Source of the DNA: Oryzias latipes
Taxonomy: Eukaryota; Chordata; Actinopteri; Beloniformes; Adrianichthyidae
Length of the DNA stretch: 64,000 bases
Assembly (NCBI RefSeq): GCF_002234675.1
Contig: NC_019876.2
Coordinates: 12,521,245 to 12,585,244 of the forward strand
Direction: 5' to 3'
Shown: piece by piece, positions 1 to 64,000 of the stretch
Layout of the letters: each line of letters starts with the position of its first letter
Position numbering within the stretch: position 1 is the first letter of the stretch
Program-made: the position numbers and the translations under genes
The notes under the pieces: model-generated
The model's input: the letters and a program-made list of their open reading frames with translations, nothing else
The model's database searches: none
What the model was told of the DNA's origin: nothing

Positions 1-3000
1 TGTATGTTCCTATAGATTTTGCATCTCTGAGAAGCGCTTCAAGATTCCTCCATGTTAAAAAAAAGAAAAGAAAAAGACATTGAAGTCTATGGCACTATTT
101 GAAAAACGTAGAAAGCAGCAGTACGTTGGAGTTTTTAAGCATAAACTCAAGGGTTTCAGTTGGATTTTAAAAAGTAGAACTTAGTGCAACCTATTGCCTA
201 AATATTTTGAGTTTTCTCTACCTTATTTTTCTGCTGTGTGGGAAAATAAAGAACGACACTGAAGAAAATGTTAATATGGTACCAAATTTAATGTAAACTA
301 AAATCTTTTTATACTGTACTGTCTTTTGATATTAGGAAATATGAAAAAAATGCCATAAATTAACAAAAGCTGCTCTGTGTTCATAAAATAAATTGAATTG
401 GCTTGAAATTGAAGTTTTAAATACTAAGAAAGTAGCAGAACGTTTGACTTTTTAGGCAATCCGCAAAGTCAAACTCAAAGAATTCTGTTGATATTTGAAA
501 GTTTTCAATTTACTAGGCCCAATGACCATGAAATTTTACGTTTTCTTTAACTTTATTTTTATGCCGTGTGGGAAAATAAAGTGCAACACTGAAGAAAATG
601 TTTATATGGCACCAAATTATGACTAAATTTAATGTAAAAAAAAGTGTTTCCTCAATGGATTCTGTCTTTTGATATTAGAATATTTGCAATGATTCCATAA
701 ATTAATAAACAACAATAAAAACTAGACTTTACAAATACTCTCCCTCATATCAGGACACTTCCGTTTAATTCTTTAAAAAATATAGGAAAAATGAAAGGAA
801 TTTATATGAAACCAAACTTCTAAGTGTTGACATTTCAAGTCACTGGCTTTGGGTGAAAATCATATCACAAAAAGCATCAATGATCTGCTCACGATTTTTT
901 TGTGTGGATTGTGATGCTAATAAATTAAAGTGAACATTATCTAGTCAGTCATATTTCAGTTTATTCATTCATGAAATCCTTAACCTTCAAGTAAACTGGT
1001 GAGCATGCTCAAACACAGACAGTTCGCTGATAATAACCTTATAATGGTAGTCGGAGAGAACAAATTCTAATTATATTTAGCAAAGAAATCTCTAAGAAAC
1101 GAGCAGATTAGCAATAAAATCAGGGCATACGTTTAATTTGTTTATCTTTCATCCATCTGACCATGAGTGTGCATGTGGATGATGGTTGTAACGCAATATG
1201 ACTGCGTTTGTGGAAACCTCATCATTAACATGTATTACAGATAATTATGTGGGACAGACAGCAACTGTCTGACAGGACAAGCTCAGCATTTGCATAGATC
1301 GCAATGCCGATTTAGATGCGTTTTATTGATTAACTGCAAAACATCCACTTTTAAAGCAAAATAATGTGAATGAATAGGTAGACTTGGGCGTTACCTTTTT
1401 ACGCCAGATAGTTCTTTTAAACCTAAGTTCATTTTCGGTTGCTGTTTTACGCCTTTACCTTTGAGTTTCTAAAGGAAGTCACAAGGAGTGCAGCAAGACT
1501 CCACTAAAAAAAAGCCCATTTATTACGAATAGACAGTAATTATAAATTAATATTTTTAAATGTTTACTTATTGTGACTTCTGTTTATTTATTTATTTTTT
1601 ATTATTGAGGTTTGATACCATGTTTAGGAGTTAAAAAAACACATATTATTATCATACTTTTTTATTTTTTACTTTTTAAAATAAAAGCAAATAAAAACAT
1701 ATACAATTAACTTTAAGCTTTTTTACCCAATGTTCATTTGCATGAATTCGCTGCTGCTCGGAAGAGAAAAGCGAATGAAAAAATATGTGAATGAAAGGAT
1801 GGAAGGGGAGTGTGGAGGAGTGAATCCGGGGGAAACTTCTCTGTAGCTTTTATTCTCAGATTCACTGTTAAAACCTGCGGGAGCAGAGGAGGGGAAAGGA
1901 GCCAGACGCATCTGGGCTTTTTTCTTTTCTTACAAAGGTTTACGTCTCTCCGTCATAAAGACAAGAGTGATGAAAGACAGCGGAACTGGACAAACATGAG
2001 GAAAGAGATGGCTCCGTCAGTTCTGCAATCATGACATAAATCCTATTAGTGGCAGAAGTTCACTTCACCGCTTAGCTGATAGTACAGCAAGGTAAAAACA
2101 TCACCTAAAAGGCACAATAGCACAAGCACAAACACACAAAAACCCTGCAAGTGTCAATAAAACTACAAGAAAAAGGTGATTGTTTTGGCTTTTCTTTACT
2201 ACACAGAACACAGAGGGGGAAACATTTGAAGAAAAATAACTGAAATTGAGACGCTTATTGCAACATTTTTGCTAATATTTTATATTAAAGTAATTGATTA
2301 AGCTTCAAACTGAGTTGAACAAACATCATTTACTTATTTTAGTTTTATACAAATGTACAAAGGGTAACTTATTTTTACTGAGATAGAAAAAGATGTGACT
2401 GCATAAGGCGGGAACTCAGGCTTTAAGAAGAAGCGCAGAAAATTCAACCTTGCGGAGTTTAAAGTGAGGGTTTGATGTTGCATGTGCACATACTTTTGTA
2501 TGCAAATGCGGCTCTGTCAACACAAAGGAATCAAGGCAGCTTCACAAACTAAATGTATTCTGTAAAAAGTGTAAAAAGCGTGCTTCCGACTTCCTTAACA
2601 CTGACTTCTTTCATGTGAAATGTGTGTTTTTTCACGTTTGTAAAGGATTCATTCACGTGCTTTGACACAGTGAAAAACTACATTATCAAAAACGTCTCTA
2701 GGTATGAAAATACTGCCAAAAAGTGTCAAATAAGCCCAAACAATGCAAGTGCATTTCCATGTTCCATAATCCAAAGTAATAGTTAGCAAAAGTCTAAATC
2801 TGATAGTGAAGCATCCTTTTCTTGCTGACCAAAACATAGTCAGAGCCACAAAATCTTATTTTACCCCTCTAGGAAAGTTTGATACTGCTTTGTATTGATT
2901 AAACTGTTACTTTTATAATTAATATGAATTATACTTCCTTTATGGCATGAATAAAAACAGAAAGAGAAAGAGAAACAAGCTTTTTCTCACAAATTTAAAT

Positions 3001-6000
3001 TGTTTTTTACTATTAACAGAAGCCTGTATAACTTCCTTTCAAAATAAAAGATCTTTCCAGTCTACTTTAGTAACCCATTTTTTTTTAACTTACTTACTAC
3101 TGCTGTTACCTTGAATACAATGACAAATCAGAAACTTTTTATCAAAGTAATTGAATTCTGTGCATTCTGGAGGAAGCGTAGGGTGAACAATGATGTCAGC
3201 AGGGTTGTAAAAAACCTCTGCCATAAATTTATAAATCTATATTAAATCAGTGATAATCAATTTACCCTTACTCTTGAAAATTGCTTTTATTTACTTATTT
3301 TTCAGCCAGAGAGCCACTTTGGAGGGGTAAAAGAGTAAAAGAGTGGCTCCGGAGCATCAGCTTGCAGACCCCTGATTTAAGCCATTGCGTGCTATTTTTG
3401 AGGGCCAGTTGATTAATTATGTCTTATTTTGGCTGACTGATTGCGTCTTTTGTGTCACAATAAGCGCTTCTAGTTCAAAATGTTCGAGAAAAACAAAGCA
3501 AATTGATAACTGCAATACAGAAAACAAAGAGAAGAATACTAGTCATATAATAAACAAAGACTCCAATGGGTTCCCTGCAGCTGACATGACCAAAGCCAAA
3601 GGTCGAGCAGCGGTAACCCACTTTTGCCAAAAGAGAATGTAGAAAATGGACATAAATCTGCACTCAACAAAAGAAAAAGTAATCTTTTTTAATGTTTGAT
3701 TTTTTTCCCAACCCTCACGGTCCAGAAATTCTTCTTTATGTTCATGACCTCACTCAAAACATCATCAATAACAGTCCTGGACTTAAATAAAGACAGAGCA
3801 AAACGCAATACAGCACAAATAGTTTGGGAAATTCTTTAGATGGTCCTGGGATTTGAATGTTTTAGTCATTACACAGTCTTTACAGTCAAAAGCATCCTCT
3901 TTTCCTACTTTTTTCTGCTCTTTTTGAGCTCTGAAATTGGAAATGTTTTGTCCGGTTTGAGGTTTGTCGCAGAACAGAAATAATGACACGCTAAAGTTTG
4001 GATCATTTAAGGTTTTTGCATCCTTAGAATGCTATTATTGACTTCTTGGGTTATATGTCCAGTCTGATTTCTATCATGAACAATTCACGTCCAAAAAGGC
4101 TTTTAAGAAAAAAAAAATTAACTTCTGTAAAAATAATGCAGAACGAACAGGTACGGATACAAGAGACTCCTCAGTTATGACATAAATTAGGTTTATTCCT
4201 TTATTTACCATAAATCGAAAGGAAAAATGAGATTATATTTACTGATTGCAGTCGATTTAATGTTATGATCTCATGTCAACGTCAAACCAAATTGTGAGTC
4301 ACTTTTTTCTTAACCCAGTTCAAAAGTTTGAGAGAAAAAAAGCTAAATTTAAGGACGATTTACAGTAATTACAGTAAAAAGTGCGGAAAAAGTTAGCTGT
4401 TCATTTTGACTAGAGTAAAACTCAGTGTTAAAAAGCAAAAATCACTTTGATGTAAAAATAATTACAGATCAGCTTTGCAATATACTAGATCTTTTTTTCA
4501 GTAATAATGATCAATATCAGGACAGCTTTCCGCCTCTTCCTTTTGTTAACTTTTCTTTCACGTTTTTCTTCATGCGAGTTGCAACACTGTGAAATGCAAT
4601 ATTAAAAATCAAAAAGCACCAAAAAATATTAATTTTTTTAAAGGATTTTAAATTTTTACCACTATTTCAGTATAAAGAAAAGGTAATAAATATTTTAATA
4701 TTAAAAAAATGGAATTTCTTTTAGTATGCTCGTGTGTATTTTTAATTTTTTTGAATTTTTTGAGCACAAAGTCTGGATCCATCAATATCACTTTCAACTG
4801 AACGTAATTAGGGGAATTAGTTCACATTTGACCTTTACCATTTAAAATCCTTTCACTTTTTTACAAAAAAAATCTACATCTTGTGTTTTTTAACTTGTGC
4901 GTTTGTTAGTTTTTCATCTAAAATGCGTGTTTGTTTAACTGTTGCAGAGATTGTTTCATGTTTCTCTTCATTGTTTAAAAAGGAGAACGGTGTGAAGTCA
5001 CCTCTCCTGTCAATCATCCGGATCAAACAGTGCTTCATTAAATATGCACAAAATGCTTGCATCTAAAGTAACCCCAGCCTCCTCGTGTGTCGGCCTTAAA
5101 TTCAAGCAAAACCATGAAGTTTTCTCCGTTCGATCTAAAAAACGACATTTGCATGAACGCCGTCTGATTCTGAAGCAGCAAAAAAAGGAATTAACTATGA
5201 AAAATAGGGGATAGGGGTATTTTGTGGGATTTGTTTACAACTTTGGTTTTTCAGTAAGATAAAGTTGACTCCATGGAGGTTCAACAGAAGAGAACGTTTG
5301 TTCCCTCAAGGAGTAAATATTCTAGAACGTCTTTGATGGAGGCCGCCAAAAAGGGAACGACAGGTTTCCATGGTTTTGCAAGGGAGACACGCAACAACAC
5401 TCCGGATGCTCACGCTGCCAAAACTTCACGGCAACCCAAGTGCCAAAACGAAAACATCTATTTAGAAAATGTCAGGCGACTCGTGAGGTAGATGTGTACG
5501 AACGTACCAAACGGAATGGAAAAAAAAGTTCTGTGGTCTTTTTGATGCAATAAAAGGTCGGGCTTTCCAGTCATCCACCAAGAAAAAAGGTTATGTGGCG
5601 AAGACCGCTCCTACCCCGAGGAAACTTTTAAAAAAAGTGGAGGAGAAAACAGAAAACATGAAAAATGTACAGGAAATCTAACTCAAAAAACATAGCAACA
5701 GAAAACCTAATCCAGTGTGCACCATGATCTCAGCCGCTGTTTACCCACACTCCCATGCAACTTTGAAGAGTTCAGTAAAACAAGCAAGTGAAGATTGCAG
5801 CCCTTACATGTTTATCTGATTGAGTCATGTCCACAAAGGCTCAAAGCATCTGATAAAGACCCCTCTGCTGCATGTAGACATGAGGAAGGGGAACATGCAG
5901 CTGTTCATCAGGCTGAATCCAACATGAACTCAACAAAAATGTGCTTTATAAAAATTAATTTAAAGTACTTGCCACTCTTCCTTGGCTTCCCTATTTGACC

Positions 6001-7520
6001 TCCTTTTACACAAGTGGATGAATTGAGCTATTCAACAATAAAACAAATGAACACTTCTTGCTTTTTTTAATTGTCGTTTCAGCTGAAAACGTCACAGACT
6101 AATTGTTCCATCGACTCCAGCGCTGCACTTCCTAACGTTTAAAAAAAAAAAAAAAGTGTGTTGCCCCCATTTCAGCTGCAGATGTCAAAGAAGGTCACAA
6201 AAGCGAAGGTAGTCAAAAATAGCAGCGGCTCCTGCACAAATCCTTCATCTGTTGCTCTGTCCACCTCTTTCAAACTAACAGAATAACACAAACACTTCAA
6301 ATAAAAGGGAATTTGATGGCATCCTACTATTACTTTTGCCATGCTGTGACTTTAATTACACATGTGAACAGATCCACTCAAGACACGACCCTCACAGCTC
6401 AGTGTGTTTGGGTCAATAGACATAAGAGCTGGTTAATCTTGTCATGACATCTTCACAATGCTCACAATGAACAAAGTTAAGCCTGTGGTTTTGAGCCTCT
6501 AAGAGCATGTTTGATGTACACACCAACCTGATGTGGGTAACAACACTGAAATGCTACAAGTTAGACCGACACAACTCTGCACGTAAGATAGCAGCTACTC
6601 ATGAAGGAAACCTGTTTCTTTAAGTTTTGTACAAATACTTACCTGTTGCATCCATAAACCGTTCTTCAGAAAACTGGTTTCATTGAGGATCCCATTCAGT
6701 AGTTTTAATGCACTATACTGTCCTCACTATGCTGTTCATGCCTTATATCAAAGCTTAACTGGATTATTTTTTGTACATTTTCTCTCCAAATGTACATAGT
6801 CTCTTAAAAAATGTTCCGGGTTATGTGAATTTAAACCAAAAAGTTAATCGAAAGTTGACTTTTTAAGACCAAAACAGGACATTTTAAGTGGGCCTTTGAG
6901 CTGAGAGGACATGACAACAATAATATTCAGACCCCTTTCTGACTACTTGAAATCAAAGAGGAATAGTGCGTTCTTACCCGTTAAGTTGTCATCACCAGGA
7001 GAGTTGTGTCAGTGGCTGTGAAGTGTGTATGGTCTGTCTCTAGGTAGATGTGTGAGAAAAGGGGAGGAGAAATGGTGAAGAAGTCAGAGATGTCGTTCTT
7101 ACAGTTGGCCTTTTCGTCTTTCATCCTCAAAGCGCCGCTATGCGATGGTGTGTGTTCGTATGTGTGTGTGTGTGTCACTAGCTGTGTCATAGAGATGCTC
7201 GAGAAAAGAGAAAAACACTGCCGTGTGTAGCTTGGAGTCTACACGAAGACGAACACTTATGTACAGACTTTCACTTTGACTCAGGGCTCAGTCTCCTTGC
7301 TCATCTTTTGCTGTCTTTTCTGGTTTCCTCTGGTCTGTATGTTGGTGAGATTGGACTGACACACATGGATCCCCTAATGATTAACCGATGTGTAAGTGTG
7401 GAATACAGTAGCTGACGATTACTTCCTTTTGTTTTCTTGTTCCAAGTACAGATTTGTGCTTTTGTGCCCCATTACATCTTCAAAACGAAACAAAATAAAG
7501 TCCAAACAGAAAATTTGGTT
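1..7520. other. AT-rich gene-free stretch
   Basis: No reading frame here looks like a conserved protein; those present are short and have no recognisable motif. The region 1,720-2,090 is more GC-rich and ends in a plus-strand donor-like AAG|GTAAAA near 2,091, so it could be an untranslated exon. On the minus strand two strong donor-like sites occur, CAACAG|GTAAGT with the exon side ending at 6,643 and CGG|GTAAGA ending at 6,978. The sequence before the first is open for 27 codons. These hints are too weak to call a gene. Confidence 0.5.
3303..3376. repeat. possible hAT terminus fragment
   Basis: The segment ends in GCAGACCCCTG, the reverse complement of the CAGGGGTCTGC type of terminus known from Charlie-like hAT elements. 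The opposite terminus and the target-site duplication are not visible, so it is at best a truncated relic. Confidence 0.3.
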
Positions 7521-7633
<113 letters not shown>

Positions 7634-7880
7634 CAAAGTCTTACGTTTTGACACCATGCAGGGAAAACCCCAACTCAGACAAAAGTATATGAAATGACAG
7701 AATTTTGTGAATATTTGATGTCGAGATCAAGCGTTTCCATTTATCAACACATGTGTTCATGATTTAAGTTTGAAATTGTTTTTACAATTTCATTTTTTTT
7801 TCCTTCAGCAACTGCAAATTGTGCTTTACATAATTAGGAAAACCCCATTTTACCAAATAAAAATGTCTAATTCAATATTT

Positions 7881-8475
7881 AAAGATCCACTCAGACAAAA
7901 ACTGTGTTTTTAACATGTTCTCATGGCATTTTTCTGATGATGAAAGACATATATAACAAAAATTAATTGAATTTCTGAGTATTTCTTTGTTCAAATTGTT
8001 GTGAATCAGCAGCATTTTAAAAAGATCGTATTTGGGATGTAGAAAATATGCTGGGCGGGCCACAAGCTTCCTGCTTCACTCCATTCTGATGCATCCACTT
8101 GTACACAAATAGATCCATGAACGTCTCTGTGTTCCTTGCTTGAGCATGTGGCTCAAAACTGTACGGCTGGATAAACTCCGATATTGCTCGCCATTTTTGT
8201 TCCACTGGTAATGTTAGGTTGGGGGTGTGAGGGGCTGTAAGCCAGAGGGAGTGTGTAAACTGATGGATGACCGGAAGTGCGGCCAGGCTTACTCTCTGCC
8301 AACAACTCATAGGTGAATTTCTAATGAACTCCTGCTCCTCTGCAGAAACTGTTCTAGAAAATAATATACTAATAGGTTTTGGTTTTTTTTGCCTAAAAAA
8401 CAGGATTTTCATAATTAAAAGATAACTGGCAACGCTTTTTACAAAAGATCCAAAGATGATCGGAGTGGAACTTTA
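7881..8475 (-). mobile_element. miniature element, 'KWMHQNG' family, long copy
   Basis: A 595-bp element starts AAAGATCCACTC and ends GGAGTGGAACTTTA, an imperfect terminal inverted repeat. Related copies occur at about 32.9, 41.05, 44.0, 47.24, 47.67, 52.85 and 60.34 kb. They share the words TTTTAACATGTTCT near one end and GAGTATTTCTTT further in. The minus strand of this copy is open for 131 codons (8,017-8,412) and contains MDLFVYKWMHQNG, which recurs in slightly altered form in other copies. It is probably a non-autonomous DNA transposon or a fragment of a larger one. The superfamily is not determined. Confidence 0.65.
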
Positions 8476-8989
8476 GAGTTTGATTCTGTGTTAATTATAA
8501 GAGACACTATGATGATTAGACATAATTTGAGATAATTTGTCCTTACCAGATTCTAAATTTGCATTCTCGTTCTTTCAATTATGAATGCAAATTTAATCTG
8601 TTCCTAACATTTGGCCTTTTTTAGGGAATAACAAAAAAACAGACACAAGTGATCATTGAACAGACTGCTGCATCCAGAAGTGTTCAAATGCAGCTCAAGC
8701 TAAGTTCCTGCTGGTAAACTGGTCCAACTAATGCAGCAAACCATCAGTTTGTCAAAGTATAATGAGAATACTTTTCACCGGGAATTACTTTTATATACTA
8801 TCAATTTCAGCTACTTAAAGAATTATTTGTTTCACTGCAGAATATTTTTTCTAGTTGCCCAACATATAATATATAAGAAGGCATTTTGATTCTTAAAGCT
8901 CAATAATTAATCTCTGTAAAAATATGAGAAAACAGCTCACTGGCAATTAACAATTTTAAGTTTTCTACAACGTTACTTAGTTAATACTA

Positions 8990-9165
8990 AAAGTGAGGCA
9001 GTATACTTGAAGTTTACCCTAATCTATACATTGTAAATGTTCTAATTTAGTCTGAAGAAGTATTCAGTTAGTATACTTCTTACATGGTCTATTAGTATGC
9101 TTGCTATATTTTTCCTCAATAAAATAAACTTCAAATGTACTACTTTTTGCTGAGGAGCAACTCTC
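8990..9165 (+). repeat. AGTATAC-rich interspersed repeat, copy 1
   Basis: The segment carries repeated AGTATACTT and TAGTATGC words and ends with a stretch reading GTACTACTTTTTGCTGAGG. An inverted relative lies at about 36,950-37,115 (GCAAAAAGTAGTACACTTGAA). Probably a degraded miniature transposon; exact ends are not clear. Confidence 0.5.
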
Positions 9166-9904
9166 AGCTGTTTGCCTGTGGTTTCCTAGCTTTGTTTGCT
9201 TCAAAGTCATAAAGCTGGCTTTATATATCTGATATCGTTTTTGCTTTTAATAGATTTCTCAGATGTTTGAGCGTGAAAGCTAATTTCTTTTCTTTTGTCT
9301 CTTTTTTTCCTTTTATCATTTGTGACTGTTTATGACACAATTTCTCTTTTTAGTCACATTTTCAAAGAAGCTGTTAAGCAGAATCTGTTTATAGTAGAAA
9401 AAAAGGAAGATAGAATGCAAAGAAAAACCCAGCAGTGCACAAAGTTATGGCTTGAAGCTTTGGCTACCCACCATAGGTATGTTGGCAAAACTACTAAAAT
9501 AGTCATCCATCGGTTCACAGTAACTAAAAATGATAAATATAAAATATGAAGGGAACACCTAAACAACTCAGTATAACTCCAAGTCAATCACACTTCTGTG
9601 CATCAAACTGTCCAATCGGGAAGCAACACTGACTGACAATTTCACACATTTTGTGGAATAGACAACATGTAGAAATGATAGGAAGACACCTCCAATGAGA
9701 GAGAGGTTCTGTAAGTGGTGACCACAGACGACTTCTCCATCTTTGTGTTTCTTGACTGATGTTTTGGTGACACTTCCGCGGTTCCCATCATTGTTTTTAT
9801 CTTCAGAAGACAGTGGATCCAGAAATAGCTGTCGCAAAACCCTCATAACAATAAGGTTTTAACTTTGTGAAATCGATGATGTCGTATGTTAAAAAACTTA
9901 AAAA

Positions 9905-10016
9905 AAGAAGTAGTGAGTACAGTGTCCGAATTGCTTTTAAAATTAAGGGCACTATATAGTGCCGCACTACATAGTTTTTTAGTAGTTATGGGGTTAAGGT
10001 GGGAATTCGGACACAA
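9905..10016 (+). repeat. GCACTATATAGTGC repeat, copy 1
   Basis: It contains the palindrome GCACTATATAGTGC and ends in ATTCGGACACAACC. The same palindrome and the same GGACACAACC end occur at about 45,740-45,893. This suggests a miniature transposon with TIR-like GGTTGTGTCC ends. Confidence 0.5.
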
Positions 10017-10392
10017 CCATTGATTTAAAAAACAGACTAATTACAAAAATCCAGCAGAATTATATGATTCACTCAAGCAAAATACATTTCAGGTCAGGCT
10101 AGGATTTCCAACTTTTTCCCCCAGAAAATTTAAATTATTGTGTTATTATTGCCCATAATAATCCTGCTATCAAACTCATTTTATGCTACACAAAGGCTGA
10201 AATCTCTATAACCTTTTCTTGCAAAAGTAGACACTTAAAGCATGTTAGTTTTCAAATTGTTCTCATGAACATAATGGTTAATTTTCATCCAAATTGAACT
10301 ATGCATATTGCCATTCATCCTTATAATTCTGTTAACGATATTCATATTTTACTTTATTTCAAAATAATACAAAAAATGACATTAATTAAACA

Positions 10393-10426
10393 CTAGAAGG
10401 AGCTGCATTTCCAGAAGAAAATGCAG
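10393..10426 (-). mobile_element. Helitron-like 3' terminus 1
   Basis: CTAG at 10,393-10,396 and a stem-loop at 10,403-10,426 (8-bp arms CTGCATTT/AAATGCAG, 8-nt loop). This is the leftmost terminus and marks the left border of the array, preceded by ordinary AT-rich flank. Confidence 0.7.
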
Positions 10427-11599
10427 GGTTGAATGCTATAATGCTGAATGAAAGCTGAATTTGCTGAAGAAATGGCTGAACAGAGCTGAAAGACCTCAAC
10501 ATTTTAAAAGTAGAATGGTTAAAGTAGGTAAAAAACTGTAAAAGAAGTTAAAAAAAAGATTTCCTATGTATTTTAATGAAGCAAAAATCCTGGGAAATCC
10601 CGGAATATCTTTAAAAGTTAAAAGATTTAAAAAAAAATCATAGCAGGAAAAAGTTGAAAAAGTTGAACATTGTAATAGTAGAATGGCTAAAATAGGTCAA
10701 AAAATGTAGAAGGAGTTAAGCATGAAAGCTTAAGTTGATACAAAAATGACTGGACTGTTGAAAATTTGAAGATGTTGCTAAAATGGTTAAAAGTGCTAGC
10801 ATTGGAATCAGCATCATCAACTGACTCAAAAAAACACTTTGTTTGAGAGTATCATATTGTTAAAAGCTACATGTTCTAAGTTGACAGAAAATCCACTTTT
10901 TCCAAAATGGCGGCTTTCCTATTGATTTTATCTCCATAGCAACCATTTTATGTTTCGGTCGCCTGGGGATGACGAACAAATCGACGTCAGTTTCAGACAA
11001 ATCGGAAAAAGTAAACCTTTGGACGTCCTTAGCAAAAAAGTTTGTTTGCTAACCACGCCCACATTCCTTATATGTCCAGATCCAGTGAATTTCAATATGC
11101 TCAGTTCCAGCCATGGATGAAGTTTATTGCAACATTTGCTTCAGATTTTGTCAAAAAATGCCCACCAAACAGTAGGTTGTGTTGCCATCCCATAATAATT
11201 TCAAAACGTATGTTGAAGTCCAAAGCCTTGTGAGCATTTCAATGTTTGAACAGTGCCTCTAGCTGAAAGCTTGTTAAAGTTATAATGCTTGAAAGCAACA
11301 AAGGTTTTCAAGGATTCTCCATGTATTTAAATGAAGCAAAAATCTTGGAAAATCCTGGAAAATCTTGGAATATCTTGAAAAGTTCAAAGATTTGAAAGAC
11401 TAAAAGTCGTAGCTGAAAGGAATAAGCTGAAAGGGTTGAACATTGTAATAGTAGAAGGATTAAAATACGTGAAAGTTTGAAGAAGTTTAAAATTGCCTCA
11501 CATTTTGGCACAAAATGGCCGCCAAACTGTAGGTGGTGTTGCCATCCCATAATAATTTTGAACTTTATGTTGAAGTCCAAAACCTTGTGAACATTTCAA

Positions 11600-12420
11600 T
11601 ATTTGAACGGTGTCTCTAGCCAAAAGAATGTTAAAGTTACAATTGTTTAAAGAAGCAAAGGTGTGGCCAATGGAGCAAAAAGATTGGAAAATCTGGGAAT
11701 ATCCGGGAATATCTGGAAAAGTTCAAAGATTTGAAGGACCAAAAGTCATAGCTGAAAGGAATAAGATGAAAGGGTTGAACATTGTAATAGTAGAATGGTA
11801 AAAATAGGTGAAAGTTTGAAGAAGTTTAAAATTGCCTCACATTTTGGCACAAAATGGCCGCCAAACTGTAGGTGGTGTTGCCATCCCATAATAATTTTTA
11901 AACCTTATGTTGAAGTCCAAAACCTTGTGAACATTTCAATATTTGAACGGTGTCTCTAGCCAAAAGAATGTTAAAGTTACAATTGTTTAAAGAAGCAAAG
12001 GTGTGGCCAATGGAGCAAAAAGATTGGAAAATCTGGGAATTTCCGGGAATATCTGGAAAAGTTCAAGGATTTGAAGGACCAAAAGTCATAGCTGAAAGGA
12101 ATAAGCTGAAAAGGTTGAACATTGTAATAGTAGAATGGTAAAAATAGGTGAAAGTTTGAAGAAGTTTAAAATTGCCTCACATTTTGGCACAAAATGGCCG
12201 CCAATTTGTAGGTGGTGTTGCCATCCCATAATAATTTTTAAACCTTATGTTGAAGTCCAAAACCTTGTGAACATTTCAATATTTGAACGGTGTCTCTAGC
12301 CAAAAGAATGTTAAAGTTACAATTGTTTAAAGAAGCAAAGGTGTGGCCAATGGAGCAAAAAGATTGGAAAATCCGGGAATATCCGGGAATATCTGGAAAA
12401 GTTCAAGGATTTGATGGACA
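11600..12420. repeat. 340-bp monomer block A (3 copies)
   Basis: Three head-to-tail copies start near 11,610, 11,950 and 12,290, spaced 340 bp. Each holds CTCTAGCCAAAAGAATG, GTGTGGCCAATGGAGC, GGGAATATCTGG, CAAAATGGCCGCC and CCATCCCATAATAATTT. Identity between copies is very high. The 63-codon frame inside each (GTG start) is a product of the repeat, not a gene. Confidence 0.9.
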
Positions 12421-12761
12421 AAATGTCATAGCTAGAATAAAATGAAAGACCTGAACATTTTCATAGTCAAACGGTTAAAATAGGTGAAAAATTGTAGAAG
12501 GAGTTTAACTGTGAACTTCTGAACGAAAAATTCTCCATGTATTTCAATGGAGCAAAAATTCCCGGAAAACCTGGAATATCTTAAAAAGTAAAAGGATATG
12601 AAAAACCAAAAGTCATAGCACAAATAAGCAGAAAGAGCTGAACATTTTAAAAGTTGAATGGTTATAATCGGTTAAAAATTGTAGAAGGAGTTAAGCGGCG
12701 AAAAACGGCGGAAGATAGGTGTAAAGAATAATAATAAATAAAGAGAAACAGGAAAACAAAG

Positions 12762-12787
12762 GGTTGAATGCTTTACAGCATTCAACC
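12762..12787. repeat. perfect 10-bp palindrome at unit junction
   Basis: GGTTGAATGC and GCATTCAACC flank the 6-nt loop TTTACA. Identical or near-identical palindromes lie at 16,620-16,645, 23,834-23,859, 26,120-26,145, 26,175-26,200, 27,462-27,487 (loop TTTATA) and 27,513-27,538. Four of the seven directly abut an AACTAGAAG terminus. Confidence 0.9.
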
Positions 12788-12789
12788 AA

Positions 12790-12823
12790 CTAGAAGGAGC
12801 TGCATTTCCAGAAGAAAATGCAG
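12790..12823 (-). mobile_element. Helitron-like 3' terminus 2
   Basis: CTAG at 12,790-12,793 followed by the CTGCATTT/AAATGCAG stem-loop. It sits two bases after the palindrome that closes the preceding unit. Confidence 0.7.
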
Positions 12824-13232
12824 GGTTGAATGCTGTATTGCTGAAAGAAAGCTTAATGTGTAAAATAAATGGCTGAACTGAGCTGAAAGAGATCAACATT
12901 TTAAAAGTAAAATGGTTAAAAAAAGTAAAAACCTGTAAAAGAAGTTAAGCACAAGAATTCCCTATGCATTTTAATGGAGCAAAAATCCTGGAAAATCTTG
13001 GAATATCTTGAAAAGTTCAAAGATTTGAAAGACTAAAAGTCGTAGCTGAAAGGAATAAGCTGAAAGGGTTGAACATTGTAATAGTAGAAGGATTAAAATA
13101 CGTGAAAGTTTGAAGAAGTTTAAAATTGCCTCACATTTTGGCACAAAATGGCCGCCAAACTGTAGGTGGTGTTGCCATCCCATAATAATTTTGAACTTTA
13201 TGTTGAAGTCCAAAACCTTGTGAACATTTCAA

Positions 13233-14055
13233 TATTTGAACGGTGTCTCTAGCCAAAAGAATGTTAAAGTTACAATTGTTTAAAGAAGCAAAGGTGTGGC
13301 CAATGGAGCAAAAAGATTGGAAAATCTGGGAATATCCGGGAATATCTGGAAAAGTTCAAAGATTTGAAGGACCAAAAGTCATAGCTGAAAGGAATAAGAT
13401 GAAAGGGTTGAACATTGTAATAGTAGAATGGTAAAAATAGGTGAAAGTTTGAAGAAGTTTAAAATTGCCTCACATTTTGGCACAAAATGGCCGCCAAACT
13501 GTAGGTGGTGTTGCCATCCCATAATAATTTTTAAACCTTATGTTGAAGTCCAAAACCTTGTGAACATTTCAATATTTGAACGGTGTCTCTAGCCAAAAGA
13601 ATGTTAAAGTTACAATTGTTTAAAGAAGCAAAGGTGTGGCCAATGGAGCAAAAAGATTGGAAAATCTGGGAATATCCGGGAATATCTGGAAAAGTTCAAG
13701 GATTTGAAGGACCAAAAGTCATAGCTGAAAGGAATAAGCTGAAAAGGTTGAACATTGTAATAGTAGAATGGTAAAAATAGGTGAAAGTTTGAAGAAGTTT
13801 AAAATTGCCTCACATTTTGGCACAAAATGGCCGCCAAACTGTAGGTGGTGTTGCCATCCCATAATAATTTTGAACTTTATGTTGAAGTCCAAAACCTTGT
13901 GAACATTTCAATATTTGAACGGTGTCTCTAGCCAAAAGAATGTTAAAGTTACAATTGTTTAAAGAAGCAAAGGTGTGGCCAATGGAGCAAAACCATTGGA
14001 AAATCTGGGAATATCCGGGAATATCTGGAAAAGTTCAAAGATTTGAAGGACCAAA
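13233..14055. repeat. 340-bp monomer block B (3 copies)
   Basis: Copies begin near 13,243, 13,583 and 13,923. The first two are close matches of block A at an offset of 1,633 bp, showing that whole units were duplicated together with their internal tandem repeats. Confidence 0.9.
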
Positions 14056-14373
14056 ATGTCATAGCTAGAATAAGATGAAAGAGCTGAACATTTTCATAGT
14101 CGAACGGTTAAAATAGGTGAAAAATTGTAGAAGGAGTTTAACTGTGAACTTCTGAACGAAAAATTCTCCATGTATTTCAATGGAGCAAAAATTCCCGGAA
14201 AACCTGGAATATCTTAAAAAGTAAAAGGATTTGAAAAACCAAAAGTCATAGCAGAAATAAGATGAAAGAGATGAACATTTTAATAGTAGAATGGTTAAAA
14301 TAGGTTAAAAATTGTAGAAGTAGTTAAACGCCAAAAAACGGCGGAAGATACTATAAGATACGATAATAATAAA

Positions 14374-14407
14374 CTAGAAGGAGCTGCATTTCCAGAAGAA
14401 AATGCAG
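14374..14407 (-). mobile_element. Helitron-like 3' terminus 3
   Basis: CTAG at 14,374-14,377 with the standard stem-loop. The preceding unit lacks the 10-bp palindrome and ends in an AATAATAATAAA tail. Confidence 0.7.
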
Positions 14408-15459
14408 GGTTGAATGCTGTACTGCTGAATGAAAGCTGAATTAGCTGAAGAAATGGCTGAACTGTACTGGAAGAACCATGAAAAGTTAAAAGTGCAAAAG
14501 TCCTAGCAGGAATAAGCTGAAAAAGTTGAACATTGTAATAGTAGAATGGCTGAAATAGGTCAAAATTTGTAGGACTTAAGCATGAAAGCTGAAATTGTTG
14601 AAAAAAGGGCTGAATTGTTGAAAATTTGAAGATGTTGCTAAAATGGCTAAAAGTACTAGCATTGGAATCAGCATCATCAACTGACTCCAAAAAACACGTT
14701 GTTTGAGAGTATTATATTGGTAAAAGCTACATGTTCTAAGTTGATAGAAAATCCACTCTTTTCAAAATGGCGGCTTTTCTATTGATTTTATCTCCATAGC
14801 AACCATTTTATGTTTGGGTCGCCTGGAGATGAGGAACAAATCAACGTCGGTTTCAGATGAATCGGAAAAAGTAAACTTTTGGACGTCCTTAGCAACGAGC
14901 TTTGTTTGCTAACCACGCCCACATTCCTTATATGTCCAGATCCAGTGAATTTCAATATGTTCAGTTCCAGCCATGGTTGAAGTTTATTGCAACATTTGCT
15001 TCAGATATGGTCAGAATATGCCCACCAAACAGTAAGTTGTGTTGCCATCCCATAATAATTTCAAAACGTATGTTGAAGTCCAAAGCCTTGTGGGCATTTC
15101 AATGTTTGAACGGTGCCTCTAGCTGAAAGCTTGTTAAAGTTATGATGCTTGAAAGCAACAAAGGTTTACAAGGATTCTCCATGTATTTATATGAAGCAAA
15201 AATCTTGGAAAATCCTGGAAAATCTTGGAATATCTTGAAAAGTTCAAAGATTTGAAAGACTAAAAGTCGTAGCTGAAAGGAATAAGCTGAAAGGGTTGAA
15301 CATTGTAATAGTAGAAGGATTAAAATACGTGAAAGTTTGAAGAAGTTTAAAATTGCCTCACATTTTGGCACAAAATGGCCGCCAAACTGTAGGTGGTGTT
15401 GCCATCCCATAATAATTTTGAACTTTATGTTGAAGTCCAAAACCTTGTGAACATTTCAA

Positions 15460-16270
15460 TATTTGAACGGTGTCTCTAGCCAAAAGAATGTTAAAGTTAC
15501 AATTGTTTAAAGAAGCAAAGGTGTGGCCAATGGAGCAAAAACATTGGAAAATCTGGGAATATCCGGGAATATCTGGAAAAGTTCAAAGATTTGAAGGACC
15601 AAAGTCATAGCTGAAAGGAATAAGCTGAAAGGGTTGAACATTGTAATAGTAGAATGGTAAAAATAGGTGAAAGTTTGAAGAAGTTTAAAATTGCCTCACA
15701 TTTTGGCACAAAATGGCCGCCAAACTGTAGGTGGTGTTGCCATCCCATAATAATTTTGAACCTTATGTTGAAGTCCAAAACCTTGTGAACATTTCAATAT
15801 TTGAACGGTGTCTCTAGCCAAAAGAATGTTAAAGTTACAATTGTTTAAAGAAGCAAAGGTGTGGCCAATGGAGCAAAAAGATTGGAAAATCTGGGAATTT
15901 CCGGGAATATCTGGAAAAGTTCAAGGATTTGAAGGACCAAAAGTCATAGCTGAAAGGAATAAGCTGAAAAGGTTGAACATTGTAATAGTAGAATGGTAAA
16001 AATAGGTGAAAGTTTGAAGAAGTTTAAAATTGCCTCACATTTTGGCACAAAATGGCCGCCAATTTGTAGGTGGTGTTGCCATCCCATAATAATTTTTAAA
16101 CCTTATGTTGAAGTCCAAAACCTTGTGAACATTTCAATATTTGAACGGTGTCTCTAGCCAAAAGAATGTTAAAGTTACAATTGTTTAAAGAAGCAAAGGT
16201 GTGGCCAATGGAGCAAAAAGATTGGAAAATCCGGGAATATCCGGGAATATCTGGAAAAGTTCAAGGATTT
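15460..16270. repeat. 340-bp monomer block C (3 copies)
   Basis: Copies begin near 15,470, 15,808 and 16,148. The block and its flanks match block A and flanks at a constant offset of 3,858-3,860 bp, so a segment of about 3.4-3.8 kb was duplicated in tandem recently. Confidence 0.9.
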
Positions 16271-16647
16271 GATGGACAAAATGTCATAGCTAGAATAAAA
16301 TGAAAGACCTGAACATTTTCATAGTCAAACGGTTAAAATAGGTGAAAAATTGTAGAAGGAGTTTAACTGTGAACTTCTGAACGAAAAATTCTCCATGTAT
16401 TTCAATGGAGCAAAAATTCCCGGAAAACCTGGAATATCTTAAAAAGTAAAAGGATATGAAAAACCAAAAGTCATAGCACAAATAAGCAGAAAGAGCTGAA
16501 CATTTTAAAAGTTGAATGGTTATAATCGGTTAAAAATTGTAGAAGGAGTTAAGCGGCGAAAAACGGCGGAAGATAGGTGTAAAGAATAATAATAAATAAA
16601 GAGAAACAGGAAAACAAAGGGTTGAATGCTTTACAGCATTCAACCAA

Positions 16648-16681
16648 CTAGAAGGAGCTGCATTTCCAGAAGAAAATGCAG
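16648..16681 (-). mobile_element. Helitron-like 3' terminus 4
   Basis: CTAG at 16,648-16,651 with the standard stem-loop; it is preceded by the palindrome at 16,620-16,645. This is the duplicate of terminus 2 at +3,858 bp. Confidence 0.7.
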
Positions 16682-17090
16682 GGTTGAATGCTGTATTGCT
16701 GAAAGAAAGCTTAATGTGTAAAATAAATGGCTGAACTGAGCTGAAAGAGATCAACATTTTAAAAGTAAAATGGTTAAAAAAAGTAAAAACCTGTAAAAGA
16801 AGTTAAGCACAAGAATTCCCTATGCATTTTAATGGAGCAAAAATCCTGGAAAATCTTGGAATATCTTGAAAAGTTCAAAGATTTGAAAGACTAAAAGTCG
16901 TAGCTGAAAGGAATAAGCTGAAAGGGTTGAACATTGTAATAGTAGAAGGATTAAACTACGTGAAAGTTTGAAGAAGTTTAAAATTGCCTCACATTTTGGC
17001 ACAAAATGGCCGCCAAACTGTAGGTGGTGTTGCCATCCCATAATAATTTTGAACGTTATGTTGAAGTCCAAAACCTTGTGAACATTTCAA

Positions 17091-17900
17091 TATTTGAACG
17101 GTGTCTCTAGCCAAAAGAATGTTAAAGTTACAATTGTTTAAAGAAGCAAAGGTGTGGCCAATGGAGCAAAAAGATTGGAAAATCTGGGAATATCCGGGAA
17201 TATCTGGAAAAGTTCAAGGATTTGAAGGACCAAAAGTCATAGCTGAAAGGAATAAGCTGAAAGGGTTGAACATTGTAATAGTAGAATGGTAAAAATAGGT
17301 GAAAGTTTGAAGAAGTTTAAAATTGCCTCACATTTTGGCACAAAATGGCCGCCAAACTGTAGGTGGTGTAACCATCCCATAATAATTTTGAACCTTATGT
17401 TGAAGTCCAAAACCTTGTGAACATTTCAATATTTGAACGGTGTCTCTAGCCAAAAGAATGTTAAAGTTACAATTGTTTAAAGAAGCAAAGGTGTGGCCAA
17501 TGGAGCAAAAAGATTGGAAAATCTGGGAATTTCCGGGAATATCTGGAAAAGTTCAAGGATTTGAAGGACCAAAAGTCATAGCTGAAAGGAATAAGCTGAA
17601 AAGGTTGAACATTGTAATAGTAGAATGGTAAAAATAGGTGAAAGTTTGAAGAAGTTTAAAATTGCCTCACATTTTGGCACAAAATGGCCGCCAATTTGTA
17701 GGTGGTGTTGCCATCCCATAATAATTTTTAAACCTTATGTTGAAGTCCAAAACCTTGTGAACATTTCAATATTTGAACGGTGTCTCTAGCCAAAAGAATG
17801 TTAAAGTTACAATTGTTTAAAGAAGCAAAGGTGTGGCCAATGGAGCAAAAAGATTGGAAAATCCGGGAATATCCGGGAATATCTGGAAAAGTTCAAGGAT
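17091..17900. repeat. 340-bp monomer block D (3 copies)
   Basis: Copies begin near 17,101, 17,440 and 17,780. This is the +3,858-bp duplicate of block B. Confidence 0.9.
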
Positions 17901-18224
17901 TTGATGGACAAAATGTCATAGCTAGAATAAAATGAAAGACCTGAACATTTTCATAGTCAAACGGTTAAAATAGGTGAAAAATTGTAGAAGGAGTTTAACT
18001 GTGAACTTCTGAACGAAAAATTCTCCATGTATTTCAATGGAGCAAAAATTCCCGGAAAACCTGGAATATCTTAAAAAGTAAAAGGATATGAAAAACCAAA
18101 AGTCATAGCACAAATAAGCAGAAAGAGCTGAACATTTTAAAAGTTGAATGGTTACAATCGGTTAAAAATTGTAGAAGGAGTTAAGCGGCGAAAAACGGCG
18201 GAAGATAGGTGTAAAGAATAATAA

Positions 18225-18258
18225 CTAGAAGGAGCTGCATTTCCAGAAGAAAATGCAG
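18225..18258 (-). mobile_element. Helitron-like 3' terminus 5
   Basis: CTAG at 18,225-18,228 with the standard stem-loop. The unit beginning here (to about 20,078) lacks the 340-bp monomer and carries a different internal segment. Confidence 0.7.
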
Positions 18259-20078
18259 GGTTGAATGCTGTATTGCTGAATGAAAGCAGAAATATGATGA
18301 AAAAGCTGAACATTGTAAAAGTAGAATGTCTAAAATAGGTCAAACATTGTAGAAGGAGTTAAGCATGAAAGCTAAAAAATTGTTGAAAAAAAGGCTGAAA
18401 TGTCCTGGAAAATCCTGGAATATTTTGAAAAATTAAAGGACCAAAAGTCAAAGGTGAACATTGTAAAAGTAGAATGACCAAAACAGGTCAAAATTTGTAG
18501 ACGGAGTTAAGCATGAAAGCTGAAATTGTTGAAAAAATGGATGTACTGTTGAAAATTTGAAGATGATGCTAAATTGGCTAAAAGTGCTAGCATCAGCATC
18601 ATCAACTGACTCAAAAAACCACATTGTTTAAGAGTATCATATTGGTAAAAGCTACATGTTCTAAGTTGACAGAAAATCCACTTTTTTTCAAAATGGCGGC
18701 TTTTCTATTAATTTTATCTCCATAGCAACCATTTTACGTTTGGGTCGGCATGGGATGACGAACAAATCGACGTCAGTTTCAGACAAATCGGTAAAAGTAA
18801 ACCTTTGGACGTCCTTAGCAACGAAGTTTGTTGGCTAACCACGCCCACATTCCTTATATGTCCAGATCCAGTGAATTTCAATCTGTTCAGTTCCAGCCAT
18901 GGATTAAGTTTATTGCAATATTTGCTTCAGATTTTGTCATAAAAAGGCCACCAACAGTAGGTTGTGTCGACATCCCATAATGATTTCTAAACGTATTTAA
19001 TAGTCCAAAGCCTTGTGATCATTTTAATGTTTGAATGGTGTCTCTAGCTACAAGTATGTTGAAGTTATATTTGTTTAAAGAAACAAAGGCTTCAGATTTG
19101 AAAAACACAAAATGGCTACCAAACAGACTCCATCCCATAATGACTTCAAACCTTGATGTTATAATCCAAAGCACCAATCATTTGACAATAAAAATGGAGT
19201 CACGTCATGCAGCAAGAGATATTCTGGCAAATGCAGAGCCTCAAGATCAATTCTCTCAACTATGCATGTGCCATTAGTCTTTGCACACACATCCATGTAT
19301 AATGGAGAGTTATAATGATCATCAGCTAGCTAGCTAGTTGAATGATACAGCAATATATTTTCATTGAACCACTAACTTGTGTGGTGCAAAAACATGATAG
19401 TCACTTCTCGTAACAGCCACCTAACTCATGGTTTGGGAATCAACACTTTCCCATGAGCCTTCACTTTTGAAAAGTCGAAAGATTTGAAGGACCAAAAGTG
19501 GTGGTAAAAAAAATTTTGGAGGTAAAAAAATTGTAAAATGAGTTAAACAAGGCCTGAAATTATTGAAAAAATGGCTGAATTAATGAAAATTTGAAGATTT
19601 GAAGGAAAGGAATGAGCTGAACTGTTTCATACAATGGTTAAAGTAAGTAAAAACCTGTAAAAGAAGTTAAGCACAAGGATTCTCTATGTATTTTAATGGA
19701 GCAAAAAATCCTGGAAAATCCTAGAATATCTTAAAAAGTTTAATGATTTGAATGACCAAAAGTAATAACTGTAATAAGTTGAAAGAGCTCAACATTTTAA
19801 AAGTGAAATGGTAAAAAAAATTTAAGTGTCCGAACCTGGTGTCGAACCCGGAACCTCATGTACCATAACTTCCCAATGCATTTTAATAGGGCAAAAATTC
19901 CCGGAAAAACTGGAATATCTTAAAAAGTAAAAGGATTTGAAAAACCAAAAGTCATAGCAATAATAAGCTGAAAGAGCTGAACATTTTAAAAGTTGAATGG
20001 TTAAAATCGGTTAAAAATTGTAGAAGTAGTTAAGTGTCAAAAAACGGCGGAAGATAGTATAAATAATAATAATAATAA

Positions 20079-20112
20079 CTAGAAGGAGCTGCATTTCCAG
20101 AAGAAAATGCAG
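20079..20112 (-). mobile_element. Helitron-like 3' terminus 6
   Basis: CTAG at 20,079-20,082 with the standard stem-loop, after an (AAT)n tail. Confidence 0.7.
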
Positions 20113-21923
20113 GGTTGAATGCTGTATTGCTGAATGAAAGCAGAAATATGATGAAAAAGCTGAACATTGTAAAAGTAGAATGTCTAAAATAGGTCAAACA
20201 TTGTAGAAGGAGTTAAGCATGAAAGCTGAAATTGTTCAAAAAAAATGGCTGAACTGCCTGCAAAATCCTGAAATATTTTGAAAAGTTAAAGGACCACAAG
20301 TCAAAGGTGAACATTGTAAAAGTAGAATGACCAAAACAGGTCAAAATTTGTAGACGGAGTTAAGCATGAAAGCTGAAATTGTTGAAAAAATGGATGTACT
20401 GTTGAAAATTTGAAGATGATGCTAAAATGGCTGAAAGTGCTAGCATCAGCATCATCAACTGACTCAAAAAACCAAATTGTTTAAGAGTATCATATTGGTA
20501 AAAGCCACATGTTCTAAGTTGACAGAAAATCCACTTTTTTCAAAATGGCGGCTTTTCTATTAATTTTATCTCCATAGCAACCATTTTACGTTTGGGTCGG
20601 CATGGGATGACGAACAAATCGACGTCAGTTTCAGACAAATCGGAAAAAGTAAACCTTTGGACGTCCTTAGCAACGAAGTTTGTTGGCTAACCACGCCCAC
20701 ATTCCTTATATGTCCAGATCCAGTGAATTTCAATATGTTCAGTTCCAGCCATGGATGAAGTTAATTGCAATATTTGCTTCAGATTTTGTCATAAAAAGGC
20801 CACCAACAGTAGGTTGTGTCGACATCCCATAATGATTTCTAAACGTATTTTATAGTCCAAAGCCTTGTGATCATTTTAGTGTTTGAACGGTGTCTCTAGC
20901 TACAAATATGTGGAAGTTATATTGGTTGAAAGAAACAGAGGTTTCAAATTTGAAAAACACAAAATGGCTGCCAAATAGTCTCCATCCCACAATGACGTCA
21001 AACCTAGATGTTGTACTCCAAAGCACTAATCATTTGACAGTAAAAGTGGAGCCACATCCTGCAGCAGGAGATATTCTGGCATATGCAGAGCTTCAAGATC
21101 AATTCTCTCAACTATGCATTTGCCATAACTTTTTGCAAACACATCCTTGTATAATGGAGAGATATATTGATCATCAGCTAGCTAGCTGAATGATACAGCA
21201 TTATATTTTCATTTAACCACTAACTTATGTGGTGCAAAAACATCATAGTCACTTCTCGTAACAGCCACCTAACTCATGGTTTGGGAATCAACACTTTCCC
21301 ATGAGCCTTCACTTTTGAAAAGTCGCAGGATTTGAAGGACCAAAAGTGGTGGTAAAAAAAAATTTTGGAGGTAAAAAATTGTAAAAGGAGTTAAACAAGG
21401 CCTGAAATTATTGAAAAAATGGCTGAATTAATGAAAATTTGAAGATTTGAAGGAAAGGAATGAGCTGAACTGTTTCATACAATGGTTAAAGTAAGTAAAA
21501 ACCTGTAAAAGAAGTTAAGCACAAGGATTCTCTATGTATTTTAATGGAGCCAAAAATCCTGGAAAATCCTGGAATATCTTAAAAAGTTCAATGATTTGAA
21601 TGACCAAAAGTAATAACTGTATTAAGTTGAAAGAGTTGAACATTTTAAAAGTAAAATGGTAAAAAATTTTGAAGCGTCCGAACCGGGTGTCGAACCGGGC
21701 GCCTCGTGCATCATAACTTCCCAATGCATTTTAATAGGGCAAAAATTCCCGGAAAAACTGGAATATCTTAAAAAGTAAAAGGATTAGAAGTACCAAAAGT
21801 CATAGCAATAATAAGCTGAAAAAGCTGAACATTTTAAAAGTTGAATGGTAAAAATCGGTTAAAAATTGTAGAAGTAGTTAAGTGTCAAAAAACGGCGGAA
21901 GATAGTATAAATAATAATAATAA

Positions 21924-21957
21924 CTAGAAGGAGCTGCATTTCCAGAAGAAAATGCAG
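21924..21957 (-). mobile_element. Helitron-like 3' terminus 7
   Basis: CTAG at 21,924-21,927 with the standard stem-loop, after an (AAT)n tail. Confidence 0.7.
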
Positions 21958-23011
21958 GGTTGAATGCTGTACTGCTGAATGAAAGCTGAATTAGCTGAAG
22001 AAATGGCTTAACTGTACTGGGAAAACCTTGAAAAGTTAAATGTGCAAAAGTCCTAGCAGGAATAAGATGAAAAAGTTGAACATTGTAATAGTAGAATGGC
22101 TGAAATAGGTCAAAGTTTGTAGAAGGAGTTAAGCATTAAAGCTGAAATTGTTGAAAAAATGGCTGAAGTGTTGAAAATTTGAAGAAGTTGCTAAAATGGC
22201 TAAAAGTACTAGCATTGGAATCAGCATCATCAACTGAATCCAAAAAACACATTGTTTGAGAGTATCATATTGGTAAAACCTACATGTTCTAAGTTGATAG
22301 AAAATCCATTTTTTTCAAAATGGCGGCTTTCTATTAATTTTATCTCCATAGCAACCATTTTACGTTTGGGTCGCCTGGAGATGAGGAACAAATCAACGTC
22401 GGTTTCAGATGAATCGGAAAAAGTAAACTTTTGGACGTCCTTAGCAACGAGCTTTGTTTGCTAACCACGCCCACATTCCTTATATGTCCAGATCCAGTGA
22501 ATTTCAATATGTTCAGTTCCAGCCATGGATGAAGTTTATTGCAACATTTGCTTCAGATTTTGTCAAAAAATGCCCACCAAACAGTAGGTTGTGTTGCCAT
22601 CCCATAATAATTTCAAAACGTATGTTGAAGTCCAAAGCCTTGTGAGCATTTCAATGTTTGAACGGTGCCTCTAGCTGAAAGCTTGTTAAAGTTATAATGC
22701 TTGAAAGCAACAAAGGTTTTCAAGGATTCTACATGTATTTAAATGAAGCAAAAATCTTGGAAAATCCTGGAAAATCTTGGAATATCTTGAAAAGTTCAAA
22801 GATTTGAAAGACTAAAAGTCGTAGCTGAAAGGAATAAGCTGAAAGGGTTGAACATTGTAATAGTAGAAGGATTAAGATACGTGAAAGTTTGAAGAAGTTT
22901 AAAATTGCCTCACATTTTGGCACAAAATGGCCGCCAAACTGTAGGTGGTGTTGCCATCCCATAATAATTTTGAACTTTATGTTGAAGTCCAAAACCTTGT
23001 GAACATTTCAA

Positions 23012-23500
23012 TATTTGAACGGTGTCTCTAGCCAAAAGAATGTTAAAGTTACAATTGTTTAAAGAAGCAAAGGTGTGGCCAATGGAGCAAAAACATTGGA
23101 AAATCTGGGAATATCCGGGAATATCTGGAAAAGTTCAAGGATTTGAAGGACCAAAAGTCATAGCTGAAAGGAATAAGCTGAAAGGGTTGAACATTGTAAT
23201 AGTAGAATGGTAAAAATAGGTGAAAGTTTGAAGAAGTTTAAAATTGCCTCACATTTTGGCACAAAATGGCCGCCAAACTGTAGGTGGTGTTGCCATCCCA
23301 TAATAATTTTGAACCTTATGTTGAAGTCCAAAACCTTGTGAACATTTCAATATTTGAACGGTGTCTCTAGCCAAAAGAATGTTAAAGTTACAATTGTTTA
23401 AAGAAGCAAAGGTGTGGCCAATGGAGCAAAAAGATTGGAAAATTCAGGAATATCCGGGAATATCTGGAAAAGTTCAGGGATTTGAAGGACCAAAATGTCA
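23012..23500. repeat. 340-bp monomer block E (2 copies)
   Basis: Copies start near 23,022 and 23,361. The second diverges at its end into the CAAAATGTCATAGC junction that also closes the other blocks. Confidence 0.88.
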
Positions 23501-23871
23501 TAGCTTGAATAAGATGAAAGAGCTGAACACTTTCATAGTCGAACGGTTAAAATAGGTGAAAAATTGTAGAAGGAGTTTAACTGTGAACTTCTGAACGAAA
23601 AATTCTCCATGTATTTCAATGGAGCAAAAATTCCCGGAAAACCTGGAATATCTTAAAAAGTAAAAGGATTTGAAAAACCAAAAGTCATAGCAGAAATAAG
23701 ATGAAAGAGATGAACATTTTAAAAGTAGAATGGTTAAAATAGGTTAAAAATTGTAGAAGTAGTTAAGTGTCAAAAAACGGCGGAAGATAGTGTAAATAAT
23801 AATAAAGAAATAAAGAGAAACAGGAAAACAAAGGGTTGAATGCTTTACAGCATTCAACCAACTAGAAGAAG

Positions 23872-23905
23872 CTGCATTTCCAGAAGAAAATGCAGGGTTG
23901 AATGC
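23872..23905 (-). mobile_element. Helitron-like 3' terminus 8
   Basis: CTAG at 23,872-23,875 with the standard stem-loop; one base differs after CTAGAAG. It follows the palindrome at 23,834-23,859. Confidence 0.7.
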
Positions 23906-24958
23906 TGTACTGCTGAATGAAAGCTGAATTAGCTGAAGAAATGGCTTAACTGTTCTGGAAAAACCTTGAAAAGTTAAACATGCAAAAGTCCTAGCAGGAA
24001 TAAGATGAAAAAGTTGAACATTGTAATAGTAGAATGGTTAAAATAGGTCAAAGTTTGTAGAAGGAGTTAAGCATTAAATCTGAAATTGTTAAAAAATGGC
24101 TGAACTGTTGAAAATGTAAAGATGTTGCTAATATGGCTAAAAGTGCTAGCATTGGAATCAGCATTATCAACTGACTCCAAAAAACACATTGTTTGAGAGT
24201 ATCATATTGGTAAAAGCTACATGTTCTAAGTTGATAGAAAATCCACTTTTTTCAAAATGGCGGCTTTCTATTAATTTTATCTCCATAGCAACCATTTTAC
24301 GTTTGGGTCGCCTGGGGATGACGAACAAATCGACGTCAGTTTCAGACAAATCGGAAAAAGTAAACCTTTGGACGTCCTTAGCAACGAAGTTTGTTTGCTA
24401 ACCACGCCCACATTCCTTATATGTCCAGATCCAGTGAATTTCAATATGTTCCGTTCCAGCCATGGATGAAGTTTATTGCAATATTTGCTTCAGATTTTGT
24501 CAAAAAATGCCCACCAAACAGTAGGTTGTGTTGCCATCCCATAATAATTTCAAAACGTATGTTGAACTCCAAAGCCTTGTGAGCATTTCAATGTTTGAAC
24601 GGTGCCTCTAGCTGAAAGCATGTTAAAGTTATAATGCTTGAAAGCAACAAAGGTTTTCAAGGATTCTCCATGTATTTAAATGAAGCAAAAATCTTGGAAA
24701 ATCCTGGAAAATCTTGGAATATCTTGGAATATCTTGAAAAGTTCAAAGATTTGAAAGACTAAAAGTCGTAGCTGAAAGGAATAAGATGAAAGGGTTGAAC
24801 ATTGTAATAGTAGAATGGTAAAAATAGGTGAAAGTTTGAAGAAGTTTAAAATTGCCTCACATTTTGGCACAAAATGGCCGCCAAACTGTAGGTGGTGTTG
24901 CCATCCCATAACAATTTTGAGCCTTAAGTTGAAGTCCAAAACCTTGTGAACATTTCAA

Positions 24959-25790
24959 TATTTGAACGGTGTCTCTAGCCAAAAGAATGTTAAAGTTACA
25001 ATTGTTTAAAGAAGCAAAGGTGTGGCCAATGGAGCAAAAAGATTGGAAAATCTGGGAATATCCGGGAATATCTGGAAAAGTTCAAGGATTTGAAGGACCA
25101 AAAGTCATAGCTGAAAGGAATAAGATGAAAGGGTTGAACATTGTAATAGTAGAATGGTAAAAATAGGTGAAAGTTTGAAGAAGTTTAAAATTGCCTCACA
25201 TTTTGGCACAAAATGGCCGCCAAACTGTAGGTGGTGTTGCCATCCCATAATAATTTTGAACCTTATGTTAAAGTCCAAAACCTTGTGAACATTTCAATAT
25301 TTGAACGGTGTCTCTAGCCAAAAGAATGTTAAAGTTACAATTGTTTAAAGAAGCAAAGGTGTGGCCAATGGAGCAAAAACATTGGAAAATTCAGGAATAT
25401 CCGGGAATAAATGGAAAAGTTCAGGGATTTGAAGGACCAAAAGTCATAGCTGAAAGGAATAAGATGAAAGGGTTGAACATTGTAATAGTAGAATGGTAAA
25501 AATAGGTGAAAGTTTGAAGAAGTTTAAAATTGCCTCACATTTTGGCACAAAATGGCCGCCAAACTGTAGGTGGTGTTGCCATCCCATAATAATTTTGAAC
25601 CTTATGTTAAAGTCCAAAACCTTGTGAACATTTCAATATTTGAACGGTGTCTCTAGCCAAAAGAATGTTAAAGTTACAATTGTTTAAAGAAGCAAAGGTG
25701 TGGCCAATGGAGCAAAAACATTGGAAAATTCAGGAATATCCGGGAATAAATGGAAAAGTTCAGGGATTTGAAGAACCAAAATGTCATAGC
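24959..25790. repeat. 340-bp monomer block F (3 copies)
   Basis: Copies start near 24,969, 25,308 and 25,648. The last two share GGGAATAAATGG in place of GGGAATATCTGG, so they arose from each other locally rather than from blocks A-D. Confidence 0.9.
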
Positions 25791-26202
25791 TAGAATAAGA
25801 TGAAAGAGCTGAACATTTTCATAGTCGAACGGTTAAAATAGGTGAAAAATTGTAGAAGGAGTTTAACAGTGAACTTCTGCACGAAAAATTCTCCATGTAT
25901 TTCAATGGAGCAAAAATTCCCGGAAAACCTGGAATATCTTAAAAAGTAAAAGGATTTGAAAAACCAAAAGTCATAGCACAAATAAGCAGAAAGATCTGAA
26001 AATTTTAAAAGTTGAATGGTTACAATCGGTTAAAAATTGTAGAAGGAGTTAAGCGGCGAAAAACGGCGGAAGATAGGTGTAAGGAATAATAATAAATAAA
26101 GAGAAACAGGAAAACAAAGGGTTGAATGCTTTACAGCATTCAACCAATAAATAAAGAGAAACAGGAAAACAAAGGGTTGAATGCTTTACAGCATTCAACC
26201 AA

Positions 26203-26236
26203 CTAGAAGGAGCTGCATTTCCAGAAGAAAATGCAG
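26203..26236 (-). mobile_element. Helitron-like 3' terminus 9
   Basis: CTAG at 26,203-26,206 with the standard stem-loop. Two tandem copies of the roughly 55-bp palindrome unit precede it (26,120-26,145 and 26,175-26,200). Confidence 0.7.
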
Positions 26237-26645
26237 GGTTGAATGCTGTATTGCTGAAAGAAAGCTTAATGTGTAAAATAAATGGCTGAACTGAGCTGAA
26301 AGAGATCAACATTTTAAAAGTAAAATGGTTAAAAAAAGTAAAAACCTGTAAAAGAAGTTAAGCACAAGAATTCCCTATGCATTTTAATGGAGCAAAAATC
26401 CTGGAAAATCTTGGAATATCTTGAAAAGTTCAAAGATTTGAAAGACTAAAAGTCGTAGCTGAAAGGAATAAGCTGAAAGGGTTGAACATTGTAATAGTAG
26501 AAGGATTAAACTACGTGAAAGTTTGAAGAAGTTTAAAATTGCCTCACATTTTGGCACAAAATGGCCGCCAAACTGTAGGTGGTGTTGCCATCCCATAATA
26601 ATTTTGAACGTTATGTTGAAGTCCAAAACCTTGTGAACATTTCAA

Positions 26646-27125
26646 TATTTGAACGGTGTCTCTAGCCAAAAGAATGTTAAAGTTACAATTGTTTAAAGAA
26701 GCAAAGGTGTGGCCAATGGAGCAAAAAGATTGGAAAATCTGGGAATATCCGGGAATATCTGGAAAAGTTCAAGGATTTGAAGGACCAAAAGTCATAGCTG
26801 AAAGGAATAAGATGAAAGGGTTGAACATTGTAATAGTAGAATGGTAAAAATAGGTGAAAGTTTGAAGAAGTTTAAAATTGCCTCACATTTTGGCACAAAA
26901 TGGCCGCCAAACTGTAGGTGGTGTAACCATCCCATAATAATTTTGAACCTTATGTTGAAGTCCAAAACCTTGTGAACATTTCAATATTTGAACGGTGTCC
27001 CTAGCCAAAAGAATGTTAAAGTTACAATTGTTTAAAGAAGCAAAGGTGTGGCCAATGGAGCAAAAAGATTGGAAAATTCAGGAATATCCGGGAATAAATG
27101 GAAAAGTTCAGGGATTTGAAGGACC
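26646..27125. repeat. 340-bp monomer block G (2 copies)
   Basis: Copies start near 26,656 and 26,995. The surrounding sequence from about 26,200 to 26,900 closely matches 12,790-13,440. Confidence 0.88.
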
Positions 27126-27461
27126 AAAATGTCATAGCTGGAATAAGATGAAAGAGCTGCACATTTTCATAGTCGAACAGTTAAAATAGGTGAAAAATTG
27201 TAGAAGGAGTTTAGCTGTGAACTTCTGCACGAAAAATTCTCCATGTATTTCAATGGAGCAAAAATTCCCGGAAAACCTGGAATATCTTAAAAAGTAAAAG
27301 GATTTGAAAAACCAAAAGTCATAGCACAAATAAGCAGAAAGAGCTGAACATTTTAAAAGTTGAATGGTTAAAATCGGTTAAAAATTGTAGAACGAGTTAA
27401 GCGGCGAAAAACGGCGGAAGATAGGCGTAAAGAATAAATAAAGAGAAACAGGAAAACAAAG

Positions 27462-27538
27462 GGTTGAATGCTTTATAGCATTCAACCAATAAAGAGAAAC
27501 AGGAAAACAAAGGGTTGAATGCTTTACAGCATTCAACC
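27462..27538. repeat. right border of the array: two palindromes
   Basis: Two palindromes (27,462-27,487 and 27,513-27,538) in tandem end the array; AATTAAATGC, apparently flank, follows directly. On the minus strand this would be the 5' end of the outermost unit. Confidence 0.75.
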
Positions 27539-27540
27539 AA

Positions 27541-30500
27541 TTAAATGCAGTGCTGTGCAAGTTACTTCCAAAATGTAAAACAACACAAATTACTAGTTGA
27601 GGTTATGAAAAAATGTTTTTTTTTTTACTTATCTTTTCAATCATTTACATTATTATTATTCCCTCAGAATTGTAAAGCGGGGCATGACTCCTGTGAGTTA
27701 CTTTTCTTGTTAAGCCAGTTGAAAGAAGATCATAACGTAAAGAGACAAATGTATTTCATGGGTGGTGATATGACAGCTAACAATATGTATAAAAGTTGGT
27801 ATTTTTTAGTAAAGAAAAAGTGACAAACAATTAGAGGACGTACTCATCTTTTCTTTTAAAAATGAGAAAACCCAACAGACACCAAAGGAGAACCAGAGAC
27901 TAGTGTCCTAAGGGCTACATTAGAAAAATGCAGATTAAAGTTACTTTAGCTACAACAACTGGACTGACAAGTTATGGAACAAGTCAGAGAACAATTATTA
28001 GGAGAAACGGCAAAAAAATGATTTTGTGAAGCCTAACGTGAAAATTAAGGTTATATATTTAAGCTAAAAAAAAAGCCTTAAGTGGTTGACAATATGCAGA
28101 AAAAAGATTTAGTTTTATGGTATTTTTTGTAACTGATAATTAATGAACATTTCATAAGAATATATTCTTAAAGATTACATTAAAAAAACTAAACAGATAG
28201 AGTTACAAAACCTGTGAGTTTTCACAGATGTCCAACACGACTGCAAAGTGTTACTGCAATACATTACATTTTTGATATGGTACTCCAAACACAGATTACA
28301 TCTATTATATGTTTACATACCACAACCTGTTGTCAGGAAGTTTTTTTTTTTGGTTGTGTGTTACAGCTTAATGTGCTGTATTGATAATTTTATATATAAC
28401 TTGGTTCTATTTCTAAAGATAGTATAGAATGAAAATAAAGTGAAGAACATTAATGTTTTGGATTGATCTTTTTGAAACCACATCATCCATTGTGTTGTTA
28501 CAATATTGGAAATGCTGAATATATCACACACAAAAAAAAGAATTTCAAAGGTTCAGAAGACATTCCAGCACTAGGCATTTATCGTGCTTTTCTTAAGCCT
28601 TTCAGAGTAAACTATATCGATATATATAATTTATAACCTTTGGCACACTAAAAAACTATTTTTTTGATGAAATAATTCTAGCAGTTCATTTTCCTACCTG
28701 GAAGTAAGACGACTCGATCCCTGAGGCACTGCATTTTGCTCACTGCATGGGAGAACCCGCTCGTTTTCCTGGGTTGGGAAGGGCTGGTGTGAATGCATCC
28801 AAATACAGTTTTAGGGTTGTTTTTTTGTGAGGAATCAACATTATAATACACTTAAAAGCTTAAAAGGTAGATTTTGTAGGTCCTTTAAAAAACGTCTTAG
28901 TTATAAAATTGGAATTTTCTGTCAATTCTTTGACACATTGGGCTTAAATGTAGCCCTGATGGACTGCTATATTTAGCTACTTGTGGTCGTGCTGGTTATA
29001 CCTAAAATATCTTCCTATATACCTTTATTCTACCAATAAATACCATTAGCGCTAACAGTTTACTCAGCCATTCTTTAATTTGTTGAAACCTGAGAAAAGA
29101 CTGCGATGGCTCACCACTGGGAGGGTCTTCCAGCTTGGGACAGAAAACCTATTTTTGGCGAAGGTGCATTCTGATCTGCACTTCAGTATCCCCCGACTGA
29201 AGATTCCTGATGGCACTGGAAATAAATAGAAATAGTGGAAAATGTAAAAGTTCAGTGTAAAAGCTGCTGAAATATCTACTGGTAAAATCTAAAATTGTCA
29301 GAAATGTACAAGGTTTCAGATGTACTTTTTAAAATATTGAAGTAGTTTCGTCCTGAAGATGATGTTGGCCAAATTTTGATTGTGGATCTCTCCTATTTTG
29401 CCATTACTAGTATTTAGTCACTGTGGGAACACGGTGCTGCATCATTAGAATAATGACAGCTCTGAACCACACTGGTTTGTTTTGTGATTTCATTTTCTGC
29501 CGTGTTCCATGAAAGCTGATAAAAGGTCATGTCTCTTCATGTCAGTGTGATGTAGAATGTTCAAGTGTATGTAATCCAGTCAAACTGAGAGTCAGGCATG
29601 AGTGTGCACGGCGGCGGTTTGGTTTCACAGCGGCGTGGGGTGCGTTCTGAAGTGCTCAGGCAGACCTGGATTCCCGGTACCGTCACTTTCAAACCTCCCC
29701 TGTGATACCACAGCAACACGGCGGCGCTGAATTGTATCAGACCCCGAAACTCCGCTGACTGAAGTCCCACCTGTTTGACATTTTTGGCAGATGAGTATAG
29801 GTTTCAACCTAAGCTTTTATAATGAGAATTAGATTTAGATTTTAATATTTAGTCGTTAGGTCTAGTTATTTTATACCAATATAAAATCCCCGTAAAGCAT
29901 TAAATATCAACAGCTTTTTAACAATATTGTTCATTTTTCAAAATAAGACTTTGTGGTGTGTTGTAAAAATGCTTTCAAGTAGGACCAAAAGGTATACAAT
30001 CGGAAAGGTTTGCAGGACTTTAAACAGATATTAGTAGTATTTGTACTTTTAAGTAACATCGTTACATCTAACTTTTCTCTTTTATGAATACTTTTTGTAT
30101 CCAGAATCACAAAATTACATCTAAGTACAAAGTTACCACCAGGAATGTATCTCCTGTTGGCCAATGGCAACTTTAAGATATTACCAAATGTATTTTTAAT
30201 TTAACTATTCACAAAAAAGTAAGGAATATTTTCTCTGTTTGCAAATGTGTACAGAAAATCAATGTCAAACGAACCTTTAGCAAACATTTATCCACAAAAC
30301 TTTTGAAACTAAAACAAGTATTAAGTACTTTTTAAATCTGAATTGTTCAAATTATTAAAAACTGATTTTAAATGTTGCATACCATAACCACCTAAATTAC
30401 TTCAAATGTGTGCTGTGAGCAAATCGTTTTGGTCTTTATTTCATTCATTTATTTCTATTGCTTTTAATTTAAAAAAGTGTATCAGATGTAAATTTTCAAT

Positions 30501-30600
30501 TGCCAGAATGTTAATTGGAATGTTTCTTAGGCTTAATATTTTGCAATTCATATCCTATAAGTTGATTGAATTTTATTTTTTAAAGAGCATGTCGTAAACG
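27541..30600. other. gene-poor stretch with weak minus-strand exon hints
   Basis: No recognisable gene. On the minus strand there are donor-like sites TTCCAG|GTAGGA (exon side ending at 28,698) and CCAGTG|GTGAGC (ending at 29,115). The sequence before the first is open and includes an ATG. A GC-richer patch at 29,560-29,800 is open on the minus strand for 69 codons. Together these could be a spliced transcript or noncoding RNA, but no protein family is recognised. Confidence 0.35.
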
Positions 30601-30610
30601 AACCTCCAGT

Positions 30611-30859
30611 TCATAAATGGTGCCGTCTTGTATCAAGCTGCCTGATGTAAGCCGTGACCCGGGCTGATAAAGTTTTTCTGAGATGATTGACAAACGTTCT
30701 GTTTAAGATCTGCTCCTGAACATGTTCAGGTTTGAAAGTTTTAACAGTTTTTTCAAAGAACTTGTGGTGATGAAGAGCAAACCCAGACTGTTTTTGATGC
30801 AACTCTGAGACGAGTCGATGATCCTCCTGGTCTATGTAGAAATGCTTGTTCCACCTCAA
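30611..30859 (-). other. unrecognised 82-codon open frame
   Basis: An uninterrupted frame ends in TGA at 30,611-30,613 and has no upstream ATG, as a terminal exon or gene fragment would. It is rich in His, Gln and Lys. A possible AATAAA on the same strand lies about 40-50 bp beyond the stop (around 30,560-30,570). I do not recognise the family, and the acceptor-like ...TTTGAG| at its start lacks a clear pyrimidine tract. It may be a relic or chance. Confidence 0.2.
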
Positions 30860-31354
30860 AGCACAACTTTATAACAGTTTCTTTGGTTTAATCTTATGAT
30901 TCCTATTCAGAGCCAGGCAATATTTCCATAAGGTGATATCATACAACTTCAAGCACGCAGAAATATTTCACTCAATATTAAACTTTGACACAAAAGAGAT
31001 GATACAAATACCTAGTAAAACTTAATATTTAAGGTTATTTGAACTCTGTTTGCCAAATAATCATGCAACTTTATAGGATATTTTGAAGAAACTCATTTGA
31101 ACTTTTAGGATCTGTAAAAAGTCGTTAGTGTGACAATAAAACATAAAAAAAAAAAAAGAAAAACGCAGCCATGAAGCCGTCAAATTTAAGTTGGAGAATT
31201 TAGATGCGCTTCCTTGAACATCTGTGACACAGTTTCACACACCTGTACAGGGTGTGAACGACAAACAATTGATTTTTATCTTCATCTACAAAGCTAGATT
31301 TGATAAGAACATGGTTCACAAAAACATGAGGACACAGGAGACGGTACAGACGGG

Positions 31355-31360
31355 TTTATT
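31355..31360 (-). terminator. candidate slc3a2 polyadenylation signal
   Basis: AATAAA on the minus strand, about 390 bp beyond the slc3a2 stop codon. This spacing is reasonable for a 3' UTR; usage is not proven. Confidence 0.4.
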
Positions 31361-31750
31361 ATTTTTCTTTGAAAAGATGTTTGTCACGTTGGTTTTTTTC
31401 CTCTTCAAGCATTTTAAAAGAACCCCAAAAAAAAGAAGAAAATCCTTAAAATGACAATAAAATGTCTAAAAGGAATGCCCAAAAAGTGGAATGCTGCCCA
31501 AATTTAAAAACAAAAAAAAAAGATAACTGACCACATAAAATCTGTTTGTACACAAATTTTGCAACTTTTCAAAACAACAAATAAGCAAAATGTCAAACTA
31601 GGAACACCCACAGCAAAAAACATTTTTAACTCTTTAGATCCAACTATTGTGTTAAGGAGTGACTCATTTTTAAAGGACTAAGTTGAACTGTTGCAGCTTC
31701 TGATCACAAAATCCAATCTGAAAACTGCTTTTTGTAGTTTGGCGCCATCT

Positions 31751-34700
31751 TCAGGCGGTATAGGGGAACTGCAGGAGCAAAGCCTGCCTGGGTCCTAAAG
31801 TGAGTTTGTCCAGACTGATGGAGGAGTCGGCCTCTTGGTTTTCATCCGTCGAAAGTTTCACCTTAGCCGTTTCTGGTAACTCGACTCCATCTGTAGAGAC
31901 AAGTTTTTTTATGTTACAACAATTAAAAAACAGATTTAAGAAAGTGCACAGAGGTTCTCCTTGCCTGTAGGCGGCAGCGGCAGTGACAGTTTGAGCGTTT
32001 CTGCTTTCTCCCCCCAGTTGACGATAGTGATGTATCGCTCGCTCTGATCCCAAAGCCGCAGAAAAGCGAGGCATGAGGGGGACGAGTACAGGGAGTAGTA
32101 GTCGCCATGGAGAAGCGAGCGCTCCTTTCCTCGCAGGTCGCTGAGGGACTTGAACCACTTCCTCACTTCAGAGTGCTCTGTTGCATTAGCCTGAACATGG
32201 AAAGTGTAAAACGTAAATAATGCGGCGGCGGGGAAAACAACACTCTGGAAGGCAGATGGTGTGAACACTCACCGATTCCGATTCCAAGTCCCAAAGCATT
32301 TTTGGTTTTTCTGAACCCTAAAAATATAAAAATATTTATACATTTCAGCTGTTGCTTTGTGTGTAATTCAACAAACATCTGGTCCAAAAGAGGACTCACA
32401 TTTCCTGCCTGAAGTCCGATGTCATCTCCATAGGTGAACACAGGCGTTCCGGGCATAGTGAACAGAAGTAGCTGATACAGACGAATCAGACCCGGAGCTT
32501 TAGCTTGTGTCGACAGATGAACGTTGCTCGAGGCGCCGAGACCCCATCCCACATTCCTCTGCTGAGGGTGGAGAATATCCATGGCCCTGATGCGCTCGGC
32601 GCCTAAATATCAGACAGACATTAGCGTTCGAAAACTGAAAGATAAGACTGTGAAAGCATGGCAGGTGGTGAGCACAAACAAACCCCATCTTACCTCCGCT
32701 GCTGCTGCTGAGCAGGTCTGACAGCACGAGATCGACCCCAGAGGCGTTGATGAGCTGAGAAACCTCTGAGGGAGAAGCTCCTTCAACCACACCTATCAGG
32801 CCCCTGCAGGAAAGAAGCAGGTCAGGGGTTGTCACAGCAAGATGACTGCAGATTCCTCACCCTGATCTTACAGGCAGAGGAAAGTCTTTGATGTTTTTAA
32901 AGACCTACTCTGATCATCTCATGAGCCATTTTAAAAGCATTCCCAGTAGTTTTAATTAGGATTACAACATTACCCCTTCTGCCTGTCTGAGTTTTTCCAC
33001 GCTCTCCCACTAGTTTACAGGCCCTAACATTAGCCGTGCAGCAAAAATGGTGAGAAATTTTGGAGCTATCCAGCCGTACAGCTCTGATCCAGATGTCAGC
33101 TCAGACGAGGAAACGAAGACGCACATGGATCTAGTAGTATACAAGTGGATGCATCAGAATGGAGCAGAGCAGTGAGCTTTTCCAAACAGCATATTCTCTC
33201 TTTTTTTTCTTCATAAGAATTTGAATAAAGAAATAGGCAGAATTGCCGTTTTAAGATTTTTCTTTATATGTCCTCAATCATCCAAAAAGCGCCAATAACA
33301 CAATTTTCATCAGATCATTAAGGAAAAAGATCCCGTCAACTGACACGTTCCTAAAAACTGCCTCACTTTGCTAGCATTTCTTCTCTTTCAAACGCCTGTT
33401 GAAAATGTTTCTGCTTAAATGAAACAGGGGGGGAAACTCACCTGCTCTTGGTGTCCTCTGTTCGGTTGCCCTGGACAGCAGCACGCAGTTTCGGCCAGTC
33501 CGTGAGGTTGGACGCACGAGAGAGGTCGCGAAGCTTGATGGCATCCACTCCCAGATTCAGCCAGTATTCTGCCGCAGACTGGAAGAGACGACAAGCATCT
33601 CAATGAGCCACAACTCTAAAACTTTCACGCCTGCTGAGTGCTCAAAGCCCGTTCTGAACTGGGTCCCACCTTGACTTTCTCCACGATCTCATCGTCATTT
33701 TGAAACCAGGGAGCAGATCCTTTGTAGTTTGGAGTCAGGTCAAGCACCACAGACATGCCTAGTAGTATCCAGACATAATTTAGTTATGCATTACTTCTTC
33801 ATAGAAACAGCAGAACTGGGATTAAAGTTTGCTCGACCTACCCTTTTTGTGGGCTTTTGCCAACACTGCTTCCAATTGCTTTAGAGACCCAAAGATTGGA
33901 CTGATCTTATCAAGTTCCAGTGTAGCCGGCTCGTCTTCCTGGACACTGTGTAAAGGACCAAGAACGAGTCCTTTCACCTTCAGCTGGGTCATGCCGTCCA
34001 ACTTCTCCTCTAGACCTAGCAAAGACAGGGACGTAAGGAAGGAAATGCTGAGTCTGTGTGAGTTTCACAGCTTTTGTGTTCACAGAAGCAGAGTCTGAGG
34101 ATACACAGTGTACTTTGGGAACACATTCAGTGTCGGTGCACATGTACAATATAGTAAAGACCTTAAACACTTAATTAGTGGACATTTAAAAAAAACCCCG
34201 GAGCAGGAGCGTGTGAATGATTTCCTCCGCACCCTCTGCTGGCCATGTGAGGCCGGGGCACAAAAAGCTTGTTCATCCGAGAACAATATCCCAGGTCACA
34301 TGTGGTTTTTGGAATGCTTCCCAAAGCCTGCTGGAAACTAGAGTTCTCCCTGCTAAGTTACTGTACGGACAGAACATTCTGTCCTCCCTGACCGGCTGGA
34401 AACCAGCTGTGCTTTTTCCAGCACAACAACCCAACTGGACGTGAAAGACATACGTTAAAAAGCAACAAACTTTAAGTCTGTTTGGGAAAGCCTTGAAGAA
34501 ATAATTAGAAATCTAAACTAATGAAGCATTCTTGGACTAAAAAAAAAAGCAGAACATGGTTGCTCAACTGAACCTAAAATCTGGATAAGAGATATGAAAG
34601 AACTGACTTCAACAGATTCATGGCCTTTAGTCAGTCGCTGTGCTGCATAGTCAGCAGTCTAGTATCATGACTCGCTCAGTCGAGAAATGCAGACAACTGA

Positions 34701-35277
34701 GGAATTTGTCACAAGACTTTCCTGGCTGTTAAGCACACAGACAAAAATAAGACAGCATAAACGAGGTACAATCCGAGCTAAAAATACTTTACCTTCCATG
34801 CCACCAGAGAAGGCATCGAGGTCATCGATCTGGTACAGAGGGCCTTCATTCCACCAGTTCATCTCAGGAATAGGTTTGCAGCGAGGCGCCTGGACAATGA
34901 TCACGATGGCGCCGGCGAGCATGCCCACCCAGCCCAGCCAGAACAGGACAAGCAGTACCCAGCGTGTTCGCACCCATCTGGAAGGAGGTGAAAAAATGTC
35001 AGTAATCAATAAAAAACTAAAATAAAGCAAAGACAGACAGGGGAGCTCAGCATTTGTTATAGGAGGGATGAAACTCCTACCCTGGGGTGCCAGCAACTCT
35101 CAGCAGCTCCTCTTTGGACAGGCCGGTGAATGTGACGTCATCCTCAGGGACCTTCAGCTTGACGCTTCCATTCTTCTCGTTGCCTGCAGCCTGACCGTCG
35201 CCTGTCATGGGCTGCTTCTCCGGGTCCACTTCATTCAGCTTCACTTCCTCCATGTCAATTTCTGTGTCTTTGTTCAT
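31751..35277 (-). CDS. slc3a2: 4F2 cell-surface antigen heavy chain (CD98hc), complete
   Basis: Type II membrane glycoprotein that pairs with SLC7 light chains by a disulfide and brings these amino-acid exchangers to the plasma membrane. Ten coding exons join in frame: 35277-35081, 34977-34793, 34015-33842, 33758-33670, 33578-33442, 32803-32694, 32602-32400, 32317-32273, 32190-31965, 31890-31751 (1,506 nt, 501 residues; human isoforms are 529-630). A cytosolic N-terminus (1-70) precedes one membrane helix (about 72-94) and the extracellular stalk Cys99 in VQAPRC, the light-chain partner. The rest is the catalytically inactive GH13-like domain, with LKVKGLVLGP, LDLTPNY, MPGTPVFTYGD, GKERSLLHGD and the family C-terminus FPYTA. 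N-glycosylation sequons occur at NRT, NLT, NAS and NAT. The last intron has a GC donor (31,964-31,963); all others are GT-AG. Identification is firm; small exon-edge errors are possible. Confidence 0.96.
32896..33318 (+). mobile_element. 'KWMHQNG' miniature element in slc3a2 intron
   Basis: Starts TAAAGACCTACTCTGATC and ends near TTTCATCAGATC, inside the intron between 33,442 and 32,803. On the plus strand it reads a 43-codon frame from an ATG at about 33,050 that contains MDLVVYKWMHQNG, then a stop. It is opposite in orientation to the 7.9-kb copy and shares its peptide. Confidence 0.6.
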
Positions 35278-36200
35278 CTTTTTAAGTCTAAAAAAAAAAA
35301 TACAAAAAAATTAAACAAAAAAAAAACTGACTTTTTTCCCGGGTTTTACTCGACCCCCAACGTTTCTAATAAGCCGGCACGCGCAAGCGTTAGCTAAAAT
35401 TTGATACGTTTTAAATTTAGCCGAAAAGTGAAAATACATTTAGGATTAAACGAGTACAAAATTAAACATAAACTACAACCAATCTTTTGTTCCGTGTTTT
35501 TCCCCATAGGTGCATCATGATTGTGTCTGATGCAACAGACCAACCGGCTTAACATACACGCAAATAAATTCAACTTCGAGCGATAAATAACGACTTTTAA
35601 ACACTCAAAGGTTAATGAAAACCATCATAGTACCTTATAAATCAATAATAGACAAATTCACTACTAACTTAAAGCACAATATGTTATTGAACATTGTGTT
35701 TCAATAATTTAATTTACCGGAAGTTACCGGCTACCTTTTTTTCTTTTTTTAGCAAAGTTCAAAGCCAAAATAGTCACCGCAACCTTTTTTACATTTTAAC
35801 GTGAATTAAACGTTTTAATTACAACTACTTGGATTAAAACATTACGCATAGATACATTTTTATCAAGGGTGATGCAAAGGGAAGCCGGTACTACGTCACA
35901 CTCTGATCCACGTGCAGCGTATTAAGTCCATAAAGCTGAAACTATGGTTTGAAAAATTCCACGCCTTTCTTTTATCGCTCTGTAGCATTTATTAATGAAA
36001 AGAAAGTCTGTCTTACCTGATGTAATCAACAAATAGTCCGTCAGGTTTTATTATAGATGTGTGATTCGGTCTGTACTGTCTGTCTGACAGCCGCTCTGCG
36101 CATGTATTTTTACCTAATACCAAGCCACGCCTACAAAAGAACGGACCAATCACGTCCTGCTTTTTTGTTCCCTTTCCGAGAAGCAAGAATTGGGAAACAT
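35278..36200 (-). promoter_or_regulatory. slc3a2: slc3a2 5' region: untranslated exon, intron 1 and ATF4-type sites
   Basis: The start-codon exon begins at 35,287 after a T-rich acceptor, so an upstream untranslated exon is needed. A donor CATCAG|GTAAGA (exon ending at 36,017) supplies it; the transcription start probably lies at about 36,050-36,200. The intron between carries TGATGCAAC at 35,528-35,536, which on the minus strand is a perfect RTTKCATCA CHOP/ATF composite site. Two near-matches lie at 35,509-35,517 (GGTGCATCA) and 35,870-35,878 (TGATGCAAA). SLC3A2 is a known ATF4 target under amino-acid limitation; function of these copies is inferred. Confidence 0.55.
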
Positions 36201-39001
36201 GAAGGTTTATCTGGTTTTTCACAGCGAAACTGTATTTGCTTTACTTAAAGTCAACAAATCTCCAACACTGTTCAATTAAAAAGTTATTCTTTAGGTTATA
36301 TAAACTTTAAATGTTTTGAAGTAAGGGTTTTCGGATTTCTTTTCGAATTCTCTAAGTCACAATACTGCAAAAAATTCAAAATAAAGTACATGATCCTGCA
36401 AACCTTTCCTGAAGATAATCCAATCAATTTAAATCAACAAAACTAATTAGTTCAAAAATAAAGTTTACAAAAAAGCTTTTATTCTTTTATCAGAACGCTT
36501 TCTGGAATGATTTAATCAAATCCCAACAACTACTTAAATGTCATCCTTCTCCTCTTCACAACCCAAACTTGATCAACTTTATTTAGGTTTGATTAACACA
36601 CAATAGCCTAAGTATTTAGTGTGCTTTATAACTTGATTAGGATTAGAAAAATTGAAAGAATAAAATTAAACCAGAATTTTTAGAATAAAAAAAACTTCCA
36701 AATATGTAGTATACTAGAATCTAAAATGCATTTTTTGCTTAAATTACTTAAATATGATATAGTTTGAAAAAACATCAACGCACATGCTGTAAAGCATTTC
36801 TTATCCTCTGCTGAAGCAGATTTTCTACGAAAAGCACAAATGTTCTTGTAATGGTTTATTTTTGGCTCTGGTTGCCTAATCTGTGGCCCTTTTTTTTGTA
36901 ATTTTATAGGTTTATATTATAAAATATTCCCTAAAGCTTTTAGGACCTCCCTTGGCAAAAAGTAGTACACTTGAACTTTAATTTATTAAGTATACTTGAG
37001 TATAAGTATAGCAAGTGTGGTAAACTGTGTACGTAGAGTAGAAAGTATACTGACTGAATACTTCTAATTAGGAACATTTTAAGTTTAGAACATATAGATA
37101 GTAAACTTCCAGTATTGATGCTCCCAACATTTTGTCCTTAACCCCACCTGTACATCTTCTTCACTGCCATGACACGTAAACACATCCGTAAGCAGCAGCA
37201 GATGAAGCACAAGAACACGCTCCACTACCCGGCTCCCACGTGACCGCAGCTCTGCATGTACATACCTGTCGCTTTGATGTTGTTCAGTCTCTGATCGTGA
37301 CAACAAATCCAAAGCTCTGCAGAAGCACAGCTTTGATAAAATGTGTTAAATAATTGCAGAACTTGTAACATTTTTTAAAGCTGTGTCCTTGTTCCTGCAT
37401 ATCCACTGCAGCCACGTGCCAAGCCTTAGAAAGCGTCTCAGCATGAATGAGGTTACTTGCAACCATGTTGCTTAAAATAGAGCAAATGTTGACCTCCCTA
37501 AGATGCATTTGGCAGCTCTTTATTTAGACATGGCGCTGTTATCACGTTTGAGCAAACAGAATCAGGCTCGTGTCTGTCTACTGTACACAATCCTTAACAG
37601 ACACCATCTGGTTGTCCCTTCAATCACGGCCTGTTGATGGTGTGTGCAGTCAGGTTGCAACAGTGTCTACCTGGTATTTTTACGATTTATTTTCCTGGGT
37701 TTAACTGGCGGCGAACAGCTGGATATTTGGCAGAAACAAGGAAAGAGAAAGGAGGAGTCAGAGAAATGAGGCAAAAGGGCAACCGGTGAACAAGGAAGGA
37801 ACAGCGATGCGTAAACATGTTTATAAGATGAAGCAAATAGTGAGATGATAATATGGAGCGTAGCAATGTGTATAAGTGGAAACATGACTCTTGCAGTATA
37901 TGTACTTTCTCCTCGTGCCATGTCAACCAAGCATAACATTGCTTAGACCACCTTAACAACATTTAAAGGTCATGGAGGACACGAGGGACCAACTCGACTT
38001 TTATTTTGTGCAAGCTGTGCATTTTTTTCCAGAAAAAAATGCTCCTTTACTAAGAAAGGGAACCTTTTTTGTTACTTTTTTTGGGGTATGTTGGAGCTAA
38101 AAACTCAAACTTGTGGCTCAAATGTGCAATTGACTAACACAGGTAGTAGACATCCAAATGTGAGAAATAACAAAAAGGATCCATGAGTTGATGTAAAAAG
38201 TCAGTCGAGTGCAGTGCTCAAAATACACTTTAACAAAGATCTGGAAAGGAAGCACAAACACACAGAGCCTCACTACAAATCCGCGTCTGATCCCCAGTGA
38301 GAAAGTTTATTTTGTAAGAAAGCATGTGCTTGATAAAAAAAAAAAGGAGGAGGTAGAGCAAAACAGACCTGAACCAGTTCAAACCAGTCTGGCTGAAGAT
38401 TTGTGCTTTCATCTCATTGTTTCAGGATCCTCACAGACAAAACTAGTGGACCCCGGGGGATCTGTCCTTTGATTTGCACCATAACAACTGCTTATTTATT
38501 TATTACTTTTCTTATGAAATGCTTAGTCAAAAAATGTACAAAGTATGTTGTAATAAAACTGCAATAAGTAAGACTGCATATGAGGGTGGATAATAAAAGG
38601 ATTAGATTAGTTGTACTCGAGACTTTGAGTTTTTTGATGACTTGCAGGGTGCGGTGCGTCTGATAAGACTTTATGTGAAGCACTTTCACTTAAATTCACG
38701 AAGGGCCTCTTTCATCATATCCTTATATAACAATTATTTTTTTAGATCTCCAATTAAGAATAAAATTCCAATTTATGTAAGCTTGTATTTTTAAGCGTTC
38801 TGTAAAAATGACCCACATTTTCTTTCACATGAAGCATAACCAATTTCTTGATGTCTTTGTATTTGGCAGAGGTCTTAAAGAAACAAGAAAAGCTGGTCAA
38901 CAATTTCCTGCACCAAAAGACCAGGCATGATACACCCAGACTTCAACAGTCCGTGTGTGACCATTGTACAAATAGTAAGTGTTTGCTTTGGAGGAATGTG
39001 T
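36200..39001. other. intergenic stretch between slc3a2 and tRNA-iMet
   Basis: AT-rich with no supportable gene. It holds the inverted AGTATAC repeat (36,950-37,115). Open frames of 60-90 codons on both strands have no protein-like features. Confidence 0.6.
36950..37115 (-). repeat. AGTATAC-rich interspersed repeat, copy 2
   Basis: Reverse-orientation relative of the 8,990-9,165 repeat: GCAAAAAGTAGTACACTTGAA here matches the reverse complement of that copy's right end, and AAGTATACT words follow. Confidence 0.5.
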
Positions 39002-39073
39002 AGCAGAGTGGCGCAGCGGAAGCGTGCTGGGCCCATAACCCAGAGGTCGATGGATCGAAACCATCCTCTGCTA
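39002..39073 (+). tRNA. initiator tRNA-Met (CAT)
   Basis: A 72-nt cloverleaf begins AGCAGAGTGGCGCAGCGG and ends CATCCTCTGCTA, with an acceptor stem AGCAGAG/CTCTGCT. The anticodon CAT sits in GGGCCCATAACCC: three G:C pairs (GGG/CCC) in the anticodon stem are the initiator hallmark. The T arm has GATCGAAACC rather than the TTCGA of elongator tRNAs, also typical of eukaryotic tRNA-iMet. No intron. Internal box A is at about 39,008-39,019 and box B in the T arm. T4 (39,077-39,080) and T5 (39,083-39,087) runs just downstream are RNA polymerase III terminators. The cytosolic tRNA starts translation. It appears fully intact and its CCA is not encoded. Confidence 0.98.
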
Positions 39074-39076
39074 AGC

Positions 39077-39087
39077 TTTTGGTTTTT
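39077..39087 (+). terminator. Pol III terminator of tRNA-iMet
   Basis: TTTT and TTTTT runs begin 4 and 10 bases after the tRNA end. Confidence 0.9.
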
Positions 39088-39403
39088 GTTTAACCCTCAC
39101 AACACAGCGCCTGATGGAGACTTAAGTCATTAGATACGGTTAACTAAAAATTTAAATAATCAACAGTTAGAAGAAAAGTATATATTTTTTTAATTTTGGT
39201 ATATTTAAAACATCTGGATCAATGAAACAACATACTTTAAGGCTGATCAGGCCATGTTAAGAATACAAAGTTGATGGTACAAAGTCCTGATTGTTCCAGG
39301 AGAATAAAAAGAAGCTTATATAGCATTGGGCAGGAAAAGAAAACCATGGGGGGAACTTCCTCGGCCTTGTAGTTTAAGTTTAGTCTAGACCGCTTTCTTT
39401 TAT

Positions 39404-39490
39404 CTATTGTCTGGGTATGTCCAAGGCGTATTTCTTTGCATATTCGAGCAGCTTCCTTGATGCAGGACACGTTTGTTTTCCTGTCGTTGC
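39404..39490 (-). CDS. possible terminal exon of an unidentified minus-strand gene
   Basis: After a good acceptor (CTTGTTTTTAG|) the minus strand is open for 28 codons and ends in TAG. The predicted end ATTGKQTCPASRKLLEYAK, continuing KYALDIPRQ, looks protein-like: Lys-rich and helical, unlike the biased translations around it. An ATTAAA lies at about 39,189-39,194 on the same strand. Upstream exons would have to lie between it and the snx15 start or inside snx15; none was recognised. It could be the last exon of a small gene sharing the snx15 promoter region, a pseudogene fragment, or chance. Family not recognised. Confidence 0.3.
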   Translation of the reverse strand, partial: ATTGKQTCPASRKLLEYAKKYALDIPRQ

Positions 39491-39929
39491 CTAAAAACAA
39501 GAACACAGGCTTACTTACACAAACATACGAAAACAACGTGCATTTTTCATCTTCCTTTAGCTTTTTTCAGTATTTTTAAATTTCTGGCTCAATACCATCC
39601 CCTACAGGATTGTAACCCTCACTATACATGTTGAGTTCACGAAAGTGATGTTCTTTTTAAGTAAATTAAACCATGGTTAAGTTGAAAAGTCAGCATAAAA
39701 TACAGTGAAATTATTTCATATTTATGAGAAAAATTAAAACCTCTCAGCGAAAAGGATTACTCGGAGAAGAAAAAAAGTAAATTTATTAGAATAGTACATT
39801 TAATATAAACATAGCAAATAAGAAATATCGTGGGTTATCAATGGTAAAAACGTGTTTCCAAATATTTAAAAAACACAAAATACATAGAATAAATGTTAAG
39901 CTTTCAAAAATTAAATAAAAGATATGTGT

Positions 39930-40102
39930 CGCGTTTTACGTACGTAATCACGCATGCGCGAACGTCACCAACCAGGAAGTTGTGAAAGAGGAGGTGCTGA
40001 AGAATCACAACAGAGCCGTTCAGCGCAGTGTTTTTGTGGATAGTTTTGCTTCGTTCATCTGCTTGTCTGATACTTTTTTTTTGGCTAGAACTCAGACAAA
40101 AC
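39930..40102 (+). promoter_or_regulatory. snx15: snx15 core promoter and 5' UTR
   Basis: Just upstream of the snx15 ATG a CpG-bearing patch holds GCATGCGC (39,952-39,959, NRF1-type palindrome), ACGTCA (39,962-39,967, CRE half-site) and CAGGAAGT (39,973-39,980, ETS-type). No TATA box. This combination is typical of TATA-less housekeeping promoters; the transcription start is probably within about 100 bp upstream of the ATG. Confidence 0.55.
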
Positions 40103-43100
40103 ATGTCAAAGAAACCAAAAGAAGAATATTATCGGTTCTTCGCTGTTAGCGAGCCTCGGACCCACGAGAAGGGTCACACGGAGTACAAAGTGACAGCCAG
40201 GGTCAGTGTCAATCATGCTCATCTTTAGCTGTCAAAGTTTTATTTTTTAAAGATATGTCCTTTGGCTATTTCTTTCTTTCTTTCTTTCCTAAGTAAGGTA
40301 ATTAGGCTACATACGTTGTTTTTATTTGCAAGTGTGTGGAATCAAAAAAGTGTTGACACAGTTAAAAGCAAGTTTGACTTCTTTTCAGTCAGTTTTTTTC
40401 TGTAGAGATGAAGCACAATGAACTTCTTCTGTGCGATTAAGCCAGGGGGGAGGAAACTTGTGATTCTTTTCATGATCTCCCCATGACCACACTAATCCTC
40501 CTGTGCTCGACAAGTATGCTTTGAAAATCAGTCTAATTAAAAATTTGACTTTGAAAAAAAAAATCGGCCTTTTTTTACCCGCCACCGATTGTATTAAAAA
40601 CTCCAGCTCTTTACGAAAAAATGATTTTTGAGCATGTAATAACGATTGAACCATCTTTTCTGGGGTTTGCAGTTTGTATCTAAAATTCATCCAGAGGATG
40701 TGAAGGAGGTGGCGGTGTGGAGGAGGTTCTCGGAGCTGAAGAAGCTCCACGGAGAGCTGGCGTTCACGCACAGGAACCTGTTTAGACGGCAGGAGGAGTT
40801 CCCCCCTTTTCCACGTGCGCAGGTTTTTGGTACGTTCTGCAACGATCACATCATTCATGATGGGCGTTAATAAAAATATCTGATATTTCAGCATCACTGG
40901 GAGCTGTAATCACCTCTTTTTCATTTTTACTTCTGTTGTTCCTGTTCTGCCTTTCGCTTTCTACATTACTCTTGATGGTGTGGCTTATTTTTGAATGCAT
41001 GGTTGCAACACAGAGGATCCTGTCCACAGTAGCCTTAAGAACTAATTTAAAGTCCCACCTCTTTTGATCTGTTTTGAAAGATTTCTCAGTGATCTTTTAA
41101 TTATGCTGTTTTGTAACGAAGTATATGAATACATTTTTCAAATGGCGTTTTTTTTTATCTACTCCTTATTTACAACAATTTGAATGAATACGTAGTCAGA
41201 AAAGCTTAACTTTCCTTATATATGTCCTCCATCATCTTAAAAATGCCAGAAGAATGTGTTAAAAAACACACAAAAAACAAAATTTCCATTAGAGTGGGTC
41301 TTTAAACATTCAGCTGGAATTATTTGGTTGCATTTTGGGGCCATTATGAAAACTATGAGGCAGAATTAAACTCAGTTAAAGAAATCGAGCTGCAAAACTG
41401 GCAATGCCTTTTTTTTTTTAAATATGTTTTTTAAATCAAATATCACATATCAGGAAAAGAACAAAAAAAATAGATGTATAAAAAAAGGCTGTTGTTACTA
41501 TTTGTCTGCTTTGCCACGGCAACAACAGCCATGCTTCTTTGCCGTAGATGTAAATACCCAGAAGTTGTAATAATTGAATATTCTTTTACTTTTTTCAACA
41601 TGCAGTAGTAAAGTGTAGCTTGTGATTTCTACTTCAGGGAGGTTTGATGAGGCTGTGATTGAGGAGAGGAGGAAGGCAGCCGAGGCCATGCTTCAGTTCA
41701 CCACCAGCATCCCTGCGCTCTACAACAGCCCGCAGCTCAAGGACTTCTTCAGAGTGAGGACACAGATTCACACTTTCACTGTCTCATATCCCCCTCCTCC
41801 TCCTCATTTCTCTTCCTTCATTTTTCTTCCCTCAGGGGGGTGAAGTCACAAGGCCCCTTGATCCCTCCCCTCTGTTCTCGGCCGGGGCTCTGCCTCCCCC
41901 TCTAATTCCCCTGCCCAAGCGGAGGGCTTCGGATTGTGACCCGGCTGAAGAGGAAGAGGGCAGGGAGGCCCCCACTTTACCCCAAGATTTGGGCACCAAC
42001 TTGAGCTTAGAGTTGGGGGAGCCGGAGGTGGCAGCCGAGGCGTACGTTGAGGTCGGAGGAACTCCCAGAGGAGAAGAGGAACTTAGTGATCTGGAAGAGC
42101 GAGGTACGAGACTTTAAACGTTATTTATTTACTATTTTTGGTAGATTTTTGTTCTCATCTTCTGTCCGTTTGTCCAGCTGCTTCTCCTGAAATATCTTCA
42201 CCAAGACGCCACCAACCAGACGGGACCCACGAGGAGTTCGATTCCCTGTTTGACTCAGAGGCAGAGGAGAAAGTCCCATCTCCAAAGGAAGAGGGCCCCC
42301 CGCCTCTGTCTGATAACGACTTGGCGGTTTTTGATCCCTGCTACACACAAGGTCAAAAACACAACACCTCTGGGCAAAACTTGAATGCTTTTATGAATGA
42401 AAATAAGCATAAACAGGAAGTCCTGATTATCTTCTAGCTTCCCAAATCCAAGCTTTTATTTGTTAGGCTTCAGCTTTGCTAAATATTTGGGTTTTTTGTC
42501 GCCGTTTTGCATTAATCTACTTTAAAAAACGGAGTCAACATTAGCTCCAAAACTTCAAAATGTCATTAAATTAGATTTATTTATTTTCCATTAAAAAATT
42601 CACCTTTAGTATCAGCTACAATTTTAAACTTCCCATCTTATCGCCTCCTAACTCCTTGAGCATCAATGGAAAGCTACTGGAAGAATTTAGTCGATTTTCA
42701 GAGGTGCTAGCACGGGGAGCCTCCATAAGTGGCGTTCTCCTGTTGCCCACACATTTGCCACCCAAATATTGTAAAAGAAATGAATACATGAATGTAATAC
42801 TGGCTCAAGTTGAACAAAATGATACAGCAGATGATACAAAACAGATTAGGAATGTGGACCTCAGTTGCCAAGGAAATCCCAAAATGTGCTGTCACTTAAA
42901 ATGACACAGACCGGTTCGTCACCGCCAGGCGACCAAAAGATAAAATGGTTTTTTTTTATGGAGATTTAACCAACAGAGATGCTGCCATTAAAAAACAACA
43001 ACATGCAGCTCTGACCGGGGTGGCAGAGGCAGAGGGGGAAAATAAAGCCGGGGAAATGGGGACGGGTATCACTTATGGGTCATACAACACGGCTCGCTGC

Positions 43101-46100
43101 TTTAATTCAAAACTAATAGTCTTATTAATATGATTTTTTAGATCAGTGTTTTAATTTTATTCAAGAAGTTTTACAAAGAAAAATAACCTATTTGTTAATT
43201 TGAGGTCCCATACAGTTTTTTTAATCAGAACTGCAATATTTCACATCCCTGTGCCTTTAATTTACAAATTGGATTCAAACATTGGCTGCATGGTGGCGTA
43301 GTGGATAGCCCTCTCGCCCCTGGTTTAAGTTTGCAAGCTCTCTACATGTGCAGGTTTTTTCCGGGCACTTCTGCTTCTTCCCACAGACCAAAAACATGCT
43401 TTATAGGTCATTTGGTGAATTGAAATCGTCTCTAGGTGTGCATGTGTGCATTGTCCCGGCTACCAACAGTAACCAGGACAGGCTCCAGCAACCCCATGAT
43501 CCCAAAAGGGCTATAGCGGGTTAAGATGATGGAGGGATTTTACATTTTGAATAAGCACTTGAAGGAATCCCTTCTTTTCTATTCCAGAAGCAACGGGCTT
43601 CTCCTCCGATCACTCAGAGCTGCTCTCCCTGCTCCCCTCCAGTCTGAATGGGGGGGACGTGGGATACCTGAACCAAGCAGCCAAGGAGCTGAAGGCCGCC
43701 ATGGAGAGGGAGAAGGAGGGAGAGTTCAGCTCTGCCATTCGGGGTTACAGGACGGCTGTGGATATCCTGATCACTGGAGTGCAAGGTATGGTGAAATATT
43801 TATGGATTGTGCATACAGTATCCCAAAGCTTTTATTTAATCTTTTTAAATATATTTTACTTTTAATTTACAGATATTATATACAAAAACATAAAAAATAA
43901 ATTGGGAAGCTAACAAAGCAACATTTCCTAGTTCCATCATTTTATCTTGCAAGGTTTATGATGCACATTAGGACTCAAGAGTCATGTGATGAAGCTAAGG
44001 ACCCATGTTTCTGTTGTTTTTAACATGTTCTTGGAGCATTTTTCTATTATAGATATTAGGAGAATTAAGCTTAAAACAGCATCTCTGAGTATTTCTTTAT
44101 TCAAATTGTTGTAAATCAGGAGCAGACAAAAAATGCAGTTTGAAAAAGATTGAAGTTTTGGCGTAAAAAACATGCACTGAGCGGTGCCACAAGCTGCCTG
44201 CTCTGCTCCATTCTGATTCATCCAATAGACGACTGGATCCATGGAATGTGGGGTTAGGGGTTTGAGGGGCTGGAAGCCAGCGAAAGAGTATGTAAACAGA
44301 GAGCTCTCAGCAGCAGGGAGGGGAAGGGGGTGGGGGTTTCTCTGCACCAACTGTCCCGCTATCAACTTAGAGGCGAATTTTAACGAAGTTCTGCCGCTCT
44401 GCAGAAACTGTCCAAAGAAAACGACAAGTTTTAGGACACACAACTTTAGGCCAAAGAATAAAAATGTGGTATTTTTGAATTAAATCAACAGAGTTTAGAT
44501 TATTTGTATTGAAGGATACTTAAGTAAATTTAGTTAGATAACCTTCCTGTTACTGTGCTGTAAATTTCCGCTGTATCCAAATTTGACATGCAGGAGCTGC
44601 TTATCTGAAATGATCCATAGGCTATTTTTGTTCCTCAATGCAACTGTTTCCTCTGTGGAAGTAACATGGCGTAAAGGTATTGCTATGGTCCAGTTAGGAT
44701 TGTTTGTGGATTTGCTCCAGAGCAGCTGCACAAATGCATTTGCTGCTGTTATTGTTTCCACATGGGGGAGCATGTTTCAGCGGACTGGCATCCACAGAAT
44801 GAAGTGTCCCCACGCAGGATCCGGTCAGCGGACGAGTCCGTCGGGTCTGTGGCAGAAAGGCTTCAGGCTCCCTGTCTGAGGGGGACGGTTACACAAACGC
44901 AGAGGACAGGCACTAGTGGATCCATCCTATGACACATTCTTATTAGCTTGCAGCCACTCTTCCCCTTTCCTTACTCTAAAGTTAAGATTTGAGTATCAAG
45001 CAAAATGCATATGGAGTAACATCTCTTTGATCATCTTTATTTGACATTTGTAAAGCTCTTTAGAAAATAGATCAAATCAGGTGCAATAATTGATTGAGCT
45101 AAAGAAAAGTGGTGGAATAATGTAGGATTCTGGATCTATTCAATGCTTAATGATCTAAACAAATGTGTATTTGTGAGTTGTAGCACTACATGATTAGCAG
45201 GTGACCCTATTGAGAGGGTTGTGAGTAAAATCAAAAATGAAGATTCTGTTTATCCTCAGTTTCCTGCGGCTCAAATTAAATAAATAGATCAAGTGTGCTG
45301 CAGGTCAGATATGACGCCGGATGATAACTGCGTGGAAAAAAAACCCCAATGACTTTTAGAAAAAGCAGTTTTTAATGGGATTCTTGGTTTTAAACCAAAC
45401 CGAATATTACACCGTTAAACCGTTTCTTCGAGAAAGTGAATCATTGTATCACTTTTGAATACAGGTATGTTTACGTTACAAGTGACAAACGCGTTGATTG
45501 ATTGATTATTTTATTACAATATCTTAGGCTTAGTATGAGCCAACTTAAATGTTTTTTTTATTGTTACTTTCTTTTTAGCAAATAAAAAAAAAGAAAGTTT
45601 TCTGAATTTCTTTGAAGCAGGGAGGGGAAGGGGGTGGGGGTTTGAAGATAAAAACGTTGATGGTTTATTAAAAAAATACATTTATTTGGCAAAAATTGTT
45701 CCAACGCAATGCATTGTGGTCTATATTTGACAATCTAGTGAGCATCGATGCACACTGGTTTTTTGCAGAGACTTCTGGGAAATTTGTAGGGCACTCAATT
45801 TTGGAATTGTAGATTCAGACACCACTGCAAAATGGCAAATGCACTATATAGTGCACTATATGGTGAGTAGTGAAGGTATTCGGACACAACCCCTAGTTGT
45901 TGGATTTTTTGTGCTAAAATGATCTTCAACATTGGTCAAGGGGAAACTTTAAACATCATTTATTTGTTCTCCAGTTTCTAAACTTTCCCAAAAACATATC
46001 CTCTGCTTGGCTTTTATCAGGAGGGGACTGTCTCCACGCAGCGTGAGTTTGGCATTCTGCCCTCCTGCTGTCAGATCTAATTTTAGAAGCATAAAATTAA

Positions 46101-46643
46101 ATTTTGACGTCACATGTTCTTCATTGGAGCCACACAGAGCAATCTAAGGTGCCGACTGCAAAAACAGAATTTAAAAAAAGCAAAAGACCCTTGTTTCAAG
46201 GAAATTGTCTGTCTTGCAAGAGAAATAATCCTTTTAGGAAAGTTTTTAAATTAAAAAATAATCTTAGTTTAAAATAGTGACTAGATTTTAAAAAAGAATT
46301 CCTGGTGAGACATTTTTGTTTTACCACATTGGCAGATTTTGTGGCTTATTAAAAGAAAATCTTACAAATTTTAGGAATTTTTGACATATTTCTAAAAGGC
46401 CTGTTTTGGCAGAGCTCCGGTCTCTTCAGGGTTCCGAAATGCTTTTGTTTCCAACTTATTTATAACATGATAGAAAGATTACATTTGTATTCTTTTTGAC
46501 TTTGTGCAGGAGAACTGGATCCAGCTCGCAGGGAGTCGGTGATGAGGAGGACGGCTCAGTACCTGAAGCACGCCGAGATGCTGGTTGACCAGCACTCCTC
46601 GACCACTCCCACACCTTCAGACACTCATGCACAGGACCCGTAG
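40103..46643 (+). CDS. snx15: sorting nexin-15, complete
   Basis: PX- and MIT-domain protein that binds endosomal phosphoinositides and acts in endosome-to-trans-Golgi and receptor trafficking. Seven coding exons join in frame: 40103-40201, 40673-40829, 41638-41753, 41836-42103, 42178-42351, 43588-43785, 46510-46643 (1,146 nt, 381 residues; human SNX15 has 342). The PX domain spans about 8-124: YYRFFAVSEPRTHEKGHTEY, then VWRRFSELKKLHGEL with the lipid-binding RRFSELKKLH core, FPPFPRAQVFG, and IEERRKAAEAML. A Pro/Glu-rich linker follows; it contains FDSLFDSEAEEK. The C-terminal MIT domain lies at about 297-370: YLNQAAKELKAAMEREKEG, then QYLKHAEMLVDQH. All introns are GT-AG and the last one is 2.7 kb. 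The longer linker accounts for most of the extra length. Confidence 0.95.
41047..41304 (+). mobile_element. miniature element in snx15 intron 2
   Basis: About 258 bp between TAAAGTCCCACCTC and GAGTGGGTCTTTA, an imperfect TIR like that of the 'KWMHQNG' family. The internal part is reduced and lacks the peptide-coding stretch, so it looks like a deletion derivative. Confidence 0.5.
43284..43530 (+). repeat. SINE-like interspersed repeat in snx15 intron 5
   Basis: Begins GGCTGCATGGTGGCGTAGTGG, whose TGGCGTAGTGG resembles a tRNA box A. It continues through CCCACAGACCAAAAACATGC and CAGGACAGGCTCCAGCAACC to a TATAGCGGGTTAAG end. This arrangement is widespread in fish genomes; the copy is diverged. 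Confidence 0.6.
43990..44480 (-). mobile_element. 'KWMHQNG' miniature element in snx15 intron 6
   Basis: Shares TTTTTAACATGTTCTTGGAGC and GAGTATTTCTTTATTC with the 7.9-kb copy. The minus strand reads MDPVVYWMNQNGAEQAACG, a diverged form of the family peptide. It includes a four-run G-tract at 44,316-44,336. Confidence 0.6.
45740..45893 (+). repeat. GCACTATATAGTGC repeat, copy 2
   Basis: Contains GCACTATATAGTGCACTATA and ends ATTCGGACACAACC, like the copy at 9,905-10,016. Inside snx15 intron 6. Confidence 0.5.
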
Positions 46644-46984
46644 ACACACATAGGCCCGGACCAGAGGAGGAGACGCTCAGGGTGGTGGCGTTCGTGCCAC
46701 ACTTACACACCACAATGCACACTAAAGTTAGACGGCACACACTCGATCATCAGTCTGAGATCCGGTCCTGAAGACACTCCCGTGCGGCATGAGTGACTGA
46801 TCCACGCGGCACAGAGGGACACTCCTGAGGACCACACTGGACCACCACAGCCTTAAAGAAAAAAATGTGAAGCTTTACTGATGTGACCATTTTAAACTGA
46901 CCTATTAAGAATCCCTCTGTTTTTATCTTGATTACAGTCATGTCTGTATACATTAGTGGTTTGCATTTTGCACAATGTTTTGTA

Positions 46985-46990
46985 AATAAA
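46985..46990 (+). terminator. snx15: snx15 polyadenylation signal
   Basis: AATAAA in TTTTGTAAATAAAATTG, about 340 bp after the snx15 stop codon: the first clear signal downstream. Confidence 0.65.
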
Positions 46991-47237
46991 ATTGATTTAA
47001 ATTCACCTTAAGAACGCGTGTTCCATCTCCATGGGCTCTAAAATACTGACTAGATGTGCACCAAAGTTAGATCCCTGCAAATGTTGTGAAAGGGATACTT
47101 TGGGCCTTGTAGGTTGATGTGCAGGCACTGTCAGACCTCTTTGTCATGTTTAGATAGGATCCGAGTGTCAAAGTAACATCCAGGTGACTGTAAAGAGAGC
47201 AGGATATCCCAGCAGACAAGGAAAGCAGTGCCACACC

Positions 47238-47543
47238 AATGAAAATGATTTTTTTTAACATGTTCTTGAGGCATTTGTCTGATGATGGAGGAAATATATT
47301 ATGAAAATTAAGATGAAAACAGCATTTCTGAGTATTTCTTTATTGTTGTGAATCAGGAGCAGGCAAAAAAAAAAGACTTTTGATAAAGAGCCTATTTATC
47401 AAGCTCTTAGCAACGAGAAGGGGAAGGGGTTTCCCTGCGCCTCCACCACTCTGACGCAAATTTCTTATGAAGGTCAACATGAACGTCAAAGGTCAACTGG
47501 GAACATTTTTACTAAAATCATAAGATGATCGGAATGGGTCTTT
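47238..47543 (-). mobile_element. 'KWMHQNG'-family miniature element, short copy
   Basis: Begins with TTTTTTTTAACATGTTCTTG and ends GATCGGAATGGGTCTTTA. It is internally deleted and lacks the peptide stretch. Confidence 0.55.
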
Positions 47544-47669
47544 AATAGGGGTGTAATCATTTTAACAAGGATTCCATTTGATTCTATATTTGTGGTTGCC
47601 AATTTGATTAAAAAAAAATGTAAATGATAAAAAAAAAATTGTCATTTTCTAGGACATAGCAAGCCTGCC

Positions 47670-48090
47670 CCCACTTCCCTTCACCCATCTACAGCCACCA
47701 ACACCCCCAACCAACAAGTGGATGCATCAGAATGCAGCTGAGCAGGGAGCTTGTGACTCGCCAATTGCAGCTTCTGCGTCTGTAATGTATTGAGTGGGTC
47801 GTCCTAGTGACAGTTGGAGGCACTGCGGTTGCTAGGCAGCATGCAGACTTTGAGCCGACAGTAGTAAGTGTCTCTCTTGTTTTAAAGTCCAGTTAAAAGT
47901 CACAAAAGTGTCAAGATTTTTGGAAGTTTCCCGTTGCAAGATGCAGCAGCATCACAACTGCAATCTTTTTCAAACAGCATGTTTTTTATGCTCCTGATTC
48001 ACAGAAATTCAATTTTTAGCATAATTTTCTTTCTATACGTCTACTATCATGAGAAAAAAATGACAAAAGAGCATGTTAACAACACCAAAA
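47670..48090 (+). mobile_element. 'KWMHQNG'-family miniature element, inverted copy
   Basis: Plus strand reads KWMHQNAAEQGAC at about 47,718-47,756 and ends with GAGCATGTTAACAACACC, the inverted family end. Left boundary uncertain. Confidence 0.55.
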
Positions 48091-48817
48091 TCACTATTTT
48101 TGTCAAAGTTGGTTTTTTATTTCACTATTTTACTTAAGCTGAAGGGCTTGGAGAAGTCCATAAAATGTTTTTTTTAAAGGTTTTGATTGTAAAAACGACT
48201 TGAATGCAGCATCCAAATGAAGTTTCCTATGTGTTTAGTTTCAGCAGGCAATTTAAAAAACAACAGGAAAAGAAAGAATGGAGCCACGTTTATAGTGAGC
48301 ACTGAAGTCTCTCCCACACTCTTTGAGGAGGTTAAGACTGCAGAGCAATGGCCCACTGAAATCAGTTGGTTAGTTATGAATGAACAATTTGTTTTGTATT
48401 TAAACACTTACTGAGAAAAAATTTTTAACATTAAAAATTGATCATAACTGATTTTCACAGTCAAAAACATTGCTTCAAACCAACTTTTATACCTTTTTTT
48501 AGTAATATTTTAAAATCTGCAGTCTTAAATAAATAAATAAAACTGTACTCATTATTTAGCAGAGTTTTTTTAAACTACAGAGCTGAGTTCATTTTGGTTA
48601 ATAAAGCATCTAAATACAATATTAAGATCCAAACTGCAGAACTCCATTTGCAATTTACGACATCACCTATAGGAGGCGCTGTTGGCCCTAGGATGACAAA
48701 AGTTCCTCCAAAGTCCCTTGAAGACTTTGATGTAAGGTAGATATAACAGTTAGGGAAAGGTAAGGTGAATAAAAGAGTCAGTCAAAGGATCAAATGAAAA
48801 CAGCTGCTTCATGTTTT
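48091..48817. other. intergenic stretch, nothing recognised
   Basis: AT-rich sequence without supportable genes or repeat termini. Confidence 0.5.
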
Positions 48818-49060
48818 ACACTGAACAAAAATGTAACACTTTTAATTTTGCTCCAATTTGTCATGAGATGAACTCAAAGATCTGAAACAATTTCTACCAA
48901 ATAACCGTATCTCTCAGATAATGGATCTGTCTAAATATCTGTGCTGGTGAGAACTTCTCCTTTGCTGAGATCCATTTCACCTCACAGGTATGCCATATCA
49001 AGATGCTGATTAGACAAATTATTGCACAGGTGTGCCTTAGACTGGCCACAATGAAACGAG
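48818..49060 (+). mobile_element. non-autonomous DNA transposon, copy 1 of inverted pair
   Basis: Begins ACACTGAACAAAAATGTAAC and contains TCATGAGATGAACTCAAAGA and CATATCAAGATGCTGATTAG. A diverged copy in inverse orientation lies at 51,074-51,300. This element type, starting CTGAACAAAAAT, is very common in fish; I do not assign a superfamily. Confidence 0.6.
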
Positions 49061-49094
49061 ACGTAGATAGAACAAAAAAGCTCTTTTGGATCAC

Positions 49095-49478
49095 ATCTCA
49101 ACCAGACTTTTAAAACACTCAACGGAGTCAAACTGTCGTTATGACAAAGGGTTCCAGAGACGAGGAGCGACAGCTTGATAGGAAAGGTCACTTCTAGTTT
49201 TATAGCGAATTTTGGGGTATTTGTAAAATATTTTAGTTGGAAGTCCTCTGGGACCTGGCCAAAGAGTAAAGGGGGTTTCAAGTTCAGCAATGTACACAGG
49301 AATTTGTCATTGTTAGGCTTAAAAAAAACTAGAAGCAAAATTTTAAAGTCAACTCTAAATTTAACTAGAAGGGTAGTGTAAAGAGGTCAATAAAGGAGTT
49401 ATATGCTTGTTTATTGGTTAAAACCTTTGCAGGAAGAGTTATGAATGAGTTGCAGATGTTTTAAAGAGCTTTTGGGTA
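49095..49478 (-). mobile_element. decayed L2-type LINE fragment
   Basis: Minus-strand translation, moving between frames, shows LPKSSLKHLQLIHNSS, then HITPLLTSLHYP, then RVDFKILLLVFFKP. These match the order of the C-terminal reverse-transcriptase part of L2/Rex-like LINEs (typically SLxRLQLVQNAA, HITPVLxSLHWLPV, RIDFKILLLxFK). Two frame changes and several stops show it is dead. Only this C-terminal part remains; the 5' part is missing. Confidence 0.7.
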
Positions 49479-49479
49479 A

Positions 49480-50860
49480 AATTAAAGCCGCAAGCGGCGT
49501 TGTAGGCACTACCCGCCCCGTCTTCCCGCCTCTACGCACCATCGCTGCGCCATCGCTGCCATCGCAGCACTGCTGCTCTCACCACCCACCTTTGATCAAG
49601 GCTAGTCAAAGCTGCATATGCTAATCATGCTTACTATGCTAGTTGTGCTGTTATTAAAAAAGCTAGCATTGCGATCACCACCGTCAAGTGACTCAGAAAA
49701 ACACATTGCTTAAGATGTTAATTATGCTAACTATACTAGTTATGCTAATGTGGCTAAAAGTGCTAGCTTTGCTATCTGCATCATCAACTGACACAGAAAA
49801 ACTCATTCCTTAAAATGCTAATCATGCTTACTATGTTTGTTGTGCTAAATTTTAAAAAGCTAGCATTGCGATCAGCATCAAGTGACTCAGAAAAACACAT
49901 TGCTTGAGATGCTAATTATGCTAACTATGCTAGTTTTGCTAATGTGGCTAAAAGTGCTAGCATTACAATCGGCATCATCAACTGACTCAGAAAAACACAT
50001 TGCTTAAAATGCTAATTAATAATAATTAGTTATACTAACTATGCTAGTTATGCTAATGTGGCTTAGCAACAGAGTTTTTTTGCTAACCACACCCTCATTC
50101 CTTATATGGGCATATCCAGTGTGTTTCAATGTGTTCAGTTCCAGACATGGATGCACACAGTAAATTTTCACAGTATTCCATTGAAAAACATTAGAGTTCT
50201 AACAGAAAGCCACTTTTGCTATCTCGCCACACGCACACCATTCAAAATCTGCAACTTCTAATTCAAACATTTTGTCCACAGTACATTGCTATGGATGCCT
50301 GAGAAGTTACGAGACGATCGCTAAAAATCCCTTGTATGAGTTTTCGTTTGTATCTGGTGCTAGGAGTGCTTTTTTTTCAAAATGCAAGATGGCGACCTTT
50401 TCCCAAGGTCAAACATCAATGACACTTCTGTGGTGTTTGTAGACTAGAGCTGGCAGCAAGTTTGTGCAATTTCGTGAAAATCGGTCAAACAAAATTGTAG
50501 TTTTCCCATATTGTGGAAAAATACAAAAATCGGCAATACTCAGAGTTCGCCACAAAATGGCCGCCGAGTCGTAGGACGTGTGGCCGTCACATAATGATTT
50601 CCGACTCTCCTGGGATATCCCCAACACGTGTGTTTTTGTTTCGTAACTGCATTGTGAAATAAAAAATTTTTGGCCCCATAAGCGATGGAAGATTCATTTT
50701 CAATTTATCCTAGGTGTGTGCACATTTTGGTGGCTTTTCCAGTATGTGGCGGGGGTCAAATTTTCACTGAATGGCGCCGAAATCTTTCCAACTGTAGAAA
50801 CAATATGGTCCTTGCGGTCAGTGACTGATGCTGCAGGTCAAAATTACAAAACTAAACGAG
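49480..50860. mobile_element. second Helitron-like repeat, distant relative of the 10-27 kb array
   Basis: Starts at ATTAAAGCCGCAAGCGGCG with a GCCGC/GCGGC stem (49,487-49,498). It then has about five degenerate copies of a GCTAACTATGCTAGTTATGC-like word set with AGCATCATCAACTGACTCA. It continues with GCTAACCACACCCTCATTCC, CAAAATGGCCGCC and CATAATGATTTCCGA. The last set occurs in the same order in the 10-27 kb array (GCTAACCACGCCCACATTCC, CAAAATGGCCGCC, CATAATAATTT), so the two loci share ancestry despite low identity. No protein is encoded. Confidence 0.6.
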
Positions 50861-51073
50861 AAATAAAAGCATGAATAATCCTCTCCAGGTCAGGTCAGAT
50901 AAGATGCTGTTTTGAATTTGCCACATCCTCAAGTGGTACGGGCAACTGTTAACTGTTAGTTTAATTCTTTCCAATGATAGGGGATGTTGCACTGCACGAG
51001 GCAAATGGGGTCACACCAGATGATGATGAGTTAACAGAGACCCCAGACTCTCCCAATAAAATAAAAGAGAACA

Positions 51074-51300
51074 TTTTTAGAGTGGCCTTCTGTTGTGACC
51101 AGTCAAAGGCACACCTGTCCAATAATCATGCTGTCTAATCAGCATCTTGATATGGCACACCTGTTAGGTGAAATGGATTATCCCAGTGCTCACCATCACA
51201 GATTTAGACAACTCCGTGAACAATGTTTGAGAGGAATGGTCTTTTTGAAGAAAATGTTTCAGATCTTTGGGTTCATTTCATGAGAAATGGAAGCAAGTGT
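51074..51300 (-). mobile_element. non-autonomous DNA transposon, copy 2 of inverted pair
   Basis: Reverse-orientation relative of 48,818-49,060: CTAATCAGCATCTTGATATG and TTTCATGAGAAATGGAAGC are seen. The two copies enclose about 2 kb holding the L2 relic and the second Helitron-like element. Confidence 0.6.
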
Positions 51301-52844
51301 TTGGTGTAAATCAGCTGCTTAAAAAACAAAATTTTTCATCTGTCCTTCTCTCACTCTTAACTAAATTAAAGTTACCAGTCAGCCCATAAAATGTTTAAAA
51401 GTGGGTAAAGTCAATTTTTATGGTGGTATTTCCATCAATGCACTTTGGCTGATGTAAAAGAGAAGGACGCTGCAAAAAGGAGGGAAGAGACGGCTGCCAA
51501 AACAGCAGAATCCCTTCTCCGGAGAGGAGAAAGGGATAGAGGACTGGAACCAGTTGAAAAAAAGGGAGGTCTGGCGAGAGGAAAAGGCTCCCCCACATGA
51601 CAGAATGAGGGAGAAAGAGATAACAGGAAGGCAAAAAAAAAAAAAGAAGAGATGAGATTAGGGGATAAGCAGAGATCATCCTACTATTGTTAAAGGGGTG
51701 GAAAAACTGACCCTCTCTCTCTGTCTCATGCTTTGTTTTGACCACCACGGGGGTGCTTGCAGTAGATGGAGGGAACCGCAGGCAGGGCGAGAGATAACAT
51801 AACTCTATTCTGTTACATATCCCTTCTTTTCCTCTCTGCCTTTCACTCCATCCCTTCCCACCTGTGAAAGGCAGAGGATGTGAGATGGAGAGACAAAGAG
51901 ATGACAGGAGAGGGGGGGGGGGGGTGCAGCCTCGCAACATTAGCATGCTGAGAGTGTCAGCACTCTCCTCTCCCTCCATCCTCATCCATCCATCCCTCCC
52001 TCCGTCTTTCTCCTCACTGGTCACTGCAATTATACCATCAAAACACTCCAGCCTGAGAGCATAATAGCTTGGATGTGTGTGTGTGTGTGTTATCATGAGA
52101 GATCAAAAGAAAGAGATGTGTGTGTTTGTGCATAATTACGTGTGTGTTAAGTGTGCATGTATGACATGAAGGGCAGCTGTTGGCGTGCACCGGAGCTGGA
52201 TGTGTGGGTGCACACGAGAGGGTGAGAGTCCTAGCGGCTAGAAAAACTGCTTCTCCAACCCCTGACCAAACACACTCTTGTAGACCAACTCTGCGCGTCT
52301 ATTCTGAGTTTCTGTTTACACACACTAACGGATCCACGCAGGCGTTCCGAGGGACCGTTGTGACCTACATGCCCATTGGGTCAGCGTCAAACGTGGTAAC
52401 ACCTTCACGCGTCCACACAGGCACTCTCCCCCCGTTTCCTCGTCGGCTTTGCTGTCATCCTTTCAGCTTCCTTTCTCCCTCCACATCTCTCCTTTTTTTT
52501 TGTTCCTCTCTTTCTCTGACACATGTGCACCATCCATCCTCCATGAGCTTGTTATCCCTCTGTGTCCATTTGTTTCTCTCCATCACCTTGCCCACAGCTA
52601 TTTGCGCACACTTATGTCTCTCATCCCCCCCAAACACACACACATCTCTCACATAAAAACACTAATTCTCTTTCCTTCTGTCAGCCTCATGCTCGGCTCC
52701 AGCCGATCCATCTCTGTTAACCAGTTTCTGTCCATCTTCATGCATGTTATTAGTCTCACAGGGTCTGAATATTAACTAAATACAATCACATTACAAACAA
52801 AAAAGGGTAATACTCATTTATTTCATCTGTCACAGTGAGAATAA
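51301..52844. other. intergenic, purine/pyrimidine-biased stretch
   Basis: Strand-biased GA/CT-rich sequence with a G13-14 run at 51,911-51,924, a (GT)9 at 52,074-52,091 and CACA/TCTC-rich tracts. It yields long but low-complexity open frames, including 233 codons on the minus strand (51,395-52,096), without recognisable domains. No gene is supported. Confidence 0.55.
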
Positions 52845-53163
52845 AAGACCCACTCCAATGACAATGGTGTTTTTAACATGTTCTTGTAGCCTTTTTCTCG
52901 TAATGGAGGCTGTATATGAAGAAAATTAAGATTAAAACTGGATTATAACTATTTCTTCATTCAATTCGTTGTGAATCAGGAGCAGATGAGAGATTGTATT
53001 TGTGACGTAGACAATACGCTGGAAGAGCGTGCAAACAAATGGGTGATGGGAAGTGGAGCCTGCTTCACACAGTCCTGTCCACAACTACTGCCGCCCTGCA
53101 GAAATTATGTCCTAGAAAACAACACAGGTTTTTTGATTTTGGCTAAAAATATTCTAATCATAA
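52845..53163 (-). mobile_element. 'KWMHQNG'-family miniature element, short copy
   Basis: Begins AAAGACCCACTCCAATGACA and contains TTTTTAACATGTTCTTGTAG. It ends near ATTCTAATCATAATTAA, where the next element (53,167) starts directly. Confidence 0.55.
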
Positions 53164-53166
53164 TTA

Positions 53167-54168
53167 ACCCTTGTGCTATCTTAGATGACCCCACCCTTAC
53201 ATTGACGTGTTCTCCCTATCATGACAAAGGTGGATAAAGGTGGAAAGATTTCATGTAATCCATGGACACCAGTGAAGATCACAAATCATTGAAGAAATAA
53301 GGTTCAGAGCACTGTCTAGTGGGTCTAGATCAGTGTTTTTCAACCAGTGTGCCGCGGCACACTAGTGTGCCGTGGGAGATGGTCAAGTGTGCCGTGGGAA
53401 ATTGCCCTCATTAATCATTAACTGATCTAAAAACATTTTCCATCTCCAGGAAATCAGCTCTTTGTTCATCCAAACAGGCCCTGATAAAACACTGAGTAGT
53501 TAGGAATATAAAAGATCTTAAAATTACTTTTTCTTTGTGTTTATTTGATTCTATTAAAGACATTTTGATAAGAATACGGTACCGCGATTTACTTGCAGCT
53601 ATAGTGGTTTGCGGAAAAGTCCCGCCCCTTTAACTGTCTCCGCCAATCATTGTTGAAGGCTTAATCACATGTCATCAGTCTGACCAATCAGAAGTGGTTA
53701 ATGTCTTCAGTTCCTTGTTCTTAATTCTGCTCATAAAGTCGCTCAGTTCTAACAAAAATACCAGCTAAAGCTCGTCTTTAGCGGTGTAGCTTTCCCCAGA
53801 GTCCGGTGTCAGACCGTGTCAGACCGTGAACAAAACAATGAAGCTCACAGACGCGAGTCTTTCTGCCCTTTTTCGGCAGTTTTCACACTACATCTCCCAT
53901 GATGCATTGGCTTAAAGGGCCAGTGTCCCCGCGTCGTCCGTGTGAAATGTCTAGAAACCTCAACGAATAAACAAACAGTTTCTAAAGCAGGGGGGGGGGG
54001 GCTGTCGATCAATACAGACCGTAAATTACTGCTTTTCTTTTTTTTGGATGCTGGTGTGCCGCGGGATTTTTGTCAAGGTTAAAGTGTGCCGTGGCTCAAA
54101 AAAGGTTGAAAAACACTGGTCTAGATGACCCAACTCCCAAGGTTAAAGTGCCACGGATAGCACAAGGG
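53167..54168. mobile_element. CCCTTGTGCTATC miniature element 1, split by a hAT insertion
   Basis: Outer element starts TTAA|CCCTTGTGCTATC and ends GATAGCACAAGGG|TTAC: 13-bp terminal inverted repeats with one mismatch-free core. Interior includes GACCCCACCCTTACATTGAC and GGTCTAGATGACCC. Related copies lie at 54,756, 56,532 and 63,320. CCC...GGG termini next to TTAA recall piggyBac-type elements, but only the left flank is TTAA, so the superfamily is uncertain. The interior is interrupted at 53,331-54,118. Confidence 0.7.
53331..54118. mobile_element. non-autonomous hAT transposon with 8-bp target duplication
   Basis: 788 bp between perfect 15-bp inverted repeats CAGTGTTTTTCAACC and GGTTGAAAAACACTG. 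It is flanked by the exact 8-bp duplication GTCTAGAT (53,323-53,330 and 54,119-54,126), which lies within the host miniature element. Subterminal GTGTGCCG(C/T)GG motifs recur at both ends, as hAT transposase-binding repeats do. The inside has CCGCCCC and CCAAT boxes around 53,620-53,700 and no transposase frame. The superfamily call rests on TIR, 8-bp duplication and subterminal repeats. Confidence 0.92.
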
Positions 54169-54171
54169 TTA

Positions 54172-54755
54172 CAAACCACTGGGAACACTTTTACAATAGA
54201 TCAGATGATGTTTAGACTGCCCCTTCAAACAAGCTCAGAGATTGTGCAGTACCTTCTTTTTTCCAGTGGTGGGAAAGAACAGAAATTCTGTGATTTCACC
54301 AATTGAGTTTTTGTTTGAAATTTTCTGTTAAGGAGTCAAATTTGAATACCAGATCTATACATCAAAACAGTACAATAGTTTATTGATCATATTTTTCTAT
54401 TCAAGATGCACATTAAGAAAGAAAATAACCATCAGCGGTAACTTTTACAGTTTAGTTTTGAAATAACAATTAAAAGAATAGACAAAATAAAATGTGTGTG
54501 GGTTATTTCTATGAAAAAAGGCAAAAAACCCTGTAAGATTGAGTTTACTGAATGAAAGAAAAACCCATGTTGAACAACAAAATGAGTAAAACACTTCATT
54601 TCATCAAACCACTCCAATTAGACTGCATAATAAAGCAAAGGAGAGATTTACTGCAGTATATTTAGGATTTAGGAGTTTTCTTACTATATCATAGTCCAGT
54701 TCTAGTATACAGTTAATGTTAACAAGCCACAACCCTTTATGTAACTTCCACTTAA
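54172..54755. other. intergenic stretch, nothing recognised
   Basis: AT-rich DNA between two miniature elements; no supportable gene. Confidence 0.5.
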
Positions 54756-54954
54756 CCCTTGTGCTACTATCTTAGATGACCCCACCCTTCCATTGACGTG
54801 TTCTCCCTACCATGACAAAGGTGAAGAGGATTTCATCTTGTATATGGACACCATAGAAGATCACAAATCATTGAAGAAAAAAGGTTCAGAGCACTGTCTA
54901 GTGGGTCTAGATGACCCAACTCCCAATGTTAAAGTTCCTAGGATAGCACAAGGG
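54756..54954. mobile_element. CCCTTGTGCTA miniature element 2
   Basis: 199-bp element starts TTAA|CCCTTGTGCTACTATC and ends GATAGCACAAGGG|TTAC, uninterrupted. It shows what the first copy looked like before the hAT insertion, including the single GTCTAGAT target. Confidence 0.75.
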
Positions 54955-54957
54955 TTA

Positions 54958-56528
54958 CACACAACCTGTTTTATCACAAATACGTTTTTTTTTTACCTAA
55001 ATCCAATTTATCAGCTCTCCTGGCTCACATCATTAGCATTCTTTTGCAGTTTTGTTTCAGCAGTTTCGTCAAAGTGAGGCCAAAAATTCAGTTTTCAACC
55101 CCCCCTTTGAGCTTCACCAAGTCACGCAGAGAATATTTCGGACAAAAATCCTCTCGGTTCAAAAACTGCAGTTGATGTGTTTTGTCCTCTGGTGCAAAGT
55201 GAGTTTTTGGTTTTATTTAAATTGAGCAATAGTTTTGCAAAAAGGAATGGATTGCACTGACACACAGGCTGGGTGACAGCTCTCTCTGTGGGGAAATTAC
55301 CCTCATTTTTAGTGAAAACAGTAATGATTAGCTTTTATATTTTTCTCCCTTCCACTCTAACTTGCTGCACCCCTCTGCTCCAGGCCTTTTGCACCCCCCC
55401 CCAGACCCATACATTCCTGCTGTAAGTAGATCAATGAGCACACACTTTATGCCATTTATTGATCCTTTTATATCTGTCTGTCCTGTTATAATCTCTTTTC
55501 CTCCCTATTCCTCCTGCACGTTCTCTCCTGTTTCTAATTCTCACTGTGAGATACCCTATTTGTGCTGCTGCTGCTGCTGCTGAAGTATGTGTGTCTGTTT
55601 GACGCTGGTGTTAGTCTGAGTGGTTAACATATTATGAGCCCTCAGAGGGATGATTTTCGGGCATTCACACACACAAAGCCACACATTTTCAGGCTTTTTA
55701 GTGCACTTTTTTTCGTGCAATTTGTGCTTTTTAGTATTCTCCTGCGATCAGTTGCCATCTCCAGCTATCCCTGTGCACATAAACACACCTTTGTTCCTCA
55801 ATCTCCTTCCTGGAATAATAAAACCCAGGTAATATCTTTTGTTATTTATTATTGCAGATGGAGCCATCGTTTCATGACCTCGCCGCCTCTCGCCCTCCTG
55901 CCGCTGCGTATGTTTCTATTTATCCAGACCTCTCTCGCTTCCCTCTTTTTTTCCCCTACCCTCTCTTCCTCTCTGCATATTTATTTAGACGTGCGTTTCT
56001 CCCCACTTTCACTCCATCTGTGCCCGCGTATCCAGCTTTTTTGTTTCCAGTCTTGTTTCCATAACAACTGCGACCTTTTGCTCGGTGCATAACCATTTTT
56101 AATCAGAAGTGGAGAGAAGCACAAGCGCGAGAGGGTGGGGGGCAGACTGTAAAGGGCATTACTCAGATGTTGCACTTGATTGCTTTGAAAGACAAGCGAA
56201 GGAATAAATGAAGAGAAATCTGCAACAGGTACCGGTACTGAACTTTAGGAACGACTTCAAGTCGTATCAAGAGGGGACTAAGCCTAAATTAGGAAAAAAG
56301 CACAGTTGCATGTCAGAGAAATTTACAACTACAATGCATTTTGGTTTCATGCCTCCTTTATCCAATGGGAGCAAGCTAATCAATAACTACAACGCCTTAT
56401 CACTATTCTATCAATGGACTATTTATCATTCTGCAATAAAAGAAATGAACTATATTTGACGTAAACTTGATCAAATGTGTTTAAATCATAGGGAAAAAGA
56501 AATAGAATCCAACAATAATGACTGAAGT
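54958..56528. other. intergenic stretch, pyrimidine-rich
   Basis: Contains a short CTG run (about 55,564-55,581) and CT-rich stretches around 55,330-56,090 whose open frames (up to 152 codons) are low-complexity Ser/Phe/Pro/Leu. No gene supported. Confidence 0.5.
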
Positions 56529-56531
56529 AAT

Positions 56532-56738
56532 CCCTGTGGTATTTTAGATGACCCCACCCTTACATTGACGTGTTCTCCCTACCATGACAAAGGTGGATAA
56601 AGGTGGAAAGAGGATTTCATCTTGTATATGGACACAAGTGAAGATCACAAATCATTGAAGAAAAAAGGTTCAGAGCACTGTCTAGTGGGTCTAGATGACC
56701 CAACTCCCAACAGTAAAGTGCCTAGGATAGCACAAGGG
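56532..56738. mobile_element. CCCTTGTGCTA-family miniature element 3
   Basis: Degraded left end (TCCCTGTGGTATTTTAGATG) and intact right end GATAGCACAAGGG|TTAG. The interior matches the other copies closely. Confidence 0.7.
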
Positions 56739-56741
56739 TTA

Positions 56742-57690
56742 GAAACATCTTAAGAGGAAACTGGCCATTGCCCTAAAACTTCTATTTCAGAAGATCTAAC
56801 AGCTCTCATGGAGGGGTGATGACTATTGGACTTCCTCGATTTATATTCCTACGATCCATTCAGATCGATCTGTTTGGTTGAATCAAGCTATCCCATTGTA
56901 AAATTGTTTCAAAATAAAATAAATCATTTTTATCAATATTGGAAAATACCATTTGGATTGAGACACGGTAGATTTATTTGACCATAACGTAAAAGCGACC
57001 AAGTGCATCAGAGCAGAAAACACACGTGTGGCATCAGCAAAAACGGATCTGTCCATCATTCCAGTCCAATGTGTGGAAACACTTTGAATTTAGCAAAGTC
57101 ATGTGACCATACAGTGTGGTAGAATATTCTAATACTTTGTGTTATTTTGATGTGGGAAAACAACAGTGGTCAGAACTTTATGAGACTAAAATGTTTACTT
57201 GTTTTTTTGTACACATATTTAATTTACACTTTCAAGAAATCTGGAAAACTTCACCTGCACTGTTCAGTACCAGGTGTTGATCTGAGCCCCACTGGTTCAA
57301 GTTTTGGCAAAAGATATCCTGGATCGACTTTGTCAGTGAATCACATCATTCAAAATGATCTGATAAGGACTATGACTCATGTCGTCAACCACAAATTATG
57401 ATTTGAATCAAATCGTTGTTAAAATGAATCGTTACACCCTTGTTCTTTTTACCATCATTTGACCAGGTTAAGCGAATTTTCAATAAAGCTATTTTTATGT
57501 TAAATTGAATTCACCTTAATGTTTTTTCTGTTTTAAAGTATGTATTTGACCATTGAGGGGGTTTCTTTCATTAACAGAGGCTTACCTACATTTGTCCATA
57601 TCTGCATAACAGAAGTTTGCTACATTTTTTTTAGGGGGTTCTACCTCTAAATTAAAAATATTTAGTTAGTACAGAGTGAAATGATGTGAG
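56742..57690. other. intergenic stretch upstream of the prox gene
   Basis: AT-rich; nothing recognised except a segment near 57,380-57,450 (AATCAAATCGTTGTTAAAAT) resembling degraded miniature elements. The composition changes sharply to CpG-rich at about 57,700. Confidence 0.45.
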
Positions 57691-57993
57691 TCCAGTCCAA
57701 GTTTGTGTGCGCTGTTTGGGGGTCATGCCAACATGGGAGGGAACGGGCAGCTCTCGAGCCCGCTCGCCCGCCCACCCGCGCGCCACTCCACTCCGGCAGC
57801 GGCGCGTGAGGCTGATGCCAGCCAAACTGACGAGGGAGGACAAACCTGCGCGAGGCAAGAGAGAGAGAGGAGGCGTTTCACGACACGAGCCGCGAGCTCC
57901 TTTCTGAAATTTTCCGCCAGGCCGGTCCCGGAAACCTTCGGAGACAACCAGGACTCGGAAATCTTCGGGAATCTCCGCCGTGTGTGCCCGAGA
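57690..57993 (+). promoter_or_regulatory. CpG-rich promoter and noncoding first exon of the prox gene
   Basis: About 300 bp dense in CpG (CGCCCGCCCACCCGCGCGCC type) ends in a good donor GAGA|GTGAGT, so the exon would end at 57,993. It is the only CpG-rich block upstream of the prox coding exon, whose acceptor is at 60,860. Vertebrate PROX1 also has a noncoding first exon. Open frames here (up to 142 codons) continue past the donor and have no conserved motif. The transcription start is not determined; the link to the gene is inferred from position and splice sites. Confidence 0.55.
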
Positions 57994-58706
57994 GTGAGTT
58001 CAATTTACAACTTACAGCTCCGCCAGGACACCGTCCACATCAAACGAGTCGCGAGGGTTAGGCGCGTGGCTCAGTTTTATACGTGTTCTTGTTTTTTTTT
58101 TAGATGCGACATTAGTCCAAACCGATGCTAATTAAGTCTAGGGCGGGCGCGCGCGAGCTGTTGAACCGGCAGATGTTTCCACTTTAGGCCTCAAAAAATA
58201 GACATTATTGGGGAGAATGTGTAATTATATTTTTATGTGATTTTATAAATATTTTTGAATTTGTTTCAATGACTTTTAAGCAAAATATTTGTATTAAAAT
58301 GTATTATGCCAGATATATAATCCTTTTAAAGTCTTCCACTTAGAGATGTGTGTTTGTCTGTAATTTTCCAAATATTACTAATGACATATCTTATTTCAGT
58401 CAGCCCAGTTGGTGTGTCTGCACCTTTTTTTTCACTTTTCCATTTGAAGGCTCCAGCAGTCCAAGAGCATCCCTCTAAAGCCTAATCTAGTGGTTAATAG
58501 CTTTCATTTTCATTGCTCAGTGCTCATATTTTATGCAGCTTTCCGCTGGCTTTGAAAAGCTAATCTGTCCCTGATATAAGCGCATTGGTTGGCTTGCCAT
58601 CTGGGCTGTATTATAGTTGAGAGGACAAGGCATTTGAATAATTGATATTTAGCTATTTATAGGAGGATTATTCTCTCTATTCCTATTGCAGTAGGGAAAC
58701 CATGTT

Positions 58707-58812
<106 letters not shown>

Positions 58813-60158
58813 CACGGACACACACATAGATGCCGTTCACTCCACAAAAACCATTGACCATTGTTAGCCTTCTCTCAATCCTCTTCCCCCCTCTTTGTGT
58901 ATAGGTACGTGCACGGCGGCGTGCGTGTTCTTCTGACGGTAAACACTCTGATCAAACAGTGCTTAACAAGCTGCCTGAACTGATAACAGAGGATGAAGGG
59001 GGGGAGGAAGGAAAAAGGGGGCAGCGTATGGGAGATAATGTTAGAAAGAATAGAAAAAAACAGAGATGGGCATGTGGTCGAGGGAGCTGCACTCCTGAGG
59101 CTTTAATAATCATTTCAAATGACAGAACTTGGTGATTTTTGTGCACACTTTTTGTGCAACTCGTTTTGTGCGGTTGAAAAAAAAACTGCCCATTTAGGAA
59201 GCACGCAGGAAATCAAAATGAATGCCGATATGTGGCCAGATGTGAGGGTAGACTGACCCCCTCTCTCCAGCTGTCATCCTGCAGTGACACCCCCTTTTTC
59301 TCTCATGTGTTGTCTTAGATTCAAGCTCCAGCGTCCCAAACCCAAATGTCTTTGAAATCTGCCAAAACTCTGAGCAGGATCTGGACGGATTTTTAACACT
59401 TTTTTTCCCTGCGCAGCTCTGCAGCTCTCCTATCAGAGTGGAAGTGGCTGTGTCCTGTGATTGACCGGTGACCTGGTTTGTTATCCAGGCAAGCAGAAAT
59501 CGTGCTGCAGTCACAACATTATCGAGAGGTCAGTTCACTAATATGACAGTAGGGACCCATATTTCTGGGGTACAAACTTTTGAATCGAGGTTTGAGATTT
59601 ATTTATCGCACAACTTATATACGTAAAAAAAAAAGAACACTAAAGTTAGATTCACACGGCCCTCTGCATCACCCGTTCAAGCCGCCACTTTCAATGAAAA
59701 GTCTATGTGTGTGAATGCCAATCATGACCAATCAGAGGGTCAGATTTGTTAGTGACATATGGATGGCGTCCCTTTTAATTCACGGAAGTGCCAACCGCTT
59801 GAAAATTGATCACGGAAGAGAAATTAATAATTGCAATTTGAGCCCAGCGGGGATTATGTGGCACAGAGTCTTTCATTTATCGGAATAGAGCTTTGAAGAA
59901 AAAAGCCTGGAGCAAGATTCATTTTGACATTTGGCACTAAGCCTCTTCCAACTGTAGGTGGCAGACATGCCCTACAAAGGAAAAAGGGGAATCACCTCCC
60001 TTCTTGTCCTGTGTGAACACTGTGGGCTAAAGCGGTGTTCCTGAACACTAGTCACATGCCTGGTAGCATAGGGTATTTTATATATAAAAAAAACATCGCT
60101 TGGCACTGCCACTTCCACCACAACGGCTTTCCTCTGTTCTTTATCCACCACTACAATG

Positions 60159-60770
<612 letters not shown>

Positions 60771-60862
60771 TAGCCAGAATATTCCTTTTCATGCATTAAT
60801 CGTGTTTGAGATTATGGTTAAGTGTGTTTTTAATAGATTTTTTTTCCCTTCGCTTTGCAGAA

Positions 60863-62797
60863 ATGAATTCCCCCTCAGATCTTTTTGATGACTCGTCCCA
60901 GCCAGTTCGAGCTTTTGCTCCCGCTCTCGCCTCGGCAGATCATGGAGTTCATCCTCAACCCGGCGTCGGTCGCTCCACTCATGCTTTTCGACCTCCTGGC
61001 TTCCCTCTTATTCACCACCTCCTTCAGCCAGGAGGCCCTAGAAGAATCCTCTCTGTAAACCGACAGCAGGAAGAAGATGGAGTCACAGTCAGACGAGTTG
61101 ATGAGGACATAGATGGAGGGGAGGAAAGGCCGGTGGAGGGAGGAAAAGACAACTTGTTGCAGGTTAAGAAGAGGCACGGGGCCGACTGGAGCGAAGACGC
61201 TCTGAAAATGAAGAGGATGAAGCTGAGAGACGGGGAGGTGGAGGAGAGGGATAAGAGGCGTGAAGGAGGACGTGATGGAAAGAGGAGAGAGAAAGAGGAG
61301 CTGAAGGAACAGCTGGAAGAGGCGAAAGAAAGACTGCAGCTCCTGCAGGAGAGAGTGTGGAAGGCCTTTGGAGAAAAGCACAGAGAAGAAGAGGAGGAGA
61401 AGAAAGCAAAGCAGAGAAACGACAACAGCCGAGAGGGCGATGGAGGAGAAGGAGACGAGGAGATGACAGAGGAGGACGAGGAGGATATTACAGGAGGGAT
61501 GTATGATGAAGAGGACATTGATGGTGGACAGATGGAAAAGGAGACCTTCTCCCTTTTAGCTGCCTCCACGTTTGAGGACTTCCACAAGCGGAAAGAAGAC
61601 AGAGAACTGAGGATGGAGAGAGGGAGAGCAAGCAGGTTGGAGGGTGAAATGGAGGGGTCGGGGATGTGGATGGACTGCAGGGAACTGCTGAGAGGAGACT
61701 GGAATGGTGGGATGGAAGATGAGGGAGAGGAAGGAGGTCAGAAGTTTGCTCAGGCACTGAAGCTGGAGCTGGGGAGCGCCGTGGCGCGCGTCATCGATCG
61801 AGTTCTGCGCCTTTACACAGAGATGACGGATCACGCTCTTTCCTCTCCTCCTGCCAGCATCTCCTTTCACCAACCGGATTCTGGACTTGATGGCAGCAAT
61901 GACGGGGGGGCGTGGGTGGGGCTTTTAACCAGAGGGAGGCAGGAGGAAGTGCCAGGCGGGAAGGGCGATGCAACGGCAGGACATGACGGAGAGAAGCAGC
62001 TTCAGAAGTTGAGCCTTCCTCCCGGACCGCCCCTGCGCTCCGAGCCAGATCAATCGATGCCCTTGGCCGTTCACAGGTCACCTGACACACGAAAGCCACA
62101 CCCTCTTCTCGGACCGCCGCTCTCGACTCACCTCCACCCGCCTCAACCAAACCTGTCCTTGCATCACCCGCCGTTACCCCGTCCCTCTGCTCTCCCTCCG
62201 CTTATCCCCTCGGTACCCCAACCCAAGGACCCTTCCTCCTCCTTCCACACGCCTTCATCCTCCTCCTCTTCTTCCTCCTCTTTCCCTGCCCCTCCACCTC
62301 CTCCACCCCCGCCTCTCCCCCTCCCTTTGCTCCACTACTCCATGCAGCAGCTCTTTTCCCGCTCGCTCCCCCACCCTCAGCTGCACCACCTCCCTCCGTC
62401 ACGTAAGGACTATTTGAGCCCCGACTCCTTCCTGGAGTTCTCCTCTCCCCCGGCCTTCCCCCCACTCTCATTGCTCAGCCACTTGGACCCCTTGCTGGTG
62501 CGTCACGGAGGTCGAGAGAGGGAAAGGGGGGTGAGGGGGGATGGAGGTGTGAGAGGGGGAGGAGTAGTGGACGGAGGAGAGCTCTATTTGACCGGCGGGG
62601 GGATATCCTTTTATCGGCATGCAGAGTGAGGTGTACGTTTTTGTGTTTTAAAGGGACGTGTGTGTTTCCTTAACGGAGCTCATGTGTACTCCCAGGAGGG
62701 TTTGTCTCCCTGTCATCTGAAGAAGGCCAAGCTCATGTTCTTCTACACACGCTACCCGAGCTCCAACACACTCAAGACCTACTTCCCAGACGTGAAG
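60863..62797 (+). CDS. prox3: prospero homeobox transcription factor, 3' end beyond the window
   Basis: DNA-binding regulator of the Prox family. Coding exon 1 starts at ATG 60,863, just after the acceptor CGCTTTGCAG. It stays open to 62,626 (588 codons), but splicing must occur earlier. Coding exon 2 is 62,696-62,797: [20 protein letters not shown] then [14 protein letters not shown], the start of the Homeo-Prospero domain, with donor GTGCGT. Exon 1 has a basic [10 protein letters not shown] (about 115-124), a coiled coil at 143-170 ([20 protein letters not shown]), an acidic tract (175-225), and [20 protein letters not shown] (295-314) matching LAETLKQEL... of PROX1. A Pro/Ser-rich half with poly-Ser and poly-Pro follows. 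Phase-0 donors that would join in frame to 62,696 are GTGAGG at 62,531 and GTGAGA at 62,549. The N-terminus is shorter than in PROX1. By synteny prox3 is likely, prox2 less so. Remaining domain exons lie outside the window. Confidence 0.85.
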
Positions 62798-63319
62798 GTG
62801 CGTTTGTTCATGCCTAACCGTGTTCACGCCAAAGCTACGGTCAAGTAACCACAACGGAGTATCAGGGCCACCAAGAAAGAAAGAAATTCAATTAATACAC
62901 AAGAATAAAGTTGTAAAAGTATAACAAAAATGTCAAAAATGTATGAGAATAAAGTTGTAAAATTATTGGGGGAAAAAGCGGATATTTTACAAGAATAACA
63001 TTTTAAAATTTGAGAAACATTGTAATTTTATGAGAATAAACTTGTAAAATAATAAGAAAAATGAGAACAGAAGAGTTTTTTGGTGTGCACCAAAACCTAC
63101 CGCATGAGGGCCTGGTGAACCGCCTGGCGGACCGCCTGGCAAGCGGTAATAATAATAATAATACAAATAATATGCAAAATGCGGTAGATGTAAAATAAGC
63201 TCAAAAACAAAAAAATTTCTTACAACAAAATAAGCCAATTTTTCATGAGCAATAATTTACTTGTACAGGAATTAAATCTGTGCCATTGGCATCATTAGCA
63301 CCATGCTCTAACTAAGTGA
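62798..63319. other. prox gene intron (start)
   Basis: Follows the donor at 62,798. AT-rich with repeated GAATAAAGTTGTAAAA/ATGAGAATAAACTTG words and a short (AAT)n at about 63,147-63,162. No further Homeo-Prospero exon is seen before the window ends. Confidence 0.55.
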
Positions 63320-63534
63320 CCCTTGTGCTATCTTAGATGACCCCACCCTTACTTTGACGTGTTATTCTCACCATGACAAAGGTGGATAAAGGTGGAAAGA
63401 TTTCATGTTATCCATGGACACCAGTGAAGATCACAAATCATTGAAGAAAAAAGGTTCAACGCACTGTTTAGTGGGTCTAGATGACCCAACTCCCAATGTC
63501 AAAAAGCCTAGGATAGCACAAGGGTTACGCGGTC
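63320..63534. mobile_element. CCCTTGTGCTATC miniature element 4
   Basis: 215 bp from CCCTTGTGCTATC to GATAGCACAAGGG, perfect 13-bp inverted repeats. It is in the same orientation as the copies at 53,167-56,738 and contains the same GGGTCTAGATGACCC stretch. Confidence 0.8.
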
Positions 63535-64000
63535 ACATGACATACATGAAGTACCAACCATGACAAAAATAAACAAGAATAGTAGTGAATAAAAGGAGAA
63601 ATTTAAAACAAATGTTTTCTAGATTCTGATAAGATTCCATCTTTCTTTCATGTCTTTTAATTTAGCATCAATTTTAAGTTACATTTCAAACGTAATTATT
63701 TTAAATGAATTTCAGGTTTTCAATCATTTCAAATACTGGTAACTACAAATAAGCAAACAAAATTATTTTACTATACAAATTTAATAATGCCTCGGGGGAT
63801 CAAATTAGTCTCGGAGGGTGTTGAATGATATTCTCAGACGTAGAAAAAAAACTACAGTGTTCCCTGATGTCTTAGAGCAAAGTCAATCAAATAACCTCAG
63901 TTTATCTGATATTTTTTACAATTATTTCTGGTAAGTTGGGAAAAGTCTCTCTCAAAAATTTGTCCACCAGGTGATGCCAATTACAAATTCTACCGTCAGG
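63535..64000. other. prox gene intron (continued)
   Basis: AT-rich, nothing recognised. The conserved continuation of the domain after FPDVK would be expected downstream of the window. Confidence 0.5.

Follow-up and report, generated by a model that had tools for sequence, protein, structure and literature searches.

The origin of head-to-tail Helitron arrays, by rolling-circle replication or by successive insertions, was left undecided for at least one published case, a three-copy tandem in Metarhizium for which insertion into the 5′ end and a rolling circle were both considered in the available part of the report (PMC5148889). The same question is raised by an array in the window studied here (that is, the whole 64-kb stretch of DNA analysed), in which nine 3′ ends, each a hairpin followed by CTAG, lie on one strand (minus) at distances of 1.58–2.40 kb between positions 10393 and 27540. 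The first-pass annotation of this DNA had described nine minus-strand stem-loop and CTAG ends 1.6–2.4 kb apart and had considered them rolling-circle transposon ends in head-to-tail, nested units, all of which agreed with our results; of the array limits given there (10391..27540), the right edge held, whereas the left edge was placed 2 bp too early. A search with CTAGAAGGAGCTGCATTTCCAG gave nine matches in the 64-kb window, all on a single strand (eight exact and one with one mismatch), compared with none over 100 shuffles. Spacings between the 3′ ends along the array were 2397, 1584, 2274, 1577, 1854, 1845, 1938 and 2341 bp. Against these nine 3′ ends, only seven 5′ ends were counted. The 5′ hairpin was missing from four units (U2, U4, U5 and U6), each of which was cut within its own AAT-rich pad, and two solo 5′-end stubs (55 and 51 bp) were located further out than the cut units (Table 1). 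The 5′ palindrome, the absence of a 5′ end from four units and the two stubs are additions to the earlier description. No more copies of the element ends were found elsewhere in the 64-kb window.

Table 1. Positions of the array, its units and their parts in the window
Feature	Position	Strand	Description
Whole array	10393..27540	minus (transposon strand)	Nine Helentron-like units, head-to-tail
U1	10393..12789	minus	3′ type D; 5′ end intact
U2	12790..14373	minus	3′ type A; body cut in 5′ pad, without 5′ hairpin
U3	14374..16647	minus	3′ type B; 5′ end intact
U4	16648..18224	minus	3′ type A; body cut in 5′ pad
U5	18225..20078	minus	3′ type C; body cut in 5′ pad; 0 full 339-bp monomers
U6	20079..21923	minus	3′ type C; body cut in 5′ pad; 0 full 339-bp monomers
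U7	21924..23861	minus	3′ type B; 5′ end intact
U8	23862..26147	minus	3′ type B; 5′ end intact
Stub 1	26148..26202	minus	Solo 5′ end, 55 bp; pad completes the body open furthest in, U6 (cut at 21924)
U9	26203..27489	minus	3′ type A; 5′ end intact; CTAG adjoins stub 1
Stub 2	27490..27540	minus	Solo 5′ end, 51 bp; outer 5′ edge; pad completes U2 (cut at 14374), skipping U4 and U5
U1 5′ terminus	12762..12789	minus	TT and 11-bp palindromic subTIR
Remaining 5′ ends	16647, 23861, 26147, 26202, 27489, 27540	minus	Start positions
U1 3′ terminus	10393..10437	minus	Inverted subTIR copy, stem-loop, CTCCTT, CTAG; counterparts at start of other eight units
339-bp monomers in U1	11349..12366	plus	Three full copies
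Similar monomer runs	12982-13992, 15209-16224, 16840-17856, 22761-23437, 24708-25723, 26395-27071
1197-bp tract	11901..13097	none	Identical to U3-U4; spans U1/U2 junction, both edges within units

The element begins with a 5′ TT and a palindromic subterminal repeat, an inverted copy of which precedes the 3′ hairpin, and ends with a 3′ CTAG. Folded as DNA, the 3′ stem-loop reached −7.1 kcal/mol (z −3.5) and the 5′ palindrome −11.8 kcal/mol (z −7.2), and in each case none of 200 shuffles was equal. The subterminal inverted repeats (subTIRs), GGTTGAATGCT at the 5′ end and AGCATTCAACC before the 3′ hairpin, shared 11 identical bp, and HINEs are expected to share at least 11; the identity extended to 14 bp between the common 5′ end and eight of the nine 3′ ends. 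The 5′ subTIR was located 2 nt from the 5′ end, the 3′ subTIR ∼35–48 nt from the 3′ end, and the palindrome ended 10 nt from the end. This agrees with the spacing quoted for HINEs in the accessible part of PMC4067079 (5′ subTIR ∼2–4 nt from the 5′ end, 3′ subTIR ∼38–60 bp and palindrome ∼8–35 bp from the 3′ end), the 3′ subTIR being slightly nearer to the end than the quoted range. In the window, all nine 3′ ends were directly followed by T, and four of the seven 5′ ends followed CTAG, the other three being preceded by A. Insertion sites read A[TTGG...CTAG]T without target duplication, and one T may belong to the target, HINE insertions being within TT. Internal tandem repeats or a microsatellite, also typical of HINEs, were represented by 339-bp monomers in seven of nine units and by the AAT run in the 5′ pad. 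No Rep, helicase or endonuclease domain was found in 30 of the window's 32 listed open reading frames of at least 110 amino acids. The array element is non-coding and is Helentron/HINE-like rather than a canonical Helitron. Thus, the earlier label, Helitron-like, was correct as to the rolling-circle class and has to be changed on account of the palindromic subTIRs. The canonical Helitron (Helitron1; 5′ TC, 3′ hairpin with CTRR, insertion at A^T without duplication) fits the 3′ hairpin, CTAG and A^T but is ruled out by the 5′ TTGG and the subTIRs. When the ends alone were compared, Helitron2 also fitted in its asymmetric terminal inverted repeats and palindromes at both ends, although its definition in the available text of PMC5148889 also includes a Rep/Hel protein without endonuclease. 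An Rfam search at gathering thresholds returned only a tRNA, and pattern scans (three on viral contigs and one on a genome contig collection) gave no matches, as expected for a eukaryote.

Several known systems share part of these features, as far as they are described in the source sections available. HINE/DINE-1, which are non-autonomous Helentrons (Thomas et al., 2014, PMC4067079), are likewise non-coding and without target duplication; they also contain tandem repeats and a microsatellite internally, and their palindromic subTIRs are placed in the same way, 2 nt from the 5′ end and ahead of the 3′ stem-loop. Their insertions, however, are preferentially at TT sites with T runs of variable length, whereas the array element has a 3′ CTAG, uses A^T and occurs in long arrays that we attribute to self-insertion. 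Proto-Helentron-Pi of Phytophthora infestans (PMC4067079) has the same 5′ TT and 3′ CTAG and inserts between A and T without target duplication, but it is ∼14 kb, coding and Helitron-like in structure, whereas the array element has Helentron-type palindromic subTIRs and no apparent coding capacity. FoHeli/Helitron2 elements of Fusarium and relatives (PMC5148889) are similar in their asymmetric terminal inverted repeats and short duplicated 5′ ends, and FoHeli1 and 2 in having hairpins at both ends; in contrast, the arrays here contain many copies each, and their nesting, ordered over several levels, allows insertion and rolling circle to be told apart at cut junctions. Finally, plant centromeric arrays (Xiong et al., 2016, as cited in PMC12628747) also consist of truncated Helitrons in tandem, but in many of them several 5′ ends share a single 3′ end, whereas here 3′ ends are in excess and the lost 5′ ends were partly found as stubs.

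The relationship between stubs and cut units was analyzed in the window array and parts of six more arrays from the same genome (734 Mb), chosen partly for showing a recurrent junction of the U2/U3 type. Together, these arrays contained 19 stubs and 32 openings, of which 30 were cut bodies and two were cut stubs, and by a bracket parse developed on the same arrays, each of the 19 stubs completed an earlier, still-open cut end in nested order, 15 matching the innermost open end and 4 matching after skipping one or two. Chance matches are frequent because stub pad types are few (AATAAA in 10 of 19 and AATAAATAAA in 6 of 19). Nevertheless, 19 matches were reached in 0 of 5000 trials when stub labels were shuffled (mean 13.5, largest 18), in 1 of 5000 when opening labels were shuffled (mean 12.6) and in 0 of 5000 when the order within arrays was shuffled; 15 innermost matches were reached in 5 and 4 of 5000 trials for stub and opening labels, respectively. 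Reverse reading of the arrays left 4 of 19 stubs matched. With exact letters, without normalizing AAT run length, 17 of 19 matched, a number reached by 11 of 5000 shuffles, and when cut stubs were not treated as openings, 17 of 19 stubs had an exact partner, 12 of them at once. In array C7, which has seven openings, six stubs with three kinds of pad were lined up as six of these openings require, and removal of the inserts from single-step nests (617 bp in C20; 2399 and 1890 bp in C11) restored a pad found intact elsewhere. At the cut site used most often in one type of body (11 cases), the inserted copies belonged to three clear subfamilies (B, 5; D, 4, including two within a repeated block of array C9; C, 1) and one weak (best matching A at only 84%). 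The U2/U3-type junction recurred on six contigs, and the inserted subfamilies differed between loci. Ends, junction types and the nested complementarity of stubs and cut ends were read directly from the sequence; over 264 kb, 19 stub junctions occurred against 0 inverted self-insertions, and 91 of 92 3′ ends were on the same strand, the exception being outside the C20 array. It should be noted that 13 of the 32 openings lacked a stub, including U4 and U5 in the window, which we assume to reflect loss or arrays extending past the sequence read. An initial pairing of stub 1 with U4 was replaced by U6 under the last-in-first-out parse, leaving U4 and U5 without stubs. Among 17 held-out short loci, four stubs were present; an open body was within reach of only one of them, in L022, and this stub gave no match under fixed criteria. 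A variant junction, TGTAACA/CTAG (21 cases in five arrays), is not accounted for by self-insertion.

Because all 19 stubs completed earlier cut ends in nested order (0, 1 and 0 of 5000 shuffles), the most plausible reading of the seven arrays is that copies inserted serially into one another in a single orientation and were afterwards rearranged by recombination, and the window array is very probably a stack of non-autonomous Helentron-like elements built in this way. A T-rich pad (CTCTTTATTTATTATTATT and variants) on the transposon strand, carried by each copy ∼50 nt inside the 5′ end, would provide A^T landing sites. A newcomer (5′-TTGGTTGAATGCT ... CTAG-3′) would enter the pad in the same orientation without target duplication or, alternatively, at the exact boundary of an existing 5′ end. 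Insertion in the pad would split the host copy into a body without hairpin and a 51–59 bp hairpin stub, placed on the newcomer's outer 5′ side, and the fresh pad supplied by the newcomer would allow continued growth while nested stubs accumulate. Units would subsequently have undergone exchange or conversion with one another, which mixed 3′ and 5′ types and probably deleted some of the stubs now missing. The enzyme was presumably supplied by an autonomous Rep/helicase partner, and since A^T is symmetric, the one-way orientation needs a putative strand preference. On this model, the minus strand of an empty site would read GCATTTAA^TGTTTAATT, and inner units would be the first to be absent from shorter arrays. 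The 5′ pad may well be a self-renewing, strand-specific landing pad that draws newcomers to the same place and orientation, giving inward growth and an ordered insertion log in the form of nested stubs.

In the 734-Mb genome, 1246 such 3′ ends were detected, including 286 truncated junctions and 284 direct CTAG-TTGG junctions; the remaining 676 fitted neither exact junction pattern. The direct junctions could also derive from insertion. They are compatible with concatemers too. Among the first 100 listed of the 1246 ends, 85 were in clusters, and 75 neighbouring pairs were on the same strand and 1 on opposite strands. The array, considered unusual in the first-pass annotation, is therefore not so in its own genome.

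Serial self-insertion has to be weighed against rolling-circle concatemers, in which replication bypasses the 3′ terminator and several units arise per event. A bypassed terminator has been proposed for tandem Helitron arrays of bat and silkworm (PMC4067079) and rolling-circle amplification for the plant arrays (PMC12628747), according to the parts of these sources at hand, and the 284 direct junctions are what concatemers would produce. However, concatemers predict no cut bodies, solo 5′ stubs or nested pairing, and the 3′ 180 bp of neighbouring units differed by as much as 33%, so that the units did not arise from a single template in the same event. The several 5′ ends with one 3′ end reported for many plant arrays also differ from the nine 3′ and seven 5′ ends here. 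Thus, the window array does not look like a concatemer, and we regard such an origin as unlikely. A different possibility, put forward for the FoHelis of Fusarium, is that composites carrying doubled 5′ ends transposed as a whole; in FoHelis, several 5′ termini with one 3′ terminus and a duplicated 5′ sequence, typically <200 bp, may reflect self-insertion followed by transposition (PMC5148889, in the part available). The sharing of the U2/U3-type junction by six contigs could be explained in this way, but its inserted subfamilies vary by locus, the C7 pile of six hairpins fits, in order, bodies cut within C7 itself, and composites would themselves start from self-insertion; this appears very unlikely. 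For U1/U2, joint movement as a composite was abandoned, since its junction was matched at no more than 93.3% in the arrays fetched.

The same best match of 93.3% would suit recombination alone, by which one or two insertions were multiplied by unequal crossing-over and the stubs are local 51–55 bp tandem duplications. The 1197-bp identical tract, which is a local duplication or conversion, crosses U1/U2 and U3/U4 with edges within units, and 3′ types A and B each occur with both 5′ types, alpha and beta; thus, recombination has acted. As sole cause, it leaves the A^T pad cuts, the different subfamilies at one site and the nested complementarity unexplained and is highly improbable. An assembly artefact, suggested by the C9 stretch with its 1000 N and a repeated block including flanking sequence, is hardly credible for the window array, which contains no N in 10393-27540, consists of diverged units and is immediately flanked by sequence unlike the units, and the nesting pattern was found again in six other stretches.

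Tandem Helitrons and HINE satellites are already known, and the new part is the readable nesting record, of which no description was found in a literature search, within the portions of the sources available. Lost 5′ ends persist as stubs that pair with bodies in nested order, so that the history of an array can be read one event at a time and sequence alone can distinguish the two models. If true, the landing pad would turn a transposon into a satellite-like array by a route other than rolling-circle concatemers. A transposon that prefers a target within itself has here a concrete means of building tens of kilobases of same-orientation repeats, which may be a starting point for satellite DNA. 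The earlier suggestion of a satellite being born fits the 339-bp repeat within the units, but for the array itself repeated self-insertion is a better explanation than a satellite amplified by rolling circle. Classical satellite DNA (long one-monomer arrays without transposon ends) was ruled out, the monomers occurring in runs of two to three inside transposon units, and internal repeats of this kind are usual in HINEs (PMC7492417, in the part available). A monomer of 340 bp had been annotated in the units; it measures 339 bp and was confirmed in seven of them, U5 and U6 having no full copy. Counting matches of at least 320 nt as full monomers, units 1–9 contained 3, 3, 3, 3, 0, 0, 2, 3 and 2, giving 19 in total.

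All nine stem-loop and CTAG ends of the first-pass annotation were confirmed on a single strand when the motif was located across the window, and the spacing of neighbouring 3' ends (1577-2397 bp) agreed with the 1.6-2.4 kb stated there. The array is closed by a 5' terminus at 27540. Read along the minus strand, complete units begin with TT and then carry GGTTGAATGCT-GTAA-AGCATTCAACC, an 11-bp palindrome (fold as DNA, -11.8 kcal/mol, z -7.2); a T-rich pad containing ATT repeats and the body come next. Beyond the body the first repeat recurs in inverted orientation, ahead of a stem-loop (-7.1 kcal/mol, z -3.5) and the final CTCCTT and CTAG. HINEs, which derive from Helentrons, have the same plan of palindromic subTIRs, 3' palindrome and central repeats, and the proto-Helentron shares 5' TT, 3' CTAG and A^T insertion with our element, according to excerpts of PMC4067079. 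In the window, T came next after the 3' end of all nine units (U1-U9) and A preceded each of the three 5' ends that were not directly preceded by a CTAG. No transposase domain was detected in 30 of the 32 listed window ORFs of at least 110 aa (E up to 0.01); the sole domain match among these 30 was an SLC3A2 exon.

Features of the window, in window coordinates
Feature	Position	Strand	Details
3' ends of nine units	10393, 12790, 14374, 16648, 18225, 20079, 21924, 23862, 26203	minus	stem-loop and CTAG
Stub 1	26148-26202		solo 5' end, window array
Stub 2	27490-27540		solo 5' end, window array
Identical tract	11901-13097		U1-U2 versus U3-U4
SLC3A2 (4F2hc) exon	34665-35099	minus	Pfam SLC3A2_N, 4e-23; PDB matches
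tRNA-Met (CAT)	39001-39074	plus	ARAGORN prediction; Rfam match
Second element	~49486-50600		modules shared with array
Tandem repeat, 100/194 bp	49618-50018		in second element
Inverted short copies	near 49000 and 51135		flank second element (by eye)
Microsatellite, AT	7524-7630
Microsatellite, TATC	58708-58812
Microsatellite, TA	60183-60330

Four of the eight internal junctions were direct, with CTAG against a full 5' end (TTGG); in one of these four, the CTAG of U9 adjoins the 5' end of stub 1. In the other four, CTAG abuts a body cut in the pad, the hairpin being missing. Tandem Helitron arrays have already been reported, and the excerpted sources propose a bypassed terminator (PMC4067079) or rolling-circle amplification (PMC12628747) as their cause; local density peaks in zebrafish may also reflect tandem arrays (PMC9341512). 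The same kind of excerpts ascribe Drosophila transposon dimers to insertion-site preference (cited in PMC12628747) and describe Fusarium Helitron2 elements with duplicated 5' ends and with signs that they have inserted into themselves, the choice between insertion and rolling circle being left undecided by the authors for a three-copy Metarhizium tandem (PMC5148889). Direct junctions are compatible with either process; the cut junctions of the present arrays speak for insertion.

Serial self-insertion in one orientation was further examined by pairing stubs with cut ends in the window array and in 200 kb around six more clusters, picked from matches to U1 with preference for places with a U2/U3-type junction; some of these arrays extend beyond the fetched stretch. 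Each array was parsed like nested brackets from the 3' side towards the 5' side, with cut ends as opening and stubs as closing brackets; a pair was taken to fit if its joined pad, after the length of AAT runs had been normalised, equalled one present uncut in the set. The seven arrays held 32 openings (30 bodies and 2 cut stubs) and 19 stubs, in the order 4 openings, 2 stubs (window); 4, 1, 3, 5 (C7); 3, 1, 5, 4 (C20); 6, 1, 2, 1 (C9); 1, 1, 2, 1 (C11); and 1, 1 (C16a and C3). All 19 stubs had a fitting open end, the innermost in 15 and with one or two skipped in 4, under criteria worked out on these same arrays. Nineteen matches were reached by 0 of 5000 shuffles of stub labels, 1 of 5000 of opening labels and 0 of 5000 of order within arrays; as the pads are few and simple, shuffled stub labels still matched a mean of 13.5 of 19. 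With exact letters, 17 of 19 stubs fitted (17 reached by 11 of 5000 shuffles), and reverse reading gave 4 of 19. All seven arrays were balanced in the observed order, as in 36 of 5000 order shuffles. A held-out set of 17 short loci contained 4 stubs, of which one (L022) had an open body within its 3.3 kb; this stub failed the fixed criteria, the AAT run of the joined pad being shorter than in the pads seen intact.

The six C7 stubs represent three pad types and follow one another in the order that 6 of the 7 openings demand, and removing single inserts of 617, 2399 and 1890 bp (C20, C11) restored a pad found intact elsewhere. The commonest cut site, with 11 cases, had received 3' ends of type B in 5 (96-100%), type D in 4 (99-100%, two of them in a repeated C9 block) and type C in 1 (94%), and thus elements of three or more kinds; one further insert was closest to A, at 84% only. 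Inverted self-insertions numbered 0 versus 19 stub junctions (264 kb). The C9 block (L035-L040, C9:31725001-31785000) is repeated, flanking sequence included, about 21 kb apart in a region with 1000 N, and represents either a segmental duplication or an assembly error.

Recombination was also apparent. The 1197-bp identical tract spans a junction, and 10000 random placements of 110 mismatches in 3850 columns gave no such run (largest 474 bp). Because both its edges lie inside units and the 600 bp at the U1/U2 junction have no counterpart more than 93.3% alike in the rest of the fetched arrays, it reflects a local duplication or conversion. By 52 diagnostic columns, U2, U4 and U9 have 3' type A and U3, U7 and U8 type B; by 8 columns, the 5' type is alpha in U1, U3, U4, U8 and U9 and beta in U2 and U7. 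All four combinations are present, which points to exchange within units, in the array or before insertion.

The assembly searched comprised 734,051,031 bases in 25 contigs, and the window occupies C18:12521245-12585244 in it. The first 308 bp of U1 gave at least 48 matches from the 40 scored of 2381 candidates, and 11 of the 48, window included, shared the top score. In 30 loci that were best matches and no random sample, 38 of 45 3' ends (one counted twice, as L016 and L030 overlap) adjoined another copy by automatic classing; by eye, 5 of the remaining 7 met variant copy ends, and unrelated flank was found at 2 of the 45, the window outer end and L014. Genome-wide, the 34-nt 3' end occurred at 1246 places with at most one mismatch (679 + 567), with 286 exact cut junctions (154 + 132) and 284 exact direct junctions (162 + 122), the remaining 676 ends being unclassified; each control, backward for the 3' end, gave 0. 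Among the first 100 listed places (all C1 and C2), 85 fell in 9 clusters (25-kb gap limit; largest 35 and 26 copies) and 15 were alone, cluster neighbours having the same orientation in 75 pairs and opposite in 1.

Full 339-bp monomers, 2-3 apiece, were present in 7 of 9 units (19 in total), and U5 and U6 carry this sequence as separate, diverged pieces only, which suggests an origin of the monomer inside the element from two joined modules. Satellite-like internal repeats are typical of HINEs, according to an excerpt of PMC7492417. The modules shared by the second element are 79-90% alike over pieces of ~60-93 bp. A variant junction, GGAAAACAAATGTAACA against CTAG, was seen in 21 cases in five arrays (L031-L049; C16, C9, C7, C11, C20), the unit type there having TGTTACA in place of the 5' hairpin on the transposon strand. 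Finally, TTTA or TTTAA directly preceded the 5' terminus in all four outer 5' flanks (window, C9, C7, C20), possibly a longer target preference.
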